Source: Zea mays | Taxonomy: Eukaryota; Streptophyta; Magnoliopsida; Poales; Poaceae | Length of the DNA stretch: 64,000 nt | Assembly: GCF_902167145.1 (NCBI RefSeq) | Contig: NC_050098.1 | Coordinates: 133,002,207 to 133,066,206 of the forward strand | Reading direction: 5' to 3' | Part shown: piece after piece, positions 1-64,000 of the stretch | Layout: each line of letters opens with the position of its first letter | How positions within the stretch are numbered: the stretch's first letter is position 1 | The notes under the pieces: generated by a model | Database searches by the model: none | What the model saw: only the letters and a program-made list of their open reading frames with translations | What the model was told of the DNA's origin: nothing | Program-made: the position numbers and the translations under genes

Positions 1-1
1 C

Positions 2-2489
2 CGTATTCGACCCGAAGATATACCCAAGACCGCATTCACCACGCGGTATGGATTATTTGAATATTTGGTTATGTCTTTCAGATTGACAAATGCTCTAGCC
101 CACTTCACGTATTTAATGAACTCGGTATTTATGTCCGAGTTAGATAAATTTGTGGTGGTCTTCATTGATGACATCCTTATCTGTTCCAAAAATGAAGAGG
201 AGCATGCTAAGCACTTACGGATCGTGCTAACGCGCTTAAGGGAGCACCAGTTGTATGCTAAGTTCAACAAATGCGCGTTCTGGTTGGAGGAAATCTAGTT
301 TCTTGGACATGTATTGTTTGTACAAGGGATTGCGGTCGATCCCAGCAAAGTCAAGGATATTCTAGAATAGAAACCGCCTACTACAGTACATCAAGTTCGA
401 AGTTTCCTTGGACTGGCTTGATATTACCGCAGGTTCATTCTGGATTTCTCCAAGATTGTTAAACCTATTACGGGTTTATTGAAGAATGATACAAAGTTTG
501 ACTGGTCCCCAAAATGCAATGAAGCCTTCAAACAATTGAAGGTGTTATTAACCACTACTCTGGTATTGGCTCAACCGGACATTGAAAAACCTTTTGATGT
601 GTATTGTGACGCATCAGGTAGTGGACTTAGATGTGTCCTAATGCAAGAGGGCCAAGTCATAGCTTATGATTCGAGACAACTACGCCGACATGAGGAGAAC
701 TATCCAACTCATGATTTGGAATTAGCTGTAGTTGTTCATGCCCTTAAGATATGGCGTCATTATCTGCTGGGAAATACTTGCCATTTATATATAGATCATA
801 AAAGTCTGAAATATATCTTTACCCAGTCAGAACTGAACATGAGGTAGAGAAGATGGCTTGAGCTAATTAAAGATTATGACATGGAAATCCACTATCACCC
901 AGGAAAAGCCAATGTGGTGGTAGATGCATTGAGTCGCAAGGCTTCCTGTCATTGTCTTACAGTAAGGACCCCTGGCACCACACTATGTCAAGAAATGGAA
1001 AAGTTAAACCTGGGTATGATACAACACGGAACTTTGACACAATTAAAGCTTGAGTCAGTTCTTCTACAGAGAATTATTGATGCCCAAAGAACCGACAAGG
1101 GTATGGAACACATTCATGAGAAAATAGAAGTCGGCAAAGCTAATTGCTTGAGAAAAGATGACCAAGGAATAATATGGTTCAAAGATCGCATAGTTGTGCC
1201 TAAAAATGTTGTAGTCCGAACAAATTTGGATGAAGCTCATCTTAGTCGATATTCCATTCATCCCGGAAGTACTAAGATGTATCAAGACTTAAAGCAACAC
1301 TATTGGTGGACAAAAATGAATATTGATATTGCACGCTATGTGGCAAGATGTGACACATGTAGATGTGTCAAGGCAGTGCATATGAAGACCGCTGGACCAT
1401 TACAATCCTTGCCCATCCCAACTTGGAAATGGGAGGATATTAGTATGGACTTCATTGTGGGATTACCCAGGACAGCTAAAGGTTTTGACTCTATCTGGGT
1501 TATAATTGATCGGCTTACAAAAATAGTCCATTTTCTACCGGTCAAACATCTTACCCGGTCATCACCTATGCCTAGATATATATTGCTCGTATTCTCAGTT
1601 TGCACGGAATTCCAAAAACAATAGTGTTGGACCGTGGACCACAATTTGTATCCTAGTTTTGGGAAGAGTTACATAAGTCCCTAGGTACTAAACTGCTCCA
1701 CAGTTCAGCCTATCATCCTCAAACAAGTGGACAAACTGAGAAAGTAAACCAGATACTTGAAGACATGTTGCGAGCATGTGTCCTGGAGTTTCCATAAAAA
1801 TGGGATGATTGTCTGCCATTGGTAGAATTTTCTTATAATAATAGTTATTAAGAGAGCATTAAGATGGCACCATTTGAAGCATTGTACGGGCGACAGTGTC
1901 GGACACCCTTAAATTGGTCAGAACCAGGAGAACGGTGGTATTTAAGGCCTGACATAGTCAAGGGAACAGAAGCAAAGGTTCAATGGATAAGACACCACTT
2001 GAAAGAAGCTCAAGCTTGGCAGAAATGTTATGCAGACAAATGACGCCGACCCTTGTTCTTTCAAGTCAAAGATCATGTGTACCTGAAAGTATCACCAATG
2101 AAGGGTGCTAATCGATTCAGGGTAAAAGGGAAGTTGGCACCCCAATACATTGGCTCGTTTCTCATTCTTGAACAATGCGAACCAGTGGCATACTGACTTC
2201 AACTGCCAGAAACATTATCTGTAGTACATAATGTGTTCCATGTATCTCAATTGAAGAAGTGCCTTCGAGTTCCTGATCGAACCATCGATGTGGTGGATGT
2301 TGCCTTGGAACCAGATTTGACTTATTCAAAACATCCCATTCGAGTTTTGGATAAGAAGGATAGGATCACTTGAAAAAGGACTCTTAAATTTTATAAGGTA
2401 CAAAGAAACCAGCATACTGAAGATTAAGCTACATAGGAGACTCAAGACTTCTTGGAAAAGAACTTTCCTAGGTTTTTAGCTTCATGTAA
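2..2489 (+). pseudogene. pol: Ty3/gypsy pol remnant (RT, RNase H, integrase) of element 1
   Basis: This encoded the enzymes that copy the element's RNA into DNA and integrate it. Reading starts mid-RT: the palm motif [10 protein letters not shown], with FIDD as the catalytic box, is at about 149-178. RNase H follows at about 590-950, with the [21 protein letters not shown] and IDHKSLKYI stretches and the connection motif ending DALSRK. Integrase starts near 1210 with an HHCC finger (HLSRYSIH, then CDTC at about 1351) and a core with MDFIVGLP, DRGPQF and YHPQTSGQTEKVN. The C-terminal GPF/Y-like region runs to about 2480; I see no convincing chromodomain. Stops interrupt it at 296-298, 368-370 and 845-847, and there are several more beyond 1621, where the integrase core is readable only across stops. 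It is clearly dead. Confidence 0.9.
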
Positions 2490-2636
2490 CATGTAAGATG
2501 TGTACATTTGATTGTAAAGTCGGAGTAAACCCCATATCACCCCTGCTCTGTAAGACAAATAAGGAAATAAAGATGTGACATGTTTCCTTTTCCACTACTT
2601 ACCCTAGGACCTTAAATCTTGGGACGAGATTCTTTT

Positions 2637-2649
2637 ATGGGGGGAAGGA
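2637..2649 (+). other. Polypurine tract of element 1
   Basis: The run ATGGGGGGAAGGA lies directly before the LTR start TGTAACACC at 2650, as expected for the plus-strand primer of an LTR retrotransposon. It fixes both the element's orientation and the LTR boundary. Confidence 0.85.
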
Positions 2650-4424
2650 TGTAACACCCCTGGTGTTACTGGCACTAAAACATGAGCATAACATCATGTT
2701 CATTGACATTTCATGTTGTTTGTCACACATAGAATGCATTCACTAGGTAAAATTTTCAAACAAGTTGTGATGATATTACTTGAAGAGTGCTTAACCTTAG
2801 GGTAGGGTACTTGACCCTGGAATTAGGGCCTATGGCTGAAAGTGATGCCAAAATGAATAAAAATCTCAAAAGCCATTAGGAATGTTCACAAGATATCAAA
2901 GTTGATGAACTTTAGTGGCACGAAAACCCTAGTGTGCCCAAACCCTAAAGACAAACCCTAGAAAACCCTAATTGGAACCCTAGGGGGTAAATGTAAATTC
3001 TAGGCACTTTTGGACCAAAGTGCAAATATCAAAGTGATAAAACACCACAAACCAAGTAACTTTCACATTGGAGAATTTTCAAGTTGAATGATGAAATTTG
3101 GATTTATTTGCAAAAGGGTCACATGAACACTATATGGCTATGTGTGAAATTCAATGTATTGAAGTCAACTTTGGAGCTTTATATCTCTAAATTCATAAGG
3201 AATTTTCTCTAAGTCAATGCATAAAATTTGTAGAGCTATGATAGGAGTACAACTTTTCTTAAGTGATTGAGCATTGGTGACATAATAAATTTGGAGATAA
3301 ATGGACTTGAAGTCGGGCTGTCAGTAAGCCCTGAAACTGAATCTGGACTGACAGTGAACTGGGACATATTTTGGGAGCAATTTCGAGCAGGATCCAGTGA
3401 GTATTTGATTCTGGTTGCTATGACAAAATTTAAGCTGGTTTGTAGAAGATTAATTTTGCCACAGATGGATTAACGAGTTACTACATAAAAATTTGAGAAC
3501 TGGGCCCTTTAAATTGCTCTGTCAAGCGCACTGAATGGACTTCCCATTGTACAGTAATCTAAAGAAGATCGCAGGTTCAGTGTATCTCACCGCCGGTAAT
3601 CCTGCGCCTCGATTCGTGCCCGGTGGCACACTGATAACTACGTAGGGTGAAAGATCTTTGGCTCTAGATGAAGTCGGAGCACTGTGGCCGCTCTGTCGCC
3701 TCATCCACTTGCGCTGCGACATGGCCACGCGGCCGTCGCGGTGATGATCGCCGTTAATCTGAGCCTGCCACGCTACTGCCTTGTTACCACGTCATCGTTG
3801 GTCACAATAGGTAGCCTGTCTGTCCTCTGAGTTGACGCGCCAATGAATGCCACGGTAACTCGCGTCAGTGAACTTCCCCTCTCTTCGGCCGCCAGCGCAT
3901 CTTCTCAAAATTGGGCGCCACCGCTGATGGACTCTATAAATTGATGCCCCAGTGAGCTCCGCTAGGTTATTACGCATCCAAAGTACCAGCTCTCGCCTCT
4001 GATCGTTCACCAGAGCCTCCCAATTTCGTATTTCCCCCAAATCGGTCGGAACGCCGCTGTGAGACATCTCGTCGTGGCCAGTCGTCTACGGGTTAGTTCA
4101 TGCCCTTCTGTGTGATGTTCTAGCCTCCCTCAAGTCTTCTGTTGCTCACAGACCCGTTTGATTGAACTAGACCGCATTAAATCGCCTAGAACACCACGAT
4201 TTGTCTCCAGTATTCGTCGTTGTCGTGGACAGACGAACTCCGGGCCGGATTAGTGCAATTAGTTGAGGGATTAGTGTCGCCAAGGGTGGAACTAGGTGTC
4301 GGCCAAGCTAGGGCGCTGGTCATTGACCGTGTGATTGGTTGTTAGGATCAACAGATCCTAGTCGAAGCCTAGATGCAGGCTGGGTTTAGCCTGTATGCAT
4401 TGATGCAAACCAAAATAAGTTCTC
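2650..4424 (+). repeat. Element 1 3' LTR, segment 1 of 4
   Basis: It starts TGTAACACCCC right after the polypurine tract. The first 100 bases resemble, on the other strand, the end of solo LTR D at 56066, which supports the LTR assignment. A TATAAA occurs at 3935-3940, but the AATAAATA near 10632 in segment 2 has a counterpart in D and may be the real promoter. The GC-rich part at 3580-4130 has only short ORFs on either strand, none credible. The segment ends where the Harbinger transposon begins. Confidence 0.8.
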
Positions 4425-4444
4425 TTGTTTGGTTGTTTGTCCCC
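4425..4444 (+). repeat. Left terminal inverted repeat of Harbinger element
   Basis: TTGTTTGGTTGTTTGTCCCC pairs imperfectly with the right end at 10532-10553. Mismatches fall in the centre of the motif. Confidence 0.6.
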
Positions 4445-4718
4445 AATTAGCCAGGATCAGCACAACCCCTGTTTGGTTTGCTGTTTTAGGTAAGTTGCAT
4501 GGATTTAGCTCTAAGTTGCACGACTCAACTACATTTCTACTACATTTCTAAAATTACAATGCCATAAATTACAACACCATAAATTACACAAATCCAAATT
4601 TATACAATTATAAATTACAATAACTTATCCAAACGGCTGTGATATATTACAATTATAACGAGTTATAGATGTTATGACGAACAAATAGTAAAAACGATGG
4701 CACCCAAAAGGCACCACA

Positions 4719-4838
4719 ACTCACTCCAGTCATTCAAATTTCTGGTAATGGTTATCCCATTACATCAACACGAAACAAACTCACTCCAGTCATTCAAATT
4801 TCTGGTAATGGTTATCCCATTACATCAACACGAAACTA
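4719..4838. repeat. Two-copy tandem repeat, 60-bp period
   Basis: Two nearly identical 60-bp units (4719-4778, 4779-4838), each with CTCACTCCAGTCATTC and TGGTTATCCCATTACATC. They lie in the 3' subterminal region of the Harbinger element. Confidence 0.9.
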
Positions 4839-4860
4839 ACCCCTTCTAAGTGTACCATCT

Positions 4861-5235
4861 GTTATCTCACGGCTACTAACAGCTACTAACCGCTACTAAG
4901 AGCTACTTGATACATTACTATCAAGCTACTAACAGCTACTATGCAAGTAATCTTTAACTCTAGAAACAAACTCAGCTACTAACATCTACTAACAGCTACT
5001 AACAGCTACTATGCAAATAATCTTTAACTCTAGAAACAATCTCAGCTACTAACAGCTACTATGCAAGTAATCTTTAACTCTAGAAACAAACTCAGCTACT
5101 AACAGCTACTAACAGCTACTATGCAAATAATCTTTAACTCTAGAAACAAACTCAACTACTAACATCTACTAACAGCTACTATGCAAGTAATCTTTAACTC
5201 TAGAAACAAACTCAGCTACTAACAGCTACTATCTA
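4861..5235. repeat. AGCTACTAAC minisatellite
   Basis: Decamer-like AGCTACTAAC units alternate with a conserved 30-bp block (TGCAAGTAATCTTTAACTC followed by TAGAAACAAACTC), giving higher-order units of about 50-65 bp repeated at least five times. Variants TGCAAATAA and ACATCTACT show independent drift of units. It has no coding potential. Confidence 0.9.
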
Positions 5236-5437
5236 GCAATGAAACAAGATTAGCCTCATCTTTCATTGACCACTATCTTTGCATACTAGGTTAGCATCAT
5301 AGGCACATACCAAACTCGTCAATTATTGTAAGAACAAGAGTATAATATCAGTTCTTAATCATCAACAGATATCAATTCTTAACCAGCAAACAGGCCAGCA
5401 AACAGGTCTACAAATAGACCAATAAACAAGCCAAGAG

Positions 5438-5880
5438 GGAAATGCATAGAACTCACGAAACATCATTGTTCTATCCAAGTGTAGCATATCTCTTCTCAAA
5501 CAGGGAAATGCATAGAACTCAGGTTAATCTAACTCAGGAAAACATCATTGTTCTATACAAGTGTAGCATATCTGTTCTCAAATAAGGAAATGCATAGAAC
5601 TCAGGTTAATCTAACTCAGGAAAACATCATTGTTCTATTCAAGTGTAGCATATCTGTTCTCAAATAAGGAAATCCATATAACTCAAGTTAATCCATAGAA
5701 CTCAGGGAAACATCATTATTCTATGAAAATGTAGCATAACAGTTCTTAAGTACCATATAGGATATAGAGAATACATCAAGTGTAGCACATTTGTTCTTAA
5801 ACAGCATAAAAGGACAGACTGATCCGAGCAAGTGTAGCATATCTATTCTTAAGCATTATATAGGAATAGGATACACAGAT
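5438..5880. repeat. Degenerate tandem repeat, about 80-90-bp units
   Basis: Units contain GGAAATGCATAGAACTCAGG, AACATCATTGTTCTAT, CAAGTGTAGCATATCTGTTC and TCAAATAAGG. Four recognisable copies run from 5438 to about 5760 and decay toward the stop codon of the Myb-like gene at 5885, so this would form its 3' UTR or downstream region. Confidence 0.8.
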
Positions 5881-5884
5881 CAGG

Positions 5885-6885
5885 TCAGATGTGGTAGTGC
5901 TTGGCTAGGAAAGTCTTGAGCCATAGGTCACGATCATCAGGAGTCATGTCCAGGAACACTAGGGATGTGGCCTTGTGCTCCATCATGTGGTTAAGGGCAT
6001 ACATGAGAGCCTCCCTAGAGAACCTAGGACAGTTGATTACAGCATTATAGATCCCAGTTGCTGCTTCAACATGGATGCTTTCACGGACAGCAGTAGCAAC
6101 ATCTAAAACAACTTGTTTCATCCCATTGAACACAGCAACATCCTCATCAGTCATGAACATCTTCCTCTTCCCTAAGTTAGGCTTATTATCATTGGACTCA
6201 CCAGGGGTACCCTTGTCAACAGTCTTCCCCTTGTTAGTTAGATTAGAACAATCAACAAACTTTGAGGTCACTTCAATGCCATCATCTAGGATTTCAACAA
6301 TGTCAGTTGGCTTGCCCAAAGGCTCATTTGAACCCATTGCAAACTTACCTGTGGCAACCCCACTTCCAAATATGATTTGCATAGGCATATAGTTCTCTAT
6401 GGGCCTATTGAGGTAATCAGCATCTTTTGGGTGATCCTATTGAGTTAGCAACTCAAGTTAGAACAAGAGAATTTGAAGTGGAAGAGTGGCATTAACAAGT
6501 TAGAAAAATAGAAGGTATTGGTCCTAACCTTGATGTAAGCAGCATAATGACCCTCTTCTAAGCTTATGACAAAGTTATCCTCATCCCAAAGAGCGCCACT
6601 AATGTACTTCAGTTTGCAAACCTTGACCCACCTAGACCTCCACTTACGAAGGTGATTGTACACTTGTTGGCATGTTACTTCTTGGCCTGTTACTTCTTGG
6701 CCACAGAACTCAGATACATTTTTAGCAACCGAGTTATGGTGGATTTCCTTAAAACCCTTGTCAGTCTTAACCCCATTTCCTATCAAGTCAACAAAACGAC
6801 AGAGAACAAACCCAGACATTACAGCAGTCCACCTAAGAGCAAGCCTAGCCCCCTGACCAGCAACCTCAGAGACCATGTCAGCCAT
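5885..6885 (-). CDS. Myb/SANT-like DNA-binding protein of PIF/Harbinger element (two exons)
   Basis: Harbinger elements usually carry a Myb-like protein that helps the transposase enter the nucleus and bind the ends. Exon 1 (6885-6529) starts MADMVSEVAG; the tryptophan-rich stretch and HLRKWRSRW near residues 78-87 fit a Myb/SANT-like DNA-binding domain found in many plant transposon-derived proteins. A GT...AG intron (6528-6437) joins AAG to GAT in phase 0. Exon 2 (6436-5885) gives an acidic linker, a lysine-rich patch (LGKRKMF) and a C-terminal tail ending AKHYHI. Total 302 aa with no internal stop. The splice is predicted from consensus sites and frame only. It lies downstream of the transposase on the same strand, with a separate transcript likely because about 430 bp separate them. 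Confidence 0.75.
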
Positions 6886-7315
6886 AGCTGGAACAAGTAA
6901 AAGATTCGGGGGGAGATAGAGATTAGGGGGGAGATAGTAGAAGTAGAAGAAAATAGCAGAAGTAGCATAGAAGTAATATAGATAGTAGATGTAGCATAGA
7001 AGAGTAACAAAATTGCAGTTTTAACATAGTAAAGTAATGACATAGACAATGGTAAAGTAATGACATAGGAAAGTTCATCATTGCTAGTCGACAATGGTAT
7101 CAGGATGTAAGTAATGTCATCATTGCAACTGAGCACATCACATAAAGGAACTTAGCACAAAGAAAGTGAGTTCAAAAGTGTAGATAGTTCATCATTGCTA
7201 ATAGACAATGTTCTCAGCCAACTTAGCACAAAGAAAGTGAGTTCAAAATTGTAGATAGTTCATCATTGCTAATAGACAATGTTCTCAGCCAACTTAGCAC
7301 AATACATAATGACCA
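6886..7315. other. Intergenic spacer of Harbinger element with direct repeats
   Basis: It separates the two transposon genes and holds a two-copy direct repeat (about 7150-7225 and 7222-7300) containing AAAGAAAGTGAGTTCAAAA and CATTGCTAATAGACAATG. The spacer must contain the Myb-like gene's promoter, but no clear TATA box is visible. A 105-codon minus-strand ORF here (7136-6819) is low-complexity and not credible. Confidence 0.6.
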
Positions 7316-8638
7316 CTATCCCCTATATGAGGCCCTATTCTGCCACATTTGTTGAGCCCAATTGTCCGTGGTAGTAGACCATGCAGCATTGTCCATGACA
7401 AGGTCATGGGGAGCTTCCTCATGAACTTGATTTGCAGCCCATGTTTCTTCCAGTGGAATATGTGCATCATTCCCATGACGAAGAATCCAGTTGTGGAGGA
7501 TACAACAGGCTAGGACTAGCTTTACTTGTGTCTTATATGGATGGAAAGGTTTGTTGTATAATATTTTGAATCTGTTCTTCAAAGCACCAAAGGCCCTCTC
7601 TATTGTCACCCTTAGTGATGAATGTCTAAGGTTGAAGAGCTCTTTGGGGTTCTGTGGATTCCTCCCCCCATATTCACTCAAGTGGTAACGTGTGGCACGA
7701 TAAGGGGGTAAAAACCTAGGTCTGACAGCATAACCAGCATCCACAAGGTAAAATTTACCTAACATCATATATCATATATTACGGCATTGTAGACCAATAT
7801 TAGGGGATACCAAGGAAACTAGTTTTTACCTTCGGGCACTTTTAGACCATCTTCTCTCTCAAGGGCATCCGCAAGGATAAGGGCATCATGTGTTGATCCC
7901 TCCCAGCCAGCAAGAACATATGTAAACCTTAGATCAAAGTCTACAGCAGCTAAGATGTTCTGTGTTGTGGTGTGTTTCCTACCAAGGAAGGCAGCCCTAT
8001 GATTTCTAGGAACTCTTGCTAGCACATGAGTGCCATCAATGGCACCAATACAGTCCTACACATTAGGGCAAACATTTGTTACTACAAACCCAACATGAAA
8101 AGTAGTGGTGTGTTTGGATTTGGCTGACCTTGAAATATGGGTACCATCTGTGGCTATCTCTAATTTTGGTTGGTGTAGCAGTTGAAGGTGGCAAGATCAT
8201 TTCATTCCTCAGTTCACCAACAGCATACAATACTTCCTTGAAGTATCTGCTAATGGTCTCAATAGACCTTCGAAAGGTCATGTGTATAACTCTAAACCTT
8301 TGGTTATGACCTACCACATGTAAAAACATGGCAACCTGCTCCTCTACTGAGCTATGAATGCTATCTCTCAATAGTTGCCTAGTGCGAAAAAGGTCACATA
8401 ACTGCATAAAAGTGGCTCTTCTCATCCTGAGTAAGTCAACACACTCAACATCAGTGGATTCATAAATGAAACTCAGGTTGTTTTGCCTCTCTTGGTCTCT
8501 TTGGTGCATTGGGCCATAAGTCATACACCTCCTAACATGCAGTCGGTGCCTCAACCATGCATCCAACCAGGCTGACATAACTGCTACAAGGACCACTGCC
8601 TTTGCAATTAGCAGATGGCGTGCAATAGTAGGATTCAT
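7316..8638 (-). CDS. PIF/Harbinger transposase, DDE superfamily (three exons)
   Basis: This is the nuclease that would cut and paste the element. Exon 1 (8638-8129) includes the helix-turn-helix-like N-terminal region. Exon 2 (8055-7830) opens CIGAIDGTH, with the first catalytic Asp at about residue 177, and has the conserved HDA at about 227. Exon 3 (7758-7316) has YLVDAGY (Asp about 252), a likely second catalytic residue, and IERAFGALKNRF (Glu about 299), the usual Harbinger glutamate. Introns of 73 and 71 nt have GT...AG ends and keep frame (AAG/GAC phase 0; GAAG/GT phase 1). The 392-aa product has no stop or frameshift, close to the usual family length. The triad assignment follows family motifs; splicing is inferred. 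Coding capacity looks complete, so it may be a recently active or relaxed copy. Confidence 0.85.
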
Positions 8639-10098
8639 TGCTAGAGTAATAAAATAGAAAAAATGAGATTAGAGGTCTAAGTTGGCTCAGATGTGTTGTG
8701 CTAGTTGCTAAAAAGGAAATTCATAGAACATTGATATATAGCTCAAAGGCATATTAGCATCATAGAAGATTGATCTATAGCTCAGAACATAACAGTTTTA
8801 ACATAGTGATGTGCTAGTTGCAAATATATGATAACAAATTCTTACACGAGCCACGGCTGCGACATACAAGAGATGCGCCACCTAGAGGCATTGAAACATC
8901 ACATACCATTGATCGACAACTCAGAGAGTAATAAAAGGTATGAATAAATTCAAAAGTAGCCATAGAGCTCAGCTCAACATCATCGATCCTAGATAATTAG
9001 GACTAAGATAGGTGCCATGTTGATCCTAGCTAATTAGGATCAAACAAATAGCCTAAACTACGGCTGCGACATACAAGAGATGCGCTACCCAGAGGTATTG
9101 AAGCATCATATACCATTGATTGACAGGTTAGAGACTTAAACAAGTATGAGAACAGCAAGTTGCAACAATAGCTCAACCAATTTAGACAATCAAGGTAACA
9201 TCCAGCTCAAAATTATTTCTTTATACAAATTAAAGCAGTAAATTGATAGCTCAAAATTTACTGATGATCCTATAGACAGTGGAAGTGGTGAAAACACTGA
9301 CATGAGTAAATTGCACACTAAAATTATACAGGCAAAGATCAGCAATGAAATAATTTGAGATCTAGCTATATAGACAACAAGAATATTATATAGATCAGCA
9401 ATGAAGGTGCAACTGCAAAAATTGAGCAAATGTTGTTTGTGCTGATCAATGTTTAATTAAATGAGTCAAATGAGCACCATTCAGCTAACATTAACATTCA
9501 ATGGTAAAATTTAGAGCCAACATTGAACCAATATTGAAGCAAACTACAGAGCCAATCCAGCTATCATTCAAGCAATACTCAAAGCCAACATTTAGCTATA
9601 TTCAGGCAAAAGTGACAGCCACCATTCAACTAACATTCAAGCAAAATACAGAGCCAACATTCAGTTAATATTCACTGCAAATGGATCTATATAGGTGGCT
9701 TTCGCTTGCAATTTTGCAACACATAAAATTCCCATATTCTCAGATCTAAAATCTAGTTAAAAGAAAATATCTTGAAATCTAGCTAGAGAGCATGCAACTG
9801 AAAGAGCTCGACATGGACTAGATCTGAGAAAACCTAACACTTGGGACAGTCTAGATCTGAGAAAATCAACATCAAGCTACACCAGTCCGAGAAAATGTGA
9901 CACAATACCATGAAATATACAACCACAACTACCAAAATATTACTCAACCTTCTTCGATCTGAGAAAACATTCACAAGACTGACAACCAAATCAGACCAAG
10001 ATCTTGTAGCAAGGGGAAGAGTGCAAGAGAATATCAAACCGCATACCTTTTGACGCACCCTGAAGGATTCAGATCCTCACTAGTGATGAGAGTGGAGG
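8639..10098. other. AT-rich 5' region of Harbinger element, no gene
   Basis: Upstream of the transposase ATG. It holds a dispersed duplication of GCTGCGACATACAAGAGATGCGC at about 8854-8880 and 9061-9087, and several copies of a CAGCCAACATTCA-type motif at 9480-9680. ORFs here are short and unconvincing. The transposase promoter should be in this stretch or the GC-rich array beyond it. Confidence 0.55.
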
Positions 10099-10362
10099 GT
10101 GCGAGAGCTCGAGGGTGACAAGGGACGGGGGAGTGAGAGCTCGAGGCCGATAGGAGACGGGGTGGGAGAGCTCGAGGGCGAGAGGAGACAGGGGACGAAG
10201 AGCTCGAGGGTGAGAGGAGACGGGGGGAGAGCTCGAGGGCGAGAGGAGACGGGGGGAGAGGCAGAGAGCTCGAGGGCGAGAGGAGACGGGGGGAGGCGGA
10301 GAGCTCGGGGGCAAGAGGAGATGGGGAGGGAGAACTTGAGGGCGACGGGAGAGAAACCCTAG
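10099..10362. repeat. GAGCTCGAGGGCGAGAGGAGACGG minisatellite
   Basis: About eight imperfect units of 24-36 bp built on GAGAGCTCGAGGGCGAGAGG. They create an artificial Pro/Ser/Arg-rich ORF on each strand. GC-rich, strongly purine-skewed DNA just inside the right end of the Harbinger element; on the transposase strand it would lie in the promoter or 5' leader. Confidence 0.85.
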
Positions 10363-10531
10363 CGGGACTGTGCGAGCGCGTCCTGGCTCGCGAGGAACGG
10401 AAGTTTTGCTCGTATCCCGTGGGCCTAGATGAGCGTGTGTATTTGCATGAGTGTGGCCTGGCCCAGAGATGAAATCAGTCAACCAAACAACTTGACTCAT
10501 TTTATTTTTGCATCTGATGGGCCATGCACCA

Positions 10532-10553
10532 GGGGACGCGGGCAACCAAACAT
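10532..10553 (-). repeat. Right terminal inverted repeat of Harbinger element
   Basis: The reverse complement begins TGTTTGGTTGCCCGCGTCCCC, partner of 4425-4444. Sequence beyond it (GGTGAGTGTC...) reads as element 1 LTR. Confidence 0.6.
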
Positions 10554-11159
10554 ACGGTGAGTGTCTTGGCCGGTACAGGTTTGCCGGAAGGCGTGCTCAC
10601 CGACGATCACCATCGGGGACCTGTCGTTGCGAATAAATAGAACTCCGAGAGCCTAACTGTGAATGTCCGAGACACAAGTAAATAGTGTAAAGGGTTCTTA
10701 ACCAGTTATTCAAACAGCAAGGGTCCTATGCGCAATGACGACATCGCGGGCGCGTTTCCCTGTTTGTGGGCCGGCTCGGGCTGGTTTGAGCCCATTACTA
10801 TTCAATCCTTTTCTTTTTCTTTTTCTCCCAGGCTTAGGGAATTTATAGAAAATTCTTGAAAAATGATAAAATTATGGGACCAATTTTACTAGACTCTTAA
10901 ATTCCTCTAGTATTTAATAAAAATAGTTCCAAGATTTTTAGCCCCAACCATGAATTATTTAGTATTTAAGAAGGCATAAACCTAGACTTTTGGAATTTTA
11001 GAGATTACTGGATAGCTCCAAAAATCATAAAAGTTTTTGGGTGAGCTTAATTTGATAATTAGAGCCCTTGGGTGAAGTTGACATGTTTTGGACATTGTTT
11101 GATCCCAAACCCACACCCTAGCTTTCTAAGGTAGAATTTGCCTAACCCTAATAGAGTAC
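10554..11159 (+). repeat. Element 1 3' LTR, segment 2 of 4
   Basis: The LTR continues after the Harbinger element. AATAAATA at about 10632 matches the position of TTAATAAATAG on the other strand of D (about 53715), making it a candidate LTR TATA box. It ends in AGTAC (11155-11159), the TSD of element A. Confidence 0.75.
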
Positions 11160-11518
11160 TGTCGGTGTTTCGACCCCGGGGGGGTCCCTGGACCGACGAG
11201 TAAATTTGTCGCTGCGTGTCCCAGCCCAGATGGGTTGGCGCGAGATGGAACACAAGGGGGGAAAACGTGGCTCGTGTTATCCTGCGCCAGGGGGATGCGC
11301 TCGTAGTAGGGGTTAGAAGCGCTCGCGAGAGAGAGAGGGTGAGCCTGTTCGTCAGCCCGTTCTCCCGCGTGACCCTCCCGCATGAAGGCCCTGGACCTTC
11401 CTTTTATAGATGCAAGGAGAGGGTCCAGTTGTACAATGGGGGTGTAGCTAGGTGCTAACGTGTCCGGCAGAGAGGTGCCGGAGCCCTGTGCACATGCCAA
11501 CGTGGCTGTTGGAGAGGT
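11160..11518 (-). repeat. Element A 3' LTR, truncated stub
   Basis: It matches the first 370 bases of the 5' LTR as read from 24313, with about 13 substitutions plus small indels (roughly 3.5%), then stops abruptly at GGAGAGGT (11511-11518). Beyond this the sequence is RNase H coding. A TATA-like TTTTATA (11402-11408, minus sense TATAAAAGG) is kept, but the upstream half of the LTR is gone. Confidence 0.85.
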
Positions 11519-13502
11519 AGTGTCGCAACTTTCGCCGCGTCAGAATTACTGCGTATAGTAGCTTCTGAATTTGCGGGTAGCGGATCTTGGTCTCGGATAG
11601 CACTTCACTAATGAAGTAGACTGGCCTCTGGACGAGCAGTGCATGCCCTTCTTCTCGTCTCTCGACTACGATCGTGGCGCTGACCACCTGAGTGGTTGCG
11701 GCTACGTAGATCAAGAGGGCTTCTCCCGCAGCGGGGGGCACCAAGATGGGCGCGTTTGTAAGGAGCGCCTTTCAGTTTCCGAGGGCTTCCTCGGCCTCGG
11801 GGGTCCAAGTGAAGCGCTCGGCCTTCCTTAAGAGGCGGTACAAGGGCAGGCCTTTTTCGCCGAGGAGTGAGATGAAGCGGCTCAGAGCCGCAAGGCATCC
11901 CATGACCCTCTGTACTCCTTTCAAATCTTTGATAGGACCCATGTTGGTGATAGCCGCGATTTTCTCTGGGTTGGCCTCGATGCCCCGCTCGGTGACGATG
12001 AACCCTAGGAGCATGCCTCGGGGGACTCTGAAGACACACTTCTCGGGGTTGAGTTTCACGCCCTTCGCTCTCAAACACTTGAATGTCGTTTCAAGGTCGG
12101 AGAGGAGGGCGGAGGCTTTCCTCGTCTTGACAACGATGTCATCGACGTAAGCCTCGATCGTTCGGCCGATGTGCTCTCCAAACACGTGGTTCATGCACCT
12201 TTGGTATGTTGCGCCTGCATTCCTCAAGCCAAATGGCATAGTAGTATAGCAGTACATGCCAAAAGGTGTGATGAAAGAAGTCACGAACTGGTCGGACTCT
12301 TTCATCTTGATTTGGTGATACCCTGAGTAGGCGTCGAGGAATGACAGGGTTTCGCACCCAGCAGTGGAGTCCACAATTTGATCGATGCGAGGCAGAGGGT
12401 AGGGAACCTTCGGACATGCTTTGTTTAGACCAATGTAGTCTACGCACATCCTCCACTTCCCACCTTTCTTTTTCACAAGCACAGGGTTGGCTAACCATTC
12501 GGGATGGAATACCTCTTTGATGAACCCTGCAGCTATCAGCTTGTGGATCTCCTCGCCTATGGCTCAGCGCTTTTCTTCGTCAAAACGGCGCAGAGGCTGC
12601 TTCACGGGTCGGGCACCGGCTCGGATATCCAGTGAGTGCTCGGCGACATCCCTCGGTATGCCGCGCATGTCCGAGGGACTCCACGCAAAAACTTTGGCGT
12701 TTGCGCGGAGAAAGTCGACGAGCACTGCCACCTATTTGGGGTCGAGCTCAGAGACGATCCAGACTTGCTTGCAGGCGTCGTTGCTGGGGTCGAGGGGGAC
12801 GGACTTAACCGCCTCAGCCGGTTCGAAGTTGCCGGTGTGGCGCTTCGCATCAGGCACCTCCTTGGAGAGGCATTCCAGGTCGGCGATGAGGGCCTCGGAC
12901 TCGGCGAGGGCCTCAGCGTACTCCACACACTCCACGTCGCTTTCGTACGCGTGTCGGTACGTGGATCTGACAGTGATGACCCCGTTGGGGTCTGGCATCT
13001 TGAGCTTGAGGTAGGTGTAGTTGGGGATGGCCATGAACTTGGCGTAGCACGGTCTCCCCAGCACCGCGTGGTAGGTCCCTCGGAACTCGACCACCTTGAA
13101 CGTGAGGGTTTCTCTGCGGAAGTTGGAGGGAGTTCTGAAGCAGACGGGCAGATCGAGTTGTCCAAGGGGCAGGACGCGCTTCCCGAGGATGATCCCATGA
13201 AAGGGCGCTGCACTGGCCCGGATCGTGGACAGGTCGATTTCCAAGAGCTCGAGGGTCTCGGCGTAGATGATGTTGAGGCTGCTGCCCCCGTCTATGAGGA
13301 CCTTGGTGAGCCTGGCGTGGCCGATGACGGGATCGACAATGAGCGGGTACTTTCCCGGACTCGGCACGCAGTCGGGGTGATCGCCTTGGTCGAAGGTGAT
13401 GGGCTTGTCAGACCAGTCTAGGTAGACTGGTGCCGCCACCTTTACCGAGCAGACCTCCCGGCGCTCCTGCTTGTGGTGCCAAGCCGAGGCGTTCGCCACT
13501 TG
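11519..13502 (-). pseudogene. pol: Element A protease, reverse transcriptase and partial RNase H
   Basis: On the minus strand: aspartic protease with VLIDGGSSLNII at about 13309-13276 and the flap region to about 12735; then RT (about 12700-11780) with KWRMCVDY, FLDAYSGYHQIKM, MPFGLRNAGATYQR and the catalytic AYVDDIVV at about 12156-12133; then RNase H N-terminal part to 11519. Protease and RT share one frame, interrupted by TAG near 12733 and TGA near 12560; a frameshift near 11760 moves into the RNase H frame (VYFISEVLSETKIRYP). Most of RNase H and all integrase are missing because the gene is fused to the 3' LTR stub. On the 5' side it is cut by the hAT insertion. The long plus-strand ORF at 12636-13421 is a shadow of this gene. 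Confidence 0.9.
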
Positions 13503-13510
13503 CCCACCGT

Positions 13511-13779
13511 CAGGGGCGGATCTAGGAGGGGGCTGCCGGGGCTGCAGCCCCTGTCGCCCCATAACACCTATTAATACATACTTTTATCTATCTTAAAATA
13601 GTAGTAATCGTTTTAGGGAATTAGTAGGTTTATATAATTTTTTATTAATGCATGTGTTTTATATATGTGTCTAGATTTATCATCATCTATTTGAATATAA
13701 ACATAAAAATCAAGAGCTAAAAGGACAACTATTTTGGAACGTAAGAGTATATTATAACATAAATACAGACTATAAAGGT
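13511..13779. repeat. Left arm of hAT element
   Basis: TIR followed by a G/C-rich GGGGCTGCAGCCCC palindrome (about 13539-13552) then AT-rich filler with no ORF. It ends in AAGGT, the TSD of element F. Confidence 0.8.
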
Positions 13780-14437
13780 TGTTGGGGACTTGTTCTCAAA
13801 AGCTATGAATTAAGAACAAGGCAACATAAAATGTTAAATGTTAACATCCTTCGTCCTTTGAAGCATTATTTCCCTAAGGATATAATGATTTTCGGACGAA
13901 GGTTATGAAGGACATACCTTTATCAGCATAAAATATAATAATGAAGAAGGAACCATATGAAACATAAAAAATAACATAAACAATTATGTATTATTGCAAA
14001 TTCATTTCTATTTTATTATGATGAAAAAATAGAAATGATATCAAATTACAAATATACCTTCAGCTCGTAAGAAGGTAAAAGTACAAGCGTGACGCAAGAG
14101 CAAATGCCAAATCAGCGTGAACAGTACGGGAGTACTGTTCATCTATTTATAGGCACGGGACGCAGCCCGTGTAAAATTACATTAATGCCCTTTACATTTA
14201 TCAATAACTCTATCATAATTCTTCGAGGTCTAATTTGGCTTTTCATCTTTAAGTCGGTTCCCCTTTCCTGCTGCCATGCCGAAGCTTTTCTACGCATAGC
14301 TTCGTGATTGTTTTAACCTTCGTCATGATCGCCTTCGCATCTTACTCAAGCTTCGTCTTACCTGTTCACATATTTCACTTGGAAAACATTGTCAAATTAT
14401 GTTTTTGAGGACCTTCGAAAGCCGAAGGCCCCCAACA
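13780..14437 (-). repeat. Element F 3' LTR
   Basis: 658 bp, plus-strand start TGTTGGGGAC and end CCCCCAACA. About 8 substitutions separate it from the 5' LTR (about 1.2%, counted by eye), implying a recent insertion. The many TTCG/CGAAG motifs are typical of this family. Confidence 0.95.
14144..14151 (-). promoter_or_regulatory. TATA box of element F 3' LTR
   Basis: Minus-strand TATAAATA. Immediately upstream in the minus sense the LTR has a short inverted repeat, CAGTAC...GTACTG (14122-14138). Confidence 0.7.
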
Positions 14438-14592
14438 GTAGCCCCTCGCAATATTAATTTGCTGTAATGATAAATTCATATTGCGATATGGACGAAGGCC
14501 TTAAGCCGAAGGTCCGAAAAAACACCTTCTCTTTGCTAGAATAGCAACAGTCTTTGACAAGCGGGACCCTCCAGTTTGCAACGCACTAGATG

Positions 14593-14600
14593 TATAAATA
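14593..14600 (+). promoter_or_regulatory. TATA box of antisense gene in element F
   Basis: TATAAATA lies 155 nt outside the LTR and about 145 nt before the preferred ATG at 14745. The other in-frame ATG at 14634 is only about 34 nt past the TATA, too close to the expected start of transcription, which favours 14745. Confidence 0.6.
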
Positions 14601-14744
14601 AGAGCTCATCACGAGTTTATTTGGCACGCTCTCTTGCCAACTGCTTTTACTCACCCAACTTTTAGCCTGCGCGCAACAACACTTGCTTGGCTTTTTAAAT
14701 TTTTAAGCTTCGGTTTCGAGAGCACTTTCTCAGCGTTTGCAAGG

Positions 14745-17700
14745 ATGTCTGAAGATAAAAAAGCTGTTGGTGATTCGAAGCTAAGTCTTTCTGAGGAGAT
14801 GCATCTGGGCTTTCTTCAATCAATGTCGAAGACTAATACAGAGAAGATTACTAAAGAAATTTTGGAGGGTTTATCTGAAGATACTGGTGACAGTGACAGT
14901 TATGATGTGGATAGTGGTGGTGAAGACTCCGAAGATCGACCTTGGCGACCAAGCCATGCGGTTTTTGGTAAATCAAGTATTAAAGAAAATCATCTTGTCA
15001 ATATGAGGGCAAATATTTCCGGGACTTGTCCGTTGTGAGGGCTGATGAAGGAGAGAAGACTTGTCCAACTCCTGAGGAAAATGAAGTCGTGGTATTCCGA
15101 AGCTTCTTGAAAGCTGGACTACGATTTCCCTTAAGCAGTTTTGTTGTAGAAATACTGAAGATATTTGAAATCTACCTTCACCAACTTACCCTCGAAGCAA
15201 TCATAAGGATGAATATCTTTATGTGGGCCGTGAGAAGCCAAGGTTTGGAACCTAATGCGAAAAGTTTCTGCAACATACATGAATTATTGTATGAGACAAA
15301 ACCCTGGGGTAAGGAACAGTATCACAACAATTTTGGCTGCTACAGCTTCGGCTCCCGGTCTGGGTCAAGCTGCCCCGTGCCGACCTTTTGAAAGAGGTGG
15401 CCCGGCGACTGGATGACAGAATGGTTTTACGTGAAGAATGACTTGAAATCACGGGAAGATATAAAAGGATCATTATGCGCCCCATCTGGCAACGCTTCGG
15501 CCTGTGGAGGCCGAAGGTGGAAATGAATGAAGCAGCCAAAGAATGCCAGAGAGCCTTCGGTGTTGTTTGTTCTTTTATTGGGACAAGGGATTTGGTCCAA
15601 GAACACATTGCCTTTAGAGTATGGCCACTTGTGGAAAAATGGGAAATGCCGAAGGAGACCATTAAAGAAACTGACGAAGGTGGACTAGTCAGGCTGAAAT
15701 ACACATTTAAATACAGAGATAAATTTGTTGAGCCAGATGATGACTGGTTGAAAAGTATTGAGGCCATCAGTGATGAATTACTTGGTGTATACTCAAAGGC
15801 CGAAGATACTACATTATCGGCGGCCTTCGGAGGCCGAAAAAGGAAAAGGCTCAACCGAGTATTTGATGCAATTGGGTTTGTCTACCCCGACTACCATTAT
15901 CCAGCACGGGGTGAAAAAAGAAAGAATACATCTTCTGTGAAGGAAACTGCTTCAGCCGCTCCTAGCGAGCCGGCGCCGAAGAGGAGAAGGGTAAAAGTTC
16001 TCACACACCGGCCACGTTATATTGAACCGGCCACAGTGCTTGCATTTGTCGGTGGGACTCCTTCGGCCACTGAAGCTAAAGAGACAGCTCCCCTGCCAAA
16101 TATTGAAGTGCTGGCCGAAGTGCCAGTGACTGAAAAAATAGAAGAAACGAGGGCTGAAGAAGTAAAGACATCAGAAGTCTTGAGTCCTTCGGCAAAAACT
16201 GAGGCAACAAAAAGCCATAAGGGTCCACCAGTGACCCCTAAAAGAAAAAGGATGGTTAATGTGCTAGATGTTTTAGAGACAATTAAATCTTCAAGCACAA
16301 CTCCAAAGAAAATTGCTAAAACTTCCGAAGTGCACACTGAAACCTTTGACGCCGAAGCTTCAAAGCCACAGACTGAAACTGAAGCCGGGCCTTCAGAGCC
16401 CGCCAAGGTGAAATCCTTGGAAGCCGAAAAAACAGAAATAGCAGAACAAATTTTGAGTGAAGAAACTGGCACTGCTGCCCCCGAAGCATCTTCCAAAATA
16501 CGTGATTATATTGTACGACATGCTTCGGGGAAGAGATTATCTGAAGAAGAGATTTTTGAAGCTAATCACTATGCCCGAGAACTGAAGTATCCGAAGGGGG
16601 CCTTAGTGTTCAATAGCACAGACGAAGATGACTTCCTATACTGTCTCCCAGACAACAAAGAATTATCTGTCTGCCGGGACATGGCTAGAAGTATGGGGTT
16701 TCCGAAGCTTGAAGCTGGACTCTGCGCTATGACGAAGAACGATCTTGCGGATAGCCTTGCATATAATAGTCTGAAGGTATGAGAATTGTATATTTGGTAA
16801 TTTATAATTTTTGAATCATTCTTGTATTCTTATACTAATTCTTTTTTCATATAGGGTTTAATACTGAGCAACGCTTTGAGAGCGCAAAAGAATGCCGAAG
16901 ACGAGAGCTATAATATTGCTTTCAACAACCTACGAACAGAGGTTATTAAGCTGAGGAACGAAGCTTTGGAAAAAGATAAGATTCTGCTTACACTGGTGGA
17001 TAAAATAAAGGAAGACGAAGCTACCTCTAAGGCTCAAGCTGAAGCCCAAAAACGCGAAATTCAGGATCTTCGGAAACAGCTGGCCAGAGCTAAAGAAGAA
17101 CGCATACTTGAAGAAACAAAACGAGAACTTAGTGATCGATGGGCTAATCATTTGGAAATAAATGTTGAAGAGCTTCGTGCATCCAAGAAAAGATGCTATG
17201 ATAAATTCATAGAGTGTGTTAAGAAGATAAAATCCAGCTTCGCCAGCGTTGGCACATTCTCTAGCGAAGAAAATTTCACAAGGGGGAATCCAGAAGGCCC
17301 GATTGAATGGATCAGTCACGAAGCCAAGGCCTTCGAGGAAATTTTGAATAGCCGCGGAGACATATGTGCTTTTTCAGGCGCCAAGGGGATTGCTACTGTT
17401 TTGGAAAGAAAAGGCTGTGAGCATGTGAAATCTTTAGCACAATCCGAAACTGCCTTGTCTTTCGAAGATATAAAAGACCCCTCGGCCGAAGCAAGTCTTG
17501 TCGGTGGGAAATTTTTCACCAACATCTGGGACAATGCTGGCCGGGAAATGGCCAAAGAAATTATTCAAAAAAACAAAAAAGGAATCCATGATGCCAGAAA
17601 AATAGCAGAAGCTGCTGAGAAAAGCGCAGAGCCCGAAGGGCAAATAGGTATTAACTAGTGGTTTTTATTCTGTTGTAATTTTTGATTTCAAACTTTGTTC

Positions 17701-17877
17701 GCGGTTTGTAACAGTAATATAGCCGTATCTTCTCCTCCCTCAGAACCTGCTGAGGCATCTCCGGGCCCCCACCCGAAGGGGGATGACGAAATTAGAAAAA
17801 TGGCCGAAGCCATCATGGACAAAGTTGTCGATCAGCTACTGAACGAAGCTGCAGAAGTAGTTCTTAGGGAAGATTAA
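14745..17877 (+). pseudogene. Antisense ORF gene of Tat-lineage retrotransposon (three exons, decayed)
   Basis: The gene runs opposite to the element's gag, as in other Tat-lineage elements with antisense ORFs. The central region (about 15080-15780; GLRFPLSSFVVEIL, HQLTLEAII, MWAVRSQGLEPNAKSF) resembles the plant 'putative gypsy type transposon' domain, of unknown function. Exon 1 runs to 16776 and ends with an acidic, Glu/Ala/Pro-rich tail containing basic clusters (APKRRRVKV) that look like nuclear signals. Intron 1 16777-16854 and intron 2 17648-17722 are GT...AG and keep frame. Exon 2 (16855-17647) encodes a coiled coil; exon 3 ends with stop at 17877. Lesions in exon 1: a lost base near 15009, TGA at 15389-15391 and a lost base near 15468. 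Exons 2 and 3 are open. Role unknown. Confidence 0.75.
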
Positions 17878-18963
17878 ATGCTATTGTAAAAACATTTGGA
17901 ATGTAACATGTGTAATACTTTGTAACTTTGAATGTAATATATAATCTATTTATGGTTCAATTCTTTACGATGCATGAAATTTTGCATACGTACCATTTTT
18001 TGAGCCTTCGGCGAAAAAACACCTTCCCTTCTTTTCATGCTTCGTGAAGAAAATCTTTTATATATCACAACAATTTCCATACTTCTCTGATGAAGAATAT
18101 CCAAGCTTTGTGAAAACATTCTCCGAAGCTATAAAAAAGCTTTATGTTGTCTCTCTAATGAAGCTACACTTCTTCACAATTTATCTTGTGCCTTAGCACG
18201 ATTTTCTCTTTTTCAAAGCATTCTCTGAAGATCAATACTGTATCCCCTTCTTGTTCCACATGCAATATGATGTATGATGCTTATGTTATGCAAAATGATG
18301 TGATGATGTTATGTTATGCAAAATGATATTTGTGCCGAAGATACACACATCCCTGCAGTAGAGCACACAATCTTTTTATATCAGCGCTGACTTTTCGCTG
18401 TAAGCCTCCCTTAGGAGCTTCTTCGCCTTTTACTTTCAGCGGAATCAACGTTTATTTTTCGCTGTAAGCCTCCCTTAGGAGCTTCTTCGCCTTTTACTTT
18501 CAGCGGAATCAGCGTTTATTTTTCACTGTAAGCCTCCCTTAGGAGCTTCTTCGCCTTTTACTTTCAGCGGAATCAGCGTTTATTTTTCGCTGTAAGCCTC
18601 CCTTAGGAGCTTCTTCGCCTTTTACTTTCAGCGGAATCAGCGCTTATTTTTCGCTGTAGGCTCAGAAAACTTACACTGCGCTCCCTTAGGAATGACTTTT
18701 TACTGCTTCGAATAAATTGCACTGTGTCCCTTAGAACAAATTTTTGATAATTCAAAAGTCCTTCGTGCCACCATAAATTCTTATGCCTCGGCAACTCAAG
18801 CCTATGGAGAAGATATATTTTTATTATGGCAAGAGGCGAAACTGTTACAAGAAATTGAAAAACAATAAAAGACACTTAGACTTCCCATAATTGTTCCTTA
18901 TTAACAAGAAAGTAATACTGAATGTGAAAATGCGAAAAAACTGCTGTCGAGGTAGGATATCTG
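17878..18963. other. Non-coding interval of element F between convergent genes
   Basis: It holds the 3' ends of both gag and the antisense gene, which converge here. AT-rich sequence with CTTCG/GAAGC motifs is followed by the tandem array at 18385-18665. No ORF is credible. Confidence 0.6.
18385..18665. repeat. About 61-bp tandem repeat in element F
   Basis: Four to five nearly identical units, each with TTTTCGCTGTAAGCCTCCC, TTAGGAGCTTCTTCGCC and TTTACTTTCAGCGGAATC. Units differ by only one or two bases, so the array was homogenised recently. CGCTGTAA/TTTCAGCG ends make each unit weakly palindromic. Confidence 0.9.
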
Positions 18964-20481
18964 TCAGTAAATGTGCTTCGACTCTGGCATAGTGCTATTG
19001 ACTGTGCGAGCTTCGGACTCCTCTCTGAGGTCCCGCTGAAGGTGAGTGTGCTGACTCCCTTCTGGCTGCTGACCTCGCTGTGTTGGTGGTGGCGGTGGAG
19101 GCTGTTGCCAAGATGCTTGGGGTTGACTTGCCGAAGCAACAGAAGCTGCAAGGTGATTGCCTACATATTCTGGAATGTAAGGCGAATGGTACGAAGCAGT
19201 GTGCATGACCTGCTTCGGCTGACTCTGTTGTGCTGCAGCTTCTGCTATTTCCTTTTGCTTCTGGATGGTGACATGGCACATCCTGGTGGTATGGCCCTTG
19301 TCTTCACCATAGAATAGGCAGTAAATTCTTCTTGTCTGATCCCCAAATCTTCCCCCGAAGCCCCTGGCGCCTCTGCCCCTTGGCGCTGGCGGCCGAAAAG
19401 AGCTTTGCTGCTGCCCCGAAGCTTGCGAAGAGTATTGTGGCCTTTGCTGTTGGCTCCCTCTATCGTCACTTTGAGTAGAGTTCTGAATTGACCTGACGTG
19501 CCTCGGATGAAATCTTCCTCCGAAGCCCCTGGTCATTTCAGAGAACCTGAATGCCTCCTCCCTTCTTTGGTGGAAGTCATTGTCAGCTCGGATGTACTCG
19601 TCCATCTTCTGGAGCAGCTTCTCCAAAGTTTGTGGTGGCTTCCTGGCAAAGTATTGCGCTGAAGGTCCCGGCCGAAGTCCCTTAATCATGGCCTCAATGA
19701 CAATTTCATTGGGCACTGTTGGCGCCTGTGCCCTCAGACGCAGAAACCTTCGGACATACGCCTGAAGGTATTCTTCGTGGTCTTGGGTACACTGGAATAA
19801 AGCTTGAGCAGTAACTGGCTTCGTCTGAAACCCTTGGAAGCTGGTTATCAACATATCCTTCAGCTTCTGCCATGAGGTGATTGTCCCTGGCCGAAGAGAG
19901 GAGTACCAGGTTTGGGCGACACTCTTGACAGCCATGACAAAAGACTTTGCCATGACTGCAGTATTGCCACCATACGAAGATATGGTTGCTTCATAGCTCA
20001 TCAAGAATTGCTTCGGGTTTGTATGATCGTCGTACATGGGGAGCTGGGGTGGCTTGTAAGACTGGGGCCATGGTGTAGCCTACAATTCTGTTGATAGAGG
20101 AGAAGCATCATCAAAAGCAAAATTTCCATGATGGAAATCTTCATACCAGTCGTCCTCATTGTAGAAGCCTTCCTGATGAAGCTCTCTGCGCGGAGGCCTT
20201 CGGTTCTGGTCATCTTGAGTAAGATGACGAACTTCTTCCGAAGCTTCGTCTATTTGCCTCTGAAGGTCAGCTAGACGAGTCATCTTCTCCTTCTTTCGTT
20301 GCACCTGTTGATGGAGCATCTCCAGGTTTTGGATTTCCTGGTCCAAATCGTCCTCCGAAGGTGTTGGACTGGTGGCCTTCCTCTTCTGGCTTCGGGCCTC
20401 CCTAAGAGAAAGGACATCCTGATTGGGGTCCAGCGGCTACAGAGTAGCAGCCCCTGTCGCTGAAGCTTTTTTCGGCGGCAT
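18964..20481 (-). pseudogene. gag: Gag of zeon-type element F (two nonsense codons)
   Basis: Gag forms the virus-like particle that packages element RNA. Reading from ATG at 20481 (MPPKKASATG) gives one frame of about 505 codons, broken only by TAG near 20437 and TAG at 20082-20080. A coiled-coil N-terminal part (residues about 45-90) is followed by the retrotransposon Gag core (TWYSSLRPGTITSWQKLKD, then RRFLRLRAQAP), an Arg/Gly-rich linker and a zinc-knuckle-like CLFYGEDKGHTTRMC in which the usual first His is Tyr. The C-terminus is Gln/Pro-rich. With no pol in the element, particles would need enzymes from a relative. Long downstream ORF: 357 codons from the Met at 20037. Confidence 0.85.
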
Positions 20482-20540
20482 GACAAAGGTGATGCTTGCC
20501 GAAGGTGTTCAAAGCTCAAGAAATGGAAGTGAGTTCACCG

Positions 20541-20554
20541 GAGGTGGGTGCCAA
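20541..20554 (-). other. Primer-binding site region of element F
   Basis: Directly after the 5' LTR end on the minus strand reads TTGGCACCCACCTC. A TGG start next to the LTR end is typical of a tRNA primer site; I do not assign the tRNA. Confidence 0.6.
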
Positions 20555-21212
20555 TGTTGGGGACTTGTTCTAAAAAGCTATGAATTAAGAACAAGGCAAC
20601 ATAAAATGTTAAATGTTAACATCCTTCGTCCTTCGAAGCATTATTTCCCTAAGGATATAATGATTTTCGGACGAAGGTTATGAAGGACATACCTTCATCA
20701 GCATAAAATATAATAATGAAGAAGGAACCATATGAAACATAAAAAATAACATAAACAATTATGTATTATTGCAAATTCATTTCTATTTTATTATGATGAA
20801 AAAATAGAAATGATATCAAATTACAAATATACCTTCAGCTCGTAAGAAGGTAAAAGTACAAGCGTGACGCAAGAGCAAATACCAAATCAGCGTGAACAGT
20901 ACGGGAGTACTGTTCATCTATTTATAGGCACGGGACGCAGCCCGTGTAAAATTACATTAATGCCCTTTACATTTATCAATAACTCTATCGTAATTCTTCG
21001 AGGTCTAATTTGGCTTTTCATCTTTAAGTCGGTTCCCCTTTCCTGCTGCCATGCCGAAGCTTTTCTACGCATAACTTCGTGATTGTTTTAACCTTCGTCA
21101 TGATCGCCTTCGCATCTTACTCAAGCTTCGTCTTACCTGTTCATATATTTCACTTGGAAAACATTGTCAAATTATGTTTTTGAGGACCTTCGGAAGCCGA
21201 AGGCCCCCAACA
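20555..21212 (-). repeat. Element F 5' LTR
   Basis: 658 bp, same length as the partner at 13780. It drives gag on the minus strand. Confidence 0.95.
20919..20926 (-). promoter_or_regulatory. TATA box of element F 5' LTR
   Basis: Minus-strand TATAAATA at the position equivalent to 14144-14151; the likely promoter for the element's genomic RNA. Confidence 0.7.
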
Positions 21213-21217
21213 AAGGT

Positions 21218-21774
21218 TAACTAAGATATGCCACAACCTTCTTTCTGATCGTGTCATTCAGCACATGTATATGGCCTCCATTCGTGCCACCAGCATGCTA
21301 GATGGTAGCGCGCACATCCACGCTGGACCCGTCCATGCTTCAACAGTGTAAATCCACGCCACCACACAGAACACAGTCATGAGCCAGCGCGCACGGCCAA
21401 CGCACATCTAACAGTTAGCAGCGCGCATGTGCCCAACGCAAGAGGCATGCTGCAAGCCAGGGGACACGGGAGCAATGTTCTGCCTAATGCTTCCCTAATT
21501 CTATAGGACATGTTAGTTTTTTAGCTAATTCTCATGTAAATAGTGTAAAAAATGCTTCTAACAGCTTTCTTAATCTAATTTGGCCCCCCTAATTTTGAAT
21601 CCTGGCTTCGACCCTGCAGCAAGCAGCACCATGGCAGGCCTGCTGCAGCACGCTAGTACATCAGGCCTACAAGAACGTCGTCGTGGCACTCACACCAAAA
21701 TGGCAGTGGGTGGCTCCGCCAAACATGCTTTAACTTATAGCCCCTCCTTTGATCCAATCCTGGATCCGCCACTA
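21218..21774. repeat. Right arm of hAT element
   Basis: Starts after F's right TSD and ends at the TIR. It includes the plus-strand 125-codon ORF at 21580, which crosses the hAT/A border and is not real. Moderately GC-rich, no transposase motif. Confidence 0.75.
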
Positions 21775-21782
21775 CCCACCGT

Positions 21783-24261
21783 AGATCATGAAACAGCCGT
21801 GGACCTCAAGGAACTCCTATGCCTTGTTGCCCTCCTTCTTGTTGTTGTCTTGGCCTTTGCCACCTTCCGCCGGTGGCCCGGCCTTATGGAAGTAGCGTCG
21901 AAGCATGACGCATTCCTCAAGGGTGTGCTTGACGGGACCCTGGTGATAGGGGCATGACTCCTTGAGCATCTTGTCGAACAGGTTGGCCCCTCCGGGAGGC
22001 TTCCGTGGGTTCCTGTGCTCGACAGCAGCGACAAGGTCTGCGTCGGCGGCGTCGCGCTTTGCTTGCGACTTCTTCTTGGCCTTCTTCTTCGTGCCCCGCT
22101 GGGCGGACGCCTCGGGGACGTCTTCCTGCTGGCGCCCCTGAGGCTGCTTGTCCTTCCAGAAGATAGCTTCGACTGTCTCCTGCCCAGAGGCGAACTTGGT
22201 GGCGATGTCCATCAACTCGCTCGCCTTAGTGGGAGTCTTGCGGCCCAGTTTGCTCACCAGGTCGTGGCAGGTGGTGCCGGCGAGGAACGCCCCGATGACA
22301 TCCGAGTCGGTGATGTTGGGCAGCTCAGTGCGCTGCTTTGAAAACCGCTGGATGTATTCTCGCAGGGATTCCCCTGGCTGCTGGCGGCAGCTTCGGAGGT
22401 CCCAAGAGTTCCCAGGGCGCACGTACGTGCCCTGGAAGTTTCCAGCGAAAGCCTTGACCAGGTCGTCCCAGATGGAGATCTGCGCAGGAGGCAGATGCTC
22501 CAGCCAGGCTCGGGCGGCGTCGGAGAGGAACAGGGGGAGGTTGCGGATGATGAGGTTGTCATCGTCCGTCCCTCCCAGCTGGCAGGCCAGCCGGTAGTCC
22601 GCAAGCCACAACTCTGGCCTTGTTTCCCCCGAGTACTAGGTGATGGTAGTTGGGGCCCAGAACCGGGTCGGGAACGGCGCCCGTCGTATGGCCCAGCTGA
22701 ATGCTTGCGGACCTAGTGGTTCGGGCGAGGGGCTCCGATCCTCCTCGCTGTCGTAGCGTCCCCCATGCCTGGTGTGGTAGCCTCGGCGCACCTTCTCGTC
22801 GAGGCGGGCTCGATGGTCGCGGCGGTGGTGCTCATTGCCGAGGCGACCCGGGGCTGCAGGCGTCGCGTCTCGTGTGCGCCCGGTGTGGACCGAGGCCTCC
22901 CGCATGAGTCGGGAAGTCGTTGCGTGATGCTCTCGGGGGCACCCTTGCCTTCGGGAGGCAGAGCTTTCGGCCCATCGAACCGCGGCATCCTCCAGGAGAT
23001 TCTTGAGTTCTCCCTGGATACGCCGCCCCTCGGTGGTGGATGGCTCTGACATTGCTCGAAGTAGTATTGCCGCTGCAGCCAGATTCTGACCGAACCCACT
23101 AGAGGTTGGGGGCAGCCTTGCCCTAGCATCGTCAATGGTACGGCGCTGGACGTCTCGGGCCTGATGACACGCTTCTCCAGCGAGTGTTCGGTCTGCCCAC
23201 TCCTGCTCGATGTTTTTCTGGAGCTGCACAAGTTGCCCTGCTTCCTCGTCGAGCTTGGCCTGCATCTCGCGGATTTGCTTGAGCTGTGTGTCCTGACCCC
23301 TCGCAGGGACTGGGACCACAGCTAGTTCCCGCAGGATGTCAACGCGAGAAGCAGGCCCAGGGGGATCGTCATCCTCCAGCATACCGAGGTGGTTGCCTTC
23401 GTCGTGACCCCCTAGATCGACGTGGAAACATTTGTGACTTGGGCCACAACCTTCGTCGTCAAGGCTGTGTCCATCATCGGAGCAATCAGAGAGGCAGTAG
23501 TCACATGCGGTCATGAGGTCTCGCATGGCACTAGGATCGCGGAGCCCGGAGAAATCACAACCGGAGTCGGGATCGTCCTCTTCCTCGAAACCCGGAGGCC
23601 CATAGGTTGAGACGGCCGTCAGTCGATCCCAGGTTGACCACATATGGTACCCCGGAAGGTCAGGGTATGCCTTTACGAAAGCGCTCACCAAAGCGGGGTC
23701 GCTTGGTGGATCGAAGCTGAATCTAAAAGGCACAGGGTGGAAAACGGACGGTACCTCTTGATCGATGGACGGTGACGAAGTCGCGTCGGGGACGGACTGC
23801 ACCGTTATCTCAGGTACAAGGGTAACGCCCAGCAAGCCCTTCACGAGTGTGCTGGCGTCATCTGTCCGCTTGGGGTTGGCACATTGCGGGGAAACGACAT
23901 CTGTCATTGTCTCAGGCGCGAGGACAACGCCCGACATGTCCCCCACTGGGGTGCCGGCATCGTCGACTCGCTCGACAGCTGACGAGGTGCCGCCTCCTGC
24001 CTGGCCACGGTTGCCCCGTCTCCTCCTCCTGCGGCGAGGAAGACGGCGGGACAAACCCGGATGCTGCTCTTCCGCCATGGGGGGAAGACGTCGTCGAGTT
24101 CGCCACCACCGGGCGAGCTGATGACCGTCGTTGTCGCTGTCGCGCTGCAGGGGGAGGAGTACCATGTCGTAGCTGCCATTGAGGGACATGAACTCGAGAC
24201 TCCCGAAACGGAGCAGCGTCCCGGGTTGAAGAGGTTGCTGGAGACTACCCATATGGAACAC
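21783..24261 (-). pseudogene. gag: Gag of element A (Tat-like gypsy), interrupted by stops
   Basis: ATG at 24261 opens 541 codons ending at a TAG near 22638; the same frame continues for 264 more codons to a second TAG near 21819 and then to the hAT insertion at 21782, so about 825 codons with two nonsense changes. The N-terminal half has an Arg-rich patch (RRLPRRRRRRRGN), an acidic region and a coiled coil. The Gag core follows the first stop: WLADYRLACQLGG, AARAWLEHLP, SLREYIQRFSKQ. Near the end CPYHQ...HTLEECVML is a zinc-finger-like motif. This shape (long N-terminal extension, late core) is usual for maize Tat-type gags. Both stops could come from C-to-T changes. Confidence 0.85.
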
Positions 24262-24299
24262 AATGGGAAGTTGTTCGTCAACACGCAGCAGTCCCCTAC

Positions 24300-24312
24300 C
24301 TAGCGCGCCAAC
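24300..24312 (-). other. Primer-binding site region of element A
   Basis: After the 5' LTR end (CGCCGACA on the minus strand) comes GTTGGCGCGCTAGG. A TGGCG-type start fits a tRNA primer; identity not assigned. Confidence 0.6.
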
Positions 24313-24994
24313 TGTCGGCGTTTCAACCCCGGGGGGTCCCTGGACCGATGAGTAAATTTGTCACTGCGTGTCCCAGCCCAGATGGTTGGCGCGAGATGGA
24401 ACACAAGGGGGGAAAACGCGGCTCGTTTTATCCTGCGCCAGGGGGATGCGCTCGTAGTAGGGGTTACAAGCGCTCGCAAGAGAGAGAGAGAGGGTGAGCC
24501 TGTTCGTCAGCCCGTTCTCCCGCGCGACCCTCCCGCATGAAGGCCCTGGACCTTCCTTTTATAGATGCAAGGAGAGGGTCCAGGTGTACAATGGGGGGTG
24601 TAGCTAGGTGCTAACGTGTCCGGCAGAGAGGTGCCGGAGCCCTGTGTACATGCCAACATGGCTGTTGGAGAGGTGCTAGGGCCCTGTGTACGCGGTAACG
24701 TGGCCGTCGGAGAAGCGCCGGAGCCCTATAGAAGCACATCTGTCGGTGCTGCTGGGATCTTGCTGACGTCTCCTTGCTTCCGTAGGGGGCTGAGAACCGC
24801 CGTCGTCATGGACGCACGCGGGAAACCATCATTACCTGTTACCGGGGCGAGCCAGATGGGACGCCGGTCTTGTTCCCCCGTAGCCTGAGCTAGCTAGGGG
24901 TAGGGTAATGAAGTATCCCCCGCGGCATGGTCGGTCCGAGCCCTAGGTCGGGCGAGGCGGAGACTCCTCCTGAGGCCGAGGCCGGGGTCGGGCG
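24313..24994 (-). repeat. Element A 5' LTR, downstream part
   Basis: The plus strand starts TGTCGGCG and continues at 31206 after element E. A TATAAAA-type promoter motif lies at 24557-24563 (minus). Ends in GGGCG, the TSD of E. Confidence 0.85.
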
Positions 24995-26407
24995 TGAAGG
25001 AAACGGGTGACGCCTAAGAGGGGGGGGTGAATTAGGACTTCTAAAACTTTTACTAAACTAGGCCACAATTAAATCCCTAGAGCAAAAACTATGCAAATAA
25101 TCAAAACTAGAATGTGCAAACTAGGTTTTGTCTAAGTGTTGCTATCTCTACCGCAAAGGCTAAGTTTCAATCTACACTAAATAAGTATGACTACAAGATT
25201 GAAACTTAAATGCTTAATATAAATGCGGAATGTAAAGAGCTAAGTAGAGAAGCAAACTCTCGTGGATGACGCCGGTATTTTTACCGAGGTATCTGGAACC
25301 ACGCAAGGTCCCGACTAATCCTCGTTGGTGCCCCTACGCAAAGGGAAGCCCACGTGAGGGCCAAGCACCACGGTCGAGTAACTCCGTAGAGAGCCACGGG
25401 CCTTCTCCACGCGCAAGTGGTGCTCCGCTTCCGGCTCCTCTCGGACGCTCCCCGCCGTCTCCACTATCGAGCTTCCGGCCAAAACGCCGCGGGCCTCGTT
25501 CCCTCCGGTACACGGTGGCGGCCGTGACACAAACGCGGTTGTCACGGTCTCGCAAGACTCTCGCCCCACTCGGTACAATTACAACGACTCACGCAAGAGC
25601 CGAGGGGTTGTGTGGTTTTACAAAACTCACTCAACTAACTAGGGTTCACCTAGAGCAAGCGCTAAAGCGGTCTAACTAACCTAAGCACTTCGCAAAGCAC
25701 CTACGCTAATCACCGAGTGATTCTATTAAGCACTTGGGTGTTTGAGCTCTTGGAAATGTGCACTATATGCCTTGGTATGTTGCTTGGGCTCCCACACTTG
25801 AGAATGGCCGGTTGGGGTGGTATTTATAGCCTCCACACCCCAAACTAGCCGTTGGACAGAAAGCAGCAGCTTTCTGTCGTCGGGTGCACCGGACAGTCCG
25901 GTGCACCACCGGACACTGCACAGTAGATGTCCGGTGCACGCCACGTCAGCCGACCGTTGGCGCCTGTAGCAGTCGACCGTTGGATCCGACCGTTGTCGTC
26001 TGCCCGTTGGCACACCGGACAGTCCGGTGCACACCGGACAGTCCGGTGCTACAGCCAGAGAGCGCCTGTCTGCGGCCTCTCTGCGCAGACTGTCCGGTGC
26101 CTCACCGGACAGTCCGGTGCACACCGGACACCAATGTCCGGTGCGCCACCAGGCGCTGGCTGACAGCCCTCATCTTGGATTTCTTCGCTGATTTCTTCGG
26201 GCTTCTTTGTTCTTGAGTATTGGACTCCTATGTATCTTTTTATGTCTTCTTTTGAGGTGTTGCATCCTCATTGCCTTGGTCCAATTCTCTTCGCATCCTG
26301 TGAACTACAAACACAAACACTAGAAAACTTATTAGTTCACGGATTGTGTTGTTCATCAAACACCAAAACTCAATTAGTCAAATGGCCCGGGGTCCATTTT
26401 CCTTACA
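24995..26407 (-). repeat. Element E 3' LTR
   Basis: 1,413 bp, plus-strand start TGAAGGAAACGGGTGACGCC, end TTTTCCTTACA. It carries at least five copies of the CACCGGACAGTCCGGTG palindrome or halves of it at 25884-26145, just upstream (minus sense) of the TATA box. Plus-strand ORFs at 25266 and 25884 recur in the other LTR only because the LTRs are copies. Confidence 0.95.
25821..25828 (-). promoter_or_regulatory. TATA box of element E 3' LTR
   Basis: Minus-strand TATAAATA lies downstream of the palindrome cluster. Confidence 0.75.
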
Positions 26408-27605
26408 ATCTCCCCCTTTTTGGTGATTGATGACAACACAACCAAAGCAAGCAAATATTACAAGTGTTTGAATGAAAATATGCATTTTACTTGCTAAGAT
26501 GCATGATTGTCCCCACAATGTGATATTATGGACTTAAGCCTCCCCCTAACTCCATAATTCACTTACTTCCTATTTTTGGACCAAATAACCAAAACCACTT
26601 GAAAAGCCATTTGTAGATATAAAATTTTAAATTGGTGGTGTTTGGTGTTTGATAAAGTTTTCATTTCTTTGGTCCCTAAACTTCTCCCCCTTTGGCATCA
26701 ACCACCGAAAAGGAAGACATTAAAAGCATGTGAAAATTAGAGGTGCAAGTCATGATTTGAAAAGACTAACTTCCCTTATGCATAGGTAATAGAATATGAG
26801 TTAACTACTTATGCATTTTTGCAACATGGAAGCATATGATATGAAATATAGTCTAATCAAATATTGGAGAAGACATGTAAATGATACTGAATGTAGTCTC
26901 AAAAGATACCAATTGAAAGTCAATGGTGAGCTTGAGAGACATGAGAGTTCTTGGAGATTTTGCAGTGGAAGATTGTTGTCTTTCTCCGGGGACTTTATTT
27001 TCCTTACAATGAGACTATCACATGAAATAGACTTGAAAAGGTGTTAGTCTCAAAGTGTTAGATTATAGAGTAACCTCCCCCTAAAGGTGTGCATACAAGT
27101 TTTGAATACTTGTAGGAGACATGCACTTTGATTTGATATCAAGAGGGGCAAATTATCCATAATCCAAACTTTGGCACATATAAGTTAAATGATACAACTT
27201 GTAGAAATCAAAATTTCAATTTATGCATCATTTACTATGGAGTGATATAGAAGCTATGTGCCGTGCTTTAACTAAACATTTTAAGCCATGTAGGTTTGCT
27301 TAAGTATATGAATTTAAAAACTAGCAATCCTACCATAAGATTTACCTAGTATGCATGATTTTGAACAAAAGTACATAACAAATGTAATACTAGGCAAGAA
27401 AGGTAAACTTGATAAAAGGTAAATAGATACGCATATCTAAAAACGAGAAATATAATACAACTAGTTACCTTAGTCATGGGTGGGAAATTTGGGTCAAAAA
27501 TTTTCACTAACCCACTTGGCAATAAACTTGATCCAATATGATGTATCCCATGATATACATCCAAATTTGCCAAGTCTCCAAATTTCTCGAAGACCTTCGG
27601 TCCAC
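26408..27605 (-). other. Non-coding region of element E with repeated polypurine tracts
   Basis: On the minus strand this lies between the gag stop and the 3' LTR, where pol would normally be. The true polypurine tract is AAAAAGGGGGAGAT at 26408-26421. Further GGGGGAGG/GGGGGAG-type runs occur near 26541, 26686 and 27078, the multi-PPT pattern of Sireviruses. The ORFs at 26811 (+) and 27627 (-) have no family resemblance. Confidence 0.8.
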
Positions 27606-29711
27606 TCACTTCCCTTTCGGGATCCAAACCTTCTTGGTGCTTTTCATGGTTGAAATTATCTCCTTTGGCACCCAGATGCGTTTGGCCCCCTTTCCTTTGT
27701 TGGCTTGCTTGTTGGCCTTGATTGCTATCACCTTTCCGTTCTTTTTCTTCTTGATCAAATATGGTGTAGCATCCTTTTTGTTCACCTTTTTGATGTAGGT
27801 GTTTGAGATTTTGCTTGATGGCTTTTGCTTGAGCTTTTGTCTTTGTTTATCCCCGGTCATCGCCTTGCATTGGAAAGACTTGTGGCCTTCCTTGTGGCAT
27901 AGCCTACAAATCACAGTTTCTCCCTCCATAGGCTTGTTCACTCCCGCAGTGGTGTTATCCTGTGGAGGTTGGATTCGTTTGGCTTTGCCTTTCTTGTCAT
28001 ACAAAGCCTTGCCAAGGCGAGCCACTTCTTGCTTTAATTGTTCATTTTCCTTTGCAACCTCATCCGTACATGTCTCTACAACAATATTCTCAACAATGAC
28101 TTGGTTGCAGGGGTTAGAATCATCAATTAAATCAAAGCAGGAAGTAGAAGCATCTTTCTTAATTATTTCAGGTATTTCAACTAAAGATGCTGCTGGGGTG
28201 CTACCAATGTTTTCTAGCTTAGTAGTTAGCTCATTGTTGTGTATGCTAAGAATTTCCATTTTCTCTAGCAAATTTTCAATAGCTTCTTGGGAGCTAGCTA
28301 ACTTAGCCTTAAGTTTTTCATTCCTTTTAATAAGGCTATCATCGGTAGCAGTGGATGGAGCACTAGATTCTAATAGCTCAATTTTAGTTGATAGCTCACT
28401 ATTTAAGTTTGCAAAAGTTTCAAATTTTTCTAGCAAACCTTTGTAATCATTTTGAGAGCTAACCAACTTATTTTTCAAAGTTTTAAGTTGAGCTTTTTGC
28501 TTAGTGCAAACATCCTGGAAAAATTCTACGGCTTCCGCAAGCTCATCTAGAGAGGGCTTTCCCTCACCTTCATCATCACTACTACTTTCATCACTAGAGG
28601 ATGGAATGCTTTTGTTACCTCTTGCCATAAGGCATTTGTGTGATGACCGTGATGATCGTGATGAGGACCGGTGGCTGCGTGTCCTTGGAGGTTCATCTTC
28701 ACTTGAAGAATCATCCCAAGTTCTAACACTTGTTAGCGCCTTGCCTTTGCTCCTCTCCTTTTTGGGTTTGGCCATATTTGGACAGTTGTCCCTGAAGTGA
28801 CCCTTCTCCCCACATGCGAAGCATCCTCTCTTCCTTTGCTTTTTCCTGTCAATGTTAAAGAGAAGATCCTCGACCTGCAGGGGCACACCCATTAGATTAA
28901 TCTTGCGGATCATCCCCATTACCTTTCCGACGCGTCGGATTGTTTCTTCGTCCTCGGAGGATGATGTGCATGGTTGATTATCTTCATCATCATCACTTTC
29001 TTCTTCTTCCTCTTCTTCACTTGAGGAACTTGGTGTGGGAGCCTTCTTTTTGCCCTTCCTTTCATCACATGCAAAAGCATATGGTCTTGAGGAAGTTAGC
29101 TCCTCTCCCCGACTCATTTTTTGCGACATCTCAAAGGCCGCGATTTTCCCAATCACAATGGTCGGGGTCATGATGCTTAAGTCCTCCATGTTGTGAAGGA
29201 TGGTGATGATGCTCCCATATCTTTGTTGTGGTAGCAGGGAGATAATCTTCCTCACAATGTTCGCATCACCTAGCTTATTAATGCCAATAGAATTGAGCTC
29301 ATTGATAATTAGATTCAAGCGAGAATACATGTCTCTAACAAGCTCATCATCTTTCATAGCAAAAGAATTATACTCATTTAAGACTAGGCAATGTTTTTGC
29401 TCACGGACATTGGATGTGCCGTCATGGAGCTCATGCAATTTTAGCCAAATCTCATTAGCAGTTTTCAGGGTAAATACTTGATTGAAAATATCCATGCTAA
29501 GAGATTCATACAAGCAATTTTTGGCTCTAGCATTTAAATGAATTTCTTTTTCTTCACTCGTGGTGGGTTTCTCGGGATTCTTGAGGGGTTTCATCCCGTC
29601 ACGAGTGACTCTCCAAACACCTAGATCAACGGCCTCTAGGTAACAAGCCATTCTAGCACTATAATATGGGAAGTTAGTGCCGTCGAAGTGTGGTGGCCTA
29701 TGGGTATCCAT
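27606..29711 (-). CDS. gag: Gag polyprotein of element E with two zinc knuckles (intact)
   Basis: 701 aa from MDTHRPPHFDG to KKVWIPKGK, with no stop or frameshift. An N-terminal copia-type Gag core (residues about 10-215; WLKLHELHDG, MYSRLNLIINEL) is followed by a Ser/Glu/Asp-rich acidic run (about 228-260), a CCHC zinc knuckle CFACGEKGHFRDNC (about 303-316), an Arg/Ser-rich stretch, a long coiled coil (about 380-600) and a second CCHC knuckle CRLCHKEGHKSFQC (about 606-619), then a very basic tail ending in two WVPK/WIPK motifs also seen in the Gag of C. Role: particle assembly and RNA packaging. The start is the first Met, about 68 nt after the primer site. It seems able to act only as a packaged or Gag-supplying partner because the element has no enzymes. 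Confidence 0.9.
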   Translation of the reverse strand: MDTHRPPHFDGTNFPYYSARMACYLEAVDLGVWRVTRDGMKPLKNPEKPTTSEEKEIHLNARAKNCLYESLSMDIFNQVFTLKTANEIWLKLHELHDGTSNVREQKHCLVLNEYNSFAMKDDELVRDMYSRLNLIINELNSIGINKLGDANIVRKIISLLPQQRYGSIITILHNMEDLSIMTPTIVIGKIAAFEMSQKMSRGEELTSSRPYAFACDERKGKKKAPTPSSSSEEEEEEESDDDEDNQPCTSSSEDEETIRRVGKVMGMIRKINLMGVPLQVEDLLFNIDRKKQRKRGCFACGEKGHFRDNCPNMAKPKKERSKGKALTSVRTWDDSSSEDEPPRTRSHRSSSRSSRSSHKCLMARGNKSIPSSSDESSSDDEGEGKPSLDELAEAVEFFQDVCTKQKAQLKTLKNKLVSSQNDYKGLLEKFETFANLNSELSTKIELLESSAPSTATDDSLIKRNEKLKAKLASSQEAIENLLEKMEILSIHNNELTTKLENIGSTPAASLVEIPEIIKKDASTSCFDLIDDSNPCNQVIVENIVVETCTDEVAKENEQLKQEVARLGKALYDKKGKAKRIQPPQDNTTAGVNKPMEGETVICRLCHKEGHKSFQCKAMTGDKQRQKLKQKPSSKISNTYIKKVNKKDATPYLIKKKKNGKVIAIKANKQANKGKGAKRIWVPKEIISTMKSTKKVWIPKGK

Positions 29712-29778
29712 CCCTTCCTCTAAAAAGTGTCGGCTCTTTTAGCGGTGAAGCTAAAGCGTTTCAAATGAGCCAAACCGG

Positions 29779-29790
29779 GCTCTGATACCA
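29779..29790 (-). other. Primer-binding site of element E (initiator Met tRNA type)
   Basis: Minus strand TGGTATCAGAGC, complementary to the 3' end of plant initiator methionine tRNA, two bases after the 5' LTR. Confidence 0.95.
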
Positions 29791-29792
29791 CT

Positions 29793-31205
29793 TGAAGGAA
29801 ACGGGTGACGCCTAAGAGGGGGGGGTGAATTAGGACTTCTAAAACTTTTACTAAACTAGGCCACAATTAAATCCCTAGAGCAAAAACTATGCAAATAATC
29901 AAAACTAGAATGTGCAAACTAGGTTTTGTCTAAGTGTTGCTATCTCTACCGCAAAGGCTAAGTTTCAATCTACACTAAATAAGTATGACTACAAGATTGA
30001 AACTTAAATGCTTAATATAAATGCGGAATGTAAAGAGCTAAGTAGAGAAGCAAACTCTCGTGGATGACGCCGGTATTTTTACCGAGGTATCCGGAACCAC
30101 GCAAGGTCCCGACTAATCCTCGTTGGTGCCCCTACGCAAAGGGAAGCCCACGCGAGGGCCAAGCACCACGGTCGAGTAACTCCGTAGAGAGCCACGGGCC
30201 TTCTCCACGCGCAAGTGGTGCTCCGCTTCCGGCTCCTCTCGGACGCTCCACGTCGTCTCCACTATCGAGCTTCCGGCCGAAACGCCGCGGGCCTCGTTCC
30301 CTCCGGTACACGGTGGCGGCCGTGACACAAACGCGGTTGTCACGGTCTCGCAAGACTCTCACCCCACTCGGTACAATTACAACGACTCACGCAAGAGCCG
30401 AGGGGTTGTGTGGTTTTACAAAACTCACTCAACTAACTAGGGTTCACCTAGAGCAAGCGCTAAAGCGGTCTAACTAACCTAAGCACTTCGCAAAGCACCT
30501 ACGCTAATCACCGAGTGATTCTATTAAGCACTTGGGTGTTTGAGCTCTTGGAAATGTGCACTATATGCCTTGGTATGTTGCTTGGGCTCCCACACTTGAG
30601 AATGGCCGGTTGGGGTGGTATTTATAGCCTCCACACCCCAAACTAGCCGTTGGACAGAAAGCAGCAGCTTTCTGTCGTCGGGTGCACCGGACAGTCCGGT
30701 GCACCACCGGACACTGCACAGTAGATGTCCGGTGCACGCCACGTCAGCCGACAGTTGGCGCCTGTAGCAGTCGACCGTTGGATCCGACCGTTGCTGTCTG
30801 CCCGTTGGCACACCGGACAGTCCGGTGCACATCGGACAGTCCGGTGCTACAGCCAGAGAGCGCCTGTCTGCGGCCTCTCTGCGCAGACTGTCCGGTGCCT
30901 CACCGGACAGTCCGGTGCACACCGGACACCAATGTCCGGTGCGCCACCAGGCGCTGGCTGACAGCCCTCATCTTGGATTTCTTCGCTGATTTCTTCGGGC
31001 TTCTTTGTTCTTGAGTATTGGACTCCTATGTATCTTTTTATGTCTTCTTTTGAGGTGTTGCATCCTCATTGCCTTGGTCCAATTCTCTTCGCATCCTGTG
31101 AACTACAAACACAAACACTAGAAAACTTATTAGTTCACGGATTGTGTTGTTCATCAAACACCAAAACTCAATTAGTCAAATGGCCCGGGGTCCATTTTCC
31201 TTACA
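29793..31205 (-). repeat. Element E 5' LTR
   Basis: 1,413 bp partner of 24995-26407. The palindrome cluster is at 30682-30945. Confidence 0.95.
30619..30626 (-). promoter_or_regulatory. TATA box of element E 5' LTR
   Basis: Minus-strand TATAAATA; the expected promoter for the E transcript and its gag. Confidence 0.75.
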
Positions 31206-31927
31206 GGGCGAGGACGCGATTCCTCCCGAGGTCGAGGTTGAGGCCGAGACCTGGGGTCGGGCGAGGCGGAGACCACCTTCCGAGGCCGAGGTTGAGGCCG
31301 AGCCCTATGGTCGGGCGAGGCGGAGACCACCTTCCGAGGCCGAGGTTGAGGCCGAGCCCTGGGGTCAGGCGAGGCGGAGACCTCCTCCTGAGGACGAGGC
31401 CCAAGGTCGGGCGAGGCGGAGCTTCCTGTTGTGCCTGAGGCTGAACTTAGCTGTTGTCAGCCTCATCCTGACGGGTGGCACAGCAGTTGGAGCGGGGCGA
31501 GCGGTGCTGTTTTCCTGTCGGGTCGGTCAGTGGAAGGGCGAAGTGACTGCGGTCACTTCGACCTTGCCGACTGAGGCACGTGTGTTAGGATAAGGTGTCA
31601 GGCAATCCTCGCATTGAATGCGCCTGCGATACGGTTGGTTGGTGAGGCGATTTGGCCAAGGTTGCTTCACAACGAAGCCTGCCCGAGCTGGGCTTCGGGC
31701 GAGTCGAGGGTGCGCCCGTTGCTTGAGGAGGCCCTCGGGCGAGGCGTGACTTCGTCCGGGACTATAGTTCCCGCCCGAGGCTGGGCTCGGGCGAGGCGAG
31801 ATCGTGTCCCTTGGGTAGACGAAGCCTTGACCTGAACCGCACCCATCAGTCTTAGCGGTTTGTGCTGATGGTGGTTACCAGCCGCGTTTAGGAGTGTTGG
31901 GGGTACCCCTAATTACGGTACCCAACA
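31206..31927 (-). repeat. Element A 5' LTR, upstream part
   Basis: Continuation of the LTR after E; ends GGTACCCAACA at 31927, next to TSD AGTAC. The palindrome-like TTGGGGGTACCCC/GGTACCCAA block (31898-31927) forms the LTR tip. Confidence 0.85.
31225..31435. repeat. 54-bp GC-rich tandem repeat in element A LTR
   Basis: About four units with CCGAGGTTGAGGCCGAG, GGTCGGGCGAGGCGGAGAC and CACCTTCCGAGG. Element E inserted at the edge of this array: GGTCGGGCG also precedes its left end. Confidence 0.9.
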
Positions 31928-31932
31928 AGTAC

Positions 31933-32545
31933 TAACTCAAGGAAACCCTAGTGACTCATGTGTACTATAAAGGAAAGTTGTATTCAAAATACAACTTGAT
32001 GTATCTCTATTATAACTACATATTCATAGCATCACATGAGCATTCATGTATATATATGGTTATGTATAGAAAACGAAGAAGGAGTGAGTGTCGAAGAAGA
32101 AGAGACTGTACCACCAACTGAGACTCCACCTGTCGGGAACAGTTTTTATTTCGATATCTGTAGAACAGATCCCGAATCCCCTACAACACAAGGCAAGCCC
32201 CGGTGCATTTACCTTTTCCTTGAGATTTTAAACTCTTTATCACTTGAATGATGCATTAGGTGATAGGAGTTGGATGCTAAATCATTTGCTGCATTTCCTT
32301 CCTTGGAACTGTTTACCCTTCCTTGATTACCTATTTTGTTAAAAAGTTTTCTGATGCTTAGTCTTGCTTTAGAAAACAAAAATGTTTTGGTTTTAACAAA
32401 AGATGATGCTTCAGATGGAATGGGATGTTTTAAAAATAAAATTGAAGAGAGTCTCGGTGTAGTGTCTACGTCTGAGTCAATTAAGGACCGTGTCGATGTA
32501 GGCCTGACCGCCTGATGATCGAGGACCTTTTAACTGGTCACATGT
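31933..32545 (+). repeat. Element 1 3' LTR, segment 3 of 4
   Basis: The LTR resumes after A's TSD (TAACTCAAGG...). The 71-codon ORF at 32036 is not conserved with anything I know. It ends GGTCACATGT, which in D (other strand, about 52440-52455) runs straight on into sequence now found at 50235, giving the empty site of element B. Confidence 0.8.
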
Positions 32546-35500
32546 TGTAACACCCGGTTTTAAGGAACAAAGTCGGGTGCATCTCATACATGCGCCAAGA
32601 AGACAACATATATAATAACAGAGTGTATAGAGATAAATGTCATAAAACATCAGAGTATTTATTACATAGCGGAAGACTTAATACAAAATAAAAGAATAAA
32701 CATAAAACGAACTAAGGATCGTCGGCGCCAATGTCAACTGAGAAACGCCACCTAGATCAGATCAAACTCCTCGCCTTATGGCTCCTCCTGAACCACCTGC
32801 TCTTCTCCTGTGGGGGGGTGTGAGACAGCAAGAGTGAGCTCACATACGTTCATCGCTCAACAAGTTGTGGGGAATAATGTGGCATGAACTCACCAAAGGT
32901 GGGAGTTCATGAAGTGTAAGGCTGATCAATGATATAAGGCTGAAGCTGAGCATTGCTTTTATAAGTTGGTCAAAATTTTATTAGCAATTACTAAGTATAA
33001 GTAAATACCAACCCTTAGAAATAATAAATAAAAGTAATAGTGAAATAATCCCAGATGCAATGAAATGACAGATTGAGTTTAAGTTCCATAAATTAATCAT
33101 GTGAGTGTCCGAGCCGCTCATGACCGTGAGCACGGCTAGTATACCAGTTTTACACTCTGCAGAGGTTGCGCATCTTTACCCACAAGTCGTGTTACCCATT
33201 TGCCACAGAGTTGATCAGACTCCATACACCTCTACCAAGGAAGCGAGGCAGGGTACCACTATGAGGCCTTTACAAAGTTCCACTAGCTTCAGACTACCCG
33301 CTACAGTTTATAGGAAGCTCCAGTGCAGGGTTCTTGCCTGACCGCCATCACAGAAAAATCAACCAAGGACCTCCCTACACTGACCACTCCCCTACTGCCC
33401 TTGCCACTTTCGGGTAAGGTAGCCCTCCACTAGCTTTCCTAGTTAATCAGCCAAGGGCGTCCCATAAACCCTTGTGGTAGCACTGTTTTCCCGGGTGGTT
33501 CTCCATGTTCCCATTAACATAATGATCTTAACATGGACAGTAAAGAATAAAACAGATAATAAGAAGCATAACAATGAGTGATGAATATCTCTATACCCAA
33601 TCCACATAAAGCAATAGCATGAACTACCCAAAACTTTAGTAGTAAAACCAATGGTGAAACAAGGTATAAAGATAGTCAAATCTAGGGTAACCTATTAGGT
33701 CCCAGCAAAATTAACCTATGCAGATCATTATGAATAATAAGAACATGAATGGGTAAAAGAAGTGATCAAGGGCACAACTTGCCTTCAACGAGCTCCTGCT
33801 CAGCTATCTCTACTTGCTGATCCTCAGGTTCCACAGTGGCTTGCTCGTCTACTCGCATCAACACAATACATACATAGTATAGCATAAATTAACATCACAT
33901 CAAACATGCAAATGAAATATACAGTAACAAACTAAACATTAAAATATGCTCACAGGAATTGGAATCATTAAATTTGGAGTTATATATTTTAAGTTATGGA
34001 TTTTCTAATGTTTTATGTGCTTAATACAAGATTAAGTGATAGATAAATTTTAAATCATCTCTCATGTTAAAACAGAGGCACTAATGGTTAGACAATAATT
34101 TTATAAAAATTTAGGAACTGGAATGGACCAATTTGGAGTTTATATGCATTTTCTATGAATTATACAAATTCTATGAATTGTTTTTATATTAAAAACTCAT
34201 TTTCTAATTCATTTCCCTGATTTTATAATTCTCTGGACGGGGCCTCATTTTCTAGAAAACGCAGGGGCTACGGCGTAAAAGAACCTAAGACACAGGCCGC
34301 AACCCAGCTGGACGGCGGGTTGTTTTGGTGAAAACCAAGGGGGCTCTTGACGAAAATGCCACGACTGAGCGAACACAGGTGCGCCTGGGCCATCCATTTA
34401 AAGATCTAGGGCCCAGATTTAAACAGCGAACCAGTATGCGATTTCAGCCGCGCAATCCACGATCTACGGTCCAGATCCAAAGTCCACTTCATCCAACCGG
34501 TGTACACCCAGGTCCACAAGATTCTGATCTAACGGCCAGTTGCTCACCCACCACAGGATTTAATCACATCCGCACAATTTGGATCGGACGGCCCATGACT
34601 CATCACACTATCGTCCAATCGGAGCCGTTGATTACAAGATCAACGCCCAGCGCCTTCTCTTCCCCACGCCGCAACCAGGCGGCGGCGTTTGCACAGGGCC
34701 ACGGCAGAGACCATCGCCGGGAGACCGCTAATCCCGCACCCTGATGCTTTATCTTCAATCAATCGAGCGCTACGCGTAGAGGAGGAGATGACGAACACAA
34801 TGGATGGCTCCTTACCGGTTTTCGCGCAGCAGAGCTAGTTGCCCACGGTGGAGAACGGATCCGCGATGGAGGTCTGGCGCCGGTGAGAAATTGTGACGCG
34901 ACCGTACAAGTTCTGGGGGGGGAAGCCATGACACCACTGGGACGCCCCTACGACCCTCCCAAGTCACCAATCGAGAACGGAGCATGACCCAGGACGTAGA
35001 CCGGCGACGGCGCTCCTCCGCTTTTCTCTCTCCTCCACATTTCCCTTGCACGGCTCCACTCACTCTGGATGGCGTCCCTGAGTCCACAATCGGGCGGACG
35101 AGAGGAGCATCAAGGTCGGCAATTTATAGTGGCCATAGCCCATGGTCCCGCGGGAGGGGAACCCGATAAGCTGGGTTCGGTTGTTACAACAACCCAACGA
35201 TACTCACGCGGAGGAAGAAGCTCCTGGCGCAAGGGGCCCACCACGATGTCACGGCGTGCGCCCGGCCAGCAGATTGTGAGGCCGACCCTCGCGGTCCCAC
35301 AGGGTCAGTGACCCACCTTTCAGTGCGACGACGCGCGCGGGAGTGGAAACCTGGGCCGCGCGGGGTAATCTCCTAGTGGGCCGAATACATGGGATTGGGC
35401 CCAATACGCCATTCCCCATTCTTTTATCCTTTTTATTTTCTGTTTTTGTTTTCCCTTTTTATTTCCAAATCTAAAAATGAGTTTAGATTTCTCCACAAGA

Positions 35501-35862
35501 TTTGTGTTCAAATTAATCATTCAATTTGAATACATCAATGTGGGGTCAATTTATTTATTTATGGATTTATTTTGGTGTTTTATAATATTTCTTTCTTCTT
35601 TTCTATTTAAATCCCAAATTCAAATCTAGAGTTTAATCTAAATCTTCTACTCATTATAATATATATTTTTTTATCCATGTTACCATTGTTTTAAATGCAC
35701 AAACAACCAAGAATCCAGTATGATGCAATAGCTTATTTGTGTCTTATTGAGGAATTACCCCTTTTTTCATGAGTGGTCACATGTGATGATAAATGGAGGT
35801 ACACACATATTTAAAGGAAACAATTCCTCTTTTTATTTTCCCTTACAATTTTGAGTATTACA
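32546..35862 (-). repeat. Element B left LTR (3' LTR), uninterrupted
   Basis: 3,317 bp, plus-strand start TGTAACACCCGGTTTTAAGG, end GAGTATTACA. A minus-strand TATAAATT is at 35123-35129. It shows the empty target site of C (TTATTACATAGCGG near 32663). About 20 differences from the right copy fall before about 34470 and essentially one after it. The small ORFs (for example 34325-34744 on the plus strand) are repeated in both LTR copies and carry no recognisable domain. Confidence 0.9.
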
Positions 35863-36078
35863 CATGCCTCGTCATGGGTAAGCTTTGCCTCAGGCAGACC
35901 AATACCAGAAAGGCCAACACGCAATGGGAGTGGAGAGATGGCGAGAGTAGCGTGTACCCTCCGTGGCAAGAGGCTGGACGGTGGTGTATCTGTGCTCTCG
36001 GTTGGCGTGAACCCGGTCTGGTCTTGAGAAACCCGGTGGCGAGTTGACATATGCAAGGGTTAAGTGCTACATATGTCG
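35863..36078. repeat. 216-bp duplicate of element 1 LTR sequence inside element B
   Basis: By eye it is identical to 50230-50445, where it belongs to element 1's LTR just outside B's right end. Here it joins B's left LTR to B's internal region. The counterpart in D (52190-52420, other strand) confirms it is host LTR, not part of B. Confidence 0.9.
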
Positions 36079-36903
36079 CATCACCAATTTGTCCTTTGCG
36101 GATTTCTTGCTCCAAAGTAGGTTCCACATCAATAGTAACTCCTTCAGTGTGAGCAACTATCCCCAGGTTAAGTCTCCTGAAATCCTCAACAATCTCATCA
36201 GGTAGCTGGGCAACAATAGCTGAATGAACATGCTCCTTGCGACTCAAGGCATCTGCAACCAAATTTGCCTTACCCGAGTGATAGTGAATCTCCAAATCAT
36301 AATCCTTAATAAGCACCAACCAACGACGTTGCCTAAGGTTGAGATCCTTCTGAGTGAATATATACTTCAAACTCTTATGATCTGTGTATACTTGGCACTT
36401 GGTTCCCATAATATAATGTCTCCATATCTTAAGCGCATGCACAGCGGCTGTCAGCTCTAAGTCATGAGTGGGGTAGTTCAACTCGTGCTTCCGCAACTAA
36501 CGAGACGCATAGGCAATCACATGTCCTTCTTACATGAGCACACATCCAAAGCCTTAACCGCATGCATCACAATAAATGTCAAATCTTTTCTGTAGATCTG
36601 GCTTAACCAACATTGGGATGACATCAATCTCAACTTCAGTTGGTTAAAACTATCTTGGTACTTTTTGTCCCACTTAAACTCTCTTCCCTATCTGGTGGCA
36701 TCCCTGGTAACTCCTATGGAAAGACATCCGGAAAATCTCTAACCACCCGGATGTTGTCACCAACAAACTTCTCATCTACTAAGAATGCCGCTAGTTTGGT
36801 GGCGGTAGTTACTGCAATTCCAACTTCAAATCTTTCTCCTTTGGAACTGGTGAGTTCTATGGTTCCCTTAGCACAATGTATAAACTGTCTTTGCCTTTCT
36901 TAA
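36079..36903 (-). pseudogene. pol: Element B pol remnant (protease end, RNase H, start of integrase)
   Basis: Minus-strand order from 36903: end of the protease-RT linker (FPDVFP, a stop, ELPGMPPDR), then a jump over the whole RT catalytic domain to a connection region (FKWDKKYQDSFNQLK), RNase H ([50 protein letters not shown]) and the first residues before integrase ([12 protein letters not shown]) where coding ends at the 216-bp host segment. At least two deletions plus stops and frameshifts. The ORF at 36496-35858 is a chance fusion of RNase H with host LTR sequence. Confidence 0.85.
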
Positions 36904-37430
36904 CCATGACATACCAAGGATCAAGTCTATACTGCTCTCTTCTAACATTATAGGGGTAGCCCATCTGGGTTAGAAATACAGGGTAAGAAAAGAAGAATTG
37001 TAGACAAGGTGAGTAATTATGAGGAATGTTACTATGGGGGATTTATTAGCTAAGCAGATTAATGTTTTACCTACTAAAGCTAACTCAATATCTTATGGTG
37101 GTACATGCTAAGATGTCCATCTATAATATTTCAATCAATCAAAGAAGCAAATCAGGCATTTATCATCAGAACAATCAAGCAACATTTTAAATAGAGAAAA
37201 TAGTTTTAAATTTTGTCTTGGGTTCCCTATCTCTTAAAAGATCATAGTGGTAGGATTCCAAGGTGTGAAATCCATCTTGTCTTAGAATAGAGGAGGTAAG
37301 AATGATCAGAGTAGAACAGCAAAAGGTGAGACAAGATCAAGATGAGATGAGTATAGAATGAGTCAGAGTAAGGTAAGTAGGAAAGGGTCTGTCCATTTCT
37401 ATCTAGGTTTCGTCCTACAGTCAACATTTC
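36904..37430 (-). other. Element B untranslated leader, gag deleted
   Basis: Between the primer-binding site and the protease remnant; AT-rich, no Gag motif. Either gag was deleted or this copy derives from a gag-less variant. Confidence 0.6.
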
Positions 37431-37441
37431 CTCTGATACCA
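37431..37441 (-). other. Primer-binding site of element B (initiator Met tRNA type)
   Basis: Minus strand TGGTATCAGAG, four bases (GAAG) after the LTR end. It proves that the right LTR is the 5' LTR and that B reads on the minus strand. Confidence 0.9.
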
Positions 37442-37445
37442 CTTC

Positions 37446-37568
37446 TGTAACACCCAGTTTTAAGGAACAAAGTCGGGTGCATCTCATACATGCGCCAAGA
37501 AGACAACATATATAATAACAGAGTGTATAGAGATAAATGTCATAAAAATCAGAGTATTTATTACATAG
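37446..37568 (-). repeat. Element B right LTR (5' LTR), part before C
   Basis: Plus-strand start TGTAACACCCAG; ends in CATAG, the TSD of C. Continues at 47036. Confidence 0.9.
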
Positions 37569-38880
37569 TGAAAGGGAATTAGGCTTACACCTAGTCCCTA
37601 ATTAATTTTGGTGGTTGAATTGCCCAACACAAATAATTGGACTAACTAGTTTGCTCAAGTGTATAGATTATACAGGTGTAAAAGGTTCACACTTAGCCAA
37701 TAAAAAGATCAAGTTTTTGGATTCAACAAAGGAGCAAAGAGGCAACCGAAGGCACCTCTGGTCTGGGGGCACCGGACTGTCCGGTGTACACCGGACAGTG
37801 TCCGGTGCACCACCGGACAGTATCCGGTGCACCAGAGGACTCCAACTCGAACTCGTCACCTTCGGGAAATTCCAGAGGCGACTCCGCTATAATTCACCGG
37901 ACTGTCCGGTGTACACCGGACAGTGTCCGGTGCTCCAAGGGAGAGCCGCCCCAGGAACTCGCCAGCCTCGGGAATTTACTTCAGCCGCTCCGCTATAATT
38001 CACCGGACTGTCCGGTGTACACCGGACTGTCCGGTGTAACAGCGGAGCAATGTCTATTTCGGCGCCAACGGCTACCTGCGTCGCATTAAATGCGCGCGCA
38101 GCACGCGCAGATGTCAGACTCGCCCATACTGGCGCACCGGACATCCAACAGTACATGTCCGGTGTGCACCAGACATCCAGGCGGGCCCACAAATCAGAAG
38201 CTCCAACGGTCAGAATCCAACGGCAGTGATGACGTGGCGGGGGCACCGGACTGTCCGGTGCGCCATCGAACAGACGCCTCCACCAACGGTCAAGTTTGGT
38301 GGTTGGGGCTATAAATACCCCAACCACCCCACCATTCATTGCATCCAAGTTTTCCACTTTTCAACCACTTACAAGAGCTAGGCATTCAATTCTAGACACA
38401 CCAAAGAGATCAAATCCTCTCCAATTCCACAAAAGGCTCTAGTGATTAGCGAGAGAGATTTGCCGTGTTCTTTTGAGCTCTTGCGCTTGGATTGCTTCTT
38501 TTCTTTCTCACTTGCTCTTGTGATCAACACTCAATTGTAATCAAGGCAAGAGGCACCAATTGTGTGGTGGCCCTTGCGGGGAAGTTTTATTCCCGGCTTT
38601 GATTTGAGAAGAGAAGCTCACTCGGTCCGAGGGACCGTTTGAGAGAGGGAAGGGTTGAAAGAGACCCGGCCTTTGTGGCCTCCTCAACGGGGAGTAGGTT
38701 TGCGAGAACCGAACCTCGGTAAAACAAATCCGCGTGTCACACTCTTCATTTGCTTGCGATTTGTTTTGCGCCCTCTCTCGTGGACTCGATTATATTTCTA
38801 ACGCTAACCCGGCTTGTAGTTGTGATTATTTTTGAGAATTTCAGTTTCGCCCTATTCACCCCCCCTCTAGGCGACTATCA
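37569..38880 (+). repeat. Element C 5' LTR
   Basis: 1,312 bp, TGAAAGGGAATTAGGC to GGCGACTATCA. Palindromes of the type CACCGGACTGTCCGGTG and single half-sites cluster at 37769-38265. Confidence 0.95.
38310..38317 (+). promoter_or_regulatory. TATA box of element C 5' LTR
   Basis: TATAAATA within the palindrome-like GGTTGGGGC...CCCCAACC, about 45 nt after the last CCGGTG half-site. Confidence 0.8.
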
Positions 38881-38882
38881 AT

Positions 38883-38894
38883 TGGTATCAGAGC
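38883..38894 (+). other. Primer-binding site of element C (initiator Met tRNA type)
   Basis: TGGTATCAGAGC, two bases after the 5' LTR. Confidence 0.95.
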
Positions 38895-38925
38895 CCGGTG
38901 CTTCATTAGAGCCTAACCGCTCGAA

Positions 38926-41625
38926 GTGATGTCGGGAGATCACGCCAAGAAGGAGATGGAAACCGGCGAAAAGCCCACTACAAGCCACGGGAGCACTTCA
39001 TCGGAAGAGTCCCGCACAAAGAGGAAGGAGAAGAAGAAGGACTCCTCCAAACGGAAGGAGAAAAGATCTTCCTCTTCTCACCACAAAGAGAAGAAGGAAA
39101 AATCTTCTTCTCACAAGTCGCATCGGAAAGGCGACAAGCACAAGAGAATGAGGAAAGTGGTCTACTACGAGACCGACACTTCTTCGACATCGACCTCCGA
39201 CTCCGATGCGCCCTCCGTAACTTCTAAACACCAAGAGCGTAAGAAGTTTAGTAAGATCCCCTTACACTATCCTCATACATCTAGACATACTCCATTACTT
39301 TCCGTTTCATTAGGCAAACCGCCAACCTTTGACGGTGAAGATTATGCTAGGTGGAGTGATTTAATGAAATTTCATCTAACCTCACTCCACAAAAGTATAT
39401 GGAATGTTGTTGAGTTTGGAGCACAGGTACCATCAATAGGGGATGAGGATTATGATGAGGACGAGGTGGCCCAAATCGAGCACTTCAACTCCCAAGCCAC
39501 AACCATACTCTTGGCCTCTCTAAATAGAGAGGAGTACAACAAGGTGCAAGGGTTGAAAAATGCAAAGGAAATTTGGGACCTCCTCAAGACCGCGCACGAG
39601 GGTGATGAACTAACAAAGATCACCAAGCGGGAAACGATCGAGGGGGAGCTCGGTCGCTTCCGTCTTCGCCAAGGGGAGGAGCCACAAGATATGTACAACC
39701 GGCTCAAAACCTTGGTGAACCAAGTGCGCAACCTCGGGAGCAAAAAGTGGGACGATCACGAGGTGGTTAAGGTTATTCTAAGAGCTCTTATTTTCCTTAA
39801 CCCCACTCAAGTTCAATTAATTCGTGGTAATCCTAGATACCCACTAATGACCCCCGAGGAAGTTATCGGGAATTTTGTGAGCTTTGAATGTATGATTAAA
39901 GGATCAAAGAAGATCAACGAGCTTGACGAACCCTCCACATCCGAGGCGCAACCGGTGGCCTTCAAGGCGACGGAGGAGAAGAAAGAGGAGTCTACACCAA
40001 GTAGACAACCAATTGACGCCTCCAAGCTCGACAATGAGGAGATGGCTTTAATCATCAAAAGCTTTCGCCAAATCCTCAAGCAACGGAAGGGGAAAGACTA
40101 CAAATCCCGTTCCAAGAAGGTTTGCTACAAGTGTGGTAAGCCCGGTCACTTTATCGCTAAATGTCCATTATCAAGTGACAGTGACAGGGACAACGACAAG
40201 AAGGGCAAGAGAAGAGAAAAGAAGAGGTACCACAAGAAGAGGGGCGGCGATGCCCACGTATGCCGCGAGTGGGACTCCGACGAGAGCTCCACCGAGTCCT
40301 CCTCCGACGAGGACGCCGCCAACATCGCCGTCACCAAGGGGCTTCTCTTCCCCAACGTCGGCCACAAGTGCCTCATGGCAAAGGACGGCAAAAGGAAAAA
40401 GGTTAAATCTAAATCCTCCACAAAATATGAGTCCTCTAGTGATGAAAATGCTAGTGATGAGGAGGATAACTTGCTTACCCTTTTTGCCAATCTTAACATG
40501 GAACAAAAGGAAAAATTAAATGAATTGATTAGTGCTATTCATGAAAAAGATGACCTTTTGGATTCCCAAGAGGATTTTCTAATTAAAGAAAACAAGAAAC
40601 ATGTTAAGGTTAAAAATGCTTTTGCTCTAGAAGTAGAAAAATGTCAAAAACTATCTAGTGAGCTAAGCACTTGCCATGACACTATTGCCAACCTTAGAAA
40701 TGAAAATACTAGTTTAATTGCTAAGGTTGAGTCTCATGTTTGTGATGCTTCAATTCCCAATCTTAGAAATGATAATAATGACTTGCTTGCTAAGATTAAG
40801 GAATTGAATGATTCTCTTGCTAGCCTTAGAGTAGAAAATGAAAATTTGATTGCTAAGGCTAAAGATTTTGATGTTTGCAATTCTATTATTTCCGACCTTA
40901 GAACTAAGAATGATATGTTACATACTAAGGTTGTTGAATTAAAATCTTGCAAACCCTCTACATCTAATGTTGAGCATGTTTCTATTTGTACTAGATGTAG
41001 AGATGTTGATATCAATGCTATTCATGATCACATGTCCTTAATTAAACAACAAAATGATCATATAGCAAAACTAGATGCAAAAATTGCCGAGCATAACTTG
41101 GAAAATGAAAAGTTTAAATTTGCTAGAAGTATGCTCTATAATGGGAGACGCCCGGGCATCAAGGATGGCATTGGCTTCCAAAGGGGAGACAATGTCAAAC
41201 TTAATGCCCCTCCTAAAAATTTGTCTAACTTTGTTAAGGGCAAGGCTCCCATGCCTCAGGATAACGAGGGTTACATTTTGTACCCTGCCGGTTATCCCGA
41301 GAGCAAAATTAGGAGAATTCACTCTAGGAAGTCTCACTCTGGCCCTAATCATGCTTTTATGTATAAGGGTGAGACATCTAGTTCTAGGCAACCAACCCGT
41401 GCCAAGTTGCCTAGAAAGAAAACTCCTATTGCATCAAATGATCATGCTATTTCATTCAAAACTTTTGATGCATCATATGTGCTTACTAACAAATCCGGCA
41501 AGGTAGTTGCCAAGTTTGTTGGGGGCAAACACAAGGGCTCCAAGACTTGTGTTTGGGTACCCAAAGTTCTTGTGTCTAATGCTAAAGGACCCAAAACTGT
41601 TTGGGTACCTAAAGTCAAGAACTAA
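38926..41625 (+). CDS. gag: Gag polyprotein of Sirevirus element C (intact)
   Basis: 899 aa with no stop. Residues about 1-95 are Lys/Ser/Glu-rich (KRKEKKKDSSKRKEKR). The copia Gag core spans about 125-330 (FDGEDYARW, ATTILLASLNREEYNKVQGL, MYNRLKTLVNQV). The CCHC zinc knuckle CYKCGKPGHFIAKC is at about 402-415, then an acidic region (DESSTESSSDED), a long coiled coil (about 520-740) and a basic tail with repeated VWVPK motifs, all typical of large Sirevirus Gags. The start at 38926 is preceded by about 30 nt from the primer site. The next ORF (pol) is in a different frame. Acts in cytoplasmic particle assembly. Confidence 0.92.
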   Translation: MMSGDHAKKEMETGEKPTTSHGSTSSEESRTKRKEKKKDSSKRKEKRSSSSHHKEKKEKSSSHKSHRKGDKHKRMRKVVYYETDTSSTSTSDSDAPSVTSKHQERKKFSKIPLHYPHTSRHTPLLSVSLGKPPTFDGEDYARWSDLMKFHLTSLHKSIWNVVEFGAQVPSIGDEDYDEDEVAQIEHFNSQATTILLASLNREEYNKVQGLKNAKEIWDLLKTAHEGDELTKITKRETIEGELGRFRLRQGEEPQDMYNRLKTLVNQVRNLGSKKWDDHEVVKVILRALIFLNPTQVQLIRGNPRYPLMTPEEVIGNFVSFECMIKGSKKINELDEPSTSEAQPVAFKATEEKKEESTPSRQPIDASKLDNEEMALIIKSFRQILKQRKGKDYKSRSKKVCYKCGKPGHFIAKCPLSSDSDRDNDKKGKRREKKRYHKKRGGDAHVCREWDSDESSTESSSDEDAANIAVTKGLLFPNVGHKCLMAKDGKRKKVKSKSSTKYESSSDENASDEEDNLLTLFANLNMEQKEKLNELISAIHEKDDLLDSQEDFLIKENKKHVKVKNAFALEVEKCQKLSSELSTCHDTIANLRNENTSLIAKVESHVCDASIPNLRNDNNDLLAKIKELNDSLASLRVENENLIAKAKDFDVCNSIISDLRTKNDMLHTKVVELKSCKPSTSNVEHVSICTRCRDVDINAIHDHMSLIKQQNDHIAKLDAKIAEHNLENEKFKFARSMLYNGRRPGIKDGIGFQRGDNVKLNAPPKNLSNFVKGKAPMPQDNEGYILYPAGYPESKIRRIHSRKSHSGPNHAFMYKGETSSSRQPTRAKLPRKKTPIASNDHAISFKTFDASYVLTNKSGKVVAKFVGGKHKGSKTCVWVPKVLVSNAKGPKTVWVPKVKN

Positions 41626-41638
41626 AATTGTTTTGTAG

Positions 41639-44600
41639 GTTTATGCATCCGGGGGCTCAAGTTGGATACTCGACAGCGGGTGCACAAACCACATGACAGG
41701 GGAGAAGAAGATGTTCTCCTCATATGAGAAAAACCAAGATCCCCAACGAGCTATCACATTCGGGGATGGAAACCAAGGTTTGGTCAAAGGATTGGGTAAA
41801 ATTGCTATATCACCTGACCATTCCATTTCCAATGTTTTTCTTGTTGATTCATTAGATTACAACTTGCTTTCTGTATCCCAATTATGTCATATGGGCTACA
41901 ACTGTCTATTCACTGATGTAGGTGTCACTGTCTTTAGAAGAAGTGATGATTCAATAGCATTTAAGGGAGTGTTAGAGGGTCAGCTATACTTGGTAGATTT
42001 TGATAGAGCTGAACTCGACACTTGCTTAATTGCTAAGACTAACATGGGTTGGCTCTGGCACCGCCGACTAGCCCATGTTGGGATGAAGAATCTTCATAAG
42101 CTTCTAAAGGGAGAACACATTTTAGGATTAACAAATGTTCATTTTGAGAAAGACAGGATTTGTAGCGCATGCCAAGCAGGGAAGCAAGTTGGTGCTCATC
42201 ATCCACACAAGAACATCATGACTAGTGACAGGCCACTGGAGCTCCTACACATGGACCTATTCGGCCCGATCGCTTACATAAGCATCGGCGGGAGTAAGTA
42301 CTGTCTAGTTATTGTGGATGATTATTCTCGCTTCACTTGGGTGTTCTTTTTGCAGGAAAAATCTCATACCCAAGAGACCTTAAAGGGATTCTTGAGATGG
42401 GCTCAAAATGAGTTCGGCTTAAGGATCAAGAAAATTAGAAGCGACAACGGGACGGAGTTCAAGAACTCTCAAATTGAAGGCTTCCTTGAGGAGGAGGGCA
42501 TCAAGCATGAGTTCTCTTCTCCCTACACCCCACAACAAAATGGTGTAGTGGAGAGGAAGAATCGAACTCTATTGGACATGGCAAGAACCATGCTTGATGA
42601 GTACAAGACTTCGGATCGGTTTTGGGCCGAGGCGGTCAACACCGCTTGCTACGCCATCAACCGGTTGTATCTACACCGAATCCTCAAGAAGACATCCTAT
42701 GAACTCCTAACCGGTAAAAAGCCAAATATTTCATATTTTAGAGTTTTTGGTAGCAAATGTTTTATACTTGTTAAAAGAGGTAGAAAATCTAAATTTGCTC
42801 CTAAAACTGTAGAAGGCTTTTTACTAGGATATGACTCAAACACAAGGGCATATAGAGTCTTTAACAAGTCCTCAGGACTTGTTGAAGTTTCTTGTGACGT
42901 TGTGTTTGATGAGACTAACGGCTCTCAAGTAGAGCAAGTTGATCTTGATGAGATAGGTGAAGAACAGGCTCCATGCATAGCGCTAAGGAACATGTCCATT
43001 GGGGATGTGTGTCCTAAGGAATCCGAAGAGCCTCCACATGCACAAGATCAACCATCCTCCTCCATGCAAGCATCTCCACCAACTCAAATTGAGGATGAGG
43101 CTCAAGATGTTGAACAAGAGGATCAAGAAGATGAGCCACCTCAAAATGACGGCAATGATCAAGGGGGAGATGCAAATGATGAAGACAAGGAGGATGAAGA
43201 ACCAAGGCCGCCACACCCAAGAGTCCACCAAGCAATCCAACGAGATCACCCCGTCGACACCATCCTCGGCGACATTCAAAAGGGGGTAACTACTAGATCT
43301 CGTGTTGCACATTTTTGTGAACATTACTCGTTTGTTTCCTCTATTGAGCCACACAAGGTAGAGGAAGCACTACAAGATTCGGACTGGGTGGTGGCGATGC
43401 AAGAGGAGCTCAACAACTTCACTAGGAATGAGGTATGGCATTTGGTTCCACGTCCTAATCAAAATGTTGTAGGAACCAAATGGGTCTTCCGCAACAAGCA
43501 AGATGAGCATGGTGTGGTGACAAGGAACAAAGCTCGAATTGTGGCCAAGGGATACTCCCAAGTCGAAGGTTTGGATTTCGGTGAAACCTATGCACCCGTA
43601 GCTAGGCTTGAGTCAATTCGCATATTATTAGCCTATGCTACTTACCATGGCTTTAAGCTTTATCAAATGGACGTGAAAAGTGCCTTCCTCAATGGACCAA
43701 TCAAGGAAGAGGTCTATGTTGAGCAACCTCCCGGCTTTGAAGACAGTGAGTATCCTAACCATGTCTATAAGCTCTCTAAGGCGCTTTATGGGCTCAAGCA
43801 AGCCCCAAGAGCATGGTATGAATGCCTGAGATTTTCTTATTGCTAATGGCTTCAAAGTCGGAAAAGCCGATCCTACACTCTTTACTAAAACTCTTGAAAA
43901 TGACTTGTTTGTATGCCAAATTTATGTTGATGATATTATATTTGGATCTACTAACGAGTCTACATGTGAAGAGTTTAGTAGGATTATGACACAGAAATTC
44001 GAGATGTCTATGATGGGGGAGTTGAAGTATTTCTTAGGATTCCAAGTAAAGCAACTCCAAGAGGGCACCTTCATTAGCCAAACGAAGTACACTCAAGACA
44101 TTCTAAACAAGTTTGGGATGAAGGATGCCAAGCCCATCAAGAAACCCATGGGAACCAATGGGCATCTCGACCTCGACACGGGAGGTAAGTCCGTGGATCA
44201 AAAGGTATACCGGTCGATATTGGTTCATTGCTTTATTTATGTGCATCTCGACCGGACATTATGCTTTCCGTTTGCATGTGTGCAAGATTCCAAGCCGACC
44301 CTAAGGAAGCTCACCTTACGGCCGTAAAACGAATCTTGAGATATTTGGCTTATACTCCTAAGTTTGGGCTTTGGTATCCTAGGGGATCCACATTTGATTT
44401 GATTGGTTATTCAGATGCCGATTGGGCGGGGTGCAAAATCAATAGGAAGAGCACATCGGGGACTTGCCAGTTCTTGGGAAGATCCTTGGTGTCTTGGGCT
44501 TCAAAGAAGCAAAATTCGGTCGCTCTTTCCACCGCCGAAGCCGAGTACATTGCCGCAGGACATTGTTGCGCGCAATTGCTTTGGATGAGGCAAACCCTGC

Positions 44601-44878
44601 GGGACTACGGCTACAAATTAACCAAAGTCCCTTTGCTATGTGATAATGAGAGTGCAATCAAGATGGCGGATAATCCTGTCGAACATAGTCGCACTAAACA
44701 CATAGCCATTCGGTATCATTTTCTTAGGGATCACCAACAAAAGGGAGATATCGAGATTTCATACATTAATACTAAAGATCAATTAGCCGATATCTTTACC
44801 AAGCCTCTTGATGATCAATCTTTTAACAAACTTAGGCATGAGCTCAATATTCTTGATTCTAGGAACTTCTTTTGTTAA
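41639..44878 (+). pseudogene. pol: Pol polyprotein of Sirevirus element C (protease, integrase, RT, RNase H; two frameshifts)
   Basis: The frame opens right after a TAG (41636-41638) and has no ATG before 41693. Protease begins [18 protein letters not shown], with the active-site DSG at about residues 12-14. Integrase: GAG pre-integrase finger ([10 protein letters not shown]...CSACQAGK), catalytic Asp in LLHMDLFG, Asp in IRSDNGTEF and Glu in VVERKN. An acidic linker (about 43020-43220) precedes RT ([44 protein letters not shown]) and RNase H (GYSDADWAG, STAEAEYIAA, DNESAIKMA, HIAIRYHFLRD). A small loss of about 2 nt near 43829 and one of 1 nt near 44217 break the frame, so no full Pol can be made. 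Confidence 0.93.
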
Positions 44879-45699
44879 ATTGCACACATTGCTCTTCTAT
44901 ATACCTTTGATCATGTCTCTTTCCTATGCTATGACTAATGTATTTTTCAAGTCTATTTCAAACCAAGTCATAGGTGTATTGAAAGGGAATTGGAGTCTTC
45001 GGCGAAGACAAAGGCTTCCACTCTGTAACTCATCCTTCGCCGTCGCTCCAAGAGACTCTCCATCTTTGGGGGAGAGAACAAAAGGACTTCGTCTTTGGTA
45101 TAATATTAACTCATCTATTTATGACCAAAGGGGAAGATAGCACTTCGAGGGCTCTAATGCTTCCGTTTTTGGCGATTCATGCCAAAGGGGGAGAAAGTAT
45201 GAGCCCAAAGCAAAAGGACCGCACCACCACCAATTTCAAAAACTTCGTGTTTCCAAGAATATTATCAATTAGTATCCTATTGTGTTCAAAAGGGGGAGAA
45301 AGTAGTATTTCAAAAAGGATATATCAAAACCCTCTTGAACACTAAGAGGAGGATCTCATCTAGGGGGAGTTTTGTTTGGTCAAAGGAAAAGCATTTGAAA
45401 CAGGGGGAGAAAATTTCAAATCTTGAAAATGTTTCTCAAAATCTTATTCATTTGCCTTTGACTGTTTGCAAAAGAACTTTGAAAAGGATTTACAAAAGAG
45501 TTTGCAAAAACAAAACATGTGGTGCAATCGTGGTCCAAAATGTTAAATAAGAAAGAAACGATCCATGCATATCTTGTAAGTACTTAGATTGGCTCAATTC
45601 CAAGCAACGTTTACACTTACATTATGCAAACTAGTTCAGTTATGCACTTCTATATTTGCTTTGGTTTGTGTTGGCATCAATCACCAAAAAGGGGGAGAT
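44879..45699 (+). other. Multi-polypurine region of element C and true PPT
   Basis: Non-coding stretch after pol with repeated purine runs: AAAGGGGGAGAAAG near 45184 and 45290, CTAGGGGGAG near 45361, CAGGGGGAGAAAA near 45401, and the true tract AAAAAGGGGGAGA at 45686-45698, abutting the 3' LTR. Small ORFs (44808, 45121, 45335) read through these runs and are not genes. Confidence 0.85.
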
Positions 45700-47030
45700 T
45701 GAAAGGGAATTAGGCTTACACCTAGTCCCTAATTAATTTTGGTGGTTGAATTGCCCAACACAAATAATTGGACTAACTAGTTTGCTCAAGTGTATAGATT
45801 ATACAGGTGTAAAAGGTTCACACTTAGCCAATAAAAAGATCAAGTTTTTGGATTCAACAAAGGAGCAAAGAGGCAACCGAAGGCACCTCTGGTCTGGGGG
45901 CACCGGACTGTCCGGTGTACACCGGATAGTGTCCGGTGCACCACCGGACAGTATCCGGTGCACCAGAGGACTCCAACTCGAACTCGTCACCTTCAGGAAA
46001 TTCCAGAGGCGACTCCGCTATAATTCACCGGACTGTCCGGTGTACACCGGACAGTGTCCGGTGCTCCAAGGGAGAGCCGCCCCAGGAACTCGCCAGCCTC
46101 GGGAATTTACTTCAGCCGCTCCGCTATAATTCACCGGACTGTCCGGTGTACACCGGACTGTCCGGTGTAACAGCGGAGCAACGGCTATTTCGGCGCCAAC
46201 GGCTACCTGCGTCGCATTAAATGTGCGCGCAGCGCGCGCAGATGTCAGACTCGCCCATACTGGCGCACTGGACATCCAACAGTACATGTCCGGTGTGCTC
46301 CGGACATCCAGGCGGGCCCACAAATCAGAAGCTCCAACGGTCAGAATCCAACGGCAGTGATGACGTGGCGGGGGCACCGGACTGTCCGGTGTGCACCGGA
46401 CTGTCCGGTGCGCCATCGAACAGACGCCTCCACCAACGGTCAAGTTTGGTGGTTGGGGCTATAAATACCCCAACCACCCCACCATTCATTGCATCCAAGT
46501 TTTCCACTTCTCAACCACTTACAAGAGCTAGGCATTCAATTCTAGACACACCAAAGAGATCAAATCCTCTCCAATTCCACAAAAGGCTCTAGTGATTAGC
46601 GAGAGAGATTTGCCGTGTTCTTTTGAGCTCTTGCGCTTGGATTGCTTCTTTTCTTTCTCACTTGCTCTTGTGATCAACACTCAATTGTAATCAAGGCAAG
46701 AGGCACCAATTGTGTGGTGGCCCTTGCGGGGAAGTTTTATTCCCGGCTTTGATTTGAGAAGAGAAGCTCACTCGGTCCGAGGGACCGTTTGAGAGAGGGA
46801 AGGGTTGAAAGAGACCCGGCCTTTGTGGCCTCCTCAACGGGGAGTAGGTTTGCAAGAACCGAACCTCGGTAAAACAAATCCGCGTGTCACACTCTTCATT
46901 TGCTTGCGATTTGTTTTGTGCCCTCTCTCGTGGACTCGATTATATTTCTAACGCTAACCCGGCTTGTAGTTGTGATTATTTTTGAGAATTTCAGTTTCGC
47001 CCTATTCACCCCCCCTCTAGGCGACTATCA
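45700..47030 (+). repeat. Element C 3' LTR
   Basis: 1,331 bp. Compared with the 5' LTR it has one extra GTGCACCGGACTGTCCG-type unit (19 bp) near 46380-46410, so palindrome number differs between the two LTRs of one element. Confidence 0.95.
46460..46467 (+). promoter_or_regulatory. TATA box of element C 3' LTR
   Basis: TATAAATA at the position equivalent to 38310; it could drive read-through transcription into the B LTR. Confidence 0.75.
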
Positions 47031-47035
47031 CATAG

Positions 47036-50000
47036 CGGAAGACTTAATACAAAATAAAAGAATAAACATAAAACGAACTAAGGATCATCGGCGCCAATGT
47101 CAACTGAGAAACGCCACCTAGATCAGATCAAACTCCTCGCCTTGTGGCTCCTCCTGAACCACCTGCTCTTCTCCTGTGGGGGGGGTGTGAGACAGCAAGA
47201 GTAAGCTCACATACGTTCATCGCTCAACAAGTTGTGGGGAATAATGTGGCATGAACTCACCAAAGGTGGGAGTTCATGAAGTGTAAGGCTGATCAATGAT
47301 ATAAGGCTGAAGCTGAGCATTGCTTTTATAAGTTGGTCAAAATTTTATTAGCAATTACTAAGTATAAGTAAATACCAACCCTTAGAAATAATAAATAAAA
47401 GTAATAGTGAAATAATCCGAGATGCAATGAAATGACAGATTGAGTTTAAGTTCCATAAATTAATCATGTGAGTGTCCGAGCCACTCATGACCGTGAGCAC
47501 GGCTAGTATACCAGTTTTACACTCTACAGAGGTTGCGCATCTTTACCCACAAGTCGTGTTACCCATTTGCCACAGAGTTGATCAGACTCCATACACCTCT
47601 ACCAAGGAAGCGAGGCAGGGTACCACTACGAGGCCTTTACAAAGTTCCACTAGCTTCAGACTACCCGCTACAGTTTATAGGAAGCTCCAGTGCAGGGTTC
47701 TTGCCTTACCGCCATCGCAGCAAAATCAACCAATGACCTCCCTACACTGACCACTCCCCTACTGCCCTTGCCCCTTTCGGGTAAGGTAGCCCTCCACTAG
47801 CTTTCCTAGTTAATCAGCCAAGGGCGTCCCATAAACCCTTGTGGTAGCAGTGTTTTCCCGGGTGGTTCTCCATGTTCCCATTAACATAATGATCTTAACA
47901 TGGACAGTAAAGAATAAAACAGATAATAAGAAGCATAACAATGAGTGATGAATATCTCTATACCCAATCCACATAAAGAAATAGCATGAACTACCCAAAA
48001 CTTTAGTAGTAAAACCAATGGTGAAACAAGGTATAAAGATAGTCAAATCTAGGGTAACCTATTAGGTCCCAGCAAAATTAACCTATGCAGATCATTATGA
48101 ATAATAAGAACATGAATGGGTAAAAGAAGTGATCAAGGGCACAACTTGCCTTCAACGAGCTCCTGCTCAGCTATCTCTACTTGCTGATCCTCAGGTTCCA
48201 CAGTGGCTTGCTCGTCTACTCGCATCAACACAATACATACATAGTATAGCATAAATTAACATCACATCAAACATGCAAATGAAATATACAGTAACAAACT
48301 AAACATTAAAATATGCTCACAGGAATTGGAATCATTAAATTTGGAGTTATATATTTTAAGTTATGGATTTTCTAATGTTTTATGTGCTTAATACAAGATT
48401 AAGTGATAGATAAATTTTAAATCATCTCTCATGTTAAAACAGAGGCACTAATGGTTAGACAATAATTTTATAAAAATTTAGGAACTGGAATGGACCAATT
48501 TGGAGTTTATATGCATTTTCTATGAATTATACAAATTCTATGAATTGTTTTTATATTAAAAACTCATTTTCTAATTCATTTCCCTGATTTTATAATTCTC
48601 TGGACGGGGCCTCATTTTCTAGAAAACGCAGGGGCTACGGCGTAAAAGAACCTAAGACACAGGCCGCAACCCAGCTGGACGGCGGGTTGTTTTGGTGAAA
48701 ACCAAGGGGGCTCTTGACGAAAATGCCACGACTGAGCGAACACAGGTGCGCCTGGGCCATCCATTTAAAGATCTAGGGCCCAGATGTAAACAGCGAACCA
48801 GTATGCGATTTCAGTCGCGCAATCCACGATCTACGATCCAGATCCAAAGTCCACTTCATCCAACCGGTGTACACCCAGGTCCACAAGATTCTGATCTAAC
48901 GGCCAGTTGCTCACCCACCACAGGATTTAATCACATCCGCACAATTTGGATCGGACGGCCCATGACTCATCACACTATCGTCCAATCGGAGCCGTTGATT
49001 ACAAGATCAACGCCCAGCGCCTTCTCTTCCCCACGCCGCAACCAGGCGGCGGCGTTTGCACAGGGCCACGGCAGAGACCATCGCCGGGAGACCGCTAATC
49101 CCGCACCCTGATGCTTTATCTTCAATCAATCGAGCGCTACGCGTAGAGGAGGAGATGACGAACACAATGGATGGCTCCTTACCGGTTTTCGCGCAGCAGA
49201 GCTAGTTGCCCACGGTGGAGAACGGATCCGCGATGGAGGTCTGGCGCCGGTGAGAAATTGTGACGCGACCGTACAAGTTCTGGGGGGGGAAGCCATGACA
49301 CCACTGGGACGCCCCTACGACCCTCCCAAGTCACCAATCGAGAACGGAGCATGACCCAGGACGTAGACCGGCGACGGCGCTCCTCCGCTTTTCTCTCTCC
49401 TCCACATTTCCCTTGCACGGCTCCACTCACTCTGGATGGCGTCCCTGAGTCCACAATCGGGCGGACGAGAGGAGCATCAAGGTCGGCAATTTATAGTGGC
49501 CATAGCCCATGGTCCCGCGGGAGGGGAACCCGATAAGCTGGGTTCGGTTGTTACAACAACCCAACGATACTCACGCGGAGGAAGAAGCTCCTGGCGCAAG
49601 GGGCCCACCACGATGTCACGGCGTGCGCCCGGCCAGCAGATTGTGAGGCCGACCCTCGCGGTCCCACAGGGTCAGTGACCCACCTTTCAGTGCGACGACG
49701 CGCGCGGGAGTGGAAACCTGGGCCGCGCGGGGTAATCTCCTAGTGGGCCGAATACATGGGATTGGGCCCAATACGCCATTCCCCATTCTTTTATCCTTTT
49801 TATTTTCTGTTTTTGTTTTCCCTTTTTATTTCCAAATCTAAAAATGAGTTTAGATTTCTCCACAAGATTTGTGTTCAAATTAATCATTCAATTTGAATAC
49901 ATCAATGTGGGGTCAATTTATTTATTTATGGATTTATTTTGGTGTTTCATAATATTTCTTTCTTCTTTTCTATTTAAATCCCAAATTCAAATCTAGAGTT

Positions 50001-50229
50001 TAATCTAAATCTTCTACTCATTATAATATATATTTTTTTATCCATGTTACCATTGTTTTAAATGCACAAACAACCAAGAATCCAGTATGATGCAATAGCT
50101 TATTTGTGTCTTATTGAGGAATTACCCCTTTTTTCATGAGTGGTCACATGTGATGATAAATGGAGGTACACACATATTTAAAGGAAACAATTCCTCTTTT
50201 TATTTTCCCTTACAATTTTGAGTATTACA
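47036..50229 (-). repeat. Element B right LTR (5' LTR), part after C
   Basis: Completes the right LTR to 3,317 bp in total, ending GAGTATTACA. Minus-strand TATA-like motif at 49489-49495. Sequence from about 48840 on is almost identical to the left copy. Confidence 0.9.
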
Positions 50230-51261
50230 CATGCCTCGTCATGGGTAAGCTTTGCCTCAGGCAGACCAATACCAGAAAGGCCAACACGCAATGGGAGTGG
50301 AGAGATGGCGAGAGTAGCGTGTACCCTCCGTGGCAAGAGGCTGGACGGTGGTGTATCTGTGCTCTCGGTTGGCGTGAACCCGGTCTGGTCTTGAGAAACC
50401 CGGTGGCGAGTTGACATATGCAAGGGTTAAGTGCTACATATGTCGTGTGATTGGAGATCCTCAACTGAGTATTAATCAATTCAGATCGTCGTTACTTCTC
50501 GGACATGAAGACTTGGTCACTGACTTACATGTAGCAATCCAGTAAACTAAAAGGATGATGAAAAGATGGCTAGTGTTGGCCAAGTGCTTGAACTAGGGTA
50601 GAAAGAACTCTAGATTCAGGTAATGACTTAACTTGATAATAAAACTAGATTTTTCTATGGATCCACTGTTAGTAAGCATTTCTACAAACAGGGTCTTTGA
50701 TTCTTGAATAGCCTTACCTTGACTCCTTCAAGCCAGCATATCCTTGAGAGTATTTTTCTTTTGTTGGGTAAGACTTTTGAAAGTACACTCAGTACTCAGG
50801 GTTTTCGAACCCATGTTGTTGTAGGAGAGGAAAAACCAGAGTTTTGCTGTTTCTGTTCAAAGGTGGTACCCAAGGAAGAGCCCCAGCAGTGAAGGTGGTC
50901 GCGGGAGGATGTTTGCCTCCCACTTTGAAATCAATAAACTTTTGTGCGGGAGGGTGTTTTGCCTCCCTGTTCTGTAATAATACTTTATGCACTCATAATA
51001 CCCTGGTATTGTAATAATAGTACTCTATATATATATATATATATATATATATGTAAATTAAATTATTGTAATTTGCTTCTGCTGATTCTTTCCTCTGATG
51101 TGATGTAATATCTGCGTGACGGGTGAATCGCTCTTGGGCATAATGATGAGGATATAGTTACCGAACTTGTCGAGTGATTATGTGCATCTACAGGGTTGTC
51201 CAAGGTCCCCTGGACAAGGACAACAGTAGGTGGGCCTAATACCTTGGGAGGTTCCATCACA
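50230..51261 (+). repeat. Element 1 3' LTR, segment 4 of 4
   Basis: After B's TSD the LTR continues to its end, GGTTCCATCACA at 51261. It contains AATCAATAAACTTTTGTG at about 50928 (a poly(A)-signal-like AATAAA) and the TA microsatellite. The end differs from D's terminal GGTTGTGACA, so the two LTRs belong to related but distinct subfamilies. Confidence 0.8.
51026..51052. repeat. (TA)n microsatellite
   Basis: About 13 TA units within element 1's LTR. Confidence 0.95.
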
Positions 51262-51428
51262 AAAATGGAATGTAGTGTGTAGATAGTGATGATGAGAATT
51301 TCAATGCTATCCATATGCAAGAAATGACTCACAAGAATACCCAAGCCACAACTGTGCTTTTAGCTTCTTTGTGCAGGGATGAATATAACAAAGTAAGTGG
51401 CTTGGACAAGGACAAGAAGTATGGTATA
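51262..51428 (+). pseudogene. gag: Element G: Sirevirus gag fragment between element 1 and D
   Basis: The frame from 51339 reads TQATTVLLASLCRDEYNKV, the same block as ATTILLASLNREEYNKV in the Gag of C. It is the host DNA into which element 1 (left) and D (right) inserted. Continues at 56067. The part before 51339 is degraded but starts with a WNVV match to the Gag core. Confidence 0.85.
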
Positions 51429-54400
51429 TGTCACAACCCAACCAAGATATTGGCAGAATGAACACCAATCCTTGTCCATAAGGCCTCAGATGGATATGTA
51501 AGTGTACTAGATAACTTACTCAGGGTGCCGAGTTTTGATGAACTCATTCGTTCATTCCCAAAGATCGACATTCACCCATGATTGAGAATATTACAATAAT
51601 CATATATTTGAAAACATAAACAATAACATAGGAGATTGAGCGGAAGACTTTACAATAACATAATGTATATTAGCAAACTTAAGTTTACAAAATACCGAAG
51701 TAGTGATTATTACATGCCTCGATAGTATGAAAGTGCTCATTTATTACAATATAGGGGAAGGTTCCAACTTCCCAAAAGAGCACACAAGAACACGAACATA
51801 ACCAAAGGATCTCCAAGGACTAGTCTAACAGAAGTAAAAAGTGTCCAGCACCTCCCCTGCAACAACATAGGGAATAAAAACCTGAGTACACAATTACTCA
51901 ACAAGACTTACCCGACTAAAGAAAAGACTCTCAAGGGTATGCTAGCTGATTGTGAACCAAGGTAAATGTCATCAATGTTCAAAGACTTAAGTATTGTGTA
52001 AAAGCTTACTATTACTTGATCCTTAAGCCAAATTTTATTTCACCAGTTAAGTTATTTCCTGGATCTAGATTCATCTAATCTAGTTCATTCACTTGGTCTA
52101 CACTAGCTTTCTATTATTCAAAACTTGGTTATACTTTTTACTACGATGAGGGTCGAAGATCTAGTCTTCATATTCAAGAAGTAACGGTGATTCGAATTGA
52201 TTAATACCCAGCTGGTGATCTCCATCCACAAGACATATGTAGAACTTAACCCCTACATATGTCAACCCGCACTTGGGTTTCTTAAGACCAGAACTGGTCC
52301 CTGCCACCTAAGAAAACAGTACCCCACCATCCAACGTCTTGCCAGGTGGATACACGATACTATCGCCATCTCTCCACCCTAGTTTGGGCCAGCCTTTCTA
52401 GTATTGGTCTAGACGAGACAAAGCTTACCCATGATGAGACATGTGACCAGCTAAAAGGTTCTAGATCAACAGGCCAACAATCGGAGCGGTCCTTAAATGA
52501 CACAGACGGGCGAATTTTACAGCTCAACGTGCGGTCTCATTTTAAACTATTTCTCAAAACATGTACCTATAAAAGTTACCATGCTTGAATGATGAATTCA
52601 TCAAAGCCTATGATACCTTCATCATCCAAACCCTTTTTCTTTTGTAGAACATGATTCATAGTTCAAAACATTTTTGTTCATAATCTATAACCATAACTAA
52701 GCATTTATAAACTTTGTAAAATTGGTGTCAAGGATGGTAATCAATATTCCAAGGAGAAGTCATGCAACAAAGGTTTAATCACTCAACTCTTGCATTCTTG
52801 AGGAGGAGAGTCAGGCTCTTCTACCAAAATATCGCACCTAGCTATGAAGCCCACATGAGCACCTTCAGGAGGACCCTTAGAAGGACCTTCAGATTGAGGA
52901 GCTGATTCCTATTCCACTTCAACTTCCACTTCTTCTAGGTGTTCTACAAGTCAATTACAATTACATGAATGCGTATGTAATGACATGAAATGCAAACTCT
53001 CACAAGGGAGAGATGGGGAAGCATAGATACCACTAAAAGAAGCATAAGACAAGTATATATAAATCTACATAACATAAGATTTGATGAAAGCAACCAAACT
53101 GAATCTACTATGAAAAACCAGAGAGCTAAACATATTTGAACTTACAAAACCTTTCATACCAACAAACTACATTGTCTAACCCCTTTTAAACATATACTTA
53201 TACTAAGCATTAAGGATTAAAACTCTACTTTTAGCTAGCATCAGGTTCCTTAGCAAAAAAATTAAAAACAGGTTCAAAATTTAACCAGCCACTCAAATAG
53301 ACCTTATAAGTTTACCCCCAAAAAATCATAATTTTTAGAACTTGAATTTTATTACTAAAATTCATATAAGCATTCTAAGAGCACATTTTAATTATCTAAA
53401 ATTTATTATTGGCTTTAAAAATACTAAAACTAATTGTAAAATAATATTAAAAATTTTATTAAGTCAATAAAATTGGTTTCACAATTTTTATATATTTCTA
53501 TGATATTTGGAACATTTTCCAAGTTGCAGAATAAAAGAAAAGGAAAAACTGTGAATAGAATTGGGCCGAAATCGGCCCACACAGGCCCAGCCACGGAGGA
53601 AAATGCGCGCAGCTCGGGAGGTCCACGATTGTGATGCACGGTTTGCACAAAAGCTCTCATAGAAAAATAACTAAATAATCAAGAATCTACACTGTGAACC
53701 CTCGACTCCTTTCTATTTATTAAAACACACCCCCAGAGCACTGCCGACGACATCGGCGGCCAGAGAAGCATGGATACGGCGACACGGACCTTGGGAAGAC
53801 CTTAATCCACCACTACAACATGTCCTAGATCACTACAAACCAGATCCCAGCAAAAGCACGATCAACAGCACTCGGAATAACACGGCATCACCGGAGTTCC
53901 AAGTCCAATGAGCCCGCTCGAATCATCCGGTGCGGTAGAGTTCAAAGGAGAGGCACATTGGGAGTAACAATGACTCTCCAAGATCACAATGATCATGCAA
54001 ATATGGACAGAGAAAATCCAGGTTGGTCGGTCGATGAGAAGGTGACTCACGGTGATGACTAGAGACGGCGAACCCTCGTTCTGATCAAATATGGCAGGTA
54101 GATTTCAAATGGAAAGATCAGAGAGCATCTCGGACACATGGTGATCACGGAACATACACGTATTGACCGAGGGATACCTCGAGATGAGCCGGCCTCGATG
54201 AGGGGGTCAAAAGGGCCAGCGTGGTCAATTACTTTCAGAAAGAAGTTCGTGTTCAGGCCTTAACAAAGCAACAAGAGGACTGGCCGGTGAGGCTGATGGT
54301 TTAACCTAGGAGTAGAGGAAAGGTTAGGCACGGTGAGCAGACCATGGGAGCAACGGGAACATAGCAAGGCTCAGTTTTTGCTTCAAACAGCCATGGCAAG

Positions 54401-56066
54401 GCACCATAAAGTAGCAGGCTACCTGTGGCTTTGCTGGGACTTAACACAGGTGAAAACACAAGCTAGCACGTTCCACAACTCTACCGCATGACCACCACGT
54501 AAGGGCAAAGCACAAGGAGGCAGCAGGGGTGACCAATATCACTGGGTCAGCACACCATCAAGTAGGGCAGGCAGCTGAATCACAGGATCCCCAGTCCTAT
54601 CCTTGGGCTGTGAACAATCTCAGGTTACCCCCTCCCCAAGGTAGAGCTGTGCTTATCGGCAATTTACCCAGAACCACCTGGAAAAAGGGTAGTGGACTGA
54701 GATCTTTCTCAGATATTTGCCACTCAGTTTTCAACTTCATAAGGTCGACTGCAGTCCAAAGTTCAGGGCCCTTGTTCTCACACTTCTAGATAAGGACAGG
54801 CCAACACTAACACACCGAACTTGTTCACCATATATAGCTCTCTATGTTTGATATAACATCCCCAAGCCAAAAGTACATGAATCACAAGCTATAGGGCTCC
54901 AAAGTCAAGCACATACTCTTAAAACCCACTTTCAGTTGGCTGAAACTGACACAGATTGTAACAGTCTGACAGCCAGAGTTTTAGAGCACTTTACTCCAAT
55001 TCTTGTACAATACCAAGCACAACTTGCTACAGTTAACTTGCTCACTAACTGTTGCTCTTCAAGTTTTTGCAGCAATCCAAGGCCAAAAACGCATAGATCA
55101 CAGGTTTTAGTGCTCCAAAGTTGAGCACGGGACATTGAAACCAAGTTTCAGTTAACTGAAACTCACAGACCAACAGTCTGTCAAGCCATGTTTTGGGGAA
55201 TTTTATTCACATTTTTGTGCATAACCAGGTCGAACACCCCGCAAGATACTTGCTTAATTTCTTATGTTCTACCAACTTACTACAAAAACTTTGGTCTAAA
55301 ACATTATAGATTGGTCACAAAGAAGCTCCAAAACTGCACTAATAACACTGAAACTCAGATTCAGTTTACTGTTCCAGTCTGAAATTCAGAAATATGTCAG
55401 CCCCACTTTGGATCACTTTTTCTCCTAGTTCCTTATAGCTTTAGGGCAAGGTTTCTTAGCCAAACTTACAAGCCTAATGTATCTGTGTAACTTTGTTATA
55501 ATTACCATCTTCAAAATATGTATAGATTAAAATTTACAAAGGTCAAAATTAGGCTAGTTGATATTATTTTCAGCAAATTCAAACCTGAACCAAAACTAAA
55601 CTTTTGCAATTTACTCCAACTTTCTGTACACTACATGCAAATCTCCAAATATGGAAGTTGTTCAGTTTTTCAAGTTTTACAACTTTGGTAAATGGACTTT
55701 TGGCAAATTCTCATTAGATTTTGAAGTGAACTTTTGTGGGCTAGTTTAGGGTTTCAATTGTGATTGCTTTTTCTCCAAACAATCTCTCAACTTTGATCTG
55801 TACTTAAAAACAAAGTTGCTCTTTAACCTAAGATCCAACTTTGGTAATCAAAACCCATGGCTAGAATGTTCTTGATTTAGGAGTTGCTTTGTTTATATAC
55901 AAATTCAAACAAGGTTTTCAAACCTCTCTTACAACAACACAACACACCACATTTGGTTTGAATTTTCGACATAGTGAATGTATTCTAGTGTATCACAACA
56001 AGATTAATGCTAATGCATATGATGTCATGCCAAGATTTTAGTTATCGTAGCACCAGAGGTGTTACA
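51429..56066 (-). mobile_element. Element D: solo LTR of gypsy element related to element 1
   Basis: 4,638 bp, plus-strand start TGTCACAACCC and end GGTGTTACA; on the minus strand it begins TGTAACACCTCTGGTGC, similar to element 1's LTR start. Flanks GTATA (51424-51428) and AGATA (56067-56071) are an imperfect TSD; the gag reading resumes across the site, which proves the insertion. There is no internal sequence, so it is a solo LTR left by LTR-LTR recombination. It is about 0.6 kb longer than element 1's LTR, largely from the repeat block at 54860-55470. No credible gene: short ORFs only. Confidence 0.8.
54860..55470. repeat. Three imperfect tandem units of about 200 bp in solo LTR D
   Basis: Each unit has a GCTCCAAA... 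segment, a GAAACTnACAGA or GAAACTCAGATTCAG block and a CAGTCTGnnA block (about 54890-54975, 55110-55185, 55325-55390). Element 1's LTR has one similar unit near 3315-3370 on its strand. Confidence 0.65.
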
Positions 56067-57087
56067 AGATACTCTCATGAGGGCAACGACATCACCATGA
56101 TCACCAAGATGAAATTGGTGCAAGGCGAACTGGTGAGGTTCACAATGATCCAACTGAAACAAACAACAGCCTCAAGACTCTTGTGAACAAGATCCAAAAC
56201 TACGGGAGTACAAGATGGACGGATCAAGACATCGTGCGACTAATGCTAAGGTCATTTACCATCACTGATCCTAACCTTGTAAACCTTATTCATGAGAACC
56301 CTAGGTAATGTCGCCCGAAGAAATTATTGGAAATTTTTTGAGCTGGTGCATGATGGCAAAGGAGGCGAGGTATGTCGACGACATCGCCAATGGAACTCTT
56401 CCTCGACACTACGAGCCACAACTCGTTGCTCTCAAAGCGAAGACCAACAAGGATGTGCTCCCCGTCAAGGTGGCACAAATTGAGGCGGACGGTCTAAATG
56501 AGGATAAAATGGCGCTTGTGATCAAGCGCTTCAAGACCACTTTGAAGGGGCGCAAGTACTACCCCAACAAGAGAAAATCAAGGGAAAAGTGTACATGCTT
56601 CATGTGCAGTAAGTCCGGTCATTTTATTGCTCAATGTCCCTATAAGAAAAATAACGAGGACCAAGAAAAGAAAGGGAAGAAGAAGAAGTTCTATAGAAAG
56701 AAGAAGGGCAAGGCACACATCGGCAAGGAATGGGACTCGGACTGATCTTCATCCGACTATGACGATGAAGGACTCGATGCCTCTGCCTTGAACAAGTCCT
56801 CCCTCTTACCCAACGAGCATCACACTTGCCTCATGCCGAAAGAGAAGAAGGTACATACTCGTGATACATCCAAGTACACTTCTTCTAGTGATGAGGATTT
56901 CGATGATGATGTAGATTATAGCAATCTTTTTAATGGCTTAGATAAGTTTAAAGTAGATAAAATTAATGAATTGATGGATGCCTTGAATGAAAAAGATAGA
57001 TTGCTAGAAAAGCAAGAGGATTTGCTATATGAAGAACATGATAAGGTGATAGAAGTAGAAAAATCTTTTCTTTAGAAATTAAAAAGA
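56067..57087 (+). pseudogene. gag: Element G: Sirevirus gag, main part
   Basis: Continues the 51262-51428 fragment: HEGNDITMITKMKLVQGEL, then after a small indel NSLKTLVNKIQNYGSTRW, and after another near 56308 MSPEEIIGNFLSW. Zinc knuckle CFMCSKSGHFIAQC at about 56599-56640, a Lys-rich run, TGA at 56743-56745, then an acidic and coiled-coil region to a TAG at 57073-57075. Overall divergence from the Gag of C and several lesions make G much older than C. Confidence 0.85.
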
Positions 57088-57531
57088 ATGAAACGCTTGC
57101 TCAAAATGATGACCTCAAGACCATTAGAGCTTCTACATATGGATCTCTTTGGGCTTGTTTCTTATCTTAGCATCGAGGGAAGTAAGCATGGTCTCGTTAT
57201 TGTTGATAACTATTCCCGCTTCACATGGATATTATTTTTGCAAGATAGATCTAAAACCCAAGGAACCCTCAAGTGTTTCCTAAGGAAGACTCAAAATGAG
57301 TTTGAACTAAATGTGAAGAAGATAAGGAGTGATAATGGTTATGAGTTTAAGAAACTAAGTGGATCGGAAGAATACCTTGAGCTGGAAGGCATCAAGCATG
57401 AGTTCTCTGCTCCCTATACTCTACAACAAAATGGCATAGTAGAGAGGAAGAACATGATGCTCATCGACATGGCAAGAACTATGATAGGAGAATACAAGAC
57501 GTTGGACCCAAATTATGACGATTTTTTTTAA
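57088..57531 (+). pseudogene. pol: Element G: integrase core fragment fused to gag remnant
   Basis: After a short Gag-like start the frame jumps into integrase at about 57106 ([14 protein letters not shown]), with the DDE residues in HMDLFG, IRSDNGYEF and IVERKN. Protease and the integrase zinc finger are deleted and everything after the Glu region (IGEYKTLDP) is lost at about 57510, where unrelated AT-rich DNA begins. Confidence 0.9.
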
Positions 57532-58728
57532 ATGCTCTCCTACCCAGCAAAATTCGTTCAAATTTCGATGAATTTTGTTTCAAATATAAAAACGAGAAAA
57601 ATGATAAACTAGATGTTTTCTGAGTGAGTATTTGGGTATATCTCAAGTTGAAATTTAAGTGTATTGTTAACCCGTGTTGGCCCCAGCGCTTGCACACGGG
57701 CGAGAGACCATGTTTTTCGATTAAAATCCGTTGATTTCTCGGTAGATTTCACTATGAAACTTTGATTTGTCTCTTATTTTTCTTATATTTAGGTCCAATT
57801 TATTCATTGTAAACAAGAAAAAGTCCAAATTACCCCTCACCTATAGACAATGTTTATATAACCCCCTATAGTATTTTAATGCATTTTACCCCTCCACTAT
57901 TTTGAGTTGGTTCAATTTACCCATTAATAAAATTTGTATTTTTATTTTTTATATAGAAACTAAGTTTTCAGTTCAAATTTTGTTGTTTAGTAGCTAATGA
58001 TATAATTTAGCTTAAAAATATATCATGCTTTTTATAATTATTTTGATAGGTTAGGAATCAAGTAAGATAATAACTTTAATGGTACAAAACTAAATATGAA
58101 ATAATGATGAAACATTTCTAACATATTTTATAACATAATTTTTGACATCGTGAGTCATCAGAAAATATAAACTTCAAATTCAACTTATATGTGAAAAACA
58201 AAAAACAAAACTCCCTCCAATAAGAGTTATGTTTTTCAACAGTTGTCAGACATCTATGTATATCTAATGGCTGCCATATAAGCCGTCAGAATATAAGCCG
58301 TCAGAAGTTAGTTTGCCATAAAAAAATTGCCCTATTTCTTATGGTGTATATTTGAAGACTCATTCTCTCTCTGGCAGTGATTTTTTTTCATGCATATTTG
58401 GGTTTTTCGGTACCACCAAACCCTAAAAAACAACACTAAATTAAGGGTTAAATATGACCTCGTGGAACACATGGATATAGATAGGATAAGGCTACTATAT
58501 ATGTAATCCAAAAGTAGGTATATATTAAGAGAATTTATTTGCCGTCCAAACTAATTAATGACAGCTAAACAATGATGCTAGTACTATGGCTCCTGCCATG
58601 GCCTATACTACAAAAATTCCGAAGTGTTGTTTTCTTTATTTGTGTCGTCATAGGTGACCATTACTCGCATAGTTAAGTAAGTTCCAGCTGCCAGCCTAGT
58701 TGTGGATGGTAACATCGGTTTTTTCCTA
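57532..58728. other. AT-rich sequence of unknown origin, no gene seen
   Basis: No ORF above 72 codons. It includes a CCCGTGTTGGCCCCAGCG-type GC island near 57671 in otherwise AT-rich DNA and a local direct repeat ATAAGCCGTCAGAA (58278-58312). It could be low-copy intergenic DNA or an old unrecognised repeat. Confidence 0.5.
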
Positions 58729-59137
58729 GGCTGGCTCCAACAAGGTCCCCTAAAGGGTTCTCTACCTTAAATATAGAGGACCAAACGGTCATCTACGCTC
58801 TCCAGCAACGTCCTCTAAACGGTCCTTTAAATTTAGAGGACGCTGCTGGATTCTCTATATATAGAGTTTCTCTAAACGATCCTCTATTCATTTGACTACT
58901 TTAAATAACCGGTTTAGTAAAACTAAAATATGTACAATATATTTGAGAGTATGATAAACACGTATGTACAAAAAAATAAAATTAAAAAATGTCTTTAATA
59001 TGGGTATTTCAGTATAAAGAACGTGATTTAGAGGACGTTGTTGGAGAGAAATGAGATATAGAGGATAAAATCTTTTAGAGGAGACTGTAAAGGACAGATA
59101 TAGAGGATGAATATAGAGGACGTTGCTGGAGACAGCC
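58729..59137. mobile_element. MITE, PIF/Harbinger (Tourist-like), about 409 bp
   Basis: Left end GGCTGGCTCCAACAAGG, right end (minus) GGCTGTCTCCAGCAACG; flanks CTA (58726-58728) and TTA (59138-59140) fit a TWA-type TSD with one change. Many internal TATAGAGGAC motifs in both orientations form subterminal inverted repeats. No ORF. Confidence 0.8.
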
Positions 59138-59250
59138 TTAGCTAGTTAGTTTAATACAATCATTGAGGTTAGGTAGACTACACAAATACTAGACGGAGAC
59201 ACTTCCAATTGCATATGATTTACAACGTGGATATATACATGTCGCTATTA

Positions 59251-59684
59251 GGCTGTCTCCAATCATTCCCCCTCTTAAATCCCTCTATTCATACTTTCTA
59301 TTCATATTTAAATATTCCCTCAACTATTCTTCCCCTTATTTCATCTCCTCTCCAATCATTCCCCCTATTCAGCTCCTTCTTTACCTTTTAACTGAGCTAT
59401 TTGACCTTTTTACATCCTTTTTTGGAGTTTTAAAAAATACTAACATATTTGTAGTACCGTAATACACATTGTTATCTACTAATTAAACTCGAAAATGATT
59501 AATTCCATAATTATTATAGTTGATTAGTGGAGAGGGGGAGATTAGAGCTCCCCTCTCCATAGAGGAAAATCTTCTCTCACCCCGTGAGAGGGCAGTCGAT
59601 GGGGCGTCGTTGGAACGACTGGGGGGTGTCCGCGCCCTCCATTCTGTCAGGGGGAGGTACCGAGGGGCACCATTGGAGTCCACC
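59251..59684. mobile_element. MITE, PIF/Harbinger type, about 434 bp
   Basis: TSD TTA (59248-59250; 59685-59687). Left GGCTGTCTCCAATCATTCC, right (minus) GGTGGACTCCAATGGTGCC. The left half is CT-rich, the right half contains a GC-rich block (59570-59660). Confidence 0.75.
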
Positions 59685-59687
59685 TTA

Positions 59688-59837
59688 GGAACATAAGCTT
59701 ATGTCGTTGTCACCACGTGGCACAACAAATTCTTTAGATTCAACGTGCGCAAGTCTTTTCCTTGTCCCATGACGCCCGCCCTGCAAGGTATATATTCAAC
59801 CAAGCAAGCCGTCCACACACAAGATACAGACCCACCA
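59688..59837. other. Short interval between MITEs with TATA-like motif
   Basis: AAGGTATATATTCAACC at 59785-59801 resembles a plant core promoter followed by a leader-like sequence, but the next sequence is a MITE and no coding region follows. Confidence 0.3.
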
Positions 59838-60030
59838 GGTGCTGTTTGGTTCAAAAAATGTAACGTAAATGGTAATGGTAATGGTTTCGGCTCGATTACT
59901 GGCGGTAACAAATTTGAATAGGCTGGTATCAAATTTTAGTGTGGTATGTTATTACGGTTGGACTAAAACAAACATGATTTAACGTTATCCGTTACCTATT
60001 ACGTTACAAATATATAAACCAAACGGCACC
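59838..60030. mobile_element. MITE, about 193 bp, GGTGCYGTTTGGTT ends
   Basis: Left GGTGCTGTTTGGTT, right (minus) GGTGCCGTTTGGTT, with GTAACGTAA-type sequence inside both ends. Flanks CCA and CTA are a possible diverged 3-bp TSD. Tourist-like by end sequence. Confidence 0.75.
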
Positions 60031-60153
60031 CTAATTCATGTGGATATATTGGTGTGTATTGGAATGGATTAAGATGGATTTTGACTTGCTATGGATTTAA
60101 ACCGACTCAATACCATCTAACCCACATGGATTAAAGTTGAAACGAACAAGCCC
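60031..60153. mobile_element. Probable truncated MITE ending GAACAAGCCC
   Basis: The right end (minus) GGGCTTGTTCGTTTC is a common grass MITE tip and is followed by TAA. An internal inverted repeat pairs ATTCATGTGG (60033) with CCACATGGATTAAAG (60122). The left tip is missing, perhaps displaced by the neighbouring 193-bp MITE. Confidence 0.5.
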
Positions 60154-60169
60154 TAATGGACTCCATAAC

Positions 60170-61323
60170 TGAAAGTCGCATAAAGGGGGGTGAATAGGCA
60201 AATCTGAAATTTATAAACTTTAAGCACAACTACAAGCTGGGGTTAGCGTTAGAAATAAAGTCGAGTCCGAAAAAGAGGGCAAAAACAAATCAACCAAGAA
60301 AATAGAGCGGATGACACGGTGATTTATTTTACCGAGGTTCGGTTCTTGCAAACCTACTCCCCGTTGAGGTGGTCACAAAGACCGGGTCTCTTTCAACCCT
60401 TTCCCTCTCTTAAACGGTCACTTAGACCGAGTGAGCTTCTCTTCTCAATCAATTGGGACACTTAGTCCCCACAAGGACCACCACACAATTGGTGTCTCTT
60501 GCTTTGATTACAAATGTCTTGGGAACAAGAAATAGGGAAGAAGAAAAGCGATCCAAGCGCAAGAGCTCAAAGAACACGGGCAAAACTCTCTCTTCTAGTC
60601 ACTAATTTCTTTGAGTGGAATTGGGACTTGTAGAGACTTTGATTCAATCTAATTGTGTCTTGTATTGAATGCACTAGCTCTGTATTGAATGTGTTGGCTG
60701 AAAACTTGGATGCCTTGAAGTGTGGTGGTTGGGGGGGTATTTATAGCCCCAACCACCAAAGTGGCCGTTGGGGAGGCTGTCCGTCGACGGGCGCACCGGA
60801 CACTGTTCGGTGCGCCAGCCACGTCACCCAACCGTTAGGGTTCGACCGTTGGAGCTTCTGACAGCTGGGCCACCGGACAGTCAGGTGGTGCACCGGACAG
60901 GTACTGTTCACTGTCTGGTGCGCCTTCTGGCGCCTGCTCTGACTCTGCGCGCGCTATCCGCGCACTGTAGCTTCACTGTTCACTTTTGCAGACGATCGTT
61001 GGCAGTGATAGTTGTTGCTCCGTATGGCACACCGGATAGTCTGATGAATTATAGTAGAGTGGCTCCCCAAATTCCCGAAACTGAGCAGTCCAGAGTGGAT
61101 TTCCCTGGTGCACCGGACAGTCCGATGCGCCAGACCAGGACAGCCTTCGGTTGGTTTTGCTCTTTTTCATTTGACCCTTTCTTAGACTTTTTATTGGTTT
61201 GTGTTGAACCTTTGGCACCTGTAGAACTTATAATCTAGAGCAAACTGGTTAGTCCAATTATTTGTGTTGGGCAATTCAACCACCAAATCATTTAGGAAAA
61301 GGTTTGACCCTATTTCCCTTTCA
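60170..61323 (-). repeat. Element H 3' LTR
   Basis: 1,154 bp, plus-strand start TGAAAGTCGCATAAAGG, end TTTCCCTTTCA. Degenerate CACCGGACAG/CTGTTCGGTG sites lie at 60794-61125. Confidence 0.88.
60738..60745 (-). promoter_or_regulatory. TATA box of element H 3' LTR
   Basis: Minus-strand TATAAATA in the same GGTTGGGGC context (other strand) as in C. Confidence 0.75.
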
Positions 61324-62119
61324 ATCTCCCCCTTTTTGGTGATTGATGCCAACACAAACCAAAGCAAATATGTAAGTGCAGAGTTGAACTAGTTTGCATA
61401 AGGTAAGTGCAAAGGTTGCTTGGAATTAAACCAATTTACATTTCATAAGATATGCATGGATTGCTTTCTTCATTTTAACATTTTGGACCACGCTTGCACC
61501 ACTTGTTTTGTTTTTGCAAATGTTTTGGAGATTCCTCTTGCAAATAGTCAAAGGTATATGAATACGATTTCGAGAAGCATTTTCAAGATTTGAAATTTTC
61601 TCCCCCTGTTTCAAATGTTTTTCCTTTGACTAAACAAAACTCCCCGTAGATGAAATTCTCCTCTTAGTGTTCAAGAGGGTTTTTAGATATTAATTTTGAA
61701 ATAGGTCATACCAATTTGAAATTATATAAAAAATAAGATACCAATTGAAAAACTTCTTTAAACATTTTTTTTGAAATTGGTGGTGGTGTGGTCCTTTTGC
61801 TTTGGGCTAATACTTTCTCCCCCTTTGGCATGAATTGCCAAAACGGATACTTTGAGAGTGAAATATGAGCCCTTTTTGAAACTCTCTCCCCCTTTGGCAA
61901 ACAATATATGAGTGAAGATTATACCAAAGTGGAGAGCGGTGCGGAGTGACGGCGAAGGATAAATAATACGATGGAGTGGAGTGGAAGCCTTGTCTGCACT
62001 GAGGACTCCATTTCCCTTTCAATCTATGACTTAGCATGAAATACACTTGAAAACCGCATTAGTCATAGCACATGAAAGAGATATGATCAAAGGTACATAA
62101 ATGAGCTATGTGTGCAAAG
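61324..62119 (-). other. Multi-polypurine region of element H
   Basis: True PPT complement ATCTCCCCCTTTTTGG at 61324-61339; further CTCCCCCT runs near 61601, 61817 and 61889 mirror those of C. No gene; ORFs here are shadows of the purine runs. Confidence 0.85.
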
Positions 62120-63591
62120 TATCAATCAAAGTTCCTAGAATCAAGAATGTTTAGCTCATGTCTAAGTTTGGTAAAAGTTTTCTCATCTAGTGGCTTGGTA
62201 AAGATATCGGCTAATTGTGCTTTCGTGCTAACATAAGCAATCTCGATATCCCCCCTTTGTTGGTGATCCCTCAAAAAGTCATACCGAATGGCTATATGTT
62301 CTTACACCCTGCCCAATCAGCATCTGAATAACCTATCAAATCAAAAGTGGATCCCTTGGGGTACCAAAGACCAAACTTAGGTGAATGAACTAAATATCTC
62401 AAGATTCTTTTCACGGCCCTAAGGTGAACTTCCTTAGGATCGGCTTAGAATCTTGCACACATGCATACGGAAAGCATAATATCTGGTCGAGATGCACATA
62501 AATAGAGTAAGGATCCTATCATCGACCGGTATACCTTTTGATCTACAGATTTACCTCACATGTCGAGGTCGAGATGCCCATTGGTTCCCATGGGTGTCTT
62601 GATGGATTTGGCATCCTACACCCCAAACTTGGTGAGTATGTCTTGAATGTACTTTGTTTGGCTGATGAAGGTGCCCTCTTGGAGTTGCTTCACTTGAAAT
62701 CCTAGGAAGTATTTCAACTCCCCCATCATAGACATCTCGAATTTTTGTACCATTATCCTACTAAACTCTTCACAAGTAGATTTGTTAGTAGACCCAAATA
62801 TGATATCATCAACATAAATTTGGCATACAAACAAATCATTTGCAATGGTTTTAGTAAAAAGAGTAGGATCGGCTTTGCCGACTTTGAAGCCATTAGTGAT
62901 AAGGAAATCTCTTAGGCATTCATACCATGCTCTTGGGGCTTGCTTGAGCCCATAAAGCGCCTTAGAGAGTTTATACACATGGTTAGGGTACTCACTATCT
63001 TCAAAGCCGGGAGGTTGCTCAACATAGACCTCCTCCTTGATTGGTCCATTGAGGAAGGCACTCTTCACGTCCATTTGATAGAGCTTAAAGCCATGGTAAG
63101 TAGCATAGGCAAGTAAAATGCGAATTGACTCAAGCCTAGCTACGGGTGCATAGGTTTCACCGAAATCCAAACCTTCAACTTGTGAATATCTCTTGGCCAC
63201 AAGTCGGGCTTTGTTCCTTGTCACCACACCATGCTCATCATGTTTGTTGCGGAAGATCCACTTGGTTCCTACAACATTTTGGTTAGTACGTGGAACTAAA
63301 TGCCATACCTCATTCCTCGTGAAGTTGTTGAGTTCCTCTTGCATTGCCAACACCCAATCTGAATCCCTTAATGTGTCTTCCACCATGTATGGCTTAATAG
63401 AAGACACAAAGGAGTAATGTTCACAAAAATGAGCAACACGAGATCGAGTGGTTACCCCCTTATGAATATCGCCGAGGATGGTGTTCACGGGGTGATCTCG
63501 TTGTATTGTTTGGTGGACTCTTGGGTGTGGCGGTCTTGGACCTCATTATCTTCCTTGTCTTGATCATTAGCATCTCCCCCTTGATCATTGT
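62120..63591 (-). pseudogene. pol: Element H pol remnant (RT and partly deleted RNase H)
   Basis: Reading minus from 63591: end of the acidic linker, then a 290-codon open RT stretch (63488-62616) with [35 protein letters not shown] and catalytic [10 protein letters not shown] stop near 62616 ends it; RNase H continues broken (KSVDQKVYRSMIGSLLY, GYSDADWAGC) and then lacks the whole middle of the domain before resuming near the HQQRGDI-like C-terminal part. The RT part is close to that of C. Integrase and Gag, if present, lie beyond the window. Confidence 0.88.
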
Positions 63592-64000
63592 TGTTGGGGA
63601 CTTGTTCTCAAATGCTATGAATTAAGAACAAGGCAACACAAAATGTTAAAGGTTAAAGCCCTTCGTCCCTCGAAGCATTATTTCCCTTAGGACATAATGA
63701 TCCTCAGACGAAGGTCATGAAGGTCATACCTTCATGATTGCAGTGAATGTTAAAATAGAAGAAGAAACATATGACATGAAAAATAACACAAATAATTATA
63801 TCATATTATTCATTCTTCATTATGTAATCATGGAAAGATAAGAACAATATTGAATTACAAAAAGTACCTTCGGCTTGATAGAAGGCAAAAGAGTACAAGT
63901 GTGACACACGAGCGAATACAAATCAGCGTGAATAGTACGGGGGTACTGTTCATCTATTTATAGGCACGGGACATAGCCCGTGTAAAATTACATCCATGCC
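63592..64000 (-). repeat. Element I: zeon/cinful-type LTR, cut by window end
   Basis: Starts TGTTGGGGACTTGTTCTC like the LTRs of F and covers about 409 of the expected 658 bp; it differs from F at many positions (for example AAAGCCCTTCGTCCC), so it is a separate, more diverged copy. Candidate TSD ATTGT (63587-63591). Could be a complete element or a solo LTR. Confidence 0.88.
63955..63962 (-). promoter_or_regulatory. TATA box of element I LTR
   Basis: Minus-strand TATAAATA at the position equivalent to that in F. Confidence 0.65.

What the first reader, a model, noticed from the sequence alone, without database searches (positions are those of the whole stretch)
32546..50445. Element B's LTR is duplicated together with 216 bp of the sequence outside the element
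The left LTR (32546-35862) is followed by a 216-bp segment (35863-36078) identical by eye to 50230-50445, which is host LTR sequence just outside B's right end. Ordinary retrotransposition cannot copy flanking DNA. A model that fits: a double-strand break in or near the left LTR was repaired by copying the right LTR, synthesis ran past its end into flanking DNA, and the new end was joined to B's internal region at 36078/36079, deleting integrase and the polypurine tract. Unequal exchange with a solo-LTR allele is the alternative. It looks like a captured intermediate of LTR decay.
Basis: partly seen in the sequence, partly recalled or inferred. Interest (0 to 1): 0.75.

Follow-up and report, generated by a model that had tools for sequence, protein, structure and literature searches.

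The report
Retrotransposon repeat copied with neighbouring DNA
In a maize-like chromosome, one end of a jumping element was recently overwritten with a copy of its other end plus 216 bases of the DNA beyond it, most likely when a broken chromosome was repaired using the other end as template; repair of this kind is known, and the unusual part is that the copy runs out of the repeat into its neighbour.

Summary
The left LTR (32546-35862) is followed by 216 bp identical (216/216) to the host DNA X beyond B's right LTR. X is continuous across B's insertion point in 4 of 4 fetched X copies, so the left 216 bp is displaced. The LTR|X join was found at only two places in the 2.18-Gb genome, and the X-side LTR half (34470-35862) matches in full only at these two copies, so the donor is the local right LTR. 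New here: of 21 left/right differences, 20 lie in the first 1924 bp and 1 in the last 1609 bp. At 17 of 20 positions polarised on relatives, one LTR keeps the relatives' base. The copying is younger than B and probably than element C, nested in the right LTR. At the join, X and B's internal region share TCG (3 bp) by the closest relatives, G (1 bp) by most others; about 1.2 kb (polypurine tract, integrase) is missing.

Best reading: break repair starting in the left LTR, copying the right LTR past its end, then end joining. Tandem duplication plus LTR-LTR recombination, or a join with a solo-LTR allele, predict the same sequence; assembly error is not excluded.

The parts
31929..32545 (.). Host repeat X, part left of B; last 5 bases CATGT are B's left TSD
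   Evidence: X copies L009, L011 and L012 align from about 31928 on, L010 only from about 32259; site
32546..35862 (-). B left LTR (3' LTR in B's own direction); from 32546 to a limit between 33613 and 35581 original, remainder recently copied from the right LTR
   Evidence: changepoint test; X-side half matches in full only at the two local copies
35863..36078 (.). 216-bp displaced copy of host repeat X, identical to 50230-50445
36078..36079 (.). Non-homologous join X | B internal region, microhomology TCG (or G only)
   Evidence: 6 of 6 relatives L003-L008 read TTTTCG|CATCACC, X reads ATGTCG|TGTG; of 34 internal relatives listed, 10 match from 36076 (TCG) and 24 from 36078 (G); 5 of 5 of L033-L037 read TTAG
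36079..37445 (-). Remaining B internal region: Ty3/Gypsy RNase H, RT/protease remnants, leader and iMet-type PBS (TGGTATCAGAG, 37431-37441); about 0.8 kb of RT missing
   Evidence: Pfam RT_RNaseH E 6e-20; Ty3 in PDB; RT/protease remnants judged by eye against relatives' proteins, the three small pieces had no convincing Pfam match
37446..37568 (-). B right LTR (5' LTR in B's direction), first piece; ends with C's TSD CATAG
37569..47030 (.). Element C nested in B's right LTR (TGAAAGGG...GACTATCA; LTR pair 12 substitutions in about 1.3 kb)
47031..50229 (-). B right LTR, second piece (47031-47035 is C's second TSD copy); its right-hand part, up to 50229, is the donor of the copied tract
50230..51261 (.). 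Host repeat X, part right of B; 50230-50445 is the donor of the displaced 216 bp

Best explanation
B, a Ty3/Gypsy-type LTR retrotransposon on the minus strand, inserted into repeat X. Later C inserted into B's right LTR. Recently a double-strand break on the left side of B removed part of the left LTR, the polypurine tract and integrase. The surviving left end, inside the LTR, invaded the right LTR of the same element (same or sister chromatid); synthesis ran through the rest of the LTR and 216 bp into X, then stopped, and the new end was joined at a 1-3 bp microhomology to B's internal region in RNase H. That is synthesis-dependent repair that failed to anneal and finished by end joining. Shown: copying from the local right LTR plus flank; its recency; clustering of differences; loss of about 1.2 kb; the non-homologous join. 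Inferred: the break, the order of steps, the single event, and the microhomology, which is read from relatives.
For: 216/216 identity and contiguity of X in 4 of 4 copies; LTR|X junction at 2 places genome-wide; X-side LTR half with a full match only at the two local copies (40 of 1546 candidates scored). Differences: 17 of 21 in the first 1067 bp, 20 of 21 in the first 1924; best changepoint reached by 1 of 20000 shuffles, LTR alone 0, substitutions only 7, cluster 33340-33406 counted once 40. Control LTR pairs C, E1, E2: 2540, 17553 and 15660 of 20000. Polarised on relatives: 12 right-derived, 5 left-derived, 3 unresolved of 20 positions; 5 against 12 is not a significant imbalance (0.14). 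Tract (1 in 1609) is less diverged than C's LTRs (12 in 1302; Fisher 0.0009) and than E2's (0.004). Junction bases.
Against: Two-step routes give the same product. Microhomology of 3 bp or more is expected by chance in 5%; only 10 of 34 listed internal relatives share TCG, 24 share G alone, L033-L037 also only G, and the ranking that puts the TCG relatives first is helped by those very bases. With differences within 70 bp merged into 9 events, on the alignment whose C boundaries were slightly wrong, 982 of 20000 shuffles reached the value. Fillers in the papers I saw are 1-131 bp (passages of PMC2686159 and PMC4423477), so a copied tract of 0.5-2.5 kb needs real strand invasion. One genome only; no reads seen.
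Confidence: 0.52

Rival explanations
1. Two steps: end joining first made a tandem duplication from RNase H (36079) through the right LTR, with C, to 216 bp into X (14.4 kb); then the old left LTR recombined with the first copy of the right LTR, deleting what lay between.
For: Junction and clustered differences are predicted exactly. A 22.7-kb tandem duplication in maize centromere 10 that begins in a retrotransposon coding region and ends in an LTR is reported (passages of PMC4806543). Two three-copy LTR arrays with equal spacing in this LTR family suggest LTR-LTR exchange.
Against: Needs two recent events; no trace of the intermediate in the window.
Confidence: 0.2
2. Join with a solo-LTR allele: a solo LTR formed on one chromosome (crossover in the LTR), then its X flank was end-joined to B's internal region on the other, full-length allele.
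For: 32546-36078 by itself looks like a solo LTR with TSDs (CATGT/CATGC) and X on both sides; same difference pattern.
Against: Two events, one a non-homologous exchange between homologues; no variant data.
Confidence: 0.16
3. Assembly artefact: reads of the right LTR and its flank placed also on the left.
For: Misassembled solo LTRs and elements with mismatched TSDs in an earlier maize reference are documented (PMC4806543 passages); the tract is 99.9% identical.
Against: The left copy joins to B's internal region at base level; the left LTR carries its own private bases, including 35581 within the tract, where 17 of 17 relatives agree with the right copy; 655 contigs for 2.18 Gb suggest a long-read assembly (inference).
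Confidence: 0.08
4. The 216 bp is an ordinary part of the LTR or internal region of this family, or came in by read-through retrotransposition.
For: None found.
Against: Relative L033, the one examined, has the polypurine tract close behind the LTR end; the segment is part of X in 4 of 4 copies; the LTR|X junction is only local; in B's direction the flank lies upstream of the 5' LTR, so read-through from the 5' LTR cannot copy it.
Confidence: 0.01

Closest known systems
Intra-element LTR gene conversion in plants (PMC7251063, parts of the abstract and passages seen)
   Same: One LTR overwritten by the other of the same element, giving a stretch of low divergence inside an older LTR pair; the abstract reports potential converted regions in 25% of LTR pairs
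   Different: Here the tract leaves the LTR, takes 216 bp of host DNA and ends in a non-homologous join
Filler DNA / SDSA repair at plant breaks (PMC2686159 and PMC4423477, passages seen)
   Same: Deletion plus a copied nearby segment, closed by end joining
   Different: Fillers in those passages are 1-131 bp; here 0.5-2.5 kb with long homology at the start
[quoted passage not shown]
   Same: Short-homology join between a retrotransposon coding region and other repeat sequence
   Different: There the duplicated block is whole and adjacent; here the left limit lies in LTR homology
Solo LTR by unequal LTR-LTR recombination (outlined in PMC7251063, passages)
   Same: Left unit alone looks like a solo LTR with TSDs
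   Different: An internal region and a second LTR plus flank follow

Membership tests
Intra-element LTR gene conversion | Low-divergence tract within an otherwise older LTR pair | tested here: met
   20 of 21 differences in 1924 bp, 1 in 1609 bp; 1 of 20000 shuffles; weaker (982 of 20000) when differences within 70 bp are merged
Intra-element LTR gene conversion | Donor is the partner LTR | tested here: met
   X-side half matches in full only at the two local copies; LTR|X junction only local
Intra-element LTR gene conversion | Tract confined to the homologous LTR | tested here: not met
   Runs 216 bp into X
SDSA / filler DNA with end joining | Copied segment from a nearby template at a deletion | tested here: met
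   Copy from 14.4 kb away; 1212 bp lost relative to L033
SDSA / filler DNA with end joining | Non-homologous or microhomology join | tested here: met
   No long homology at the join; 3 bp TCG from 6 of 6 best internal relatives, 1 bp from 24 of 34 listed and from L033-L037
SDSA / filler DNA with end joining | Single event from a break | not testable with these tools
   Needs alleles or an induced-break assay
Solo LTR | One LTR with matching TSDs and no internal region | tested here: not met
   Internal region and second LTR follow
Ty3/Gypsy LTR retrotransposon (element B) | LTR pair, TSD, iMet-type PBS, Ty3-type RNase H | tested here: met
   TSDs agree in 4 of 5 bases; PBS motif recognised from recall
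Ty3/Gypsy LTR retrotransposon (element B) | Polypurine tract and integrase | tested here: not met
   No purine tract at 35863 on and no integrase match in 36079-37445 with three relatives' proteins, of which only P0009 reaches far into integrase; integrase present in 5 of 5 of L033-L037, polypurine tract seen in L033, the one examined. B is a damaged member

The most novel reading that the evidence does not exclude
LTR gene conversion in maize can overrun the LTR: repair that starts in one LTR copies the partner and keeps going into host DNA, ending by microhomology joining, so that some 'solo LTR plus flank' structures and apparent local duplications are overrun conversions. This would be a recognisable, countable scar class.
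Probability: 0.4. Interest if true: 0.5.

Novelty: new variant of a known kind. Interest (0 to 1): 0.4.

Why it matters
A host-DNA tag marks the direction and extent of an LTR-to-LTR copying event, which conversion confined to the LTR cannot show. The signature (LTR plus a flank copy next to the internal region, with a divergence step inside the LTR) can be searched for genome-wide to measure how often LTR repair overruns, and it is one more warning against dating elements by whole-LTR divergence: here the copied part makes the whole LTR pair look younger than its older part.

Tried and rejected
Shared-mutation argument from the TSD: I first took CATGC on both right-flank copies as a shared derived change; X copies show CATGC is ancestral, so it says nothing. 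Divergence imported from other family members as the cause of the clustering: rejected at the 17 of 20 positions that could be polarised; at 33350 the left base is also seen in 6 of 28 relatives, 34419 and 34448 are unresolved too, and the indel at 32812 was not polarised. My first polarisation left 8 of 19 relatives in the wrong orientation and was redone. Searches used C boundaries that were off by a few bases; one search is the corrected run. Viral-contig searches confirmed no relatives. One search read no loci because of a file-name slip and was redone. The search for other copies of 36079-37445 and for the 36078/36079 junction pattern did not complete, so the uniqueness of that junction rests alone.

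The nine paper searches listed nothing that I recognised, from titles and abstract openings, as an LTR conversion running into flanking host DNA; I saw passages of six of the listed papers and read none whole; the library is open-access only.

Full report
Setting. The window lies at G000:C3:133002207-133066206 of a 2.18-Gb assembly in 655 contigs. No call names the organism; the sizes and repeat types look to me like maize, probably inbred B73 (recalled). Element B is on the minus strand: its PBS (GAAGTGGTATCAGAGG, iMet type, recalled motif) adjoins the right LTR, and the internal piece 36079-37445 encodes RNase H of Ty3/Gypsy type. So the right LTR is B's 5' LTR and the left one its 3' LTR.

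Anatomy. Left to right: X (to 32545, ending CATGT), LTR 32546-35862, 216 bp of X (35863-36078), internal 36079-37445, LTR 37446-37568, element C 37569-47030 with TSD CATAG, LTR from 47036 to 50229, X from 50230 on.

The 216 bp belongs to X and is displaced. X with one TSD copy kept, as an empty site, aligns without a break at the insertion point to 4 of 4 X copies fetched (L009-L012; 87-91% over the pieces spanning it), and to an inverted relative at 52508-51851 (74%). The site reads CATGC in 4 of 4 copies, so the left TSD CATGT carries a later change. The join LTR|X (30 bases, up to 2 mismatches) is found at two places in the genome, both in this window, and the reversed control pattern at none.

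The donor is the local right LTR. The half of the LTR next to X (34470-35862) has full-length matches only at the two local copies; the other 47 listed matches cover part of it (40 of 1546 candidates scored). By contrast 32546-33700 has 36 matches along its whole length and 2 almost so, at 94-97%, elsewhere in the genome (40 of 6318 candidates scored).

When. Left and right units differ at 21 places (19 substitutions, 2 one-base indels). 17 lie in the first 1067 bp, 20 in the first 1924, and 1 in the last 1609 bp. The best single changepoint was reached by 1 of 20000 shuffles; for the LTR alone 0, for substitutions alone 7, with the cluster 33340-33406 counted once 40. The LTR pairs of C and of two other elements in the window show no such step (2540, 17553 and 15660 of 20000). 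The harshest version, merging differences within 70 bp to 9 events on a slightly mis-set alignment, gave 982 of 20000. Of 20 positions checked against 14-28 relatives each, 12 are changed on the right, 5 on the left and 3 are unresolved, so most of the divergence is private mutation after insertion. At 1.3e-8 per site per year (rate as used in PMC2686159) the older LTR part gives 0.36-0.55 Myr, C 0.36 Myr and the copied tract 0.02 Myr; the upper 95% limit of 5.6 events is about 0.13 Myr. At the 3.3e-8 used in PMC4806543 all are about 2.5 times younger. The 1067-bp figure is biased upward because the cut was chosen on the data. The tract is less diverged than C's LTRs (Fisher 0.0009), so C probably was already in the right LTR; the copied tract lies wholly on the far side of C.

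The join. Of the 34 internal relatives listed for the query over the join, 10 match from 36076 (sharing TCG) and 24 from 36078 (sharing G only). The six best (L003-L008, 98-99%) all read TTTTCG before 36079; X reads ATGTCG. Their rank is helped by the extra bases, but three of them are 99% and the others listed 97-98%. In 5 of 5 members related by LTR (L033-L037) the bases are TTAG, which would leave 1 bp. B is closest to L003-L008 over the 300 bp next to the join, so 3 bp is the better guess; chance gives 3 bp or more in 5% of random joins. Proteins agree: of 120 listed relatives my pattern was found in 53, and in the 12 groups printed (49 of the 53) Ala follows GD, whose codon fixes the shared G.

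What was lost. In L033 the LTR is followed by a C-rich run that is a polypurine tract on the other strand, then integrase; 1212 bp lie between the LTR end and the base matching 36079. Integrase is found in 5 of 5 of L033-L037 and was not matched in 36079-37445 (three proteins, one reaching far into integrase). A separate gap of about 0.8 kb in RT has 5-14 bp of overlap at its ends, 12 bp in most pairs, as in deletion between short repeats; it need not belong to the same event.

Mechanism. The copied tract starts in LTR homology, ends beyond homology, and is closed without homology. Repair of one break by strand invasion into the partner LTR, copying and end joining explains all of it in one event. 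A tandem duplication of 36079-50445 with later LTR-LTR recombination, or an end join between a solo-LTR allele and the full allele, give the same letters, each with two events. I put these at 0.52, 0.20 and 0.16, an assembly error at 0.08. That some post-insertion recombination copied the right LTR and flank is much surer than which pathway did it.

Known ground. Conversion between LTRs of one element is common in plants (PMC7251063, passages). Filler DNA at maize and rice breaks is known but short in the passages I saw. End-joined duplications within retrotransposons are known in maize centromere 10. I found no report of LTR conversion overrunning into host DNA in nine searches of an open-access library, judged from titles and abstract openings, with passages of six papers seen. 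It is best called a new variant of known repair.

Noticed in passing
34470-35862 and 48837-50229: B's U3-side LTR half has no full-length match elsewhere among the scored candidates; pieces match different LTRs (C6:7750848 93%, C2:86480259 96%, C8:62791030 97%, C6:77115587 98%), which looks like a mosaic.
   Followed up: partly
G000:C1:183881799-183896581 and G000:C7:17442392-17457771: Two arrays of three B-family LTRs with equal spacing (6814/6811 and 7119/7117 bp), as expected from unequal LTR-LTR exchange.
   Followed up: no
32440-32450: X in the window lacks about 115-126 bp present in all four fetched X copies (L009-L012), about 100 bp before B's insertion point.
   Followed up: no
51851-52508: An inverted, 74% relative of X lies about 0.6 kb to the right of X's matched end.
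   Followed up: partly
35858-36496: An open frame of 212 codons on the minus strand runs from RNase H through the join into antisense X and LTR sequence; probably chance.
   Followed up: no
60167-63590: Minus-strand relative of element C (77-90% in pieces); at 63590 another repeat, related to 13778-14189, begins.
   Followed up: no
36079-36378: B's internal region is 95-100% identical to L003-L008 for 300 bp next to the join, then 79-91% over the next 300: perhaps a mosaic internal region.
   Followed up: no
31895-31928: Another LTR appears to end here (ACCCAACA) within X, which resumes at about 31929; read by eye.
   Followed up: no
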